Source of the DNA: Rhipicephalus microplus
Taxonomy: Eukaryota > Arthropoda > Arachnida > Ixodida > Ixodidae
Direction: 5' to 3'
DNA: 64,000 nucleotides
Assembly (NCBI RefSeq): GCF_043290135.1
Contig: NC_134710.1
Span: forward strand, 456,940,376 to 457,004,375
In this document: positions 1 to 64,000 of the stretch, in pieces
How positions within the stretch are numbered: the first letter of the stretch is position 1
Layout: each line of letters begins with the position of its first letter
Made by a program: the position numbers and the translations under genes
The notes under the pieces: generated by a model
Told to the model about the DNA's origin: nothing
Seen by the model: only the letters and a program-made list of their open reading frames with translations
Database searches by the model: none

Positions 1-272
1 TACACTTTCCTTATCCTTCCATATCCTCCATAATGAACTCTCCGTATGCTCCATAAGTTTCCTTATCTTTCCGTATACTCCATAAAAAGCGTTCCGTATA
101 CGCCATACAATTCCCTTATCCTTCCGTATACTCCATACGAAGCGTTCCGTAAATGCCATACAACTTCCGTATATTTCCATAAAACTCCTTATGTTTTCCG
201 TATGTAGCATAAGGAAATGTTACGGAGTCCATATATTTTCCGTAAGATTTCATACGGAACGTTTCAGTAGGG
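1..272 (-). mobile_element. Left end of a second copy of the TA-inserting TIR element, running off the window
   Basis: Read on the minus strand, this block starts with CCCTACTGAAACGTT (272 down to 258) and continues into the same roughly 53-bp repeats (cores GGATAAGGAAA and TATGGAGTATA) seen at 5616-6035. The two blocks match closely over at least 250 bases. The terminus is followed outward by TA (273-274), as expected for a TA target duplication. Only the left end is visible; the rest lies beyond base 1. Orientation is opposite to the copy at 5616-20403, so the two left ends face each other across 5.3 kb. Confidence 0.75.
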
Positions 273-275
273 TAG

Positions 276-504
276 CCTTTAGGAAACGCTGATAAACATT
301 CTCGGAACTAGAAATTCTAGGATTAGCACTCTGCAGAGCCGCCGAAAACATGTGTTGCCCGATTAAGTCATCTTCGACAAATGCATGGTTGACTTCTTCG
401 GCGAAGCTCACTGGGGCTTCCGTTTTCGGCCCGCAACAACTTGCTGTCTGTATCTTTCCCGTAGTTGACACGCCAACCGCGTGAGATAAATGAGCATGAT
501 TCAA
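276..504 (-). pseudogene. Unrecognised ORF fragment cut by the TIR element
   Basis: On the minus strand an open frame runs from just after a stop near 510 to the element boundary at 273. It encodes about 76 residues with normal-looking composition (for example EEVNHAFVEDDLIGQHMF). I do not recognise the family. It could be the end of a host exon or of another transposable element, and any continuation lies beyond the left window edge, on the far side of the inserted element. No clear splice acceptor is visible at its start. Confidence 0.35.
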
Positions 505-949
505 CTCTTACTATTACTGATCGAGGGTTAAGAAGGCGTGGAGCCGAGCGCTAAAACGCACATCAATCACTTCTCGAGCTTAGCCTGATTTAAAATTCAC
601 AAAATGGGGATTACGAAAAGACATATAGACAAAAGAAAACCTTTTTACAGTAGTATTGACTGTTTTTTTATTTGTAAAAACTTCTGAAAGCCACAAAAAA
701 TGTGAACATTCACATCATGCCCGTTTCGTTCAACCGGATTTTAGGATGCCCGGCAACTGGTATGGGCGCGCATCTTTTTGAATCCGAAACTAGCGCTGAG
801 TTTGCGGGGCCTGTGTGTACTCTCTCTCTGTCTGTTGTCGTCGTCACACCTTACACATTAAATATGTTGAGTGTTGTGCTATGTCGCATGCTGAGCGAGC
901 GCAGAGCGAGCCGCAAGTTTAATCACTCTTGCAGTGGCCTGCCCGAGCC
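505..949 (+). promoter_or_regulatory. Presumed promoter and 5' UTR region of the SLC5 gene
   Basis: This is the stretch directly upstream of the symporter start codon. It has a T-rich part (640-680) and then mixed sequence with CpG-containing motifs (760-930). No TATA box at a convincing distance or other core element can be singled out. The assignment rests only on position before the ATG at 950. Confidence 0.3.
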
Positions 950-1282
950 ATGGCCCAGCTTCTAGACTACGTCACTTTCTTGGTGCTGACTGGAACCGGC
1001 CTCGCAGTGGGGGCCTACTTTTCCATTCACGCGAATGGACAAGCTCCGAGAAGTACGCATGAGGTCTTTCTAGGCAGCAAGTCACTGCGGATGCTCCCCT
1101 TGGCGATGTCCGTGCTGGCTACCGTCGGTTCAGCGACAGGCATTATTGGTCTCCCGGCGCATATGTACGCGTACGGTTGGCACATTGGTTGGCTTTCCGT
1201 CTCAAACATCATCTTAATTCCTCTTGGTGCCAGCGTCGTCATGCCGGTTTTGTACAAGCTCAACATCACTTCCGTCTTTCAG
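950..1282 (+). CDS. Sodium/solute symporter (SLC5 family), first coding exon
   Basis: This exon encodes the first 111 residues of a sodium-coupled solute symporter, a multi-pass plasma-membrane transporter. The order fits the SLC5 N-terminus: TM1 at residues ~6-26 (DYVTFLVLTGTG), then the family pattern of a Gly-x-x-Ser segment, Leu-Pro, a small-residue-rich TM2 and a Pro-x-x-x-Tyr (GSKSLRMLPLAMS, then IGLPAHMYAYGW, residues ~48-83), and TM3 at ~84-107. The ATG has a good context (GAGCCATGG). The exon ends in ..TTTCAG with donor GTGAGT (1283-1288), phase 0. An upstream in-frame ATG at 929 would add seven residues; I prefer 950 for its context and the usual short N-terminus. Substrate cannot be told; monocarboxylate or vitamin carriers of the SLC5A8/A6 type are closest by eye. 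Confidence 0.85.
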
Positions 1283-3147
1283 GTGAGTTCTACGTGTACG
1301 GAGCTCCCCACACATGTTGGCAGTCGTAGCGCACGGCAGTCATATTTCTTCTTTTTAGGGTCATTTTACGTGGAGTCAAAGTTTCAGCCGCGACATAAAG
1401 ACACAATTTTTTTCAATAAGAAGCGTAGAGGGCGCGCGCACTTCAACTAGTCAATTATTCACATTGCTCGTCTTATTATTAATATATACCATCATCTTCC
1501 TCTTTATTGCGAAAGCAATAGCTGCGTTAGTTCAGCGTGTCTTGGTGTACCCCTGCCAACATAGCATACAACTACTGCGACACCTTTGTTGTATGCGGAC
1601 TGCAAGCTTCCATAGCTATTTATTTCTGAATATAGAGTGCAAGACTGGGAAATAATATCGTGAATTAGTGTCACGATAAGATGCAAGATACTTGGGCATG
1701 AAGTATATTGAATACAGATTCAAGATTCAACCGGGATAAGTGTATATAATATACTCCCCAATTGCATTTTAAGGTGCTTCAGTACATTTGCAATTTTAGT
1801 ATTACATATTATATAACAACACACGTGAATGTACAACCTCCTTTTTTAAGATAATTAAATATATCTTTGTATGCCAAAACTATTGCCTGTTTTCTGAAGG
1901 TCTTCTGGTTGCGTATCAAAAAAAATTCGTTATAATTAATTTGGCTGCTTAAAATGCTAGAACAACGTTCAGGCGTGAGCATAAATGTGCAGACCATGGG
2001 ATCGCGTGGCCCATGGCATCGATTGGATACCTGTTGACGAGACGCCTGCAGCGGTGCGTATGTGCGTCCTGTCGCATCAGTTCGCCTCCCACCTTGCACT
2101 CTCCGAGGCGCTCTTAGCCAAAACAACACGTGGGCTTCGCTGTCTTCGTTGTATACGATTTTGCAGTTTCCATTCTTTTTTTTTTCGAAGTGACTGCAAT
2201 GGCGCCGCTTTCAGCACCAGACTATTGAAGCTATTTATATCGTTGTATTCGCTTAACAAGCGTGGCCAGCTTCACGAAACCTGATGAGGCCAAGCACAAA
2301 AATTAAGCTTTCTCACCTCAGCTTGTCTTTGTTGCTTTAGGTCTAGTTGAACTTAACGAAGTTGAACCTAGTTGAGTTAATGTAAGTGTATCCAAATCTA
2401 ATCTAGCCTATAGTTGTGCGCGGTATCACCTGATCAGTTTTAGGGCATAAACAAGTTTAAGCAAAGTCCAGGTTGCTCGTTTTATGTTAAGCGTAGTAGA
2501 GTTTGGATACGCTCAGTTGGGTTGAGAAAAATAAACGTACAGACAAATCCAATTATGGCTAGTTCATCATGCTCTTGTTACATTTAACCGAGCAAAACTA
2601 GCCAAAATAAGGCAAGCGTTGTCCGGGCCAGTTAATTCAAGTAGACGTGCCCATGAGCTTTGAGGCGCCAAACCCTGAGTTATACTAATTACTTCTTACT
2701 GACACCATTACAATTAAGTTCATTTATGTACAAGTAGGGTTAGTTAGGACGCACACAAGTTATGATTGAATATTTATTTTGATATTCAATCACACACAAA
2801 ATATACTGATGTTTCACGTGGCATAATTAGGTTACTTATGCATAACCGAGGTGATAAGGCAGCACCGAGGTAAGCATAAAAAATTAAGTGTGGTCAATTG
2901 CGACATCGTCAATGTAGTCTGATTTTTATTAAAAGTAATAAACAAGTTCTAATGAAATTAAGGTAAAGTATTTGAAGTTGACTTTCTATGTGCTCAGAGA
3001 ATCAAAGCTGAAAAGGACTACTTACTAATCCCTCTGTCAAGTTTTATTAGGCTATACTACATCTAATTACCCTAAAAACTAAATTTATTTATGTCTACGT
3101 GCTTGTTGCACTTTTTCTCATAACGAAGCCTCATTTAGGTTCAGCCC
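1283..3147. other. Intron sequence without recognised features
   Basis: AT-rich sequence with no long ORF of coding character. Degenerate short words resembling GTTGAACTTAACG recur around 2335-2400 and 2440-2530, but they do not form a clean tandem array. Confidence 0.4.
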
Positions 3148-3400
3148 TGCCACGTTGGTCTAATGACTAAGATACTCGGCTGCTCACACGCAGACAGCGG
3201 AATCGAATCCCGGCTGTGGAGGCTGCATTTCCGATGGAGACTGAAACGCTGTAGGCCAGTGAGCTTAGCTTTGCGTGCGTGGTAATGAACCCCAGGTGGT
3301 CAAAATTTCCGGAGCCCTCCGCTATACGGCGTCTCTAATAATCATTAGGTGGTTTGGGACGTTAAACCTCACATATCAATCAATCAATCAATCAATTAGG
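3148..3400 (+). repeat. Ruka-like tRNA-derived SINE
   Basis: A tRNA-like head (GTTGGTCTAATGACTAAG as A box, GGAATCGAATCCCGGC as B box) is followed by a body with CCCCAGGTGGTC and GGAGCCCTCCGC. The tail is GGGACGTTAAAC..CACATATCAATCAATC. This is the organisation of the tick Ruka SINE. The copy is essentially full length, transcribed to the right. Confidence 0.8.
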
Positions 3401-3739
3401 TCTAACATGGCCAAACCCGACAAAGGCAAGCTGAGCTGAGAAAACCTAAATTTGTGTGCTCGGCTTCATTCGTTTTTCAAGGCTGGCTACTTTTAGTTGC
3501 GCTAATAAACTGGTATAAATACTGACTCCATTCCTGCACTGAAACCAGCGCCGTCGCAACCACTACGTGAAAAAAAGAAAAAAATTTGCAGATCTCCCCA
3601 GAAGGAATCGATAATATGCGAAGCTCGAAAAATGACGGTCGTTATGTCACTTTAAAGTCAGTACAATGTCACAAGGTGGACGTAAATTATACCGTAATTG
3701 ACTTCCACATCCTGATTATTATGATATAACTTCTCATTT

Positions 3740-4650
3740 ACCTTTGTCGTCTGTTCACGTCTCGTGATACAAAGTTTGGTATATTTGGAGCTAGTGGAAT
3801 GGCCGCGAGCAGGCTATGAGGGTAGCACATAGTCATGTTTTACATGAGACGCATGTCATGATTATCATGTTTGGACACATCATTTCCTTTTGGTGTGCAT
3901 TCGTGTACCATGATACCAAATTTGGTATATGTGGAGCTTGTAAGATGGCCGCGAGCGTGCTATTAGCTTAGCAAGCAGTCATGTTGTTCATGACACACTT
4001 GTCATGATTGTCACGTTTGCACGTGTCATTTACCTTTATCGTCCATACACGTCACGTAAAACCAAGTTTTGTGTATGCGGAGCTAGCAAACCGGTCACCA
4101 GCCCTCTATGTGCGTAGCATGTGGTCATGTTTCACATGACACGCATATCATAATTATATTGTTTGGACATGTAATTTATCTTCGTCGTCCATAGCCATCA
4201 TGTAACACGAAATTTGATATATGTGAAGCTAGCAAAACAGCTAAGAGTGCATCATGAGCGCGGTATGTAGTCACGATCTTTGATTACACCCATATCATGA
4301 TTGTAGTATTTGCACCAGTCATATACCTTTCTGGTCAATTCACGTCACGTAACACCAAATTTGGTATTTCTGACCCTAGCTACACGGCCGTAAGCGCGCT
4401 ATGAGCGTAGCATGTAATCATGTTCAAAAGGCATGCATATCATGATTTCCATATTAGTGCCTTTCACATGTGTTCACCATGCATTCATGTCATACCGTAG
4501 AAGTTTCGCAATATGTTATGTCAATGAAAATACCGTAAGAGCAGCAAGACCATGAAATGTAAATCATGACCTTTATTACATACAGATAATTATTTTCATG
4601 TTATAACAAGTCACCTATGCTCGTCAAACAGTCATATTATGCCATGCAAA
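3740..4650. repeat. Satellite-like tandem array, period about 146 bp, six monomers
   Basis: The motif around CCAAATTTGGTATATGTGG recurs at about 3775, 3921, 4067, 4213 and 4360, with spacings of 146, 146, 146 and 147 bases. A diverged sixth unit lies near 4504. Each unit also carries a TCATGTTT..CATGACACGCATATCATGATT block and a CACGTCACGTAACAC block. Units have diverged by substitutions and small indels. The array lies directly upstream of the Gypsy-1 remnant. Confidence 0.8.
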
Positions 4651-4666
4651 TTTTTGGTATCAATAC

Positions 4667-4823
4667 TGTAGCGAAGCCTCCAAACTCTGAAACGGGTTAT
4701 CTCTCGAGTACCTTATAGCGCGGCTACCCAGAAAGGACGCCGCTCGCGCTGTGAGTCCGGGCTTAGGCGTGACTGGCGCCATAGCATATGATCGCTGATT
4801 GCCGGTTAATAAACGCCTTAACA
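4667..4823 (+). repeat. Candidate 5' LTR of Gypsy-1
   Basis: The segment starts TGTAGCGAAG and ends CCTTAACA, giving the usual TGT..ACA termini, and lies 70 bases before the gag start. An AATAAA at 4808 is consistent with an R/U5 region. No second LTR copy was found downstream because the element's 3' end is missing, so this is a candidate only. Confidence 0.4.
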
Positions 4824-4892
4824 AAGTCATGGAGAGTGCTGCGTTCCCTTTCGATGCCCTTGAAGCTTTGATCACGTACCCTGCATTCTACC

Positions 4893-5613
4893 ATGCCCCA
4901 CGACTCCTCTCAGCAAACGCCCCCTCCCGTGCCGCCCCCTTGTCCCGGTGTCCCCAGGATCCGCGATCCACCCGTCTTCACTGGCACCGATGGCACTGAC
5001 GTGGAGGACTGGCTTGCCATTTACGAGCGCGTGAACGTCCCTCGAAAATGGGATGAGGACGGCAAGTTGACAAACTCGGTGTTCTACCTTGCGGGCATAG
5101 CCATTTTGTGGTACAAAAACCACGCGTCTGGCTTTGGAACATGGTCCAATTTCAAGACCACTGTAATCAACCTTCTGGGCCGCCATGCCATTCGTAAGCT
5201 CCAAGCCGAGCAGCGCTTACGTTAACGTGCTCATCAGGCTGCTGAGTCATTCACCAGCTATAGTGAAGATGTCCTGGACTTGCACAACAAATCCAACTAC
5301 AGCATGTGTGAGTTTTACAAGATCCGAAACGTCATGAAAGACATTGGCGATGATGCCTTCACGACGCTGCTCGCTAAAAACCCTGGCACAGTGACTGAGG
5401 TCATTACACTGTGCCAGAGCTGCGAGGCGCTCCGCCGGCAGCGTTAGATGACCATTCGCTCCCCACCCAAGCTGCAACGCTTGCTGGCTTCAAGGCTAGC
5501 TGTGACCAAGTGGTGTTGCTGGCAGACCTCAAGTACTTCATACGCGAGGAAATTGCAGGCCAGTTCTTTCTCCTGCCATTTGCCAACCCACCGGCTCTTC
5601 AAAAATCGGCCAC
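4893..5613 (+). pseudogene. gag: Gypsy-1 gag, 5' part (split by the TIR element)
   Basis: Gag of a Ty3/Gypsy LTR retrotransposon, the structural protein of its virus-like particle. From the ATG at 4893 there is a proline-rich start (residues ~9-19), then the gag core with DVEDWLAIYERV and FYLAGIAILWYKNH, and after a premature TAA (5223-5225) the continuing frame with DVLDLHNKSN and TEVITLCQSCEALRRQ. A frame shift follows near 5440. The frame reaches FIREEIAGQF and is then cut at 5614 by the 14.8-kb element. Reading continues in frame at 20406. Gypsy-3 carries a related gag at 46588. Confidence 0.75.
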
Positions 5614-5615
5614 TA

Positions 5616-6035
5616 CCCTACTGAAACGTTCCGTATTAAATCTTACGGAAAATATATGGACTCCGTAACATTTCCTTATGCTACATACGGAAAAAATATG
5701 GAGTTTTATGGAATATAACAGAAGTTGTATGGCATTTACGGAACGCTTCTTATGGAGTATATGGAAGGATAAGGAAATTGTATGGCGTTTACGGAAGGCT
5801 TTTTATGGAGTATACAGAAAGATAAGGAAAATGTATGCCATATATGGAACGCTTTTTATGGAGTATATGGAAGGATAAGGAAGTTTTATGGCGTGGATGG
5901 AGTGAGTTTTATGGAAAATATAAAAAGATAAGGAAACTTATGGAGCATACGGAGAGCTCATTATGGAAGATATGCAAGGATAAGGAAAGTGTATGGAGTG
6001 TACAGAAGCTTTTATAAGGAAATTGCAGAATGTAG
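5616..6035 (+). repeat. Left subterminal array, 53-bp period
   Basis: After the TIR and about 110 bases of unique sequence, units starting GTATGGCNTTTACGGAACG and ending GGAAGGATAAGGAAATT begin at 5727, 5780, 5833 and 5886 (53 apart), with more diverged units to about 6035. The motif TACGGAA recurs in the TIR-proximal part. The array is shared with the second copy at 1-272. Confidence 0.8.
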
Positions 6036-8100
6036 GGTCTTACGAAAATATACAGATTTTGTAAAGTTCTTACGAAAATGTGCAATAGTGTATGCAAGGC
6101 ATGTGGATTGTTGCAAAACTGTGGAAAATCTACAGTTGTTGTCACATTTTCAGCAGGAAATCTGAGCTCTATAATGTTATAAATGAATGCACAGTGACAT
6201 ATATAGTACAAAAGAATAATGCAGGTTAGTGTGTGTTGTCAGTCACCACTGTTCGCCCTTTTCCAGAATGAATACAACTTTGGCAGATGACCAGGTGCTA
6301 AAGTCTGTCTCACGGAAAACGTGTCATTCACAAGGAATGACAATAACTGTCATTTTACTTGCATGCTGTCACACGAAAACAAATCAAGCAAGAAAAGCAT
6401 AACTTCAAGGGCTCGTTTTTTGGTAGAAACAATAATAATGAGAACTAAAATCAATGTGAATGAACTTGTCAATATCATGAAACTGTTCTCATAACATTGG
6501 CACAGAGAAATGTCATTTTAAAATATCGACCATGAGCTTAGCTCTCCTGAGCACCGACAAAAAAATAAAAATCTATGAAAAATAATTGCATGTAGCCTAA
6601 AAATAATTTTTTGTTGATAGTAAGTGCTCCTACAATATAAATACAGCTATAGACAACTTGCCATAGCTTCACGACAGAAACGAGGTAGGGGCAGAGGGAG
6701 TAGTCAGAAAAATAATTAAGTATGAGAGCACAACTGATATGTACGGACACATATTGCTGCTTATCATTGATGCACGGATGGTCGTGTATAGAGCTGGGTC
6801 ATTTTGAGATTTTCAAAAGCATTGTTTCAGACCACCATGCAGATTACGCTTCAATTGTAGTGCTACATAAGACACAACTTATGGGCCAGCTTTCATGAAT
6901 AAGAAGATTATAGGTTAAACAAATGCTTTAAAATATATCATATCATGGCTGCATGGACGCATGTAAAGCGCAATAAAGTGAGGACGCATGAGCTTTTCTT
7001 GATGCTTCAGTTCTACATAGATGCTTCAACTGTGCTGCAAAGAAATTTAACCAATGTCTGTGTGTGCAACATTGTCCATTTTAAACTATCTATATGTATA
7101 TATAAAATTCCTACTGCGAGTTAAGCTACGTAGCACTCCATAAATCTTCCTTTTATTGAGGGCCATTTTTCAAACAATCAATATTATTCATTTTCTGTCT
7201 CATGACTTCGTGCCCGCAATTCTTGGTTTGGCTCAATCACAATTGTGCAGCCGTTATTTTGGAGGAATCAAAAAACATCAACCAAAATATATTTTGGAAC
7301 TGCTTCTCGGTGATATTGCCTTCCCTCAACTGCCACAGCTTGAGATGAGTCATATAGCAAGTCTCGCGCATACCTAGGGCCTATCCTTGAAGAAACTGGT
7401 CCGGCTGTGAAATGGTTAGTTTTTTCTCAAATAAATTTTTTGGTTTGAGTATTCTCAGTTCTCGAGTTCCTCCACAATCAAGCAGACCCAATGTTCCCCT
7501 TAGTCCTTAATTTTTGTTATATTATGAAATAAATAAAAAACTAATAATAAAAACGAAAATACTAATAACTGTTGCGCAAAAAACACAGTCCCACATACGT
7601 ACTTGAACGCAATATTGCTTTTATTTTGTTTTAGAACCTAAGGCATTAGAAAAGATAGCAGTACAATAAAAACGTTGAAAAAACAAAAAAACAAAAGAAG
7701 ATTTAGACTTGGCGGGACTCGAACCTGCGCCACTTAGTTGTGCTCGCGTACGTGAACTGAGTGCGTTAACTTGCCAAGCTATTCGCGCTGAACAGTGCAC
7801 GTGAGTTTAAGTTATGTATATAAATTAGCTTTTTACACGCTATGTGTTGGCATATTTATGTACAATATGCGATCGTATCTATTGTTGTGTGCATATGTTT
7901 TGTGATTGCATATACGTCACATGCTTTTCGCATGTCTTTCAACTATAGATTGCTGCCCTGTCGCGGATGAAAACAAGTATTTTTACACCCACACACAAGC
8001 TTGAGCAGTTGAAGGTTGTTTATTGGGGCTCTCTTGCAATTGAGTCGGCCACCACAGGGAATTAGAGTGATACGTCATTAATCCCTGCATCTAGCTGTAT
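6036..8100. other. Interior of the TIR element, no gene recognised
   Basis: AT-rich sequence with only short ORFs of non-coding character. The longest, at 7156-7377, shows no known domain. A tRNA-like fragment lies at 7704-7790. Confidence 0.35.
7704..7790 (-). repeat. tRNA-like SINE head, reverse orientation
   Basis: The reverse complement contains a B-box-like GGCGCAGGTTCGAGTCCCGCC and an A-box-like TTGGCAAGTTAACGCA at tRNA spacing. The acceptor stem is not completed, so it is read as a SINE or tRNA relic rather than a working gene. Confidence 0.5.
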
Positions 8101-8119
8101 TCCACTTAGTAGCACTATT

Positions 8120-9100
8120 GCTTGATGACAAATCGAGCGCGGGGCGCGACGCTATTGCGCACGACCATGCCTCGCGTAGTGGCGACATCAGCTGAGTGCG
8201 CCAGCCCGCTTGCTTCGATTTGCTTCAGAGCAAAAAAATGTCATACCTTGAAAGATTGCGTACTACACTATGTCAAAATGTTACTGCTTTGTAGCCATCC
8301 TATGATTCATTGAGAAATGATAACTCTGATATCACTACTGTGGAGCTTTGCGTCGGCCACACGCACTGAACATGAAACCGCACTACGTCTGTCGTAGAAG
8401 CAGTAGTAGGTTGTCGTCTGCTAGAACAAAAACAAAACAAAGACCTGCGAAAATATTCATAAGTTGTAACTGCTTTTTTGAATAACCGTTTATCACTTTT
8501 AAAGTTATTTTGCCAGATAACATACATTTTTTTCAGTTTATAGCAGCGACAGTAGTTTTTTTTTATTTTTCTCACACTGATATCCAAGCCAAATCAATTT
8601 ACAGCTAAAGCCACATGTTGTTTGTCTTTGTTTCCGTGGGCATGCCGTTTCGGTGCGTCTCTCATGTGTTCGCGCTGCTACACACGAGAGCACGAAATGT
8701 TAAATTTACGCAAGGAAGCGCCGTTCCTCGTTCGTGTGATGTGCTAAGATTGCGCCCTATTCCCGTGGTTGTACGAGTGCGGATCAAGTGCGAGTCGTCC
8801 AAGGAATCGGCGGGTTGGGCGGGCGCTCGAAAGACTCATAGGTGACGGCTGACGCCTGTGGTTGCTTCCCTCAGGACAGTTTGAAAGAAACTAAAGGTAA
8901 GGGGGACACTTTTTTATGTAGACCAAGTATGCCACTCAGTGCAAGTGTGTGTTGCTGCACTCGAACGAGGCGTCGTGAAACGGCAACCTTACGCGCCTTT
9001 GCGAGTGCGGTTGCCGATTCGCTTTGACAACGCTAACGCCAGCAGAGCCATGGCTCATCGGCGCGTTCTTACTGGAGCTAATTTGAGACAACTGCGGTAA
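8120..9100 (+). promoter_or_regulatory. CpG-rich stretch with splice donors inside the TIR element
   Basis: CpG-dense sequence (8130-8215, 8640-8850 and 8960-9070) stands out from the AT-rich interior. A strong donor follows at 8897 (CTAAAG|GTAAGG). A second candidate first exon at 9050-9096 begins GCCATGG and ends CTGCG|GTAACA after 47 coding bases. This would fit a promoter with alternative first exons, for a cargo gene or a split transposase. No downstream coding exon can be joined with confidence. Confidence 0.3.
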
Positions 9101-12100
9101 CATGCGTGTGTATGGTGATCGATTTTTTCATATGTGCAATGTAGTGAGGAAGACGCACACGGCGCTTCATACGTTGTTGATTAAACGAAGCCTGCAGTGC
9201 CATTTCATGCAAAGCAGCATTTTGTTTACGTTCACGGGAGATACAAATTGTAACTTGGTTCAATTCACCTAGCCAACCGCCTAAGTGGGTTGATTAGCAT
9301 ACGTTCACGGCAGAGCGTTATTATGCCCCCAAAGAGTGGCGTGTGCTTGTTAAAAGATATAATGTGTGTGTCTGGTGTAGAGAGAGACAGGTGTTCGTGC
9401 AATCTGCATATGTACCTGCAAGACGCTTTTGCTTGTAACTAATAATGTACTGGCCAGCACCTACATTGTACGCCTGAATTTGAAGAAAACTTGCATGCAC
9501 AATGTGACATTTTGTAATCTGCCAAAGTTGCTTTTTATAAAATAGTACACTGCCAGCATGTTCAAAATATGTTTCGCTTCTGTGTGGCAGGGGTGCGGTT
9601 ATCACGCTGTTGTGTAGTTGCTGAGGCAAGCACTTATAGTTTGGATGCGTTAATATTTCTCATCTAACTCATCAGGTGTTCGGCTGTTTCAGCACAAACA
9701 TGGCAAAGAGAGAAGGAAGATGGGTAATGACAGGACCAGTGCCGGCTTTTGTTTGCAGGAGAATACCCATGTTGGTGTATTTTTTGTGACAGCCTTTCTG
9801 TGTTGCTTTTTTGCCCAATATATGCAACAACACAGTTGTCAGCAATATGAGAGAGAACACTGAAATTAGCTTTTAAAGATCATGGTGACTAAATGCCTAG
9901 TAATTCACAGCACAAAGTAACAACAAAAGACATCAGTATGATCAATGTGGACGAGTACATTCTTGCATTTAAAAAATACATTGTGCAAATTGTTGCCTAA
10001 GTAAGAAACCTCTCTATGTTTGCAAATAGTGTGACGTCACTTCGAGCACCGTGCCAGCCATTCGCTCCCTCTGTGCAATGGCTGGTTGGCAAGGAAGTTG
10101 TTTGTGATGTTCCTGATAGACCACTTAGATGTATGCGATTCTAAACCTGTAGCCTAATATATACGTAATCTTTCGCGCAGTTACATCGCTGCAACTGACA
10201 CCTACAACTTATTTGCATATTTACATTGCTCCCTTAGGACCTAACACACAAACTTGTTGTTTGCATTGTCACTTCGTGAATATCGAGCGGTAAAGGTACT
10301 GAGTATATGTGAAAAAATAATCTCTGCTTATTACATGAAGACATAAGAGGCCTTCGATAAAACGAGTTATACCTTTATTGGGCCTGCGTTCTCGTCGGGG
10401 CGATTCATACATGCAGCTTCAGCAAATGGTATCTTCCAGCCCGGTGACCATGCAATTTTTTTCTGCACACAGCGCAAACACCGAGATGTACCCACTCGCA
10501 GATGGTCGCGTCAAGTGCATATTTACCTTGACTAAAATGTCGAATCAAGTTTTTTCATCGACCGGTCCCTGCCATAAGTGCTAACGTCTTCGCAAACAAG
10601 ACACATTGTTATTGACACTGTACACACCACACACAATATTCTCATTTGAACCAATTTTCTCAATACCTTTCAATGCACACTACATGCCGCAATCAACAGT
10701 GCACATTTTTGAAGACTATGCCGCTGTTCTTTGCACAGGCCACCACGTATGTTCACTTCTTCAAGATAAACAGACAGCGTGGCAAATATTTTACCACACA
10801 GTTTACCACACAGCTAGATATTTGCTGACACATACTACAGCTAATGACGACATTGTAACGTGAAGGGTAAGCTTTGAAAAATTAAAACTTGCCCCAAACA
10901 CCGCACGACTGTACCGGGCTGAGCCACCAGCCGGAGTGTTTTTCCAGCCACACCTTTTACATGTGCCAGTGACATCATGCTGTGACGTACCTCGGTAGGG
11001 GACCATCGCCGCATACTTCATGTGAATGAGGGTCCTGTTAGTGAAAGCAGGCATTGTTGATTTCGTAACTTGTTCATTCCCAACTGGACCTTCATTTGCA
11101 CGATTTGTCTGACTGATATTCAGGCGAACCTTTGTGCAATAAAGTATACAGTTGGCAGTCTGTGCTTGCTCCATACTGTTGTTACTGGTGTTTCATGTTG
11201 TTACTTTGCACTGCTCATTACTGCTCACCTACAGAAACTAGCCTATCTTGCTGCTGTTTTGCACAAGATGCAGCTGGCAACTGCGATAGTGTTCATAACT
11301 CTAAATTCTCACGGAAAAATTATCGTTTCATATTCATTTAGTTGCATTCATATCAGTACATTATAAGAAATCATTGAATAAACATTTATCCATGTTTCTT
11401 CACATAATGCTCACAACTTTTATGTCAAATTGAATGGTGTTTATAAAAAACATGGGTTTTAGCTAAACTTCATGCTCTTTTCTCGAACAGCTGACAAAAC
11501 GCTATTGCATGCTTACGTGCCATGAATTGGACTGTGTATGAAATATATTGCAATTCTTCACCGGACTGCCAGTACACTTCACATTGGCGGAACAGTAAAT
11601 CAACTATAGATTGAATAATTAGGAACGAAAACAAAGAAGCGGCAGGCCGGGATACTTGATATTGGCATCCGTTTTGCTACCCAGCGCATTATCATGCAAA
11701 CTTTCTATAGAGTGGTTATGCGTCTTGCATGTGTGTCTGTAAACCAAGAGCTTTGGTTAGAACTATATTTATTTTACATATGGTTGCAGGACTGTGGAGG
11801 CTGTAGGACTGCTTAGGAATGGTGGAATCCCTTGACATGTGTTCAACCTTGCTGCATCAGCTCCTTGGTGTTTTCATGGCATCTTTACAGATGTGTTGGG
11901 TGAGTAAAGCAAGCAGGTTTCAACACAAGGAAAAGTAAAATATGGCAGCACCTCTTTTGCGTGCCTTACATCCCAAGTATATGAAATATTTATCTTGCAC
12001 CTTGTGGCCGGTAATTTTTAAAGAGACACTTCTTTTTGCTTTATATTTGAGTCTTGATGCTTCGACAGCAATGTATTTGTGTTTGACAGCAAGTGTTTTT

Positions 12101-14090
12101 GAACAAATAACTGATCTCAATAATGACAAAACACCCTTCATACTTAGTCCTTAGCATAAGCTAGCACATATCTGTAGCAGATTCAATTATTCATTTTTTG
12201 CTGGGATGATAATGGGCAAGTAGCAAAGGCAAGTTCACATTGGAGTGGTCGGTGACGTCTGTTTAGGCTCTGCCATATTGCTTTGCAACCAGAGTCACTT
12301 GTGGCCACATATACAAGGAAGCCACATGAGGTACATTCTAAATGAGATTACCATATCACATTTCGCTGCATCTCAATGTGTGCCAAACAAATGCAGATAT
12401 CATTAGCTTGCCACTATAAGGGGATCCTAAACCAACGCAAAATTGAAATTTAGTCGTGGTGTTGCAGCTGTGTAAAAATCTACAATGGATGCATAGCCGT
12501 GATAATTTGTCTATATGTTGTCGCAATAGTAATGTTACACACATTGTATGATACAAAAGAGGTCCTCGCTTATTTCGCGTTTTTTCGGTATGCTTCTTTC
12601 TTGTCTCTTCTTGCCATGTGCTCCTCCTCACTGTACAAGGAGCAAGAGTAGTGGGCACACAAACACGTATTTAAAAAAAATGTTGTAAGGTGAGCACTGA
12701 GAAGCTGAACACTTCCAAAAAGCTCAAAGAGGTAAAGGTATTGTTTCTAGCTACTTTTTGGGCACCCATAGGTAGTTGTGCTGCTGTAGTTAAAATATAA
12801 GTTAAATGTTTAAAATTAATTGGAGATGGTTTGGCACCCATAATTGCAGTTACATACAAAACTAGGTTTCAATGCGTAAGCAAAATCTGTTTACTCTAAA
12901 TCAATCCTAATGATATTTGAAATTCAGGAAATATTCACAGAAAAGCTCAGGAAAAGGCTAAGTGGTTGCCCCTTGAATGTGAAGGAGATACCCTTCTTCT
13001 AAAAGGTCAATAGACTGTCCAGTAGTCTCGATATTACATGCACTATAAAATATTCTGGTGTGGTGCTTTTCATGCATGTTATAATGAGAGGGGTTTTTAA
13101 TAGATTTGTTGTCACTTTGCCCTGCATTGCTGAAATTGTTCACATAGTTATAATACATGAATCACTTTATGCCTTTTATTTTTATGCAAATGGTTTGCTT
13201 ACCCAGTCGGTTTAGCTTGATTTGGATGAAATCATAAATGATCTAAATTTTTTTTTACTATACAGCAGGTTTATTTTTAAAATACGCGACCATTGATGTG
13301 AACGCAGTTGGTGGCGTGCTTGATTATTCCTTCACTATCACCACTCTAACTACACCTGCTACAGTGCATAGTGTGACAAAAGTAATGGTACTTAACATTA
13401 CACTTTTATGTCTCAAAATACAACATACACTTTTATGTAACAGCATACACTTTTATGCCTTAAAATGTGTTAAAAAGCCTGGTAAAAATGTGTGTATGCT
13501 TTTTTTTCGCTCCAAGTAAATATTCTGGTCTACTTAAAGTAGCTTCCGCTCTTTTAAAGTCCTCAAACTATTAGGTGTTCAAAAGAAGTATCAATGCCAT
13601 ATGCTTTCTTTGTCAGCCTACTCACCACTCTAATAATGAGAATTACCCCACAACATTACCCAGTGAAATATAGGGATGTTATAAAACGTTTGTCAATTCA
13701 ACTGTCAAAAAACGTTGCCAAGTTACGTTTTTGTTCACTTTTCTTTTCACAATTTTGTTAAAGTTACTTTTGATAACATCCCTTATAGTTTGTTTGGCAT
13801 CGTTTTCTGCTAGTTCTCATTATATTTTGTTCAACAAAGACAACAAACCCTTAAATTTATAGTTCTTTCCGTTACTCATGAATCTGAAACAGTGAATCTC
13901 AGTAATCTTAGCGGTGTGTGACTTGTTTTTTTTATCAGTTCTGCATGTGTTCAAGTACATGCATTTTGGTGGGAGGGCGAACTATTGCCATCTCGTGTGA
14001 CTAGCAGAATTTCTGAGAACTGACAGATGCATAATGCTGCCAAAGAAGTATAGGGATATTGGATGTAATCGTAACGTAATTGCAATCGTA
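9100..14090. other. Interior of the TIR element, no gene recognised
   Basis: AT-rich, with scattered ORFs under 125 codons on both strands and none with a recognisable motif. Isolated acceptor-like sites (for example ACTCATCAG ending at 9675 and CACCTACAG ending at 11234) are not followed by convincing coding sequence. Confidence 0.35.
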
Positions 14091-14300
14091 ATGTAATTGC
14101 CAGTAGGCAAAAAAAGGTGTCCCACACTCGCCATAATGGTAACAGGCAGCGCTGACGGACTCTTCCATATATAAATGCACATATATACCGTACAAAATGG
14201 AAGAGGGATAGCCGCCATGGTAGCTCAGTTGGTAACACATCAGGCATGTTATTCGAAGTTCGCAGGCTCGGTCCCTGTACAGGGCAGGTTATCTTTTTTT
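14090..14300 (+). repeat. tRNA-derived SINE, second family, copy 1
   Basis: A leader with CCCACACTCGCCATAATGG and CACATATATACCGTA precedes GCCGCCATGGTAGCTCAGTT (A box), a B-box-like GAAGTTCGCAGGCTCGGTCC, and a T-rich tail (14292-14300). The same order of blocks occurs at 46160-46350, showing a repeated family distinct from Ruka. The insertion lies inside the TIR element, so it came later. Confidence 0.65.
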
Positions 14301-15208
14301 CCTTCTACTTTTCTTTCTTCACAATTACAACACTTCTATTCTTCTTGAAGACTTTCTGATGTAAAAAAGGTACCTTATAATCTGAAGAGGCAAACAGAAT
14401 GTGCCAGCGTACGAGTTAGCTCTTGTTGTGTTTTCAAGTAAGATATGTTTTGAAGAATAAATCATTCTGCCACTTGCCTAAAGAATGGCTACAGGACGTG
14501 GTACTGGATGCACTTTGTTATTTTTGAATCAAGCTATCTTGTATTCTATTTTAATAAATTACATGGCATACACATGACGGTATCACACACTTTAATGCCA
14601 CAAAGATTATGCAGCGAACAATGTTATAAATGCGAAATTGCATAAGAATAAGGTGAAAACGGCACCCTCAACGAGATTGTACAAGGAGCACTGGGTGCAG
14701 GCGTCATTCCTTCCGCCCGTGCTTTTCAAGTGCGAGCTGTTTTCACCTCGTTCTGACCAACTAACTAAATTGAGATATGTTGTTATAGTGCAAGAGGATG
14801 CTCCACGGGAACCTAGGTTTGTCTCAAACTCTGTGTGTGTCTTTCAATCTATATGGTGCCCGCTTCAAGAGTTCATGCAGACCAGACCGTGTAAAACAGG
14901 ACCGTGTAAAATGGACCGTGTAAATAAAATAAAATGGACCATTTAAACAAACAGGATCGTGTAAAATGTCGTTTTCGTGTGCAACTGTAGTTGTGTTTGT
15001 GCTGAATGACCTTTCTTTATATACACTACATAACAAACTTGCTCCTTTAGAGTCTAGTGCATCTTCGGATCGATTGTAAATGTTTGCATATGCGAGGCCT
15101 TAAGTTTTATTAGAAATTCCTCAGTGTGCCACGAGGAAATGTGTGTTCAGCAAAAATTTGCATATCATTATATACAAATCCTTATGCCTCGTCTATAACT
15201 TTCTGCAG
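14300..15208. other. Interior of the TIR element upstream of the candidate exon
   Basis: One ORF at 14638-14946 (102 codons) includes a degenerate GACCGTGTAAAA repeat at 14886-14965. Its function is not recognised and it may be non-coding. Confidence 0.3.
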
Positions 15209-15435
15209 GTTGACCTTGAGCAGAAAAAGAGGAGCGGCAGCAGCCCCCAGAAAAGAGCAAGCACCCTCCAAGCTCCCGAAGCTCTCTTCGACAGGAACAT
15301 AAGGTCACTGTGTGGCATAAGGTCACTGTGTGGCATGGAAAACCATTGCAAGGAGTACCTTATCGGTACATTGTGCTGCTCTTTCATCGAAAACGACGAA
15401 GTTGACCACCCCAAAGGAACTTCACCCTGTGTATT
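15209..15435 (+). CDS. Candidate internal coding exon inside the TIR element, unknown protein
   Basis: A pyrimidine-rich acceptor CTTTCTGCAG ends at 15208, and a consensus donor GTGAGT starts at 15436. The 227-base exon is open in the phase that starts at 15209 and ends in phase 2, giving about 75 residues. They begin with a basic Ser-rich stretch (KKRSGSSPQKRAS) and continue with several Cys and acidic residues (GTLCCSFIENDEVD). An 18-base direct duplication (AAGGTCACTGTGTGGCAT) sits at 15301-15336 and adds six residues in frame. No domain is recognised. It could belong to a captured host gene, a split transposase, or be a chance open exon. No partner exons were joined. Confidence 0.35.
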
Positions 15436-18400
15436 GTGAGTGCTTCAGTGGTTTTGTTTTTGTCCAGCCAGCAGTTGAGAAATCATGTGTCAGATTCAGC
15501 CGGGATGGCTAGAGGGAGTCGGGCAGGCATGTTTGGACATTTGTCTAGCCAAGTAGTGCCGATTTTCGCACTGGTCCTGTTGGAGTTACTGCCACAACCA
15601 CAGAAGCTACGTCACCTCTCTAAGTGTACAGATGTGTCGGGGAAGATTAGCTGCATTAGGTTTTTCTGTAACTGATAGCTGCCAACATTCTTCATTATAC
15701 AGGAGTTTTGTTCCTCACTCATGGGTGTAAAGCCCTCCACAGAAAAAATGCAACACTTCTACTTCCAGAAAGCTCCAAGGCCCTACTTGTAGGTTTTTTC
15801 GGCTTGTATCATAAGCACCTCGTTTGGGTGTACATGAACATTTTATAAACATGTACAGCGATAAATTTGGGTGGCCGGTCGTTTTGCGCTTATCATGTTC
15901 CTCGCAGTATTTTTAAGCATGTTGTGCATTACGTTGTCAATCTGGTTCATGTGCATAGAAGACATTACGAAGTTTCAGGCTACAGTATAAAAAGCCTGGA
16001 AGCAAGCTATCAATAATTTTTTAACAGAGTTGCTTAATTTGATACATGATACATCACTAAACTTTCGTGTGTATTCATGCTCGTCTTAGTGTTATCCAAA
16101 ATGAAGATGTGAGTCGACAGATGGAAACATCTAGTGGGGTAATCAGGGTGAACAGTGGAAGTGCCTCAGACAGGCTGGCCGATGTTGCGATAGGAGGACC
16201 TATTTTTTAGGAGTCACCTTGTCATCCTTGGCGTGTTAGTTTAAATGGGCTCAGTAATGACATCATCTTTTGGTGTAGGCGTGTGTGCCTGTTGGAAATG
16301 TTTGTCTCAAAAAAAACCTATAGCGCAGAACAGTGCAGCCCTTGCTTCTTTTCAAGTTAGGTTGCGCTGATACAAAGTGTTCTCCTGTCGGAAGTTGGGG
16401 GTAAGGGAAGCAAAAAAAGATAAATGATAGAAAAAAAGAAAGAAGAAGAAAGAAAAGGGGGACGCAAAGTAAAAGTAGTGCTACATGGCTCCTACTTTTC
16501 ATTCGCCCTTTTCTTCTTTTTTTCCCTTGTTTTCTTTTTTCACCTTTTTTTGTTACATTTGCATTGTCCCATCTAGTATGACATATGGCTTTGCTATAGC
16601 AAAGATGCCTATGTGGTGTTGGAGTGAACAGTGCATTGTACTTCATTCAGTTAATTACAGACTGATCAGTCTTGCAATAAGTGCTTCCTGTCTATCACCA
16701 CACATGTTCAAATGAAAAGTTGGTGCTTGGCTCTTAGTATGCTGGTATATAGCTTGTGTCTTGGACTACTCAAAATGAATGTTATTTTGCTGCTGTTTAT
16801 CGTAATGAATTTATTCAACATGAAAATATCTTGCCTTGCGAACTTTGTCGGACCTGCCTTTGTTTTTCTTTCTAAGCAGGCATTGTATTTGAGGGAGGCA
16901 GTAACAGAGAGGTGATAGCTTGAGCTTCGGAAGAATAAATGCTGGCAGTGAGGCAATTACACATCAAACATCCCTGCCATTTTGCCAACCGTCCTAAGTG
17001 TGTTTTAAAAACAATATTGTGCTCGTTTACTGTATCGAAAACAGCAAAATGCTAAAATATATCGCAGAGAACAAAATATTAGGCCACGTTGGTGCCTTCT
17101 CGACTTTCCAGGATGTCGTCTGGGTGTTGTTTGTAAAAAGTAAAAAGTGTTTCAAAAATACTGCCTCTTCTACACCAAATTCCGTCCAGGTATTAAGTAA
17201 AGGTAATTGTGTGTAGTGCATGAAGCTCAGGAATATTAGTGCAATTTTTTGCCACATCAAAAGCAAGGAAGCAGTTCTCTTTATATGGCAAGATATATGA
17301 TTACACTTTGTCTTAGAGTAGAAATGAATTTTTGAAGTTTTCTTATGATGACTGTTTTTTGCATTTGATATACGACAGCTTCCGTTCCGAAGTTCCCCAT
17401 GGCCTTCAATAGGAGACTTCAAAAATAATTTTCCTCATTTAAACCAAAATTGTAATGATAATACTTGCCAGATAACAAGAACTGTTCAATTGCTTTCAAC
17501 TTACACATAAAAGTAATTATCAATTAGAAAAACGCACAGCTCAAGTTGCATCTCAATGTGGACAAAAACGATTATATAGTGATATTTGTAATCTGGACCT
17601 AACATTATTTTTTTTCGTGAAATATAACTTCTGTGCAGTGAGTATTTGTGGCTCAAATATTCATACAAATTGCAGTATTGCCATACAATAAATGCAAACG
17701 ATGAAGGTACCCACGTGACCACAACATTTTTCTCTTCAAAACATATCTGCAAATAACTATTTTCAGAAGAGTAAATTACCATAATTTTTTTAAACTATAC
17801 ATCTGTGATGATCGCCAGGCAGTATGGTTTGTATGTTTGGTGTAGAATAGCCCAGTGCGAAAAACAACAAATGTCTGAGCATCCTTTGACGCTCGGGCAA
17901 TTTCGAAAGCACTTGTTTGTTAGCAGCAATTCAGTTAAGCCCTTGTCTTAATGCTTAGGCCCAGAAACGAAACACAAGTAACCAAAGTAGTCCTAAGAAT
18001 CATGCAGTCTCGCTGTTCCAAGGCTTGTGGAGCCTAATTTAGTGCAAGCTTCACCATTTTTGAAAAATTCAGATTCAACCAACAGGGTTTGGAGGCGCAG
18101 TGCATTTTCAGCTAACTTGTTTCACACCAGTTACTTAGATAAAAAGCGGAATGTAGAGGTAAAAATACCATTTTAAAGGCATTGTAGGTAATAACAAAAA
18201 GGACTGCTTTCTTTTTTTGTGTAGTGCTTTGCCTGAACGCTGTGCTTTTTGTGGTATAGTTCATTCTCTAGTGAACATAGGCCTTAAAAACTAACATTAG
18301 CCATGTTGAGGTCGATTTTTTGGTTATAGTCATAGTAGCCATATTAAAAATGTATGACTTCAAACTTGATTGTTCTTTTGAAGATTTTTTTTTGCATAAT

Positions 18401-18640
18401 GATAGTTCAGAGTCTTAGTCAATTTTGTTATAAGAAAACGTGATGTCATAATAGGGTCACTTTTTGTAGAGTCGTTCAGTTCTACCTTACCTTCTACATT
18501 CCTAATAGAGCAGTTATTTTCAATATCGGTATTTAAAATAGAATGAGCATGCTGTATGTAATAAGGTGTAAGCACTTACAGATAGCACATGCACCTAACT
18601 TTTTTGTTGGCAGTTTATTTCTGTTATTCTCAATTCAAAA
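15436..18640. other. Interior of the TIR element, no gene recognised
   Basis: Open frames at 15436-15675 and 16094-16210 have protein-like composition but no recognisable domain. A splice from 15435 into the first would require an intron of only about 32 bases. The remainder is AT-rich. Confidence 0.3.
16405..16560. repeat. Polypurine tract followed by polypyrimidine tract
   Basis: About 60 bases of nearly pure A/G (16405-16470, with runs such as GAAAGAAGAAGAAAG) are followed within 40 bases by about 60 bases of nearly pure C/T (16496-16555). The two arms could pair as a long imperfect foldback or form triplex DNA. Confidence 0.55.
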
Positions 18641-18835
18641 GTGGGGTTTCACGTCCGAAAACCACGATATGATTATGAGAGACGCCGTAGTGGAGGGCAC
18701 TGGTAACTTCGACCACTTGGGGTTCTTTAACGTACACCCAAATCTCAGCACACGTGCCTACAGCATTTCTGCCTCCATTGGAAATGGAGCCGGGATTTGA
18801 TACCGCGACCTGTGGGTCAGCAGCCGAATTTCTGT
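18641..18835 (-). repeat. Ruka-like SINE, reverse, truncated
   Basis: It contains GTGGGGTTTCACGTCCGAAAACC, TTGGGGTTCTTTAACGTACACCC and GGGATTTGATACCGCGACC, which are the reverse complement of the Ruka tail, body and B box. Only part of the tRNA head remains at the right end. It lies inside the TIR element. Confidence 0.75.
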
Positions 18836-20195
18836 TACTCTTGCTCTCCTATTTCTGTGCAGTTCGGGTTTTGTTGTCTGGCTTGCACAGATTTTTAAAG
18901 GCACCTGCCTGATCCCGATTGCTTTCATGGTGATCTTAACCTTCATAATTTGCATAGGTATACCTCTAAAATTGTTCAAGACGACAATTTCGTTCACAAA
19001 CTGTATAATATAAAGGCAGCAGATGTACATGCACACACTATTAAGTGTACATTGAGAGCTTTCACTGGTAGTTCCTAAAGTTTTACTGTGCAGGAAGCAT
19101 TTAAATCATAATTTCATAAGGACATATTAATCGATTATCTCTACCATTGAAAATCGTGACAACCTAGTTATTTTCACTGTGATAAGCATGCTGTTTTCTT
19201 TGATGTGGCAGAACTAATTTATACACTCATTCCTTCTATTATTCACATATGCATAAAATGAAGGATTGTGTGCCTTACATTTTCAGTTTTATTCTGTGTG
19301 TTATATTTCTTGTGCATGTGAACTAATGTGCTAACATGTGTCTCTGACATTATTTGTGCCAATTATTTTCATTTCCAGGTGCCTATGAAGGACACATAAG
19401 TTCTATGGCAGGGACCTTCCAAATATACAGTGGTGCTGGAGACTCAAGCAGCATTTCGCCGATCTCCACAAGACATTCATGAGACAAACACAGCGCCACA
19501 CTTTCACAGTGCTATGATTATTATTTATGTTTAAACATTTCGTTCTAAAATTTCTGTTACATTGTGTTTTGTGCCACCATCTTGTTCTTAGGTGGACCTC
19601 GTTAAATTACGGTGTAGTCACCTCATTTGTGTACCATCAACACTGCATTGTCACTATTCACAGCTGGAGCATACAGACAAATAAAAAATATATTGATTGT
19701 AGCAGGGCTCGTGTGTATATTAGGGCTTCTCTATTGATATTAATAACTTTATAAGTTCTTTAGGTCTTGCATAGAACACTGCAATAATGTGTTCCAATGT
19801 AACCACCATGTATGATTGCTAGCATGTTAATGTAGTAGTTTTGTAATGTATTTTATTTGAAAGGTAATTTTGCTTCCGCATCACGACAATTAGAAAGATG
19901 CCGATGATTCAATCCCTCATTAAGTAGCTTCTTAACACATTTGTTTCTTTCAAGCCTTTATATACTCATCAAGGCTGTTTCAGATAGCAAACATATTTCA
20001 CCTTCATGCAACATATTAGGAAGGAAATATTCATATATATTTCTACACTGTACTTGCTTTTGCAAACAACGTGAATGGCCAATTGCTTTTACTCGAAATC
20101 TAGGATGTCCATTTGATCTTTGCAAGATGCAGCAGATAGCTGCAAGGTTTCTGCAATATGCTGATTTCCGTTAGCTGCTTATCGGGTAATTTAGC
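18836..20195. other. Interior of the TIR element before the right array
   Basis: AT-rich. An acceptor-like CATTTCCAG ends at 19379 and is followed by a short open stretch with an early stop, which could be the 3' exon of a transcript. No family is recognised. Confidence 0.3.
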
Positions 20196-20350
20196 ACGAT
20201 ATGGCACTTTCCGTAAGCTGCGGATATCCGCATCTCTCCGCACGATATGGCGCTTTCCGTAAGCTGCGGATGTCCGCATCTTTTCGCATGATAAGGCGCT
20301 TTCCGTAAGCGGTGGATGTTCGCATCTTTCCGCATGATGCGGCTTTCCGT
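20196..20350 (+). repeat. Right subterminal array, 46-bp period
   Basis: Units of the form ATGGCGCTTTCCGTAAGC followed by TGCGGATGTCCGCATC start at 20196, 20242, 20288 and 20334 (46 apart), the last one partial. Each contains TTCCGTAAG and a short palindrome (GCGGATGTCCGC). The sequence differs from the 53-bp left array, but the TTCCGTA word is the reverse complement of the TACGGAA word found there. Confidence 0.8.
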
Positions 20351-20405
20351 AGATCAATAATTGCGTATGTACGGATCCGTATATGCGTAACGTTTCAGTA
20401 GGGTA

Positions 20406-21010
20406 GCCTTCTACTTCTCATCCGCCGAGCGATTGAGCAGGAATTAGTGGAGGTCATGACTGCGTATCATGCGCAACAAGCTCCGGCTCTTTGCCCCTAC
20501 GTTACACCCAATCGGTTGCCAGGCAGCCTTAAGTCGTTCCAGCGCCCACGCCTATGACTTACGCCGAAGTTACCGCTCGACCTCCGTCCTTTTCAGCGGG
20601 TATGCCCGCTACGTATGTTGACGCAACACCTCACCCTTATTGAGCCCACCATGCAGCCTTTCCAGCCATCGTTCCCTCCACCGGCTCATGTGACATGGGT
20701 GAGGCCTATCTCGGCGAACCGATGGCGCTCACCCGAACTAGCCCATCTGTTTGCCTGCGGTCGCGCTTGTCATGTAGCACATTACTGCCCTCGCGTACAG
20801 CCAGATCCCATTTCTTCACATGTTGTTGGCCAGCTCAGCCGACCCTATCACGACGAACCACCATCTATGCCACCGTCGTCTCGCCCTGCTTCATCTTTTC
20901 GAAGGTTGCCGTCTTCACGATGTTGTTCGCTGTCCCCCATGCGGCCAAGTGTTTCAGCTCATGAGAGCGGAAAACTAGTCACCGCAGTCCCCCAGGCGAG
21001 GACTGTAACG
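20406..21010 (+). pseudogene. gag: Gypsy-1 gag, 3' part
   Basis: The frame resumes after the TA duplication with RRAIEQELVEVM, then proline-rich sequence. A degraded CCHC zinc knuckle follows near 20740-20790 (ACGRACHVAHYC): the first Cys of the usual C-x2-C-x4-H-x4-C is replaced, so nucleic-acid binding is probably lost. Frame shifts separate the blocks. Confidence 0.65.
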
Positions 21011-23505
21011 CTATCGTAACGTGAAAGCTTTCACAACAGCCCTTCTAAATTCAATGACACGCTCGTGGACGGTGTTCATGCATCGGCTCTTATTGACACT
21101 GCCGTATCAGTTATGGACGAAACACTTTCCTGCTTACTTTGAAAAGTCTTGCCGCCTCTTTTTTGGTTCTCCCCCCGTACCGCTAGTTCGCGTCGTATTG
21201 ATCTTACAGCAGAGTGCACAGCTCGCATTGTCATTCAGGACGTTTTGTATGTCGCCCAGTTCATCATCATTCCTGCTTCCTCTCATGACGTCAGCATGGG
21301 ATAAGATTTTCGCTCCTGCTACGACGCCGTCCTCCATAGTGCCTGCATCAATATTGAACTCTTCTCCTACTTGCATTTGACGCCAGAAAGTCTCTCGACA
21401 ATGAGCAAGATTCTCATGGAAAACGATTTAACAGTGCTTCAAAACTCGACGACGGCTGTGTCGGACTACTGCGCCGATATCTCCGACACAATTGCCCTCG
21501 TTTCGCCATTCGACTGTTTTTGTAGTAGGAAAGGGTTGCTAGTACTTTTCGTGACCATGCGAGTCACCCACGGCAACGTCGCTATTTTTGTAACGAACCC
21601 GTACCCGTACATTGTTACCTTGCTTCGAGGGGAATGTTTCGGTAGAGTGAAACCAGTCGACGAAGCACATGTTCTGGGCGTACCTGATAACTCGCGTTGT
21701 CCCATTTCATGTACCATCAGTGCTAATTTCACTGCTGACCTGTCATCTTCTGATGTATTTGGCCTCTTCATTGCAGACAACCTTACGCATGTTGCAAGAA
21801 CATCCTATGGCTTTCAGTGTCATGCGAAGTTCTCTCAGTCGCACGTTTGCTGCTACGCATCACATCGACACTGGTGCAAATTTATTTTTACGGCAACGTC
21901 CATATCGCGTGTTGCCTGTTCAATGTCGGTTATTTAACGAAGAGGTTGATGATATGTTCTAACGCGACGTTATTCGGCCCTCGGACAGTCCATGGGCGTC
22001 TCCTGTTCTTGTTGGGAAGAAAGACGTTTCTGTGCGGCTTTGTGTGGACTACAGACGGCTCAAGAAGATCACTCGCAAGGATATTTATCCACTGCCAATA
22101 CCTCCCATCTCCAACGTCTGAAAGAAGTTTCCGAACGTGTGAGCAATGGCAGCTTGCAAATAAATCTGAATAGGTTCATTTGCAGCATGGCAACTCACCA
22201 TCCTAGGGTACGTCGTGTCCAAGGACGGCATTCTTCCTGATCTGGCCAAGCTTCGGGCCGTGGGCGAATTCCCAAACCTGCGTCCGTCAGAGAGCTGCGT
22301 TGTTTCGTGGGCCTGTGCTCATATTTTCTACGCTTGATATGAAACTTTGCTACGATAGTATCACCGCTGATGAAGCTCTTTGGAAGTAACAGGCCCCTAA
22401 ATTCGTGGTCATCCGAGTGTGACGACATGTTCGCACATCTCCGCAGTTTGTTGACTTCCCCTCCCATTCTACGCCCCTATGACTCTATGGCCCTGATTGA
22501 GGTGCACACGGACGCCAGTGGCGTAAGCATCCGCGCTGTCCTGGCGCACAGCAAACCCGGATCCTCTGAACATGTCGTGACTTATGCAAGCCGTGCGCTC
22601 AAGAGAGCCAAGACAAACTACACCATCACAAAAAAAGTGCCTGGTTCGTCTGGGCCCTTGCAAAGTTTTGACCTGATGTGTATGTGCGCCCGTTTGATGT
22701 CTTCACCAAGCATCATGCACTATGCTGGCTGTCAGCATTAAAGGATCCCCCAGGCAATGTGACCAGTTGGGCTCTTCGCTTAGTAGACTATGACATCTGC
22801 CTGCAGTACCACATTGACCGCCAGTATGCAGGCGCCGACGCTCTCTCGTGCTCCCCTCTGCATGAAGATGACGTTCCCTGCTTAGTATTCTCAACTGCTC
22901 TTTATCCCATCGATGTTGGCATCCTCGCTATCAAATAGCTAAAGGACGATTGGATCGCACCGCTGATTGTCTTTCCCTCTGATGCGTCCGCAACACCATC
23001 CACGCGTGCCTCTTGTCGTGGAGCTCAGCATTTCGTGATTTGTGATGGCCCCCTACAACGACACAATTACGACGCCAATGGCCGGCAGTGGTTACTCGTG
23101 ATACCCGACAGTCTGCGGTCAGAGGTATGTGAATCTTTCCATTCTGATCCGCAATTAGCGCAATCCGGAGTTTCCAAAGCTTACCACCGCTTTAGATAAC
23201 GCTACTTCTGGTGCGGGATGTACCGCTACGTGCCGCAGTTCGTTCGCTCTTGCCTCGCTTGACAATGTGGCAAACACTCAGCACACATGTCACACGCCGG
23301 TCTGCAACCATTGCTTTGCCCTGACCATCTGTTTGAGCGCGTAGGTATCGATTTATATATATGGACCACTTCTCCTGATGTTGGCTGGTAACCGCTGGGC
23401 TATCGTTGCAGTAGACCATTTAACCCGATACGCTGAAACCGCCACTCTCCCTGCATTTACTGCGCGCGATGCTGCAGCGCAGCTGCAGCGTGCATGTTAT
23501 TGTAG
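21010..23505 (+). pseudogene. pol: Gypsy-1 pol remnant: protease, RT, RNase H, integrase
   Basis: The domain order is Ty3/Gypsy-like: a retropepsin active-site remnant (ALIDT, near 21085), a protease-RT linker (21371-21937), the start of RT (SPWASPVLL and [10 protein letters not shown] around 21990-22060), RNase H (IEVHTDASG near 22495; ASRALKRAKTNY near 22590), an integrase zinc-binding segment (near 23190-23280) and the start of the integrase core (near 23335-23470). Between about 22100 and 22190 the palm of RT, including the YxDD box, is deleted. Multiple shifts and stops make it non-functional. It breaks off near 23505 with no 3' LTR. Confidence 0.75.
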
Positions 23506-23649
23506 CGTGTGCCGCAGTTTCTTTCGGTGTCGTTGAATATAAACGGCTTGATTTGACGGCAGGGAGAGATGCTACCCTAACAGATACCGAGCATAAGTAA
23601 TTTTGTTAACAGATACCGAGCATACGTAAGCGGTCTTACCAAGTGCCTG

Positions 23650-24505
23650 GCCCAGCGAGCATTAAACGTGTCATGCCAGCCACGTTGGTGTATAAGTTAC
23701 CGGCACTACTTGCTTCATGTACACTTAACTTTAAAGTGTGAGAATAACTGTAAAGTACATTTTAGACATCCATGAACCTGAATCAACTATTTTGTCTTGT
23801 GTGGATGTTGGCCCAAGGAGCGCTGACGATCGAACGTCGCCCTTTCAGCTACGCAGGTTGTCACCGAAAGCTGCCGACTGCACTAAGCCGCTATTTCTCC
23901 GACTGATACGTAAGAATACGCAATTTTCAGTTGGTAATTTAGTACGCCTTCGTGAACTGACTTACTGATATACGTTTTCAGTGGATTGCATTGGTATTTC
24001 TATGGGTGTTTTTTTTAATTGTCAGTATTGATATAACTTCATATATCTGTACACTGGCACGCCCACTGTTTAGTGCCAGCGGAGGCCAGAAAAACGGCTG
24101 TCGCTTGCCATCGCCACTCCGTAAATGCATATCTGGCATTTATTGACCTACCACTTAGTTCAGGTGCAGTTTAGCTAACAGTTATAATTACTGCGAAGCT
24201 CAAATGCAGAAAATTCAAGCATCGCAACTCAGCTGCTTCGAAAGCAGCCTCACCCAGTGCCCCATCCCAGCGAGGCCTATCGTGCCGCCCGCTTCGGTGT
24301 ACCTGCTGCCGGCGCTTTTTACTTTGAGTAGGCACAATTCTAAAGTGTAAGAATGACTGTAAAGTACAGTTTAGACATAACTGAGCCTAAATCGACCATT
24401 TATCCGCGTGTGTGTTGCCCGCACAAGGAGCGGCGACGATCTATGTGTTGTGCTTTCAGCAACGTAGGTTGTCACCGAAAGCTTCCTTCTGAGCACAGGA
24501 GCCAG
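23650..24505 (+). repeat. Tandem duplicated segment (unit about 607 bp); second unit interrupted
   Basis: The block with AACTGTAAAGTACA, TTTAGACAT and GTTGTCACCGAAAGCT occurs at about 23740-23875 and again at about 24350-24483, 607 bases apart, and flanking similarity extends left to CCCAGCGAG (23652 and 24266). The later part of unit 1 (CTGATACGTAAGAATACGC through CACGCCCAC, 23903-24064) reappears only at 29580-29743, because the second unit is split by the element at 24506-29570. Confidence 0.65.
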
Positions 24506-24760
24506 CCCGTTCGGAAAAAACGAATGGTGGGCATGGTGTAAACCACCACCCACCATTATAGTTGATTAATGTAGTGGGTGAATGGTGGAAAACGCCCACC
24601 ATGACGCATGGTGGGTATGGTTGGTGCTGTAGTGCCGGCAACACTTGAGCGCGAAATGACGTCAGAATCACCGTGACGAGTTGCCACAACAAATAAAAAA
24701 GAATTCTATAAAAACGGTATAAAAACACCCGTCCCGTAAAAAAAAACAAGGCACCACGGA

Positions 24761-24815
24761 GGATTGAACCTGCAACCTGCGGACTCCCATACGAAGACGC
24801 TAATCACTAAGCCAC
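24761..24815 (-). repeat. tRNA-like sequence split at its A box by LINE-B
   Basis: The reverse complement gives GTGGCTTAGTGATTAGCGTC (A box) and CAGGTTGCAGGTTCAATCC (B box). The rest of its 5' side continues at 28205-28222 on the other side of LINE-B. It is best read as the head of a SINE. Confidence 0.5.
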
Positions 24816-27800
24816 ACTTTTTTTTTCTTTTTTTCCGGTAATCTTCACGAACGGGTTACTAAGATGTTTTATAATTCACTACGAACAATACAAAAAACTT
24901 AAAAATAACTAAGCCCGTCAAGCATAACTATAACACATCACGTCCTAGAATTCCTTCATGGTCAGTAGGGCTTCTACCCTTTCTACCCATAAAGGTACAG
25001 ATTCGTCTGTTCTTACTACCTCAAGTAATCTTGAGTTGCTTTCCTTAAAATACTCTCTTGCTGGTCTTCTGTCTGGGTCACAATGAAGTCCAGCCATTCT
25101 AGAGCGCCATATACTGTGCAAGGCCGTCATCATGATAAAATCGAAAGGTAATCCATCCTCATTCTCTATTGCCAAATACCTGATTCCGTGAGGGTCTAAC
25201 GGAAACTCTTTTTTGATTGTCCTTTGTAATACGTCCCAAAAACAAACTCCTTCCAACAGTGCAGGAAAACAAGGTCGATAGTTTCCGGTTTCTTACAAAT
25301 TAGACAGTGAGATCCCCAAGGCATATAAAACCCACGCTCCTGTAGGAAGGTTCTTACAGGAAGTGTTTCAGTGTGTAATTTGAAGAAGGACGTTTTCGCA
25401 CTTGGAGCTGCTGGCATTTTTTTAACTCGTTTAAGTACGTTCTGACCCTTGCGTGCTGTATATAGCGCTCTGTACAGTTGGACGGGGAGCATCGTGTCAC
25501 AATAATCTTTGTACAGTTTTTTCTTTCCAACAGACCACAAGTAGTCAGTTAAAAAACGAACACACAAAAACCGCACGCTGTTCACTACTTCTTTCATGTA
25601 TCCTCGCACAGCCCCTGGGGTAACATGGGTGCTCACAACAAACTCGGTCAACAGTCTACTTAGTCTTGTTTGACATACTGTTAGTAGGAAAGGATCTCTT
25701 GTCTCACGAAAAAAGAAAAACCTATTTACTAACTGCTTGATAAACAGATGTCCTAGCCCAAGGCCTCCACACATCACCCGTCTAAAGAAATTCGTGCGAC
25801 TGCACCTTTCCTAGTTAGACCCCAACACAAATATGGCAAACACCCGATGTAACTTTTGCACATTGACCCGGGAACAGTACAGCACTTGCATCACATACCA
25901 CAGCTTAGACACAAAAAACCAGTTGCATGCAGTAGCCCTAGCAAACATGGACAGTTAGGTTGCATTCCACCTATTCGCTTTTTTCTTTAATTTCTTTCGT
26001 TTGCTGTGTCCAATATTCGTCAGTACTTTTGTATGACTCGAGCGGTACTCCGAGATATTTAACTGGCATTCCTGTCCATTTATTGGCTGCAAACAAATTC
26101 TGGTGTTGAAGGCCAATATCCATGCCAGAAGCCGAGGCATTCACCCCAGTTTATGTGGCTTTTCGTAACTTCGGCGAAAGATTTAGAAACTCTGATTGAT
26201 TCTTCAATACCGACATAGGTAGTGCTACAAATCGCAACATCATCAGCGTATGCGAGTAGCTTGATCTCTGAAGATTGTACTCTAAACCCATTAATGATGT
26301 CATTCTTCAATATCGACCGACATAAAGTTTCAATATAGATGCAAAACAACTGTGGACTAACAGGGCAACCTTGTCGCACTCAGCGCTCAATTTTAATGGG
26401 GGGGCCTACTGTCTTGTCGATAATTAGTCTCGTACTCCCATTCCGATATGCCATGGCTACTCCGTCAATATATATCTTACCAACATTAATATGCTTCAAT
26501 ACTGCAAACAAAAGAGCGTGGGCAACGCAATCAAACGCTTTCTCCAGATTCAGCTGGAGTATGGCCACACGAGCTTGACTGGTGTCAACACATTCGAGCA
26601 CGGATCGCATTTTATGAACGTTTGTAACTATGAACCGACCTTTGATTCAACACGTTTGGTGTGGACCGACGATATCTTTTATTACTGACTGAAGTCTAGC
26701 CACCAAAAGTTTCGTTAATATATTGTAGTCTACATTTGTCAGTGCGATTGGCCTGTACGCTGTGATGTGCCTGAGCTTTTCAGCCTCGTCTGTTTTCGGA
26801 ATGAGAACGTTACGCGATTCACCAAAAGATGGTGGTAATTTCTTTTCCTGATATGCCTCATTAAAAACGCCAGCTAGTATAGGAGACAGTTCACTTTTAA
26901 AACATTTGTACCACTTGGCACAAAGACCATCTGGTTTTGGAAATTTTCCGGGATTTACCTTATCAATTGCCCATTCCACTTCAGATGCAGATATAGATAA
27001 TTCCAAAGCGTTTTTCACTTTCTCACTCACTTTCGGCATGCGTCCTAAATATTCTTCTTTAAATCTTTCTAGGTGTACCTGACTACACGCAAAAAGGTTT
27101 TCAAAATGACTTGAAGATACTGATAAAATGCTGTCCGTATCAGTTACTTCGTGACCATCCTTCTCTATTTTTTCGATATAATTCCGTCCAGCTTTCGTTT
27201 TCTCCACCCCTAACGCTCTTTTGGTTGGCGTCTCTCCAGCCGCTAATGCCTGAGCCCTAGCACGGACGAGTGCACCGCGGTAGCGTTCCTCGTCATGCAG
27301 TGCAAGTTTCTGCTTAATATTGCGTATGTCAATTTTATACTCGCCCGGTTGGTTGCACTCCAAGTCTATTAGTCTTTCCAAAGTCTTTCGGAGTTCTTTT
27401 TTCTGTCTTTTTTTCTTTCGTAACTCAATGCGCAAGAACGATCAATAGCTTTTATTTTTATTCGCTGCTTGAACTCTTCCCATTGTTCGGCAAGTTTAAC
27501 TTCATCGCCCATTTTTATTTCATTGCTACAGTTCATTACCTGATTTAAGAAATATTCGTCAGTGACCAAAGTGGAATTCATCTTCCACAGCTCCCATGAG
27601 AAAGTTCCACCTTTTGTTTTCTCTCCCATATCACATTTAACTAAACAATGATCACTGAAGTGTATAGGGTAGACAGCATATGTCTTACAGTGGGCTATTA
27701 ATTCAAGGGACACGTAAATGCGATCAAGGCGTGCATGGCTATTCCCCTGAAAATGTGTGAAACACACATCCCGCGTTCCCTCCATACTGCTGCGCACGTC

Positions 27801-28204
27801 TTCTAACTCGAATTCAGTAATTACGTCCGCTAGCGTCCTTTTTACTTTTATCGTAAATGGCGCGTCCGTTTGCTCGATCTCGGCCGTGGAGGACGCAGTT
27901 AAAATCACCAAGTAACACATATTTTCTTTGCAAAGTGAAGTGCTGCTTTAGGCTTGAAAAAAAAAGTGATCGCTCCTCGCAAATGGTGGGTGCATAAATA
28001 CACACTATACGCCACTGACATTTATTGAATACAAAATCACAGGAAACCAATCTACCAGACAGGCAAGAGAAGGTATCTTGCACTACCAGACCCGGTAACT
28101 TCTTAATGAACAAAACACAGCCTGCAGACGTGCCTATTGCTTGACTTACAATTGCGTAGTAACATGCCGTAAACCTCAGCACCAAGCCCCGGGTCTCCTC
28201 CAAC
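24816..28204 (-). mobile_element. LINE-B: 5'-truncated non-LTR retrotransposon with 11-bp target duplication
   Basis: CACTAAGCCAC occurs immediately on both sides (24805-24815 and 28205-28215). The low-coordinate end carries a T-rich run (24818-24836), the reverse complement of a 3' A-tail. The open frame runs straight to the 5' junction, so the element lost its front end, including the start of the endonuclease, on insertion. Confidence 0.8.
24945..28203 (-). pseudogene. LINE-B endonuclease/reverse transcriptase polyprotein
   Basis: Non-LTR pol protein that nicks target DNA and primes reverse transcription there. Reading down from 28203: AP-type endonuclease with SAGCVLFIKK, the LLGDFNCVL box and, after a frame shift near 27850, SHARLDRIYVS and FSDHCLV; a Lys/Arg-rich linker; RT with YRPIALTNVDYNI (near 26750), LNLEKAFDCVAH (near 26530), RQGCPVSPQLF (near 26370) and the catalytic LLAYADDVAI (near 26240); then a C-terminal region with a zinc-knuckle-like CLICKKPETIDLVFLHC (near 25280). 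At least four frame shifts disrupt it. The EN-RT-Cys order fits L1/Tx1-like groups; clade is not certain. Confidence 0.8.
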
Positions 28205-28215
28205 CACTAAGCCAC

Positions 28216-29069
28216 GCGAACATGACGTTGATCGAGTGTAAATTACTTAGTTGGCATTCAAACTTACGGTTCAACTTAAGTTACGTTTGTCGTGTACACA
28301 ACATGGACAAGATCTACACCTGCTACTAAAAAATGCACATCTATTAAACACAAGCAACTGCGGCCTGTAATGATTGCCACTATGTTAATGGCACTAGTGC
28401 TATTTTTTTACAATTCACAACTTCAAGAAAAAAAAAACAAGTGGACTGGGGAGCAGCAACAGTTTACCGGCGGGGTCTGCCAAGTTTAATATCCGTTCCG
28501 CGCTCGTTCTAAAGGGCGACATCTGCTCACGCTTTATGACACTTCTATGCTCATTCCATAGATACGCCCACCTAATTTATTTGATTTAGTATTGGGATGC
28601 TTTTCGCGCAATGTAGAGGGCGATCGTGCCAGCGCAATGCTGTAGCTCTTTCGCTAAAGCAACAACTACATAACGGCTTGGCCAAAACGAATGCAGTGTG
28701 CCGGAAACATTACGCTATCATATTAGTTCACCAAGCATACAAATTGCCACGTCTGAGTTCTCGTACAAAAGCTAGAGAAGTGCCGGCGAGTGCGACCGGC
28801 GGCTGTCGGTGAAAAGACACTTAATTACGTTCTCTGGGAGTGCTTTAATCGCGTCGCATCGATGTTTGTTGCTTCTTGAGCGGACACCATACACAATGAA
28901 AAATGCTTCTTTTAGGTTAATTGATGCCATGACTGCGCTGTATTGTCATACTTAATCGTCGAAATCATGTATTCTGAAACCCGGAAGCATGGATAACACA
29001 ATTGTACGGGCTCAGTCGGTAGGCCTAACCTTTGGTGGAAAACATGGTGGTAGAACATGTAGTGTACAG
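28216..29069. other. Right arm of the CACCAT-rich element, no gene
   Basis: Non-coding sequence between LINE-B and the 93-bp repeats, with moderately CpG-rich parts at 28490-28520 and 28740-28870. No feature recognised. Confidence 0.35.
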
Positions 29070-29365
29070 ATCTCAGCTTGGTACACTATATAAATTGCCC
29101 GCCATTATAAGCCCACCCATCATCTGCTTACTGCTTCCCAGCATTATCGCGATGGTGGGCAGAGCTTCTTAGCTAGGTACACCATGTGGCTCACCATAAC
29201 AAGCAGCACCCATCATCTGCTTAGTGCTTCCCAGCATTATCGCAACGGCGGGAAGAGTTTCTCAGCTTGGTACACCATGTAGCCCACCATAATAAGCACC
29301 ACCCACCATATGCTTAGGGCTTCCCAGCATTATCGCAATGGTGGGCAGAGTGTCCCATTATTTCC
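29070..29365. repeat. Tandem repeat, period 93 bp, three units
   Basis: The word GCTTCCCAGCATTATCGC occurs at about 29133, 29226 and 29319, exactly 93 apart. Each unit also holds CTCAGCTTGGTACACCATGT and a variant of CACCCATCATCTGCTTA. It lies in the right subterminal region of the CACCAT-rich element. Confidence 0.75.
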
Positions 29366-29743
29366 CACTATCTAGCCTCTGCTTTCCACCATCATTTCCC
29401 CTTTACCCATCATCTGTACACCATACCACCCAGTATGTCCCGGCATAACCACCATATTTTCCACTACGTCCCACCTTGCATAGCCATCATAATTTCCACC
29501 ATGCCCACTATTATTTCCACTACGCCCACCATGTTTTCCAGTATCCACCATGGCAATTTTTCCGATAGGGGGTACTTCTCTGACTCATACGTAAAAACAC
29601 GCTATTTTGAGTTGGCAATTTGGTACGCGTTAGCGAACTAACATACTGGCATACTTTTTCAGCGGATTGCATTAGTCATTTCTCCGGCGGTTTCTTAGTT
29701 GCAGGTATCAATATAACTGCAATTATGTAATCTGGGCACGCCA

Positions 29744-30155
29744 GATGTGTACTGCTACATCGTCGCTTGCGCGAAAAAAAATACTCAATATTCACTCGTG
29801 TGCGTGGATATCCACCAAACAAGACATGTAAATCATCTGCACTTGTTGACCAGTAGCAAATGCGACAACCGACTATCAAAGAAAAAAAAACTATCGGCAG
29901 CAACAGCTGACAATCCGTGGTGGCTCCTCCAGTCAACTGAGATTTTTCAAAGTTAAGATGTAAATGCTTCAAAAAACTTTGCGCTCTTGCTAATGTCTGC
30001 TCGTGATTCGGAGTCCGGAAGCTGATCGTCACTGTCTAATCAAGACGCAATTGTTATTTGGAAAGGAATATTGTGTCAGTCTTGACTGTGCGACTTGTAA
30101 ACATGAAGTTGAACGGCGCGTTATTTGAATAAATAGTCGTTTTACAACCCGGCAA
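29744..30155. other. Intron sequence right of the duplicated segment
   Basis: The continuation of the interrupted second unit fades here. No gene or known repeat is recognised. Confidence 0.3.
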
Positions 30156-30250
30156 GCACCTTCCGGCGTGGTGTAGTGGGTAGCGTACCCAGTTAGAGAT
30201 GAAGAGGTGGCGACATTAAATCCCGTCATGCGGTGTTTAATTTTTTTTTC
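30156..30250 (+). repeat. tRNA-like SINE head with T-rich tail
   Basis: GGCGTGGTGTAGTGGGTAGCG resembles a tRNA A-box arm, and GACATTAAATCCCGTC sits where a B box would be, but it is degraded. A poly-T run follows at 30241-30249. Confidence 0.4.
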
Positions 30251-30340
30251 AATTTTTATTTGGTTTAAGTTTTAATATGAATGTGTGTTATTTTACTTAT
30301 GTATTTAATTATTTATGGCGAAAGGGCGCTTCTGTTTTAT

Positions 30341-30482
30341 CCCTGGGACGCGATTTTGCGCAGAGTACTGGGACGCGGCCGCTCCAGCGTCCCAGTACCT
30401 GTGCTGGGAGGCGCTGGTACCAGCGGGATACTGGGCCCATAATCAAGCATGGCACTGGACGCTGGTACCCAGTGGCGCTGGT
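30341..30482. repeat. Cluster of GC-rich palindromes
   Basis: GTACTGGGACGC (30365-30376) pairs perfectly with GCGTCCCAGTAC (30387-30398) around a 10-base loop. Then come a 14-base perfect palindrome CGCTGGTACCAGCG (30411-30424), the word ACTGGGCCCA, and CACTGG..CCAGTG arms (30452-30474). All share the CTGGNAC or CTGGTACC core. The GC content contrasts with AT-rich surroundings. Confidence 0.7.
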
Positions 30483-30540
30483 TTTTTCAATGGGGCTTCT
30501 ACCAAAAAGTTTTCTTATAAATGCCATAGTGAGTATGAAG

Positions 30541-30650
30541 GAAGTGTCCTTGCAGCAGCTACCCAATGAGTGTCTAAAAAAGGCTCTGAAAGGCTACTCT
30601 TCTAGCTTTCGCTGTGACTGTGCTGCGCGTTACGCGCAGGCCTGGTGTTT
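30541..30650 (+). repeat. Fragment related to the LINE-D region (inverted copy at 52060-52170)
   Basis: The stretch with CAGCAGCTACCCAATGAG, AAAGGCTACTCTTC and CGCTGTGACTGTGCTGCGC matches, with substitutions and one small insertion, the reverse complement of about 52090-52160. It therefore appears to be a short relic of the same LINE, in opposite orientation. Confidence 0.4.
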
Positions 30651-30659
30651 TTTCATTAC

Positions 30660-33122
30660 CTACTAGCAAAAAATGTTCAGTGGGAAAAAGTTGATGAACG
30701 TGCAACCTTTCAAAATTTGTTCTGACTGAGAACTTGTGCCAACTAGAAAAGATTTAGATGTACTTCGGGTACACTAAGCATCGCAGAATATCGTTTCTAT
30801 TCACATACGACTTATAGCTCACAATACGGGGTGTTTTTAGACGGTAGTAAAGCGTTACATTGTCCAAAAAGAAAATCGAAACGAATGTATCTTAACAGAA
30901 TAGCAAGTCAGTTCTGTAGCAAGATCACGCTGACTATGTATGCATGGTGTTTCATGTAGGCAGCAGCAAATATTTTAAAATTTAACAAACTTTCTGCGAA
31001 TAAGCATGAAATATAATTTGTGATGACGCCGTTCTCGGAAAAATATTTAACTTTGCGCATATTTCTTGAACGTTAACTAAGGTTTATTGTGATAAACTTT
31101 TATTTTTTGTTTTAGGCTCAAGAGTTTTTGTCACTTCTTAGATGACATTTCAAAACAACCGAGCTTATTGTTACGGGATCGTACACGCTGCATGCTTATT
31201 TTTTCTGCTTTTAAATAAAGCCTTGAGTTATCAGACAAGGTGAAGTGTCTTCGCTCACACGCTCGCGTACTGCAGCGCTTTCAAACGTGCTTAGTGTGAA
31301 ACAAACGTAGCGCGAACAATCAGCCTGCCGCTTCTCGGGCATGATGGCGTTTCCGTGTCAAGTTCAGCCATCAAAAATGCTCACACCATTCGAAGCCGGT
31401 GCCTTGAGCTGTGGCGACCCATTTGGCCACGGTCTCCACACTGGTGTTTTTGCTGCAAGCTCTTCTTAGAGCGCTGGTTTTGGTAGCGCACGAACAAAGT
31501 GGCCTGGCCACATTTCACTGACTTCGTTTCAATACCAGAAAAAAAGCACTGTATCAACGTTGTTTAAAAAAGTATGGGTGTTTTTGGAAAACTCTATACA
31601 AATTTACAACACGCGCCCAGCCCTGACGTGAACAATAAAAGTTTTAACAAGTCAGCGTAGTTACTTATAACATAACCACAATCTAGAAAAAGTCTAACAA
31701 GTGCCTCATATTGGCAAGTTATATGTCGTTTGTTCATTAGTTCAAGTAACATATTTTTTATTATACAATGCTAGTGAGGTGACGCACCCTTCCAGACATC
31801 ATTTAGGCGTACCTATAGATGTTAAGACATTTCAGGTGGATGTATCATCCAATTAATTGATACTCTGAGACAATAAAAACCTAGTGCTTATCTAAAGTAG
31901 CCCAAATAGCACGAAAAAAACGGAATACTTCGAATGATAATGTTTCTTGAATTCCATTATTCTTGTTCGATTTTTGCTTAAAATTTAGTGTTATATTTAA
32001 AACTCCGTTACAATAATAACCAAGCCTTAAGTACCATGTTGGACATTGTATATGCTAATTACGGCCAATTATTTTGCATGGGCCTTAGGATTGCCTTGGC
32101 ATAACAACACGTTCAAATTCAATTAAGATATCAAATTGCGGAATAAGGAAGATTATTAAAAAGTAAATAAAAGAGAGAAAGCTTCAGCAGCAAATTATGA
32201 GAACCAAATTGCAGTGATAGGACGGGCAAAACGTATACATGCAAAGGGAGGACACCAAAGAATACACTTCAGCGACTCACTACTGAAAGAACCCAGTGAA
32301 TAATGTAGCAGCAAAAAGATATACGAGGCAAAGCTATATTCTGTGAGGTAAATGCTCTTTTTTCTTCATCTGGCAAATACAAATGTTGAGCAATTGTTGC
32401 TACGGTCTCACTGTGTATAAATCAGTCGTGTCTTTTTTAACTGAAACTGGCATCTACGATACCGTTAAAAAAACTGATGTCTGGAAGCGCTGAGAGGCAT
32501 AGCAATCACCGTCTTGTATTCTACAGACTTCGTATCGTAGCACCAGACACTAGTTAGCTTGATAACGACAATACAGCGGCATCAAAAATTTGCGCCAAAA
32601 ACGTCACGCGCATTGCAGTATGCTCAGCAGCATAGTGACTACGAGCAAGTGTCATTGCGGCTACACGACTTAAGATAAAGTATCTAGAAAATAAGACGTC
32701 GGTGGTGCGGAGATGTTTGTGCCCTTGTTTTTGTAGACATGGTGGCAACACTATCACATGACTATGTTTCACCAATGGCAACGCTCACACCGCAACGCTT
32801 GCCCTCGCTGCAGGACTATGTCATAAAGATTAAAGAACATCGCTGTGTTAAGTGGCATTAGTGGCAAACGCTCCAGTTTGAAAAGCGAGGTTCTCTACAA
32901 GTTTATTGTTTTGGTCGGGGTAGCTTCTATTGCAGTATCTTGTACAGTGTCAATTTTTGTTAAAGGGAGCATGGCGACTCGTGGCCTGCGCGTTGCGAGG
33001 ACTGCTGGCAGCACGTTCAAACGAAAGCGACGGTACCCACTGTCCGTTTTCACGTCATCTCACGGCGAGCAAAACAACCATTCGTTTCTGATATAGAACG
33101 ACACGCTCGCAACCCCTCCACT
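30660..33122. other. Intron sequence without recognised features
   Basis: AT-rich and poor in ORFs from 30700 to 32500. From about 32770 to 33070 the composition is more balanced, and a short ORF (32971-33096) begins MATRGLRVARTAG with a basic stretch. It has no known domain and no clear splice sites. Confidence 0.35.
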
Positions 33123-33160
33123 TTCAAGGTGATTTCTAGCTCTTGCGTAATCACCTTGAA
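33123..33160. repeat. Perfect 12-bp hairpin
   Basis: TTCAAGGTGATT (33123-33134) and AATCACCTTGAA (33149-33160) are exact reverse complements around a 14-base spacer. Weaker pairing extends outward (CGCAACCCCTCC against CTTACCTC..TTGCG), as in a small foldback element. Confidence 0.6.
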
Positions 33161-33432
33161 GAGGTAAGGTGTCGCAATATTGCCAATGGTTCCAGATCAG
33201 CAACAAACGATTGTTTTTCTCACCGCAAGATGGTGCGACAAGAGAGAGTTCGCTTTGGAATGGCATGGCACGGCGTCTGGACGTGCTTTTGATCGCTCCC
33301 AATCGACTGTGCAGATAAGTGGTTTTGCATGTTTTGAGCTTGCTTTTATAATAATTAAGGCAGCAGTTAAAACTTTTGTAGCACATATTACAAAGTACGG
33401 CTTTTTTGGGGGTCAGAGGTCAGGTATTTACT

Positions 33433-33685
33433 GAATGATTGATTGATTGATATGTGTGGTTTAACATCCTAAAACCACCATATGATTATGAGAGATGAGG
33501 TAGTGAAGGGCTCCGAAAATTTCGACAACCTGGGGTTCTTTAACGTGCACCCAAATCTGAGCACACGGGCCTACAGCATTTCCGCCTCCATCGAAAATGC
33601 AGCCGCCACAGCCGGAATTTGATCCCGCGATCTGCGGGTCAGCAGCCGAGTACCTTAGCCACTAGACCACTGCGGTGCGGCAACT
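33433..33685 (-). repeat. Ruka-like SINE with 11-bp target duplication
   Basis: This is a full-length reverse copy: GATTGATTGATTGAT tail, GGTTTAACATCC, CCTGGGGTTCTTTAACG and a tRNA head ending GCCACTAGACCACTGCGGTG. AGGTATTTACT occurs on both sides (33422-33432 and 33686-33696), which defines the insertion. Confidence 0.85.
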
Positions 33686-33984
33686 AGGTATTTACTAGTT
33701 TGTATGTTGTGTGGGTTTGTGTTTTTCTTGCCACCTGGTGGGGGAAGTGCACGTACACCGATCACGCAAAAATTTGTAGTAGAGCTGAGACTTTCTTTTT
33801 TACGTAGGTCAGAGTTCATCGCATGCTGTGTTTTGTAATTATCGAGTGGGACAATAATAATGGTGGCAAAAAGACATGATTACAAAGGCTGTAAAATGTT
33901 CATGATATGGGGTGGGTTTGAAAATGGACCCAAGTGTAGATTCAAGTAGAAAGGACGCTGATGCCAAGTGTAGGCAATGTGAGG

Positions 33985-35438
33985 TCGAGAAATAAACGGA
34001 GAAAGTGATGGTTGCCCAGAGTGAACTGCTGATGAGAATCACCGAGCAGGAGACTGCGATGGCGACAGAGCAAGAGAAAACAAGGGCTATGCGAGAAAGG
34101 CTCAAGTCCGCCGAGGAGGCACTAGCAAAGGTGAACCAAGAAGCTGCTGACAGAGAGAACGGTAGGGCACCGCCAACCAGAACGGCAGAGAAGAAAGAGC
34201 AAGCAAGTTCGAAAAAACAGGTTCAGCTGGTTTAATGGTTGAAAGACCCTCCTTGAGTCAAGTAGTGGTGGGGCTGGGAGGGGACAAAGCAGCCGGCGTC
34301 ACAGATGCAAGTAACCCCCAGGTGCAGGACGCTCCAGCTGAAAAGTCACAGCACATGATAATCACCGGGGACTTGAATTTAAATCTATGCGCAGAAGAAA
34401 TCAAAGAGAGGGTAAGAGGTGACAAGAGCGTTGAAGTAGGAATATTCCCATGACGCAAGCGGGAAGCACTCATGAGGCAAGCAAGCGCAAAACTCAAAAC
34501 TACGGCTGATGCACGAAACCTCGTGATATTTGCAGGTGGTTTAAATGATGTCTTAAATGAAAATACAGCAGGACTAGTGACCACACTGACGAAAGGGGTC
34601 GATGACATACGGGCCATTTTTTCTCAGGTAGAGGTAGTGATATGTGCAATATCGGAGGTGCCGGTGCTTCATGGCAACCTGCAAAGAGCGGTTGTCAACG
34701 CAAACCAAGAGATATAGCGGATGAGTCGAGAGAATAGCTTTGAGATGGTGGAACTAAACAGAGATGTGCATAGGTGGGGGGGGGGTTTCAATGAGAGAGA
34801 ATTCACTTCAATGGGAGGCTCGGTCATGAGGTGGGTTGGCGACTTGCAGGATTCACAGAAGCTTTTTGGGGGCACAAGGCCCTGGGGGTGCTGGATAGCT
34901 AGTAACGAGGAAAACAACCAGAGGGAGTCTTTGACAGGTGTTATAGACAGATACGATTCCAAAGTAGCACCATTATCTAAGACACTGAAAGTACAGGGCA
35001 GAAATCAACGTAGCCACGAGGGCCGAGCCAATTCATACGTAGAGTATTTTAACATGCTGGGTGGCAGAATTAGGCTTAAGTGGGAAGAGAGGTCAAGGAT
35101 ATGTGGTTTTGTAAAACACAACTTAGGGACATGGAACAACTTCCTAACGATCCGGACTACGTGTAGGACTATTGTGATACAGCAAAAGGCAGTAGAAAAG
35201 GAGGTTGTATTGAGGCATTCATTCTTAAAAGTACAGAATGGCAAAGGGTAAAGCAGGAGTGTAAAGAAAATTTATGCGTAAAAGATAAAATGGCAGGGCA
35301 AATGACGCTCCTGTGTTTTTTATACTTGTGGACAGGGGCAAAAACCAGAGAGAAAAATCAACAAACGGTGCTGTGCATAGATAATGACATTGACGAACTA
35401 GGAGATGAGTGCGAGGTATTTATATTACCACCTACAAT
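33985..35438 (+). pseudogene. LINE-A, 5' part: esterase-like ORF1 and start of endonuclease
   Basis: The first part is Gln/Glu/Lys-rich and probably coiled coil (34005-34235). It is followed by an SGNH-hydrolase-like segment: TGDLNLNLC (near 34365) in the place of the GDS/GDN block, FAGGLNDVL (near 34540) as the G-x-N-D block, and a Gly-rich segment at 34770-34830. Such esterase domains are known in ORF1 of CR1-related LINEs. ORF2 begins near 34990 and shows endonuclease sequence broken by stops, up to ILPPT at 35436, where Gypsy-2 interrupts it. The endonuclease continues at 41065 in the GDxN motif region. Confidence 0.65.
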
Positions 35439-35795
35439 TCTTGAAGAATTGCTGTCGTCATGTTGCACTATGTTCAGTGCAAACAACGCCTACATTGTTT
35501 GAGAAGCTTCGAGGCTGATCGTTATAAGATTACGGCCACTTCGTGAATATTTTAGATTATTTTGGAAACAACGTCGCCGCTAGCGATAACACTAGAATGT
35601 TCGATGGCAAGTGTATAAGTACCGACACGCTTCGCCACTTGTATTTTGATCGACGGCCGACGCTCCGTTTGCCGCTATCAGTCCTCGACTGCTACTGTAG
35701 TCCGACTTTCCGTTTACTGGGCACAGGTTCGCCCAAACAAACAATTTATTATTCAACTCACAGTGTGCTTCATTCGTGCACGTCACAACCCCGTG
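35439..35795 (+). repeat. Gypsy-2 5' LTR
   Basis: It aligns throughout with 40704-41059, sharing GAAGCTTCGAGGCTGATC, AACAACGTC, GATAACACTAGAATGTTCGA and TACTGGGCACAGGTTCGCCC. The following TCTGGTGGAGGTGCTG is a plausible primer-binding region. Confidence 0.75.
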
Positions 35796-35822
35796 ACATC
35801 TGGTGGAGGTGCTGTTTTTTCC

Positions 35823-36904
35823 ATGTACCGGACGCCTCCGTCAAGCCATGAACACAGCCCACTCCACGAAGACACCGACGCCAGCAACGAGCAGCGAGTT
35901 AGCCACAGGCAACAAGGAGTACGGGCTTTTATCGGACAAGGCTCAGAAAACCAAGACGTTGGCGTTTACCACGGCGACCATGTCGGTGCCTGTTCCACTT
36001 TCACAACTCCTGCTCCGGCAACCCTCGAAACCCGCATGCAGATGCCAAATGAAAACGCGGCGCTATTAGTGGAACATATGAATAAATGTATTCGCCATAC
36101 TGACTCTGACATATCCGAGGAGAAGGTCTGTCTGATCATGTAAGGAGCAAAGCAGCAATTCTTTGCCGGGCTGATCAGAAACCCGCCCAAGATGGTCGCC
36201 GAGTTCATTTCAAAAGCATCTGCGCTATTGAAGACGCTCGAGATGCGCACGCGGCAATATAACCGTAGCTTCTCGTCTCCAAGCTACGCCGGCATTCAAG
36301 CGCCATGAACCACTGACTTGCGTGAGACGATCCGAGTGATCATGCAAGAAGAGCCGCCAAAATTACTTCATTCAGCGCAACCTGACGTGGATTCAATCGC
36401 GGACGTTGTACGCCAGAAGATCGAGCAATCGCTGAGCGTTCCTCAGCCTCTAGAGCCACAGCTGCAAGTCATGAGTTAAGCTGCTGCAGCCCGCCACCAC
36501 GTGCGCGCGACCCCTCCTCCACGCGCGCGCCATGACGCCACCCCGTCGCACTTCCTTCGCCATACGCCACCGCCGCTACCACCACCACCGACGTTCTACC
36601 ATTCGCCAGTGGGCCAGCGCATTGCGCCAATGAAGACAGATTTTTGGCGTGCTCCCGACAACCACGCGCTCTGCTACCACTGCGGCGACGCCGGGCACAC
36701 GTACCGTCATTTTCAGTGCCAACAGATGGGTCTACGGGGCTTCGACGTCAATGCGCCATCCCCACGACGCAGTGAACGACCGCATGACACCGCCGACTAC
36801 CTCGCGAGAGCGCCATTGACACCCCGAGGACCGTATCGTTCGCCGTTGCCAGGCCACTACGCCTCACCGCACCGCGGGAAGTTCACCGGCCCTGCTTGGG
36901 GCTG
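35823..36904 (+). pseudogene. gag: Gypsy-2 gag
   Basis: The structural protein frame starts at the ATG at 35823. It shows the gag block EEKVCLIM then, after a stop at 36141, FFAGLIRNPPKMVAEFISKA; a proline/arginine-rich stretch; and near 36675 a zinc-knuckle relic CYHCGDAGHTYRHFQC, in which the last Cys spacing is altered (Phe where Cys is expected). Stops at 36141, 36306 and 36478 disrupt the frame. Confidence 0.7.
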
Positions 36905-37139
36905 ATCTCCGAGCCCTTACTCGGAGACTAATGGCAGCAACCGATGGAGGTGCGGTTGCTGTGGTACAAACTGCCGAAGATTCTCTGACGATGCCGCCAC
37001 AGCGAAACTTTCCGAACACGACGCAAACCAGGCACAGCCCTGATGACAAAACCTCACGCGCCGAAAACGACCTGATGACGGAACATGAATGCAACTGAAC
37101 AAAGCGACGCAGCCGTGACCCGACGCCACGACGCAACCG

Positions 37140-40100
37140 CAACGCCAGGCGACAAAGTAGTGACATCGACGTTCTCATCGAAGGCCACAGCATCACCGCT
37201 CTCGTTGACACCAGAGTATACTATTCTGTCATCAGTGGGACGTTCGGCGCGAAATTGAAAAAAGTCCGGATCGCTTTGGGAGGCCCCGAAATTCGAACCA
37301 CTGGAGGCCACCTCATAACGCCCACTGGGCTCTGCACAGCAAGAGTCACCAACATTAAGCCGACATACCCTGCAAACTTTGTGTCCTAAAAGAGTGCTCC
37401 AGGGATGTGATACTCGTAATAGACTTCCTGTGTGAACACGGTGCTGTCATTGACCTGAGGTCTGAGTCAATCACACTAACCTAAGAAGAACCACTGCCAC
37501 CCCTCATGACACACCGTACCCATGCTTTAAATGTGATAAAAGAGCAGGTCACCATTCCACTTTTCTCCAGCATAATCACTTCTGTCGGCGCCGAAAAACA
37601 CCCAAACATTGACGGTGTCATCGAAGGCGAACAGCTGCTTTTTCTAAACAGTCAGATTTGCGTTGCAAAAGGCATAGCCAAACTGTGGGGAGCCAAAACA
37701 AAGGTACTACTGACAAACTTCAGCCACGGATATAGGCATCTCAGCGTTGGTAGGACGGTTGCCAACATCGACGAATTCGCGGATGCCATCAACGCTTTTA
37801 CCCTCCTCTATGCTGTCGAAGGTTTTTCTACGAATTGTTGTGCCCAAACAGATTTTGTTGTCAACCCGAGACTTCCGAAGTGTGAGCAGAACCAGCTCAA
37901 AACCCTGATTCTGTAATTCAAGGACTGCTTCTCGTCGTCCTCCAGAATTCGGCAAACCCACGTCGTGAAACTTCGCCTCATAATAAAAGAAAGTGCTCAA
38001 CCAGTTCGGCAGAGCCAGTACCGAGTTTCAACGCGCGAACAAGAGGCCGTGAAAAAACAAGTCGACGAAATGATACGGGATGACATCATTCAGCCGTCCC
38101 AGAGTCCGTGGGCGTCACCCGTGGTCTTAGTGAAGAAGGACGGGACCTTACGCTTTTGCGTGGATTACCACCACCTGAACAAAATGACCAAGAAGGACGT
38201 GTACCATCTTCCACGTATAGACGACGCTCTGGATTGTCTGCACAACGCGAAGTACTTTTTGTCGATGGACCTCAAGACCGGCTATTGGCAAATTGAGGTC
38301 GACGAGAGATCGAGAGAAGGCTGCCTTTATCACTTCAGACGGCCTTTTCAAGTTCAAAGTTATGCCTTTTAGTCTTTTCTCGGCGCCTGCGACGTTGCAG
38401 CGTGTTATGGATACCGTGCTGGTGGCATTGAAATGGCGAATTAGCCTCGTGTACTTGGATGACGTCGTCGTGTTTTCCTCGAGCTTCGACGAGCATCTCA
38501 GGCGCCTTGAAGCAGTACTCACAGCTATCAAGACCACCGGACTCACCCTAAAGCCCAAGAAGCGCCGCGTCGCGTACAAGAAACTCTTGTTTCTGGGACA
38601 TGTGATTAGTAAGTCTGGCGTCTGTCGCGATCCACAGAAAACAGCCGCCATGCCGATTTTCCACAACCCACCGACAAGAAGGCAGTATGCTAATTCCTCG
38701 GGTTGTGCTCCCATTAAAGGCGTTTCGCCAAGATATTTTCACAGATCGCCGTGCCAGTAACTGACCTCACGAAAGCCAAATCGAATTCATGTGGAACACT
38801 GCACAAGAGGAGGCATTTCAGAAGCTTAAACGACACCTGCAGACACCACCGCTACTTTTACATTTTGACGAACACACCGAAACAGAAGTGCACATCGACG
38901 CAAGCAGCATAGGACTCCACGCCGTCCTTTTCCAAAAGACCAACGGCCTGGAAAGGGTTATCAGTTGTGCTAGCCGGTCGCTTTCCAAGGCTGAGGCCAA
39001 CTATTAAACAACGGAAAAGGAGTGCCTCGTCATCATCTGGGCAGCGTCGAAATTCCGCCCTTATCTCTACGGGCGGCCTTTCAAAGTTTTGAGCGACCAC
39101 CACGCCATTTGTTGGCTAGCTAACTTGAAGGACCCTTCAGGTCACCTCGCACGGTGGAGCCTAAGACTTCGAGAATTCGACATTACCGTCGTGAAAATTC
39201 CGGAAAGAAACACTCCGACGCCAACGGCCTCTCTCGTGCTTTCGTGGATCCACCACCACAGGATGGCCAGGATGATGAATATTTCTTGGGAACCACAAGT
39301 GCCGACGACTTCGCCGAGCGACAGCCAGCCGACCCTGGACTTGGAGGGTTAGTGGAATACCTCGAGGGTCTGACTAGTGGTATCTGAAAAGTGTTCAGGT
39401 GGGGTCTGGCGTCATTTTTCTTTAAACACAACGTCCTCGTAAACAAGCTTTCTACGGCCTAAACCAGCTACTTTATCGCTATACCTTCGGTGAATCGACC
39501 TGAAATTTTTCAGGTTCTTAACGACGACCCAGCAGCTGGCCACCTTAGTTTTTTCAGCACGCTCTCGAGAATACAAGAACAATACTACTCGCCATGCCTT
39601 GTCACCGACGTCGCTCACTACGTGAGGACAAGCCGGGTCGGCAGACCGCAAGACACCGCCGACAACGCCAGCAGGACTTAAACTGCCCATCTAACAGTCT
39701 CGCCGACCATTCCAGCAAATTGGCATGAACTCACTTGAGCCGTTCTCTACGTCAGCTGTCGAGAACAAATACATCAGCGTAGCTACCGACTACCTTACCC
39801 ACTACGCCGAGACAAAAGACTGCCCAACGGAAGTGCATCAGTGGCAGCCACATTGTTCGTCGAACACATCGTTCTGTGTCACGGCACCCCTGATGTCCTC
39901 ATAACCGACAGAGGTACGGCATTTACGGCTGAGCTAACCCAGGTGATTTTGGCATAAAGCCAGACAAGCCACCGCCATACGACAGCGTACCACCCACAGA
40001 CAAATGGCCTCACCGAGCGCCTAAACAAGACCATCGCCAACATGCTGGCCATGTAGGTCTATGTCGAACACAAGACGTGCGATGCGATCCTTCCGTACGT

Positions 40101-40566
40101 ACGTGATCTTCGCATACAACACCGCTGTTAAAAAAACGACGCAGATGACGCCGTACAAACTGGTCTGCGGAAAGACCCCGCGAACCACGCTCGACACCAT
40201 GTTACCCATCATTACCGTCGAAGAAACACTCGATGGGAGCGAGTACCTTCAGTGCGCCGAAGAGGCTCGACAACTCCCCACTTCCGCATCAAGAGCAAAC
40301 AGATGACAGATAGCCGCCCTTACAATATTTGGCGGTGCTTCGTGGAGTACATGCTCGGTAAACGTGTTTTGGTATGGACGACCATAAGCCAAACTGCACC
40401 CAGTGAAAAACTTTTGCGCCGGTATTTGGGACCATACATGGTAATTCAACGGCTCGGCCCACTCGAATACGAGGTTGTTCCCGACGGCATCATGAACTCT
40501 CAACGATGTCGATCGCGACCTGAAGTCTCCCATGTAGTGCGTCTCAAGCCGTTTCATGCGCGTTAA
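37140..40566 (+). pseudogene. pol: Gypsy-2 pol: protease, RT, RNase H, integrase
   Basis: The replication polyprotein of the retrotransposon. In order: retropepsin relic with ALVDTR (active-site Gly lost, near 37200) and YSVIS; RT from 37965 with SPWASPVVLVKKDGTLRFCVDY, then FLSMDLKTGYWQIEVDE, a frame shift near 38315, MPFSLFSAPATLQRVMD and the catalytic YLDDVVVFSS (38454-38483); RNase H with VHIDASSIGLHA (near 38890), [10 protein letters not shown] and a stop at 39005; integrase zinc-binding segment near 39520-39630; a shifted, stop-containing core (39760-40060); and a C-terminal tail with YLGPYMVIQRLGPLEYEVV (near 40425). This is the best preserved of the three Gypsy copies, but it is inactive. 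Confidence 0.85.
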
Positions 40567-40703
40567 TGAACTCAGTGTATTTTGTTGTTGTTGTTGTTGC
40601 TTTAGTAATATGCTTGTACTTTCTTACAATATTTTTGTACTTAAATCTTTTGCTAAAGCATCGAGATGATGCCTTTTTCAGAGGGAGCTACGCCGCGTAC
40701 CTT

Positions 40704-41059
40704 TCTTCAAGTTTTGTTATCGCCATGTTACACTATGTTCAGGGCAAACCACGCCTACGTTGTTAGAGAAGCTTCGAGGCTGATCATTATAGGATTACGC
40801 CCACTTCGTGAATCTTTCAGATTATTCTGGAAACAACGTCACCGCTAGCGATAACACTAGAATGTTCGATGACAAGTGTATAAATGCCGACACGCTTTGC
40901 CACTTATCAGTTAATCAACGGCCGACGCTCCCTTTGCCGCTGTCAGTCTAAGACTGCTGCTCTAGTCCAACTTTCCAATTACTGGGCACAGGTTCGCCCC
41001 AATAAACATTTTATTATTACATTCTCAGTGTGATTCATTCGTCCACGTCACGACTGATG
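40704..41059 (+). repeat. Gypsy-2 3' LTR
   Basis: It is the partner of 35439-35795. A purine run, CAGAGGGAG (40679-40687), lies just upstream and could be the polypurine tract. The two LTRs differ at many positions by eye, so the insertion is not recent. Confidence 0.75.
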
Positions 41060-41064
41060 ACAAT

Positions 41065-43950
41065 ATTAGGAATATATGAATAAGCACATAGAAGATATGG
41101 ATGGATATATTCACCCAGCAGGCAAAATGCTAATGGATATGTGCGAAAGGCTTGACTTATATATTTGCAACAGCACCGAAAAATGTGAAGGGCAGATGAC
41201 ATGGGAGGCGGGAAGGCTGCAGTCGACGATAGAATATGCAATAATATCACATAGGCTGTATGATCGGCTTAGGGTGACGAACATCGATCAATAAGGCTCC
41301 ATAAGTTTAGGAAGTGATCACAACAAGTCGAGTTGAGCTTTGGAAGAGAAATAAAATTGGAAAGGAGACATTACGAGTAACAAGACGGTAATATTCATTC
41401 AAAAAGGAAAACAGAATTAGCAACTAAAGATATTGAGAAAATATTCACCAAGGATAGTAAAACAGGGTGGACTTACACAAATCTAACTCTATTGTTTTAG
41501 TTAAAGCTTGCTAAGGTACCAGTCAAATTAAACGGAAAAAGCAAACACAAACCCCAAAGCTGGTGGAGTGAGGAAGTTAAGAGAGCCATAGTAAGACGCC
41601 AGGAAGCCTCCAGGCAACACAGGTGTGCCAAACAGAGGGGTGAACCGGAAGATGATGTCAAAAGAAAATGGGATAACTATCTGATTTACAGAAGGGAAGC
41701 ATTCGATTTGATCATTGACAAGATTAGAAGACAGGGGGCCCACTCGATGAAGGAAGTAAAGAAAAAGGATCGAAAAGCACCTACAAAGTTTTGGAACCAT
41801 CTTAATTCACTGAGCAATAAGACAAGCATCAAACAAAGTTTTATATCTACATATCAAGGGGTTAGACTAGAAGGTGATGAGGCAGGGTAATATATAAAAA
41901 CAACAATGACAGAAAAATTTAAACACAAAGAAAGCGCTGCATGCACCGCGCCAGATGAGGATGGACCACTTAGCTCAGTGACTCTTCTGGGACAACGAGA
42001 GTGGCAAAAGGGCAGAAAAAATAGTTGCTAATAGCACATCGACAGGCCCTCATGACATCCCAATCATGATAGTAAAGAAACTAAGACCAAACTCTAAGCA
42101 AGCCTTTGGAGAGGCAGCGAGCAAAGCAATTATGAAGGCTGGAGCTCCCAATGGGTGGAAACTAAGAAGGATAAGCATGATCTGTAAAGAAACGGGGGAC
42201 AAAGCCGAATTAAACAACTACCGTCCTGTAACAGTGACATAAGTAGCTTACAGGTTGTTGATGCAGATAGTGAAGAAAAGACTACAGACAAGGGTGGAGA
42301 ATGAGGTAGTTCTGGGAGAACTGTAAGATGGGTTCCGTAAAGGAAGCAGGTTGGAGGACAATCAGTTTTATTGATGTAGTGTATTGAAATAGCAGAAAAA
42401 GAAAGCAGGCCTCTGTGGCTGGCATTTCTAGATATCAAGGGAGCCTACAATAGTGTGATTCAAGAAGACTTGTGAGGAATTCCGGACACACCAGATGTGG
42501 AAGATAGAATAACTAATCTTCTAAAGGATATCTATAAAAGTAACAAGGTAGAACAGGTATCTCAACCTACAGAGATACAACGCAGGCTTTGACAGGGATC
42601 TCACTTGTCACCTTTGATATTTATGCTGTATCTCCAGACACTAGAAGCCAAATTAGAGGGGAGTCGACTCGCAAACAGCCTGTGTTTTGCCAATCAAGGA
42701 AAACACATTGAACAGTCAATACCAGCATTGATGGATGCAGATGTTATAGTAATATTTGCAGACAACAAGGAATATCTGCAGGTATTGACAGAAATCTGTC
42801 GTAATGAGGGAAACAGGTTAAACTTGAAGTTAAGCAGAGAAAATTGGCAATCATGATTTTAATGATAACAAAGGTAGTGAGTATAAGATGGAGGAAGTAA
42901 CGCTAGAAATAGTGGATAAATACAAATACTTGGGGTATAGATAAATAACACGGCTGAGTGTCTAGGGAGCACCAAAAATACGTAATGACTAAGGGCACAA
43001 GGAATGCAGCTGCAATGAAAAAAAGGGCACTGTGGAACTGAAATAGGTATGACGTTGTGGGAGGGATTTGGAAAGGTGTCATGGTCTCGGGTTTGACGTT
43101 CGGCAATGCGGTCTTGTGCATGAAATCGGAAGTTCAAATAAGATTAGAAATAAACAACGTGTCATAGGTAGACTTGCTGTGGAAGCACACGGGAGCACCC
43201 CAAATCAGGGGTTTCAAGGAGACATGGGATGGACATTGTTTAAGTGCAGGGAAGCTAGCAGCAAGATAGAGTTGGAGGAACGATTGAGAAAAATGAGAGA
43301 GGAGCGTTGGGCTAGGAAAGTTTTCAGTTACTTGTACATGAAGAATGTCGATACTAAATGGAGGAAACGAACTTAAAAATTGTCAAGCAAGTATTCAAAC
43401 AACAGAAAAATACCAAACAGAAACATGGGTTAAGAAGAATGTGAAAAAGACAGAGAGGGAGATATAGAAGATGGGAATGCTTACGAAATCGTCACTCGAC
43501 ACCTACCGAACTTTTAAGCAGGAAATTGCAAAGGAAAGATGTACGATAATTGTCGGGGCAGTCCTCTGCTCTTCGAGGCTAGAACGGGAGCGTTGCGGAC
43601 CAAGACGTACGGAAAAATATATGAATGCGCAGACACGGTGTGTAGTGCATGTAGAGAGAAGGAGGAAATGGCTGAACATTTCATAATGTTTTGTAAAGGG
43701 CTCGACCCTGTAGTCGAAGATAATGGCGCCGAAGTTTTCAAATCATTGGGGTTAAGGGACAGTGAAGGCAAAATAGACTTTAAAAGGGTAGAAATAACCA
43801 GGAGGGGGCTGAATGATTGGTGGCTACAAACCAGGCGTGAGTGAAATTAAGTCCCTAAACAAACAGGGATAGTACTTAACTTTATGGCTATGGGACGTGA
43901 GCCACCGCCCGATCTAAAGGGCACAGCCGAATACATCCAACCATTCATCC
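41065..43950 (+). pseudogene. LINE-A, 3' part: endonuclease end, reverse transcriptase, C-terminus
   Basis: The endonuclease resumes with MNKHIEDMDGYIHPAGKM and GQMTWEAGRLQSTIEYAIIS (41076-41260). It continues through a long linker (SWWSEEVKRAIVRRQEASRQ near 41560), RT with LNNYRPVTVT (near 42215), a damaged palm (RQGSHLSP missing its Arg codon at 42592; IFADN in place of the YADD box near 42755), and a C-terminal zinc-finger-like CSACREKEEMAEHFIMFC (near 43655) ending at 43844. The 3' UTR continues to about 43950 and ends in repeated ATTCATCC-like words. The layout resembles the CR1-type LINE that is common in tick genomes. Confidence 0.75.
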
Positions 43951-44224
43951 GATTGGTGCTTTTGCTCTCGATAAACGCTCTGCTAGAAGCCACTGGAGTG
44001 CGCATACACGTGCTCCCGTCTTTTCTCTCATAAAAATTGACACTGTACATTAGTACACACGATATGCTGAGAAATGTGTTGCAAATAGAGATATATACTC
44101 GTTTTGCGAGATGTATCACGTTGCATATACCAAATACTCAAAGAGTATTTAAGCCATTACCAAACATTGGTGTACATTCGATACTGTCATCATTTCTTAC
44201 TACATCCTTTTTATGGCAATATCA

Positions 44225-45939
44225 TCATCATCATCATCAGCCTGACTACGTCCACTGCAGGACAAAGGCCTCTCCCATGTTCCGCCAGTTAACCCGGTCC
44301 TGTGCTTGCTGCTTCCAATTTATACCCGCAAACTTCTTAATCTCATCTGCCCACCTAACCTTCTGTCTCCCCCTAACCCGCTTCCCTTCTCTGGGAATCC
44401 AGTCAGTTACCCTTAATGACCAGCGGTTATCCTGTCTACGCGCTACATGCCCTGCCCATGTCCATTTCTTCTTCTTGATTTCAGCTATGATATCCTTAAC
44501 CCCTGTTTGTTCCCTAATCCACTCTGCTCTCTTCTTGTCTCTTAAGGTTACACCTACCATTTTTCTTTCCATTGCTCGCTGCGTCGTCCTCAATTTAAGC
44601 TGAACCCTCTTTGTAAGTCTCCAGGTTTCTGCTCCGTAGCTAAGTACCGGCAAGATACAGCTGTTATATACCTTCCTCTTGAGGGATAGTGGCAATCTAC
44701 CTGTCATAATTTGAGAGTGCTTGCCAAATGTGCTCCACCCCATTCTTATTCTTCTAGTTACTTCAATCTCGTGGTTCGGCTCTGCGGTTATTACCTGCCC
44801 TAAGTAGACATAGTCTTTTACAACTTCAAGTGCACTATTACCTATCTCGAAGCGCTGCTCTTTGCCGAGGTTGTTGTACATTACTTTCGTTTTCTGCAGA
44901 TTAATTTTAAGACCCACTTTTCTGCTCTCCTAGTCTAACTCCGTAATCATGAGTTGCAATTCGTCCCCCGAGTTACTCAGCAATGCAATGTCATCGGCGA
45001 AGCGCAGGTTACTAAAGTACTCTCCATTAACTCTTATCCCTAACTGTTCCCATTCTAGGCTTCTGAAAACCTCCTGTAAGCAAGCGGTAAACAGCATTGG
45101 AGAAATTGTGTCCCCCTGCCTTACACCCTTCTTGATTGGTATTCTGTTGCTTTCTCTATGAAGCACTATGGTAGCAGTTGATCCCCTGTAGATTTCTTCC
45201 AGAATGTTTATATATACTTCATCTACGCCCTGATTCCGCAGTGTTTGCATGACGGCTGATATTTCTACTGAATCAAACGCCTTCTCGTAATCTATGAAGG
45301 CTATGTATAGTGGTTGGTTATACTCTGAGCATTTCTCTATTACCTGATTGATAGTATGAATGTGGTCAATTGTTGAGTAGCCTGTTCGAAATCCTGCTTG
45401 TTCCTTTGGTTGATTGAATTCTAATGTTTTCTTTACTCTGTTAGCAATTACCTTTGTAAATAGCTTGTATACTACAGAGAGCAAGCTGATCGGCCTGTAA
45501 TTCTTCAAGTCCTTGTCATCTCCTTTCTTATGTATTAAGATGATGTTGGCGTTCTTCCAAGACTCTGGTACTCTTCCCGCCAGGAGACACCTCGTAAACA
45601 GGGTGGCTAGTTTTTCTAACACAATCTGTCCTCCATCTTTCAGCAGATCTGATGTTACCTGATCCTCACCAGCAGCTTTGCCCCTTTGCATGCTCTCCAA
45701 AGCTTTTCTGACTTCTTCTATCATTACTGGTGGGGTGTAATCTGGGTTACTGCTAGTTCTTATAGTATTAAGGTCGTGGTTGTCTCGGCTACTGTACAGA
45801 TTCCTGTAAAACTCCTCCGCTATCTTAACTATCCTATCCATATTGGTAGTTATTTTGCCTTCTTTGTCCCTTAGTGCATACATCCGACTTTTGCCTATCC
45901 CAAGTTTCCTCTTCAATGCTTTGACACTTCCTCCGTTCA
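44225..45939 (-). mobile_element. LINE-C: 5'-truncated RTE/BovB-like LINE with 12-bp target duplication
   Basis: ATGGCAATATCA is present on both sides (44213-44224 and 45940-45951). The 3' end on the minus strand is a TGATGATGATGAT microsatellite, a hallmark of RTE elements that lack a poly-A tail. The copy lacks the endonuclease and the front of ORF2. Confidence 0.85.
44246..45939 (-). pseudogene. LINE-C reverse transcriptase (RTE/BovB-like), one stop codon
   Basis: Target-primed reverse transcriptase. Reading down from 45939: linker, then the RT palm with DLKNYRPISLLSVVYKLFTK, EQAGFRTGYSTIDHI, YIAFIDYEKAFDSVE, GVRQGDTISPMLF and the catalytic LRFADDIALLS (near 44990). After a single in-frame stop near 44930 it continues in the same frame with VYLGQVITAE, LSYGAETWRL, WTWAGHVARR and VRWADEIKKF, and ends at 44246 (FVLQWT). 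Frame and motifs are almost intact, so this is one of the younger insertions in the window. It lacks the endonuclease and would not be autonomous. Confidence 0.85.
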
Positions 45940-45987
45940 ATGGCAATATCAATCATAGCTAACTCTCGGCGGATTTTGGCCATTGCG

Positions 45988-45989
<2 letters not shown>

Positions 45990-46040
<51 letters not shown>
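45990..46040. repeat. (TA)n microsatellite
   Basis: About 25 uninterrupted TA units, directly right of the LINE-C insertion. Shorter AT runs follow at 46061-46082. Confidence 0.95.
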
Positions 46041-46043
<3 letters not shown>

Positions 46044-46159
46044 AAGTAGATCCTAAATGCATATATATATATAAATATATATCTAGGGGAAAGAATGCAC
46101 GAGAAACTATGGCTCAGGTGCCAGCTCGTAATAAGTTCACGTGCTACGTGACGCCATAC

Positions 46160-46350
46160 AAGCTCACAAAGAATGTGCCACACTCGCCGCCATGGCTAAT
46201 GATGGTGCTAACTGACAGCCTTACGTTCAAATTCACATATATACCCGATAATGTGACTGGGAGGATGGCCACCATGGTAGCTCAGTGGTAGAGCATCGAA
46301 CGCGTTAGTCGAAGTTCGCAGGTTTGGTACCTGCTCACGGCAACTTATGT
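46160..46350 (+). repeat. tRNA-derived SINE, second family, copy 2
   Basis: It has the same block order as 14090-14300: CCACACTCGCCGCCATGG, CACATATATACCCGATA, GCCACCATGGTAGCTCAGTGG (A box) and TCGAAGTTCGCAGGTTTGG (B-box region). Confidence 0.65.
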
Positions 46351-46437
46351 TTTCAGCCACTTTTATTTCTTCAGCTATACATTACAATTTGGTCTAGTAA
46401 CTTTACTCTACTTTTGTTGCCATTACTCTAAAACACG

Positions 46438-46438
<1 letters not shown>

Positions 46439-46495
<57 letters not shown>
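46439..46495. repeat. (TA)n microsatellite
   Basis: About 28 TA units. With the run at 45990-46040 it flanks the SINE copy on both sides. Confidence 0.95.
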
Positions 46496-46497
<2 letters not shown>

Positions 46498-46587
46498 GCG
46501 AGAAATAAGTTAAACTGTTCAATTGTTTTAGCCCTTGCGCTTGTTTACCGAGTCAATTCCTGCATGTAGAATAACCCATTTCAAGTA

Positions 46588-47760
46588 GTGAAAGTGCATG
46601 GTCCATCTGGTTCTCAACCTGGAACTTCTGGAACTTTGCAGCCGGACACTTCAAGGACCTTCTGCAATGACTGCACCCCGCACCCGCACCCGTGCCTGCC
46701 TTCTACCCTGGTGCTGTCTGGCAGCGTTACCCCCGTTATTTGTGGCACAAACGACCAAGATGTGGACAACTGCATCGCTGAGTATGAACTGGTCAGCGCT
46801 TACATCTAGTGGAATGCATCCGAAAAGCTCACAAATGTGAACTTTTACCTGACCTACGTTATGTAACTGTGGTACAAGAATCAGCAAAGTGATTTCAGTA
46901 CCTAGTCAGAATTACCGAAAACTCTATCGGAAGTCTATGGCCTTCCTGCTGTCCGCGAGCTTCGTGCTGAGCAGCGCTTGCGTGGCGGACGGAGTACAGA
47001 GAAAAGATGTGACTTTCACAAGCAACATCGAAAATGTGCTCATTCTTTTTAAGCTCGTCAACTTGACTCTGGACGAGGCAGGTAAGATCAAGCACTTCAT
47101 GAAAGGAACTGACGACGGTGCATTCAAGATACTTGCTGCGAAAAGTCCTCAGACAGTCGACGAAGTGATCCAGCCCTGCCAGAGCTATGATGAGCTACGT
47201 AGGTAGCACGCTTGCACACGTTGCGCTGCTCAAGACACCACGAACATCTTATCCCTGGACTTTCACAATGACACTGCCAACGACTCTGCTTTGACGACAC
47301 TCATGAAGCAATTCGTTTGCGACGAGACTATCCAGCAGGTATGTATAACGACCAAAAAATCCAGCCGGTGGTGCCCTTGTCACCTTCGCTTCACCAGGTC
47401 ATTGAATCGCAAGCTGCCAAAGCGTTGCCGCCAGCTTATATTCCACTATCTGGTACCGTACTACTGGCGTATGCTGCCACTGTTGCTCGGCCGTGTGCTC
47501 CACCATCTCCGGCTATCTACGAAGTAACTAGCATCGTTTATTCGTCACCGCAACCTGCCCACCTGTTGAGCGTCTCGTCTCCAGCTGTGAACAAAACAAC
47601 TCGGAACATTTATATGCCGCCGCCCCCTTCACAGTGGTTTACGGTCACTTATTCAGCGAACAGTGCCCCTACCATAAGCCAATGGCGCACTCCTCATAAT
47701 CGGTGATTATGTTTTTCATGTGGCATTCCAGGCCACTTGACCCGTTACTGCCGCCGTCAC
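46588..47760 (+). pseudogene. gag: Gypsy-3 gag
   Basis: It is related to Gypsy-1 gag: DQDVDNCIAEYELV (near 46755), NVNFYLTYV and LWYKNQ (near 46870), with several stops and shifts. It then shows the gag C-terminal block ILAAKSPQTVDEVIQPCQSY (near 47140). Near 47710-47750 a zinc knuckle, CFSCGIPGHLTRYC, keeps all four C-x2-C-x4-H-x4-C ligands, unlike Gypsy-1 and Gypsy-2. No LTR is recognised upstream; a (TA)n run lies about 90 bases before the first coding block. Confidence 0.65.
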
Positions 47761-47899
47761 AGCTTCCCTTCTCAACACATTGCAGGGGTCTCACCTGACA
47801 TGCCTACTTAACCACGATATCCTGCTTCTGCCGATTCGCCTCTGACGTACTTCCCGGTCGCCGACCATCCGGTGCAAGCCAATCGGCTTCTCCTCGTCA

Positions 47900-49668
47900 C
47901 CTATCAATTTGTTCAATGTTACGTTGCAACAGCTTAACACCAAGAAAAACTGACAGGCGCAGTTTCGAAGACAAGAACTGCGTTGTCGGCAAAAAATTTA
48001 AGGACCTAACTGCTGTCCACCTAAAGAAATGAAATTTTATATTGATGGCTTTATGGTGCACAGACGTGTTGACAGTGTTGGAGCCGTATTTGTGATAAGC
48101 CAGATTCTGCCGTAGTTTGAAGAAAGTGACCACTCAACTTACCAATCTCTCTTTTCAGAGAGTTACGTCCCACCATGTTCAGCCTTCAGCATTGTGCAGC
48201 GCGAATTGTCTTTCAAGGTGTGATGTACGTTGTCGAATTTGTAGCTTTATTCCGTTCTTCGCAAGACGTTATCTTAGGTGAAACTTTTTTTTGTCAAGTT
48301 CTGCTTTGGTCAACTGCGCTCGTTCCGAACTCGCGTTACCTGCGCTGTGCTTTGGCACTGATGATGGCCCTTCGTGTCCAGTGTTTGCTGCTTCTTACGT
48401 TGACATTTTGCCTTTCTCACTTGTTCTCCCGGTGACGTGTGCCTCTCCTCCAAAATCATCTGTGTTATTTATGTCTTCGGTCACCTTTGCGTGCTGTCGC
48501 AATTGCTTGCTTCCGTTCGGCATCATCACTTTTCGCAACGGCCACGCGGCCATTTATGGATGCAATCTCTCGGACAGCCCGTCATGCCTACTACGTGTAG
48601 AATGCCTGGGATGCTACGAACTTTACGAGTGCGTTCTCCCCGCTTCTTTGCCCGATTCTATGGCCTCGCTACAATTTGTGGCGTCAACCCTCCTAACACG
48701 CCAAATATAGTGCTGGACGTCTTCTCGGATGCCATTGAGTTTGAGCTCACATCAACTCAGCGCCAACAGATTTTAAGCCTTCTACAATGTTTTAACTTTC
48801 ATTAGAACATGACCAGTCAGGCTAAGGCTGAGCCTCCGCCGTCGTTCACAATGTTGACACCAGTCAAAAGCCCCACAAAGACAGCGTTCTTACCATGTGC
48901 CATCTGCTGAATGCTGTGTCATCGACGAACAAGTGGACGATATGTTCAACTTGGCATAATCGAGCCAATCTACAGTCCATGGGTTCACCGGTACTTCTTG
49001 TCAAGAATAAGGATGGATCCATCAGGTTCTGCTTTGACTACCGCCGACCCAACAGCATAACGCACAAAGGCGTTTACCCTCTACCTTGCATCGATAATGC
49101 GTTAGACTGCCTACAAAGAGCAGAGTTGTTTTCTTCATTATATTTACTCTCCGACAACTCGCAGGTGGCCATAGAAGAGAATGACTGCCCGAAGACAGCC
49201 TTTGAAACACCGGACAGACCATATCAATTCACCGTCACGCCCTTCGGACTCTGCAGCGCACCTGCTACTTTCGAAAGAATTATGGATACCATTTTGCGAG
49301 GGCGGAACTGCGAAACGTGCCTCTGTTCTTTGAACAATATTGTGGTATTGTCAAGCGACTTTGCGACCCACATCAGCCGCCTCGAGCAAGGTCTTACGTG
49401 GCTTTTCACGGCGATACTACAACTTAATTTGAATCAAAGCCATTTCGGCGCTCGCAAGTTTATAATCCTCGGCCATGTAGTTTATAGGGACGGTATCCTT
49501 CCACAACCAACAAAACGTAATGTAGTCGCGGTGTTCTCAAAACCAACTACCATCAAAGAACTCCGACACTTCATCGGCCTATGCTCGTACTTCCGGTGCT
49601 ACACCTATTATTTTGCCTACATTATCACACCGTTGACCAATCTCCTTGCCGGAAGTTCAGGCTATTGA
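47900..49668 (+). pseudogene. pol: Gypsy-3 pol, ending within RT
   Basis: The protease to RT linker (48175-48805) contains many shifts. RT is readable from 48895: GSPVLLVKNKDGSIRFCFDYRR (near 48990), KTAFETPDRPYQFTVTPFG (near 49195) and FERIMDTILRG. The catalytic YxDD is replaced by SLNN (near 49333), so the copy is dead. The frame continues through FIILGHVV and LRHFIGLCSYFR and stops near 49668. RNase H, integrase and the 3' LTR are absent. Confidence 0.75.
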
Positions 49669-49669
49669 T

Positions 49670-50045
49670 AATTGGCGGTACGCAGATCAACCGATATTTC
49701 ATAAGCCTGGTGAGTTCACGTTTCTAAAGATATGTTCACCGACTTAACACAACACAGCTGTATTCTCCAAACAAATTTGACGTTGCTTATGCGTGTTCAG
49801 TAGCACCCGCGAAACGGTGCTAAAGGCGCGCTTTGAATCGACTTTTATGGTTTTTTTCAGCTAGATAACTGTCGTTGAGACGCGCATCAAAACTGGCCCC
49901 TTTCTGTACCCTTTCTCGATGTAGAACAGTGAGCGCACGTGTCGTATGCCACAGCGCTACAGGAGAGGCAAAAGGGTTACTCCACGGACCGCAGTTTTCA
50001 AAGAAACCAGTACAAGAAATAACCAAGGGCGTTCGTTTGCACTAT
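49670..50045. other. Intron sequence between Gypsy-3 and the foldback
   Basis: No gene or known repeat is recognised. Confidence 0.35.
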
Positions 50046-50250
50046 CAGTGTCAAATGAAACCCGAACATCGGTAAGTCTTCGCGATGGTATAGTATACGA
50101 CGTCCACATATAACGATTCACACGCCGGCGAACCCTGTTCTGCTGCTCTGCGCATGTATGTTTGCCTGTTCATTGTGATGAGTGGACCACACCTACTATA
50201 CCACAACGAAGGCTTGCCGTGTTCGGGTTTTATTTGATGCAGACAGTACA
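50046..50250. repeat. Foldback (MITE-like) inverted repeat, about 200 bp
   Basis: The left arm 50046-50106 (AAACCCGAACATCGG.. GATGGTATAGTATA) and the right arm 50187-50250 (TACTATACCACAACGAAGG.. GTTCGGGTTTTATTTGA) are imperfect reverse complements over about 60 bases. The central part is about 80 bases. No coding capacity and no clear target duplication. Confidence 0.6.
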
Positions 50251-50556
50251 TAGTTGACACTTTAGGCATGCAGCTCCAAAACGAAAACAGAACTGTGATA
50301 GTTGTTTATGCTTTCTCTGTGTCTACTTATGATTTTGTTGAGCGCCCTTAGTTGTGTTTAACAGCAAGCTGCAAGTGTTGAGCTTTGACAATTACACACT
50401 CGCCATGTGGGTGTTCTTTTCGTGCGTCACTTGTGCTTGAGAACCGCGCAGCAAAATTTCAGCTACTTGGCGTTTTTCGTGTTAGATTCTAATTTGTTGA
50501 TATCGCATTCATTGCTTCGCCATTGCGATGAAACTGTTACTTCTTTTTTTTCGCAG

Positions 50557-50622
50557 TACATCCGAATGCGTTATGACAGGACCATCGCTGTCATCACATC
50601 TCTTACTTATATCATGCTGTCG
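50557..50622 (+). CDS. SLC5 symporter, second coding exon
   Basis: A 66-base exon follows a strong acceptor (ACTTCTTTTTTTTCGCAG) and precedes donor GTACGT at 50623. It is open in phase 0 on both sides and encodes 22 residues beginning YIRMRYDRTIAV. This fits the SLC5 pattern that follows TM3: an aromatic residue, Arg-Phe/Tyr, an Arg, then a hydrophobic helix. Joined to the exon at 950-1282, also phase 0, it would be residues 112-133. The chance that it is a decoy is reduced by the strong splice sites, the matching phase and the fit in pattern. Further exons of this gene were not found and probably lie beyond the window. Confidence 0.7.
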
Positions 50623-51240
50623 GTACGTACAGATTCACTATTTATTTTCACACTGCATCATGAACACCATGTTGACAGAATCAGCTAATCATTGCGCTCT
50701 AAAGCGTGCCCCTGCTCATCAGCACCTGGAAATGGTGTCACTGGGTCATGGTGACGCTTAACCCAGGCCATCTTGTTGGATAGGCAGGTGGTATGGCATG
50801 ACAGCCTTTTAGAACACAGAATACCGGGAAACCCTACAATTTATCTCAGTGGTTGTAGGAGTCATTCCGGACCAAACGTTGCACCTGATCCACAATTACA
50901 AATTTCTGCGAGTTTTTGAATATATACAGCGACTCTCTCAAAAAATACTATAAACTCTCGCAACTGAAGCGCTAATTTAGAAATAACAAATATGAGAACA
51001 AATAGGAATGCACTTGCACTGCGGAATAGATATTGGTACATGCATGAAAGCAAACGAGCAAATATTTCTCTGCACCAAACGTTCAAAAACATAAGCGCCA
51101 CAACAGATAGCAGCTGCTAAATTCAATGCTAAAATACATGACAACAAATTTAAAAAATGATCTCCTCGACAGAAGGTTACGGTGAGATACTAAAACTGCG
51201 TTGTAACTGATCTTACTTTGATGAACAGCGCAGTTTGTTT
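50623..51240. other. Start of SLC5 intron 2, no feature recognised
   Basis: Mixed sequence without convincing ORFs or known repeats. Confidence 0.35.
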
Positions 51241-51244
51241 AGTA

Positions 51245-51362
<118 letters not shown>

Positions 51363-51429
51363 TTTTGAGATGCGTTTCTTAAAAGTCGCCAAGCCTGCGT
51401 GGTCGTGGTGGTGGTGGTGGTGGCAGAAA

Positions 51430-52170
51430 ACATTTTTTTACAGAAAATGTAATAGAGAGTTGCGGTATATTGAATGTTTGAGTGGCAAGACCCTATTCCG
51501 TGATGCCAAAGCAGTTGGCCGCTGCTCGAGCGCGACCCACCAAGAAGCGTTGGGCATCCAAGGTCGAGCAGCCGAGCAGGTACTCCTCCCAAGTCTCTCT
51601 GGTTGGGATGAAAAAGGCGGTGAAAGAAGATGAGGGTTGGTGGGGCACGAAGCGATGACGTGGTATGTGTCAGCCAGGACCTGACTGGTCGAGATGGTGC
51701 TACTTATTTCCGGCATAAAATGGCTGGCGGCCGCCGGACTAAGGTAGGTGTTCGTCTGGCGGCTGCGTAGTATACGCTCGTCCGCTTTTTCCCTATCACG
51801 TGCGGGGTCCGGGTAGAGGCGACGTGAAGCCCGTTAATAGGCAAGGATTTCGCGAAAGCGTGTCAGGTTCGTATTGCCAGATTGTGATTTGGGACATGGA
51901 GTGGCAACGGCCCCGATGAGAAGAAGCGCGGGCCGTGGCATCGGCCACCTCGTTGCCGGGCAGGCCCGAGTGGCCCGGAGTCCATACTATACGAATGTTA
52001 GTATGGACTCCAGGGTTAAAGCACCAAGAGGCTGCCCGAAGTAGGTGAGCTGCCAGCAGGGCGATGAAACCCTGAATATATTTGGAACAGAGGCGCAGCA
52101 CAGTCACAGCGCAAGGGTAGCCTTTTAGAACCTTTTCGAAACGCTCCTTGGGTAACTGCAGCAAGCACAC
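51430..52170 (-). pseudogene. LINE-D remnant: RNase H domain and C-terminus
   Basis: On the minus strand an open frame (52170 to 51796) contains RIVWTPGHSGLPGNEVADAT near 51960, the diagnostic C-terminal motif of the RNase H domain carried by I-clade-type LINEs. Downstream frames (51790-51440) contain a degraded C-terminal segment (DTYHVIASCPTNP). The 5' part with endonuclease and RT is missing. The low-coordinate end runs into a GGT-rich run and the microsatellite at 51246. Confidence 0.65.
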
Positions 52171-52547
52171 TTGTTCGGTACCACTGTGGCATTAGTAATC
52201 ATTATTTCAAGGTAGTAGAACGGCATTCGCTGTGCTATTTTTTGTCATTCTTCAGAGAAGCGTCGTATCCGCTAAACACTTTCAAGGAATTTTGTCTTAT
52301 ATATTCATGCAGAAGCTGACGGCAATGAGGAATTATGCCTGAAGTCCGTATGCGCCACAGTTAGTAGGTGATAAAAAAAACAAGGTTTTGTAATGAATTG
52401 CAGCACTAGACGAACAACTCGTTACGCTATTCGCATTTTGTGACACCCCATTGTTATTATGCTGTTCTAAAACGCTTTATTACTCGTGGTAAAGTGACTC
52501 CTTTCATGACATGAAGTCTGCTCAAGTGAACTTGTGAATATTTCACA

Positions 52548-52640
52548 AGCACTGGCGTGGCTCAGTGATAGAATACTGTACTGGCATGGATTGGACCCGA
52601 GTTTGAGCCTCACTCTGTCATTAGTACTGTTTTTTTTTAT
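52548..52640 (+). repeat. tRNA-like SINE head
   Basis: GCGTGGCTCAGTGATAGAAT resembles an A-box arm, and GGACCCGAGTTTGAGCCTC a B box, followed by a poly-T run (52632-52639). The fold is too degraded for a working tRNA. Confidence 0.5.
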
Positions 52641-54590
52641 TTCACGGTTGTGGTTTCGGGCACCGGCGGCAATAGCAAACAACTATGGCACCGCACGTGA
52701 CCCGAGTTTTGATCTCACAACAGCTTTCGCTGTAAATTAACTGGAGAAAACTCTGGCACTGCGTTTGTTAAGCGGCCATTGGATTGATGGCTTGTGCTCG
52801 CACTTGCCTGGTCTTCATAGTTTTGGGTGGGGAATCTCACTGATGGCTTCGTTTATTACAGTGTTCGCGTTTTGTTTGAAAAAAAATAACGAACCCTCTT
52901 GAACTTCGGGACCCGATTTGAAATGGTAAGCCTGATAGAAAAGATGGTGAAGCGCAACGCTGAACATTAGGTGATTTTTGTTTCGTGACAGAACAGCTCC
53001 AAGATACGCAAACACCAAACAGAGCCAGAAGTACGAAGATTACACAAATCTCTGTATACTCATCCCTCTCATGCTCGCTTGAACGCCGTGCGATGCAGCT
53101 CCCAGACACTATAGGCCCGGAGTTCTCTGTAGTGTATATTTATGAAACTCAATGAGTTATAAAATAGGGTCTGACAAATACATCTGGCTCGTCATGACAT
53201 AAATATTGTTACGGTGCTTCTCGCCCCGTCATAATATTGCGAAAATGTCACGTATCTCGTGGAACCTTTTCCTCTATACACGTGAGGCACATACCTGTAG
53301 ATCATGGCCCACGGTAGGCACGTACGCGCCACATGTGATTGACGATTTGTATCTTTTGTATCTTTCTACGACCGGCAAGAACAAAGATTCGTAATTTAAA
53401 TGCAATTGAGTTAAAAAAACTGCCAACGGCAGCGTTAATCCCATTAATGCAACAAATTAGGTTCCCAGTAGGAACCTAACACAAGGTTTTTGGCTTTGCA
53501 GTCAAGTAGTCTACTACAGGGCCACGCATGATCTCGAATCTGGTTTGGGAAAAAATTGTATGCAGAGGTTTTCGGGGCCTGCCTGGCCGGATCATGGTCA
53601 GAGCTCTGTGTTTTCGGGTGAATCCAAAAAGAGTCCCTTAAACATTGCTTGGTAAATTTCTTGCCAATTTAGCATTTTCGGATAACCGCTTACAATGAGA
53701 GGAAATTCTGAACGGTAAATGTACATATTCACAATTTATAATCCCCAGTTGGAATGAGTGCACCTCCATCAGTGGCAATAGCCTCATAAAATTTGCTTGC
53801 GTCTATTACAAATAGTCTTATTTTGTTGTACGAGGAAACAAGTGGCTTTGTATTGCGCGTATACATGTTTGCTATGGTCAAACAGTTCAGAATTTCAGAT
53901 ATCTGAAATACATTTACTGGCTCCGCAATTATTTCAGGTGTTATATCATTTCTTTTAACAATTTAGTATATTGAGAATATTTATAGCAATAGGAAAAAGT
54001 AAGTGTTCCGTTATTTTTCACCATAAAAAGGGGAGACTGGAAGAAAAAGTGAGGAAAGAGTTTGAGTAGCAGTCGTCCCAAAAGTATGCCGTCATGATTA
54101 ATACAGCACTGCACATGAATAGCCTTACTAACAGTGTAAACAAAGAGCTATTGGGAAAAAGAAGATGAAAGAACAGATAAGAAAAATCATTGCCGCCAGT
54201 GCAACCCAACTTTGCTGCAAAAGATAATGCCACACTGCAACAACATATCATGCGAAATTAAACAACGAATTTCCAATATTTGGGAATTTACGAGATATGA
54301 GCTCCGATAAAGGCCACTTTCCTATAAAAATACTCCAGAAAGCACTTTCGAAAGTTCAAAAGTTCTTTGCTTATACACGAAATGAATGCTGACGATTAGG
54401 CAAACCATCATGCAGGATACAGTCATCCTTGAAATGATAATGTTTGATAAATGTATGCTTGTCGGCGTTGCTGTGTTGCTGCGTCCCTTCGAGCCCTCAG
54501 CTTAGGGTCAGACTGGCAGCGGAGCCACTGAGCCGCTGCATTGAGCCCCTTACGGTCAAACCCATTAAAAAAAATCTGAAAACATGCAAC
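52641..54590. other. Non-coding stretch
   Basis: No ORF with a recognisable domain and no known repeat. The sequence is AT-rich from about 53400. Confidence 0.35.
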
Positions 54591-54599
54591 CCTAATGGT

Positions 54600-55175
54600 A
54601 GCCCACTGGAAAGCACAAAATCTTACTTTCTGCGACCATGGAAAACTCCCCTGCCAGCCTGCAGTTCTGGAGAACAGAAGTATTACGACCACATACTACA
54701 AAATCCTGCGGTACTTTATTCTCCACCAAATAGACTTTGTTCATCCTCACACAAAGTTAAATACAACGCAGGCACTAACCCTCAAAACAAAAATAAATGC
54801 ATATGGATTTGTATTGCATTCTAGATTAATTACATAAGTTTAATCTCGACATTTATTCCGATAGCTCCTGCACGCACTGCAACGAATTCACTGGCTTAGA
54901 GCATCTGCTCTGTCGTTAGCCCTCGTTATGAGGCACGGCTTCAATGAGCGCAGAGAAGTAGCTATGCGCTATGAAGAGCTTTGATGTCGGGGTCAAACAT
55001 TGGGCTGCCCAGAGGGCACACGATGCAGAGTCCAGGCTTGGCCTCACTGCCCCAATGTGAGACCGGCCCACTGGACGTTGAGTCATCTACCTCAATACTA
55101 GCCATAATTTTCCGCATCTATCCATTCATCCACGCCGGTGCAATGGTGGTGAAGCGTCAGCAGTGGTTGCAGTGA
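54600..55175 (+). pseudogene. LINE-E remnant: C-terminal segment of an I-clade-type LINE
   Basis: Across several frames it shows a Cys/His segment (CTHCNEFTGLEHLL, near 54875) followed by WAAQRAHDAESRLGLTAPM (near 55005). This resembles the zinc-finger and terminal block of LINE ORF2 proteins of the I/Jockey type. RT and RNase H are absent. Orientation is opposite to LINE-D. Confidence 0.5.
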
Positions 55176-56440
55176 TTTCCATGTAATTTTAGAAACTTTG
55201 CATATATACTATGATACAGGAGTCACGTCAGGTTAACGTTCGTTGCACACTTAAGGGCCATCCACTGAAAAAGCAAAAGCGCAACGTACATATCAGCTTA
55301 CGTTGTTTTAAACGTTTTTGATTTTCTGACCATTTCTTTCTCTGTTTTTTTTATCCTTTCTGTCTTTCTGCCTTTCTATTGCAGAGTTGTTAAGGTCGAC
55401 GTTAGCATGTGTCGTATAAAGTGAAAATGATCGTTATCGTGAACTCGCTCTGACTATTGTCGGCTTCTTCTCTCTCGCCTTCCTTCCTTCTTGTTCCCAG
55501 AACACGTGCGTCCTCTTGCGCCAGAGGGCGCACGATGCAGCAAAGGATGCATAGGCATAGGTTGCAACAACTCTGATTTGTGAAACAACGACAACAGAGA
55601 GAGACATAAAGCGAGACATAGGGATATACGGAAAAGAATAGAAACGAAACGAAAGAAATATTTCACTTGAGTTAGCGTGTGCGTTGAACACTTAGCTAGG
55701 CCTTCGCAGCACTTCGATAATACGCAGGTTGCATGCACAAACACAAGCTTCATATGTTCAAACTGTATGAAGACGTCCATTGTGTTAAGCTGTCCGGACG
55801 ACCTCCTATCGTTAGTCGGGGACAAAAAAACTAACGGCAAGGAAAGTAAAAGCGCAATAAAAATGTATTAAAAAGAGATCAATGTGTATAGTAATCAAAA
55901 AGAAATATTAATTATTTACTGGAACACTATTCCTTGTTACAAAACGTAAGATACAACATAATGAAATGATGATGATATTACATTTGGCAAGCGAACAAGA
56001 CTTGTTGAGCAACACCTTTTGTGTGTTTAAAATATTGCAGAGAACGACAGAATATAACTTGGAAAAAAATGCGATTCCAAAGAGCAACACCACAGAAGCA
56101 AGGTGCAAACCTGCAATAGTTCAATCTGATTTTAGGTAATGGAAGGTTGTTATGCTCAGAATTTAACCGCCTATTTTTCAAGGCGTTGAATAGTGTCAGA
56201 TAAACGACTTAAGTGTTACCAATGAGTATAAGCAGCATCGTGACTGACTAATATTGAAATCATAATAAATTAAGGTAAGAACGTACGGTTGTCAAATTTC
56301 GGCTGCTTTCATGATAACGCCATTACGAAATAAAATCCTGACATGTATGATAGCAAGACTCTGCCAAACTCAAAGAGCCCAGAGGAGCGGGTACCAATGA
56401 CTGAAAAGAACTCTTCTAACCGCTTCACCACATACATAGA
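55176..56440. other. Non-coding stretch
   Basis: No gene or repeat is recognised. Small ORFs on both strands look non-coding. Confidence 0.35.
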
Positions 56441-56525
56441 AGGGCAGCGTTGCCGAGTGGTCTAACGCGTCACACCGCATAGCATTATGTTACTAGTTAG
56501 ACCATCCAGTCAAGCACTGTTTTTT
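56441..56525 (+). repeat. tRNA-like fragment
   Basis: GCAGCGTTGCCGAGTGGTCTAACGCG matches the 5' half of class II (Leu/Ser-type) tRNAs, but the 3' half does not form the expected arms. It is therefore a relic or a SINE head. Confidence 0.45.
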
Positions 56526-56785
56526 CTAAGTAGGTTTTGTTAGTAAGTTTATGTATACTAACAGTCGTGGCAAATATAGGTGACAGCTTGCTGCCCAAGA
56601 GTCGCTAGCACTACACGGCTGCGCTGAGATAGAATAGCATTTACGTCGTGAACATTATTTAGACTGCTGCCAATCCCAAGACCAGTTTCACGTTATCTGG
56701 TGCTACAGTGTGTGCTGGGGGCTCCTTCAACCATGGCTACCATGTTGCAATGCATAATTAGCACCACTCTACATATCAATACTTA

Positions 56786-56910
56786 GACAGAACAGAAAAC
56801 CACGCTGGCGCCGATGGCAATGCCAAAGCCCGTCAATAGTGCCCATGTAAGAGCTAGTACAGGTGCCGTCATCATGTGCCCGGAACCACACGGCCGGTGA
56901 AGTGCATGCC
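56786..56910 (-). other. Short hydrophobic open stretch, doubtful
   Basis: The minus strand encodes about 30 hydrophobic residues (HMMTAPVLALTWALLTGFG..) and then a stop, as in a membrane segment. No acceptor AG with a pyrimidine tract is visible upstream. It may be part of a terminal exon or a chance reading. Confidence 0.2.
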
Positions 56911-57237
56911 AATTGTTCAGAAAATTTATTAGGTTTTGTGAAAATGGATAATTAGCGTAAGCCTGTGAGTTTTTTTTTGTCAAACCAAAATATCATGTGC
57001 GACGCATGCTGTAACGGCAGCGTAATTTATTTCCCGAGGTACAAAGCATGTTCAAAAACAAAAGAAAACATGTGTGATTGGATTTGACCCCATATAAACG
57101 CGGCTGCCATTCGCGGAAATCTAAGCCACGCCCTCGTGCTCACTAGAGCAATTCCATAGACGCTAAGCCGTCACAACGTAAATTATTTACGAAGCATCGG
57201 GCTATGTGGTGCGGTATGTTTGACGTTTCACAGCGAA

Positions 57238-60200
57238 ATGAGTGAGCCGCGCGAGTCTTTTCTGTTCTTCAACTTGTGAGCATTGCAGGTGTTTTACTAC
57301 TTAACTCAGCAACATATATTTTTTCAGCAAGCCGTCGGTGCAATCGCTCTATACGCATCAGCAGAAGCAGCTTCTACGTGTAAGTATGCCTTTTTCTTCT
57401 AACTGTTTGGAAGCTGTGATTGACTTTGCGGGAAAGGCACGTTGCAGGTATATTTTCACGAAAGGTTCGGTGAAAAGTAATAATTTATATGGGGAGTTGA
57501 GAAAACCACCATAAAAATATGAGAGATGCCGTAGTAGAAGGCTCAGGAACTTTCGACCACCTGGGGTTCTTCAAAGTGCACACAAACCTGACCACACAGG
57601 CCTACAACATTTTCGCCTTCATCGAAAATACAGCTGCCGCAGACTAGATTTGATCCCACCATCGAATCCTGTGATCGATCGGGTTAAAAATAAATGCTTT
57701 TTTAGCATGGCCTACTGAAAACAAGACCACGGCCGGTTTCGCACACATATAAACTTACAGACTTTTCATGCTTCAGGGTCTAATAGTTTGTCATGTGGCC
57801 GGAAAAAAGTGCAGCTATAATAAATTTACAAGCTAAACGAAACGTCTGTAGAGATCTTTACACAAGCTCCTCATTTTAACAGAGGCATAAGAAGGCAGGG
57901 TGAAAGCAGCGTGGCCTCAGTGAACCTTCCACTGTTTGGGTTTTTTAACATCAATTCTATTGCAGTTACAATGACTTGGATTATTGGGGGCTTAGAGAGA
58001 CAAAAAAGGCATTCACAGAACTGTAATTTGAATAAGCTTCTCAGGTCATTTTGAAGAAGGTGAACACTGTGACAGCCAAGACTGTCCTGACAATGGAAGG
58101 GGTTGTAAGCCAGGTATTAGCTTCGTTTCACTAATTACTGTAGCTCTCTCAAGGTTCGCCTAAAGGCTGCGCTTTTCCCAATCTAAAAGCGCATGCCTTG
58201 CTGTCTGAGAAACACCGACTTCAGTGAATCCTAAAGGCGATGAGCCAGTTGGTTTATATCTGATGAGATGAAGAAAGGAAGATCAAGAACAAGTAAAAAA
58301 GGAAGGCCTCCACAAACAGTCGCTGTTCTTACATCTGATTTATGAAGGCAATCAGGCATGTCGCACACTATCTACTGATCAGACTGGGCAGTGGCGTGGT
58401 CTAAAGGGGCTGATTTTTGCGAATATAACTGCGAGAACGATTGTGCCCTAAATACATCATACTCGATCACTACTCATGCATACTAGACGCCAACTCATTG
58501 AATCTAAAGGCTCTACAGAGGCCCACAGTGCAATACCATTGCTGCATAATTCTGCCGTTTTCCAACAGGCTGTGTCACGTTATGATGGCAGTGACTTATG
58601 TCGACTGTCCACCGCAGCGAAGATAAGGTAATTCTGCGCAACTGTACTGTCCGTGAAAGTGCGAGTGTGCGCTTGCAATCTTGGCTGTGTGGTGTAAACT
58701 AACCATTGTGAAATTTAACAAAAAGTAATGTATTTAACTTCAACTTTCAAAAATACACTACAAAACAGGCAGTCAGACTCCACAAGAATTACATCGGGTC
58801 GCTCATCATAATTGCGGTTTGTTGCGTGGTCGTTGGTTTGAGTTTTGATGCAGTTTGCATGGAAGAAAAGTTCGCTTTCAACCAACGTTTTTAAAGAGAC
58901 TGACTCCAATTGATGTAATCAGGGGTTGTAGGATTTCTTCGAGGTTTCTGATTCGGTCATTTCACTGATTCAGACCACTGATTCAGACCAGTGACACCGA
59001 CGAGGTGCGAGTCAAGAACATCGATCGCGTTCGAGAATAGAGACTGCGCACGGGTAACACTGAAGAGACGCGAGCCAAGGAAGCCGAGCTCAAGCGTCGT
59101 CAACGCGTCCCGCCTCCTGGGTCTTTGCGTTTCGAACAAACGTTTACTCAAGTAAACGCTACACCGAGTTTCGCTTCGAAACGTTCTTTAAGGATGCGCT
59201 CCGACACCCGTTTCAACCAGGCCAACGCTCTGCGCATCACTGCTGGTTCGCATACCATCAGGGTTTCCTTCGGGGAGATGGGTCATAGTCTCTTTTTATT
59301 TCTATCGCTACCTTTTTTTTCTCTTGGCTCCTCGTAAGTGGCAAAATCAGGAAACGAGTCGAATTTTCTGCATGAGTCAGTTGGCTTATTCGCTTGCTAA
59401 GAGTCGTCGTGAAGGGCGGCTGCTTTTCGAACGCTTCGAGTCGCTGCCTTGTGCAGTGGGACGCCATATTGTACAGACATTTCTCACTTTACTGACTTTC
59501 CTAGGCCGCGCTACCCCGTCGTAGTCAGCGGCTCGTCTATCAGGCACCTGTCCTGTTGACTCTGCTGCGTGTTTTCTAGTTTTCCATTAGAGGAAGCGGT
59601 CTCACTGCGTGGTAGTGCTCCCGTCATAAACAATGTTCAAACGGTACATTCGTGGTTGAATTGATGTATGCCCATTTTAGCTGCAAACGTTGACTATGCG
59701 TGCCTGTTGAAGGTTGGTGTGCTGTTTCTCTTTTTTTAGTAAACCAGCTATCGAGTTGAATCCATCTATTCATTTTGCACTTTGTTTATGTGTCTCACTC
59801 GAAGGGCCCGGCTTGTCGTCCATGTGGCGGGATCACGCGCAAATAAATGGTCGGTAGTGGCATCAAAGTAGGTTAGCACTGCTAAAAACTGTCCGAAGAT
59901 ATGGTGCAACAGTCCGTACGGTGCTCGGTGGCTCACGCAAAGGCTGCTCGTTGAATCTTGGCCGCGACAGTAGCATTTAAACGGAGGTGAAATGGTGGCG
60001 ACCTGTGTACTGTGTGACGTCAGTGCACGTTAAAGAATGGTGGAACTTTCCGTAGTCCCCCACTGCGGCGTCTCTCATATACATATCGTGGTTTGGGGAC
60101 GTGAAATTCTAGATATTTTAATTATGCATCCAGGCGGGGTAAATTATGCGAACAAGATCTAAAAAATTGTAAATCATGAAAATAAGGAAGAAATATTTGC

Positions 60201-61697
60201 AACAAGTTTCTAAGAACATTTTAGAAACATCCGTTTGGCATCCGCACCGTGCTTAAACGGGCTTCACCAAGCACACGCCTGCTCGCCCTTTTAACGGCGT
60301 CGGTTTTTCTTGCTGCTGCGAGAGCTCAATCATACACAGAGTCTATATACAAAAGCACAACGAGTATCGCTGGGTGCCTGTGCCACACACTTTTACAGGT
60401 TTTATAGTATTCGAGCCGCATTTAGCGCAGGATTTAGAACTACACCAGTCGCTACATAAGAATGATGTAAGCGCTGAATGTGAACTTTTTGCTTTTTTTT
60501 CTTCTGTACATGCCCCGCCACTTTGGGCGATGCAAGCGACTATCACATCGATGGCACAACAGTTCGCGGAATGTGAATAAGCTCAGTGGTTTTGCAGGCA
60601 CGCTATCACTGTTCTGATATAGCCTTTCATAAAGATACCGATACCATTGGTAGTGATTTGGAGGGTGCAGCTCGCACCTTCGCGTGCAAATGCGACAGTC
60701 AGTATACGGGCGAAGTACAGCCATTGTGGATTTCGCTCAACAAAGACAGTCGTTTAGGTCTCAGGTATAAATTGTTAGAAACCTAAACCTCGCCCGACTA
60801 CAGTTTTTGGTGAATTTATACACTAATTAGCGGAACAGACATTTTGGCAAAGACGTTCAGCATATAAACTGCACAGAGAAGCTACATATAAGGGAACAGT
60901 TCTTGGAACAGTAACAGTTCTTGGTTCTCTTCGTCAATCGGTTTGTGATCTTCTGTTTAAGATAGAGTAAATCCAACACGTATGCTTTAGCTTTAGCACC
61001 TTTGTCACCACGCAGCTTCATGAACGCATTTTTTGTCCGTCATGAATGAGTGGCAGGAAAGGCTCCTAACCAAATAAGGCAATACCTGGAATTGTGTCAT
61101 ATAGAAAGCATCATTTTAAGATAGAGTACATTATAAAACGTATTTTCGGATATTTTTTTCGATCATTATATGCCGTTTATAGCCCTGACTAGCTTATTTT
61201 TTTTTCTGTTGCAGTATTGAACTTCCACGTTTCATGGTGCTCCCTTGCGATTGGACTGGCAGCCACTGCATATACATCACTGGTAATCATTGAAGTATAA
61301 TAATTATAATCACACCAACCTATGAGAATTAGGATAAGTGTAGGAGCAGGTAGATCTCGATTATTTTTGAACAGAAGTTTTATGTAATGAGGTACATGTG
61401 TTTAGATATTCTTGAAAAGCCAATATTTTTAGTGCGCCTATTTGTATTAAAATGAAAAACGTGCACGATATGATAGAACAAGTGCTTAAAGCATATACTC
61501 GTGTTTTTACTTTTATTATAAACTTTAAAAATGGCAGGTATTGTGCTGTTTTACTGTTTTTGTTTTGTGTTTTTCACGAAGAATATAGCTGGTGGAAGCA
61601 AGATGCATTGACTTGGCCTGAAAGCCGAATATATGAACGGAACATTTGTGAGCTATTCCACTATGTTGACCCGCTGTCTAGCGGTTACGGTGCTTGA
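57238..61697 (+). CDS. Nine-exon gene, unrecognised 248-residue protein
   Basis: Exons: 57238-57275, 57328-57379, 58045-58113, 58569-58627, 59740-59849, 60399-60466, 60598-60764, 61215-61282 and 61582-61697. Each has AG and GT at its borders, and the phases agree at all eight junctions (2,0,0,2,1,0,2,1). The total is 747 bases including TGA. Residues by exon: 1-13, 14-30, 31-53, 54-73, 74-110, 111-132, 133-188, 189-211 and 212-248. Recognisable pieces are YTHQQKQLLR, KKVNTVTAKTVLTMEG, YDGSDLCRLSTA, FIVFEPHLAQDLELHQSLH and RTFACKCDSQYTGEVQPLW. I see no signal peptide or membrane helix and cannot name the family. Weak points are intron 1 at only 52 bases and donor GTCGGT after exon 5. Introns hold Ruka SINEs. 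The last eight residues lie in a SINE, so the native C-terminus may be lost or further exons may exist. Confidence 0.65.
57496..57675 (-). repeat. Ruka-like SINE, reverse, degraded
   Basis: Body words in reverse are GAGAGATGCCGTAGTAGAAGG, ACCTGGGGTTCTTCAAAGTG and AATACAGCTGCCGC, plus a B-box remnant TTTGATCCCACC. The CAATCAATC tail is missing. It lies in intron 2 of the nine-exon gene. Confidence 0.7.
59925..60115 (+). repeat. Ruka-like SINE, forward, degraded
   Basis: A head with GGTGCTCGGTGGCTC is followed by a body with GTGTACTGTGTGACGTCAGTG, CACGTTAAAGAATGG, CACTGCGGCGTCTCTCATA and a tail GTGGTTTGGGGACGTGAAA. It lies in intron 5 of the nine-exon gene. Confidence 0.7.
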
Positions 61698-61885
61698 TAG
61701 CTGTACCATAGCTCACGGGATCATATGCCGGCCATTGCGGCCGCATTATCGACGGAGGCGAGTGCTAGAGGCCCGTGGGAAGATTTAGGCGTAAAATATA
61801 GAACACGTAATGGTGAACATTTTCGCGGCACTCCACTGCAGTTCCTCGCAATTATATTGTGGATTTGTGGTACAAAACTAAAGAA
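61671..61885 (+). repeat. Ruka-like SINE forming the end of the nine-exon ORF
   Basis: The tRNA head CCGCTGTCTAGCGGTTACGG corresponds to CCGCAGTGGTCTAGTGGCTAAGG in the reverse copy at 33433-33685. The B box CACGGGATCATATGCCGGC, the body GCGGCCGCATTATCGACGGAGG and the diverged tail half to about 61885 follow. The stop codon of the gene (61695-61697) and eight preceding codons lie inside the head. Confidence 0.75.
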
Positions 61886-63616
61886 AATATTACTCTCTTA
61901 AGGCCGACGACCAGCAAATCTGTGTAGCAGATCATTCAGAGGTTACGCGGAAATATTTTGGTAAAAGGTAAAGACTGATGTAAGTCTTGATGAGTAAGGG
62001 TGCTCACCGCAGCGAAAAGCACACGCTGTCATACCCACAACTCGATTCTTAATCGGTGTGCGTCACTTATCTTGATTTCCACGTATTTTCACGGGAGCGC
62101 GAACTACGCCCGGCCTCCTTGTTTCAGGCAGAAGTGAACAAAAAAAAACAGTTGTCCCAGTTTTGCCACAAGGGTGAAGCAATGAATGCGACAGCAATAA
62201 ATTGTAATGTCGCGTGAAGAGCCGTCACCAGATCTAAACGAGGAGCGCACTGCCGAAGACAAAGGCACGCACAAGCAGAACAACCACAGAAAGAGGGTGA
62301 GCTAACAACGTTCACAGCTGAACACTCAATTCGCTGCACAAACACAAAGGATGCAGCAAAAAAACTATAGGTATAGACAGGATGAGCGTGAACTGATTAG
62401 TGTAACACTTCGCTGCGTTCAAAAAGCGCGCTCTATTGGGAAACCAAAACACTTACCATCCGCGCTGTCCTGGTCGGTCGTCGATTTACACCTTAACTAG
62501 AGCGTTGATAACGCGCGTATGGTTTGAACAAGTAGACCATACTATGTCATTCATATATCCATCCGACCATCCGTGCGCCAGTCCATCCGTCCTTCTGTGC
62601 ATGCATTCGTGCATCGAAAGCCATTTTTTCAGTTTTACCGCAAATGGTAGCGAAGCTAAACTGCCTCCATTTCGCAAAATGTTTGTACTCTGGCACTTAG
62701 CGCACCGTCAGACGGCATCCACGAACCAGTTCTCATAAGCCTAATTTATTCTGGCATCTGGCACCATGTCAGGGGAGAGAAAAGCTGTAACCGCGAGTAT
62801 GACACATGAAAAGCTTTTGCCTTGATACTGAAGCCGGAAGCTTGTCTTTTTGTGGAACATCCACAAAAAGAACCGAGACAAGAGTGAAAGGAAATGGAAC
62901 AAACAAGGCGCCTTTCCCGCGCTAACATAAGCTGGGGTGAGGAGAGTGTTTAATTCTCATTAGCTATAATTGGGAGAGAGCCGCGATATCTGTTTTCTTC
63001 TGCTCTTGGCTTGTTCCGTTTCCCCATTCAGTTAAGAGCTTTTCCACCATGATGCTATAGAATTTAGGGTACAAGCCTCAAACATCTTCGCTCTAAAGCA
63101 CCAGCAGATATTTGTGAGCAGAAAGCTGTCGTTATTTAAACTCCCATTGGGAGTTTGTCGCTGCATAGTTACTTTCTCATGTGCATAGAACGCAGCGAAG
63201 CATGTTAGATATTGTTCATTTGAAAAATGCATCTAATTGTGGCGGGAAATTTCAGCTTAGGGAGACAGTTCACTATACTTACACCAGAAAAAAAATTTCT
63301 TTTTCACCTCTCTGCTTTATTCACTCTCATCCACTGTGTCTGATATCCAGATAAACGTGCCTTGAAGTTGGAATTGAGTTCTGCAGAAACCCTCAAAGGT
63401 GGCGGAAAGGTTACGGAAAGAACAGAAGACAACCACCTTGAAATATGTAACTTTAAAAGTTAGCAAGTGGTGGTGCATAAGATATGAATCATCTCGTGAT
63501 ATCATTGTCTGGCGATGACTTTCGCTTTTTAGATCACCACGCATGCAATAAAGGTGCATTCCTATGAGAAAGCAAACGCGTGACATGACTTACCGCATAT
63601 TTCATGCTTTTCTTAC
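61886..63616. other. Downstream of the nine-exon gene; no gene recognised
   Basis: An AATAAA at 62196-62201 is a possible polyadenylation signal for the + strand gene, about 500 bases after its stop. Open frames here look non-coding, except for a possible minus-strand 3' exon near 63322-63441. Confidence 0.35.
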
Positions 63617-63895
63617 ACAAGATTTTGCGGGTACCGCTCCTACTATTGGCGGCCGTGTAAGAATGAGAATGTACAAACACACGGCTATATTCATGTCTTC
63701 AAGTTCAATATAAGAAAGACGGTAAGCATATTCTGCTACGGCACTTCTGGTAGTGACCGCTGACTCCAAATAAATGAAATTTTTTAATGAAGTTTCCTCT
63801 ATTGCACGTATAAGTGAACTTTTTGGAACTCTCGCATTATACTTCATCGCTACTTCAAGTGGGACAAACATCACACTGTTGCAGTAACCATGATA
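63617..63895 (-). CDS. Probable internal exon of a minus-strand gene, unknown protein
   Basis: On the minus strand a pyrimidine-rich acceptor (TTTTTTCTTTATTATCTACCTGGAAAG) ends at 63896 and a donor GTAAGA starts at 63616. The 279-base exon is phase 0 at both sides and gives 93 residues of good coding character, such as FVPLEVAMKYNARV, SSLIRAIEETSLKNFIYLES and RSAVAEYAYRLSYIELEDMN, then a hydrophobic run (VCLYILIL). I do not recognise the family. A following exon might be 63322-63441, reading in phase to a stop, but its acceptor is weak. The remaining exons would be beyond the right edge. Confidence 0.45.
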
Positions 63896-64000
63896 CTTTC
63901 CAGGTAGATAATAAAGAAAAAATACAGCATGGTATTGAATTCTTCGCGCAGTGCTCAATACAGCAAGGACTTACGTACTTTCTGAACTTGATATCATGCC

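Follow-up and report, generated by a model that had tools for sequence, protein, structure and literature searches.

The tick element reported here, left unassigned to any superfamily, resembles the CMC group of DNA transposons (CACTA/EnSpm, Mirage, Chapaev) in both duplication length and asymmetric arrays. CMC elements make target duplications of 2-4 bp (PMC4482050), while the wider CMCT clade makes duplications of 2-5 bp and has termini of the form CA..TG "in most cases" (PMC12730594). Tgmt*, a 20.5-kb soybean CACTA element, has 13-bp terminal inverted repeats (TIRs) and asymmetric subterminal repeats (PMC2613891). The tick element is similar to CMC members in its short TIRs, large size and asymmetric subterminal repeats, although the last trait is not unique to CMC, and the 2-bp duplications of its family (identical flanks in 19 of 23 end pairs) fall within the CMC range. 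Its termini, however, are CCC..GGG rather than CA..TG. Tgmt* also differs, making a 3-bp duplication and encoding its own enzyme, whereas the tick family makes a 2-bp duplication and no transposase was found in it. CMC transposases are of the DDE type and carry the motifs C(2)C and H(3-4)H, but the tick copies yielded no transposase for comparison.

The window, the whole 64,000-nucleotide stretch analysed, contains one complete copy of the element, the ends of which are exact to the base (Table 1). The preliminary description reported exact 15-bp inverted repeats flanked by TA at both ends, and these are present in the window sequence; the repeats are indeed perfect over 15 bp, but comparison of family ends puts the family tip nearer 20 bp. 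It also described the host reading frame as continuing over the junction when the element is taken out together with one TA, which is borne out over 72 codons on the left and 50 on the right, in a host gene that is broken elsewhere. Stronger support for the boundaries comes from the suggested comparison with empty sites: at two paralogous host-retroelement loci (L099 and L100) the sequence is uninterrupted and has only one TA where the element would sit. Similarity between copies likewise stops at the boundary at 71 distinct ends, all picked by exact 15-mer; the claim of boundaries certain to the base holds. Neither a lack of further copies nor similarity running past the ends, the two outcomes named beforehand as counting against the element, was seen. 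A third tip in the window, at 258-272, belongs to a second family member and ends at the same base with TA outside. The host is a retroelement, with a Pfam match to RT-RNase H at 22343-22738. Its disrupted part, earlier named "gag", gave no Pfam match in the four scanned host pieces nearest the junction, and a protein search using a piece of the host gene returned no match.

Table 1. Positions of the element, its parts and its surroundings in the window.
Feature	Position	Strand	Remarks
Left end of second family member	1..272	-	Truncated by window start; 91% identical to left end of window copy
Host retroelement left of insertion	4872..5615	+	Paralogues without insertion; no Pfam match
2-bp target duplication, left copy, TA	5614..5615		Single TA at 2 paralogous empty sites
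Complete element, window copy	5616..20403	+	14,788 bp; perfect 15-bp TIRs, 10 other full copies, paralogous empty sites
Left TIR	5616..5635	+	Family tip of 20 bp, CCCTACTGAAACGTTCCGTA; perfect match to right end over first 15 bp
Left subterminal array, 53-bp period	5697..6037	+	
tRNA-derived SINE-like stretch in element	14173..14321		Resembles window 46229-46373
Possible exon, tentative	15211..15437	+	Read by eye; open frame preceded by an acceptor-like and followed by a donor-like site
Interspersed repeat in element	18633..18827		Similar stretches at window 3170-3380, 33446-33649, and in the 37.3-kb form
Right-end segment, type R1	19921..20403	-	Similarity to other copies ceases at element position 14305
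Right subterminal array, 46-bp period	20165..20343	-	Inward TTACGGAAA motifs
Right TIR	20384..20403	-	First 15 bp perfect; position 16 departs from family tip
2-bp target duplication, right copy, TA	20404..20405		Single TA at 2 paralogous empty sites
Host retroelement resuming right of insertion	20404..20703	+	Paralogues without insertion; RT-RNase H farther right

The element belongs to a large family of discrete insertions bounded by inverted repeats of about 20 bp. In the source genome (3.26 Gb) the 15-bp tip has 1,523 matches (760 + 763), against 3 (1 + 2) for a reversed control. Among the matches listed (100 of the 1,523), at least 33 inward-facing tip pairs lie within 60 kb, and 20 of these 33 are spaced 14.5-15.6 kb apart, the commonest pair size. 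Extrapolating from these counts, we estimate about 300 full-length copies in the genome, or "a few hundred". Ten other full copies were examined, each of which covers 97% of the window copy and aligns with it end to end over the outer 7 kb on each side. They are independent insertions, mutually 95.6-98.4% identical, and stem from nearly one master sequence, from which they lie about 1-2% distant. Most of the differences among them are private (1,733, versus 228 shared), a star-like pattern as after one recent burst.

The dinucleotide that the family duplicates is free apart from being AT-rich. AT makes up five of the 19 matched duplications and TA only two, the others including CT, CA, AC, TC, TT and AA; the earlier label "TA-inserting" is thus contradicted by 17 of 19. 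At the 71 distinct ends, 14 of the 16 possible dinucleotides occur (AT 22, TA 10), and the preceding base is most frequently C (32 ends), with A at 15. Four of the 23 end pairs have no matching flanks, one of them being two right-type ends and not a single element. No pair is flanked by 4-bp or 6-bp repeats (0/23 for each), which rejects piggyBac, with its TTAA duplication, and Polinton/Maverick, with its 6-bp duplication and virus-type genes, none of the latter having been recognised in the ORFs scanned. Likewise, 3-bp repeats flank 0/23 pairs, while PIF/Harbinger, Pangu and Nuwa make a 3-bp target duplication (PMC4482050); PIF/Harbinger was rejected on this tally. ISL2EU, of the PHIS superfamily, resembles the tick family in its 2-bp duplication and in AT being the commonest dinucleotide, but its target is A|AT|T (PMC4482050), whereas the tick family has many non-AT duplications and is preceded by C more often than by A; it was rejected on these counts, and no ISL2EU-type domain was among the Pfam families listed.

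Pfam searches recognised no transposase in the six frames of the window copy (read with X at stops), none among the 25 families listed, of 37 weakly matching ones, when 150 of the 325 ORFs of at least 30 aa in that copy were scanned, and none in 148 of the 162 ORFs of at least 44 aa in one of the youngest copies (L014/L015); the preliminary description had remarked the same of the window copy. The best L014/L015 match came from two ORFs and was to a membrane-protein family (E 8.6e-4; across 148 scans, chance alone would give about 0.13 such matches). Pfam coverage of animal CMC enzymes may be poor. In eleven copies, the outermost 7 kb at each end contain no ORF longer than 185 aa. Three-base periodicity has little power here, as the whole window lacked a strong peak. 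Two repeats lie in the interior (Table 1). That at 18633 is one we take to be SINE-like; for the other, part of the similar stretch at window 46229-46373 matches an Rfam tRNA, and ARAGORN called no tRNA. If "cargo" means captured genes, nothing seen in the interior points to it.

TIRs, target duplications and dispersed copies, all seen in this family, are traits of a non-autonomous transposon, and the absence of a transposase gene is judged from Pfam and ORF length. We propose, with a probability of about 0.68, that the window element belongs, as one of many copies, to a family of giant non-autonomous DNA transposons. A large non-autonomous element had been among the earlier suggestions and is the best-supported reading, no transposase domain being recognised in the copies examined. 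A DDE-type transposase encoded elsewhere would move the element in trans, binding the tips and both subterminal arrays, of which the left is rich in TACGGA. The enzyme would then pair ends 15 kb apart and excise the element, which would be joined to a 2-bp staggered cut. Copies would be gained when excision gaps are refilled from a sister copy, or through excision during replication. Inward TAYGGA / TACGGAA motifs are abundant in the left 420 bp, and TACGGAA occurs 4 + 4 times in the two ends of the window copy and 0 times across the middle 14.1 kb. The same interior carries two right-end types, R1 in the window copy and R-alt in the ten full copies examined. The sparseness of TACGGA in the R-alt right end (1-2) counts against this reading.

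The genome also contains mini-elements that share these tips and make 2-bp duplications (L034-L036), and those of 153 bp and 378 bp may be mobilised by the enzyme of the 15-kb form or by a sister of it. The 153-bp elements match the 15-kb form in the first 20-22 bp and the 2-bp duplication, but are about a hundredfold shorter and have different subterminal sequence. Among the matches listed for mini-element ends (100), one pair 14 kb apart proved to be two mini-elements in opposite orientation. No transposase-encoding partner with the same tips was found among the matches listed, a point against movement in trans. A 37.3-kb class was rejected as the autonomous parent: in the one pair examined, of three in this class, a different element, bounded by inverted tips of its own and flanked by AT at each end, is nested within and accounts for the additional 22.3 kb. 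A scan of 60 of its 204 ORFs gave a reverse-transcriptase match in one ORF, as well as hits to a Tc5-type DNA-binding domain. One 21-kb form owes its length to a LINE-type retrotransposon nested in the 15-kb element, and in two others the extra DNA lies elsewhere (250-bp samples). An old left-end relative (L050/L097), compared over 9.9 kb, matches only in the first ~350 bp (62%), in interspersed repeats and in one 137-bp stretch (64%). Ends starting CCGTATGK gave 33 matches, all listed, and no new kb-sized pair. Viral contigs gave 0 matches, and genome contigs one bacterial match, about chance expectation. A literature search found no description of the family, and 13 letters of its tip matched no paper; it is not mentioned in the transposon passages of two tick genome papers (PMC10561763, PMC3160391) or in passages of the Repbase paper (PMC4455052).

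It is possible, if doubtful, that the 15 kb instead encode their own transposase, divided among many short exons, as the preliminary description suggested as an alternative, and belonging to a family missed by Pfam. The prevalence of the 15-kb form among the matches listed and the retention of the same interior in 10/10 copies are consistent with this. Families moved in trans usually yield internally deleted forms; here 20 of 33 pairs are full-length, which fits an autonomous element better. Exon-like stretches with donor-like and acceptor-like sites can be read by eye near 8897 and at 15211-15437. ORFs of at least 80 aa number 27 in the window copy, above a first-order Markov model (median 14, 95% 20), though four other window tiles of equal length have 27-55. 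A crude exon-chain score exceeded its null on both strands of L015 and not in L014, a weak signal from a score that missed one of two controls, both in its training set. Against this, copies only about 1-2% from their source should keep any catalytic domain readable, and none was recognised in L014/L015. A protein search with the candidate exon at 15211-15437 gave 0/49 candidates at E <= 1, and a 141-residue ORF, present in at least six of ten copies, matches just one unnamed, domainless predicted protein of 123 residues. The stronger version, in which an autonomous 15-kb element with CCC-tipped ends, 2-bp free-dinucleotide duplications and a transposase of an undescribed family founds a new superfamily, is improbable.

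It is very improbable that two short family elements flank and co-move host DNA, making the interior captured host sequence. The existence of same-tip mini-elements, the sharing of one interior by two right-end types, and an interior with SINE-like repeats and no recognised coding would suit such an arrangement, but the window copy contains no internal tip, even with up to 3 mismatches allowed, and the 15-kb left end matches mini-element ends over only ~22 bp. A TA-specific Tc1/mariner-type element enlarged by insertions, which a short TIR and TA on both sides of the window copy might suggest, is refuted by the duplication tally; the 15-kb size also speaks against it, as does an interior common to 10/10 copies, which does not come from chance insertions in one copy; no DDE/D or HTH domain of this type was among the families listed, though a non-autonomous member would lack them anyway. 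The earlier view of a large DNA transposon other than standard Tc1/mariner accords with this.

High-copy non-autonomous elements are normally a few hundred bases long, unlike the amplified unit of about 15 kb in the giant family proposed here. At the extrapolated copy number, ~300 copies of ~15 kb would add some 4.5 Mb to the genome. A free 2-bp target would be a new integration specificity, and an enzyme encoded within the element, if there is one, would be of an unrecognised kind. The family raises the questions of what enzyme acts on it, how two ends separated by 15 kb are brought together, and why full-length forms spread instead of deleted ones.

The 15-kb element in the window belongs to a family of giant DNA transposons of the cut-and-paste kind, and its insertion can be read from its site. 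As the preliminary description had it, the window copy has exact reverse-complement ends of 15 bp with TA outside both (Table). The host frame is likewise open across the junction once the element and one TA are deleted, with 72 codons to the left and 50 to the right, though this is modest evidence taken alone because the host gene is broken elsewhere. A search of the same genome with the right flank alone returned 40 scored matches from 1,433 candidates. Two loci other than the window's own were fetched (L099 and L100); in both, the left and right flanks adjoin and overlap by exactly two bases, a single TA, which directly demonstrates the insertion together with its 2-bp duplication. A third tip in the window is the left end of another family copy, its region being identical to the main left end at 246 of 271 positions, including the three flanking bases CTA, where the similarity ends. 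The window also contains a tandem array to the left of the host retroelement, and an open frame that probably represents a first exon belonging to a transporter gene of the host.

Table. Coordinates of features in the window and in stretches fetched from the same genome
Feature	Location	Details
Left tip of window copy	window 5616-5630	15 bp; TA outside
Right tip of window copy	window 20389-20403	15 bp; TA outside
Third tip	window 258-272
Open frame	window 923-1447	sodium:solute symporter match (Pfam SSF, E 4.7e-7)
Tandem array	window 3734-4237	146-bp unit, 3.5 copies
Nested 22.3-kb element	L030-L032 (37.3-kb form), element positions about 3709-26041	inverted tips CCCAGRCAGCAC, AT flanks
Older element end	L097 (G000:C1:55780400-55790320)	exact 15-bp tip

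The tip was searched for in 3.26 Gb (1,202 contigs), giving 760 forward and 763 reverse exact matches to the 15-mer, against 1 and 2 for the pattern read backwards. Pairing was based on the first 100 listed matches, which cover contig C1 as far as about 142 Mb; among these, 33 plus-then-minus neighbours lay no more than 60 kb apart, 20 of them spaced 14.5-15.6 kb, versus one minus-then-plus. Extrapolated to all tip matches, this gives a rough figure of ~300 full-length copies. Other full-length copies, which the preliminary description had proposed to collect, do exist: ten of the 20 pairs were fetched, and each, whether in the same or the opposite orientation, matches 97% of the window copy with an identity of 92.7-93.7%. 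What is left uncovered (3%) is the segment at the right end, beginning near window 19921; there the ten copies carry a different sequence (R-alt) from the window copy (R1), and both types are present among other ends.

The label 'TA-inserting' was drawn from one site and does not extend to the family. Flanks of 2 bp are identical in 19 of 23 end pairs, and in none are 3 bp or more identical. On the genome plus strand the duplications are AT (5), CT (3), CA, AC, TC, TT and TA (2 each) and AA (1). The 71 distinct ends, a count that takes in both ends of some copies, include 14 of the 16 dinucleotides (AT 22, TA 10), and the preceding base is C in 32. The four pairs lacking matching flanks are L018/L019, a 16.6-kb pair, the 37.3-kb form and a 26.3-kb pair, the last being two right-type ends joined rather than one element.

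All end types share the tip CCCTACTGAAACGTTCCGTA; the 71 ends were preselected for its first 15 bases, and at positions 16-20 agreement among them is 87-100%. Four inward TACGGAA motifs lie in the left 420 bp of the window copy and four in the right 260 bp, with none on either strand of the 14.1 kb between. The ten other copies carry 5-8 TACGGA and 16-18 TAYGGA in the left 420 bp, but only 1-2 TACGGA in the R-alt right end. These subterminal arrays may be binding sites for the enzyme that moves the element.

Pfam searches of the window copy found nothing better than E 0.28 in six frames with X at stops; the copy has 325 stop-to-stop ORFs of at least 30 aa, and the best E among the longest 150 was 0.0076 (25 of 37 families shown). 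For the fetched copy L014/L015, 148 of 162 ORFs of at least 44 aa were scanned, and the best match was to a membrane-protein family, hit by two ORFs with a best E of 8.6e-4; chance alone would give about 0.13 such matches in 148 scans. Across eleven copies, ORFs in the outer 7 kb on each side are at most 185 aa long. Counting against a non-coding reading, the window copy has 27 ORFs of at least 80 aa versus a Markov median of 14, though four other window tiles have 27-55. An exon-chain score, itself not trustworthy, lies above the null for each strand of L015. A 141-residue ORF is found in at least six copies; it closely matches a single predicted protein of 123 residues (six short public contigs) with no domain or name, which shows only that the element was sequenced elsewhere too.

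Twelve kb-sized pairs among the 33 had their interiors read (ten full, one of 37.3 kb and one of 21.0 kb), and another two, of 21.4 and 21.9 kb, were sampled; three more are mini-elements. Size was the criterion for the remaining 16, with the ends considered as well in five. The 15-kb interior is present in all 14 read or sampled, four of which carry nested insertions. The first is a 22.3-kb element, itself another very large TIR element in this genome, whose ORFs include matches to reverse transcriptase and to a DNA-binding domain of the Tc5 type. The second is a LINE-type element whose 1001-residue ORF matches both reverse transcriptase and endonuclease, and the remaining two are seen as extra DNA in the sampled pairs. 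These 33 pairs, drawn from the first 100 of the 1,523 tips, revealed no coding partner bounded by two exact tips. The mini-elements, two of 153 bp and one of 378 bp, share the family tips and have duplications CT, AT and TT, and the left end of the 153-bp type has 179 + 189 matches at up to three mismatches.

Tip pairs of 37.3, 37.3 and 43 kb begin at G000:C1 95331156, 95463643 and 95596145, and the spacing of about 132.5 kb hints at tandem repetition of a segmental duplication. The older end at L097 is 62% like the 15-kb left end over its first 350 bp or so, the rest of the 9.9 kb fetched being mostly unrelated. At two further loci (L038, L056), family ends in the same orientation stand 0.8 and 1.2 kb apart, suggesting that members inserted beside or into each other.

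The family is probably non-autonomous, and its mover would probably be an enzyme of the DDE type. The preliminary description takes the host for a tick, a view in keeping with the repeats of ticks. CMC elements are closest in architecture: their duplications are reported as 2-4 bp (PMC4482050), a range that includes the 2 bp found here, and large size and asymmetric subterminal repeats are described for a 20.5-kb soybean member (PMC2613891). However, CA..TG tips, described as common in the CMC-containing clade (PMC12730594), are absent from the 15-kb family, which is therefore not filed under CMC.

Age was estimated from an alignment of the outer 7 kb per side of the ten copies (13,636 columns), in which 228 variants occur in at least two copies, against 1,733 private ones, a private change of about 1.3% per copy. 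This pattern points to a burst whose source was nearly a single master sequence. The window copy departs from the majority at 627 of the aligned columns, and looks older or derived from another lineage.
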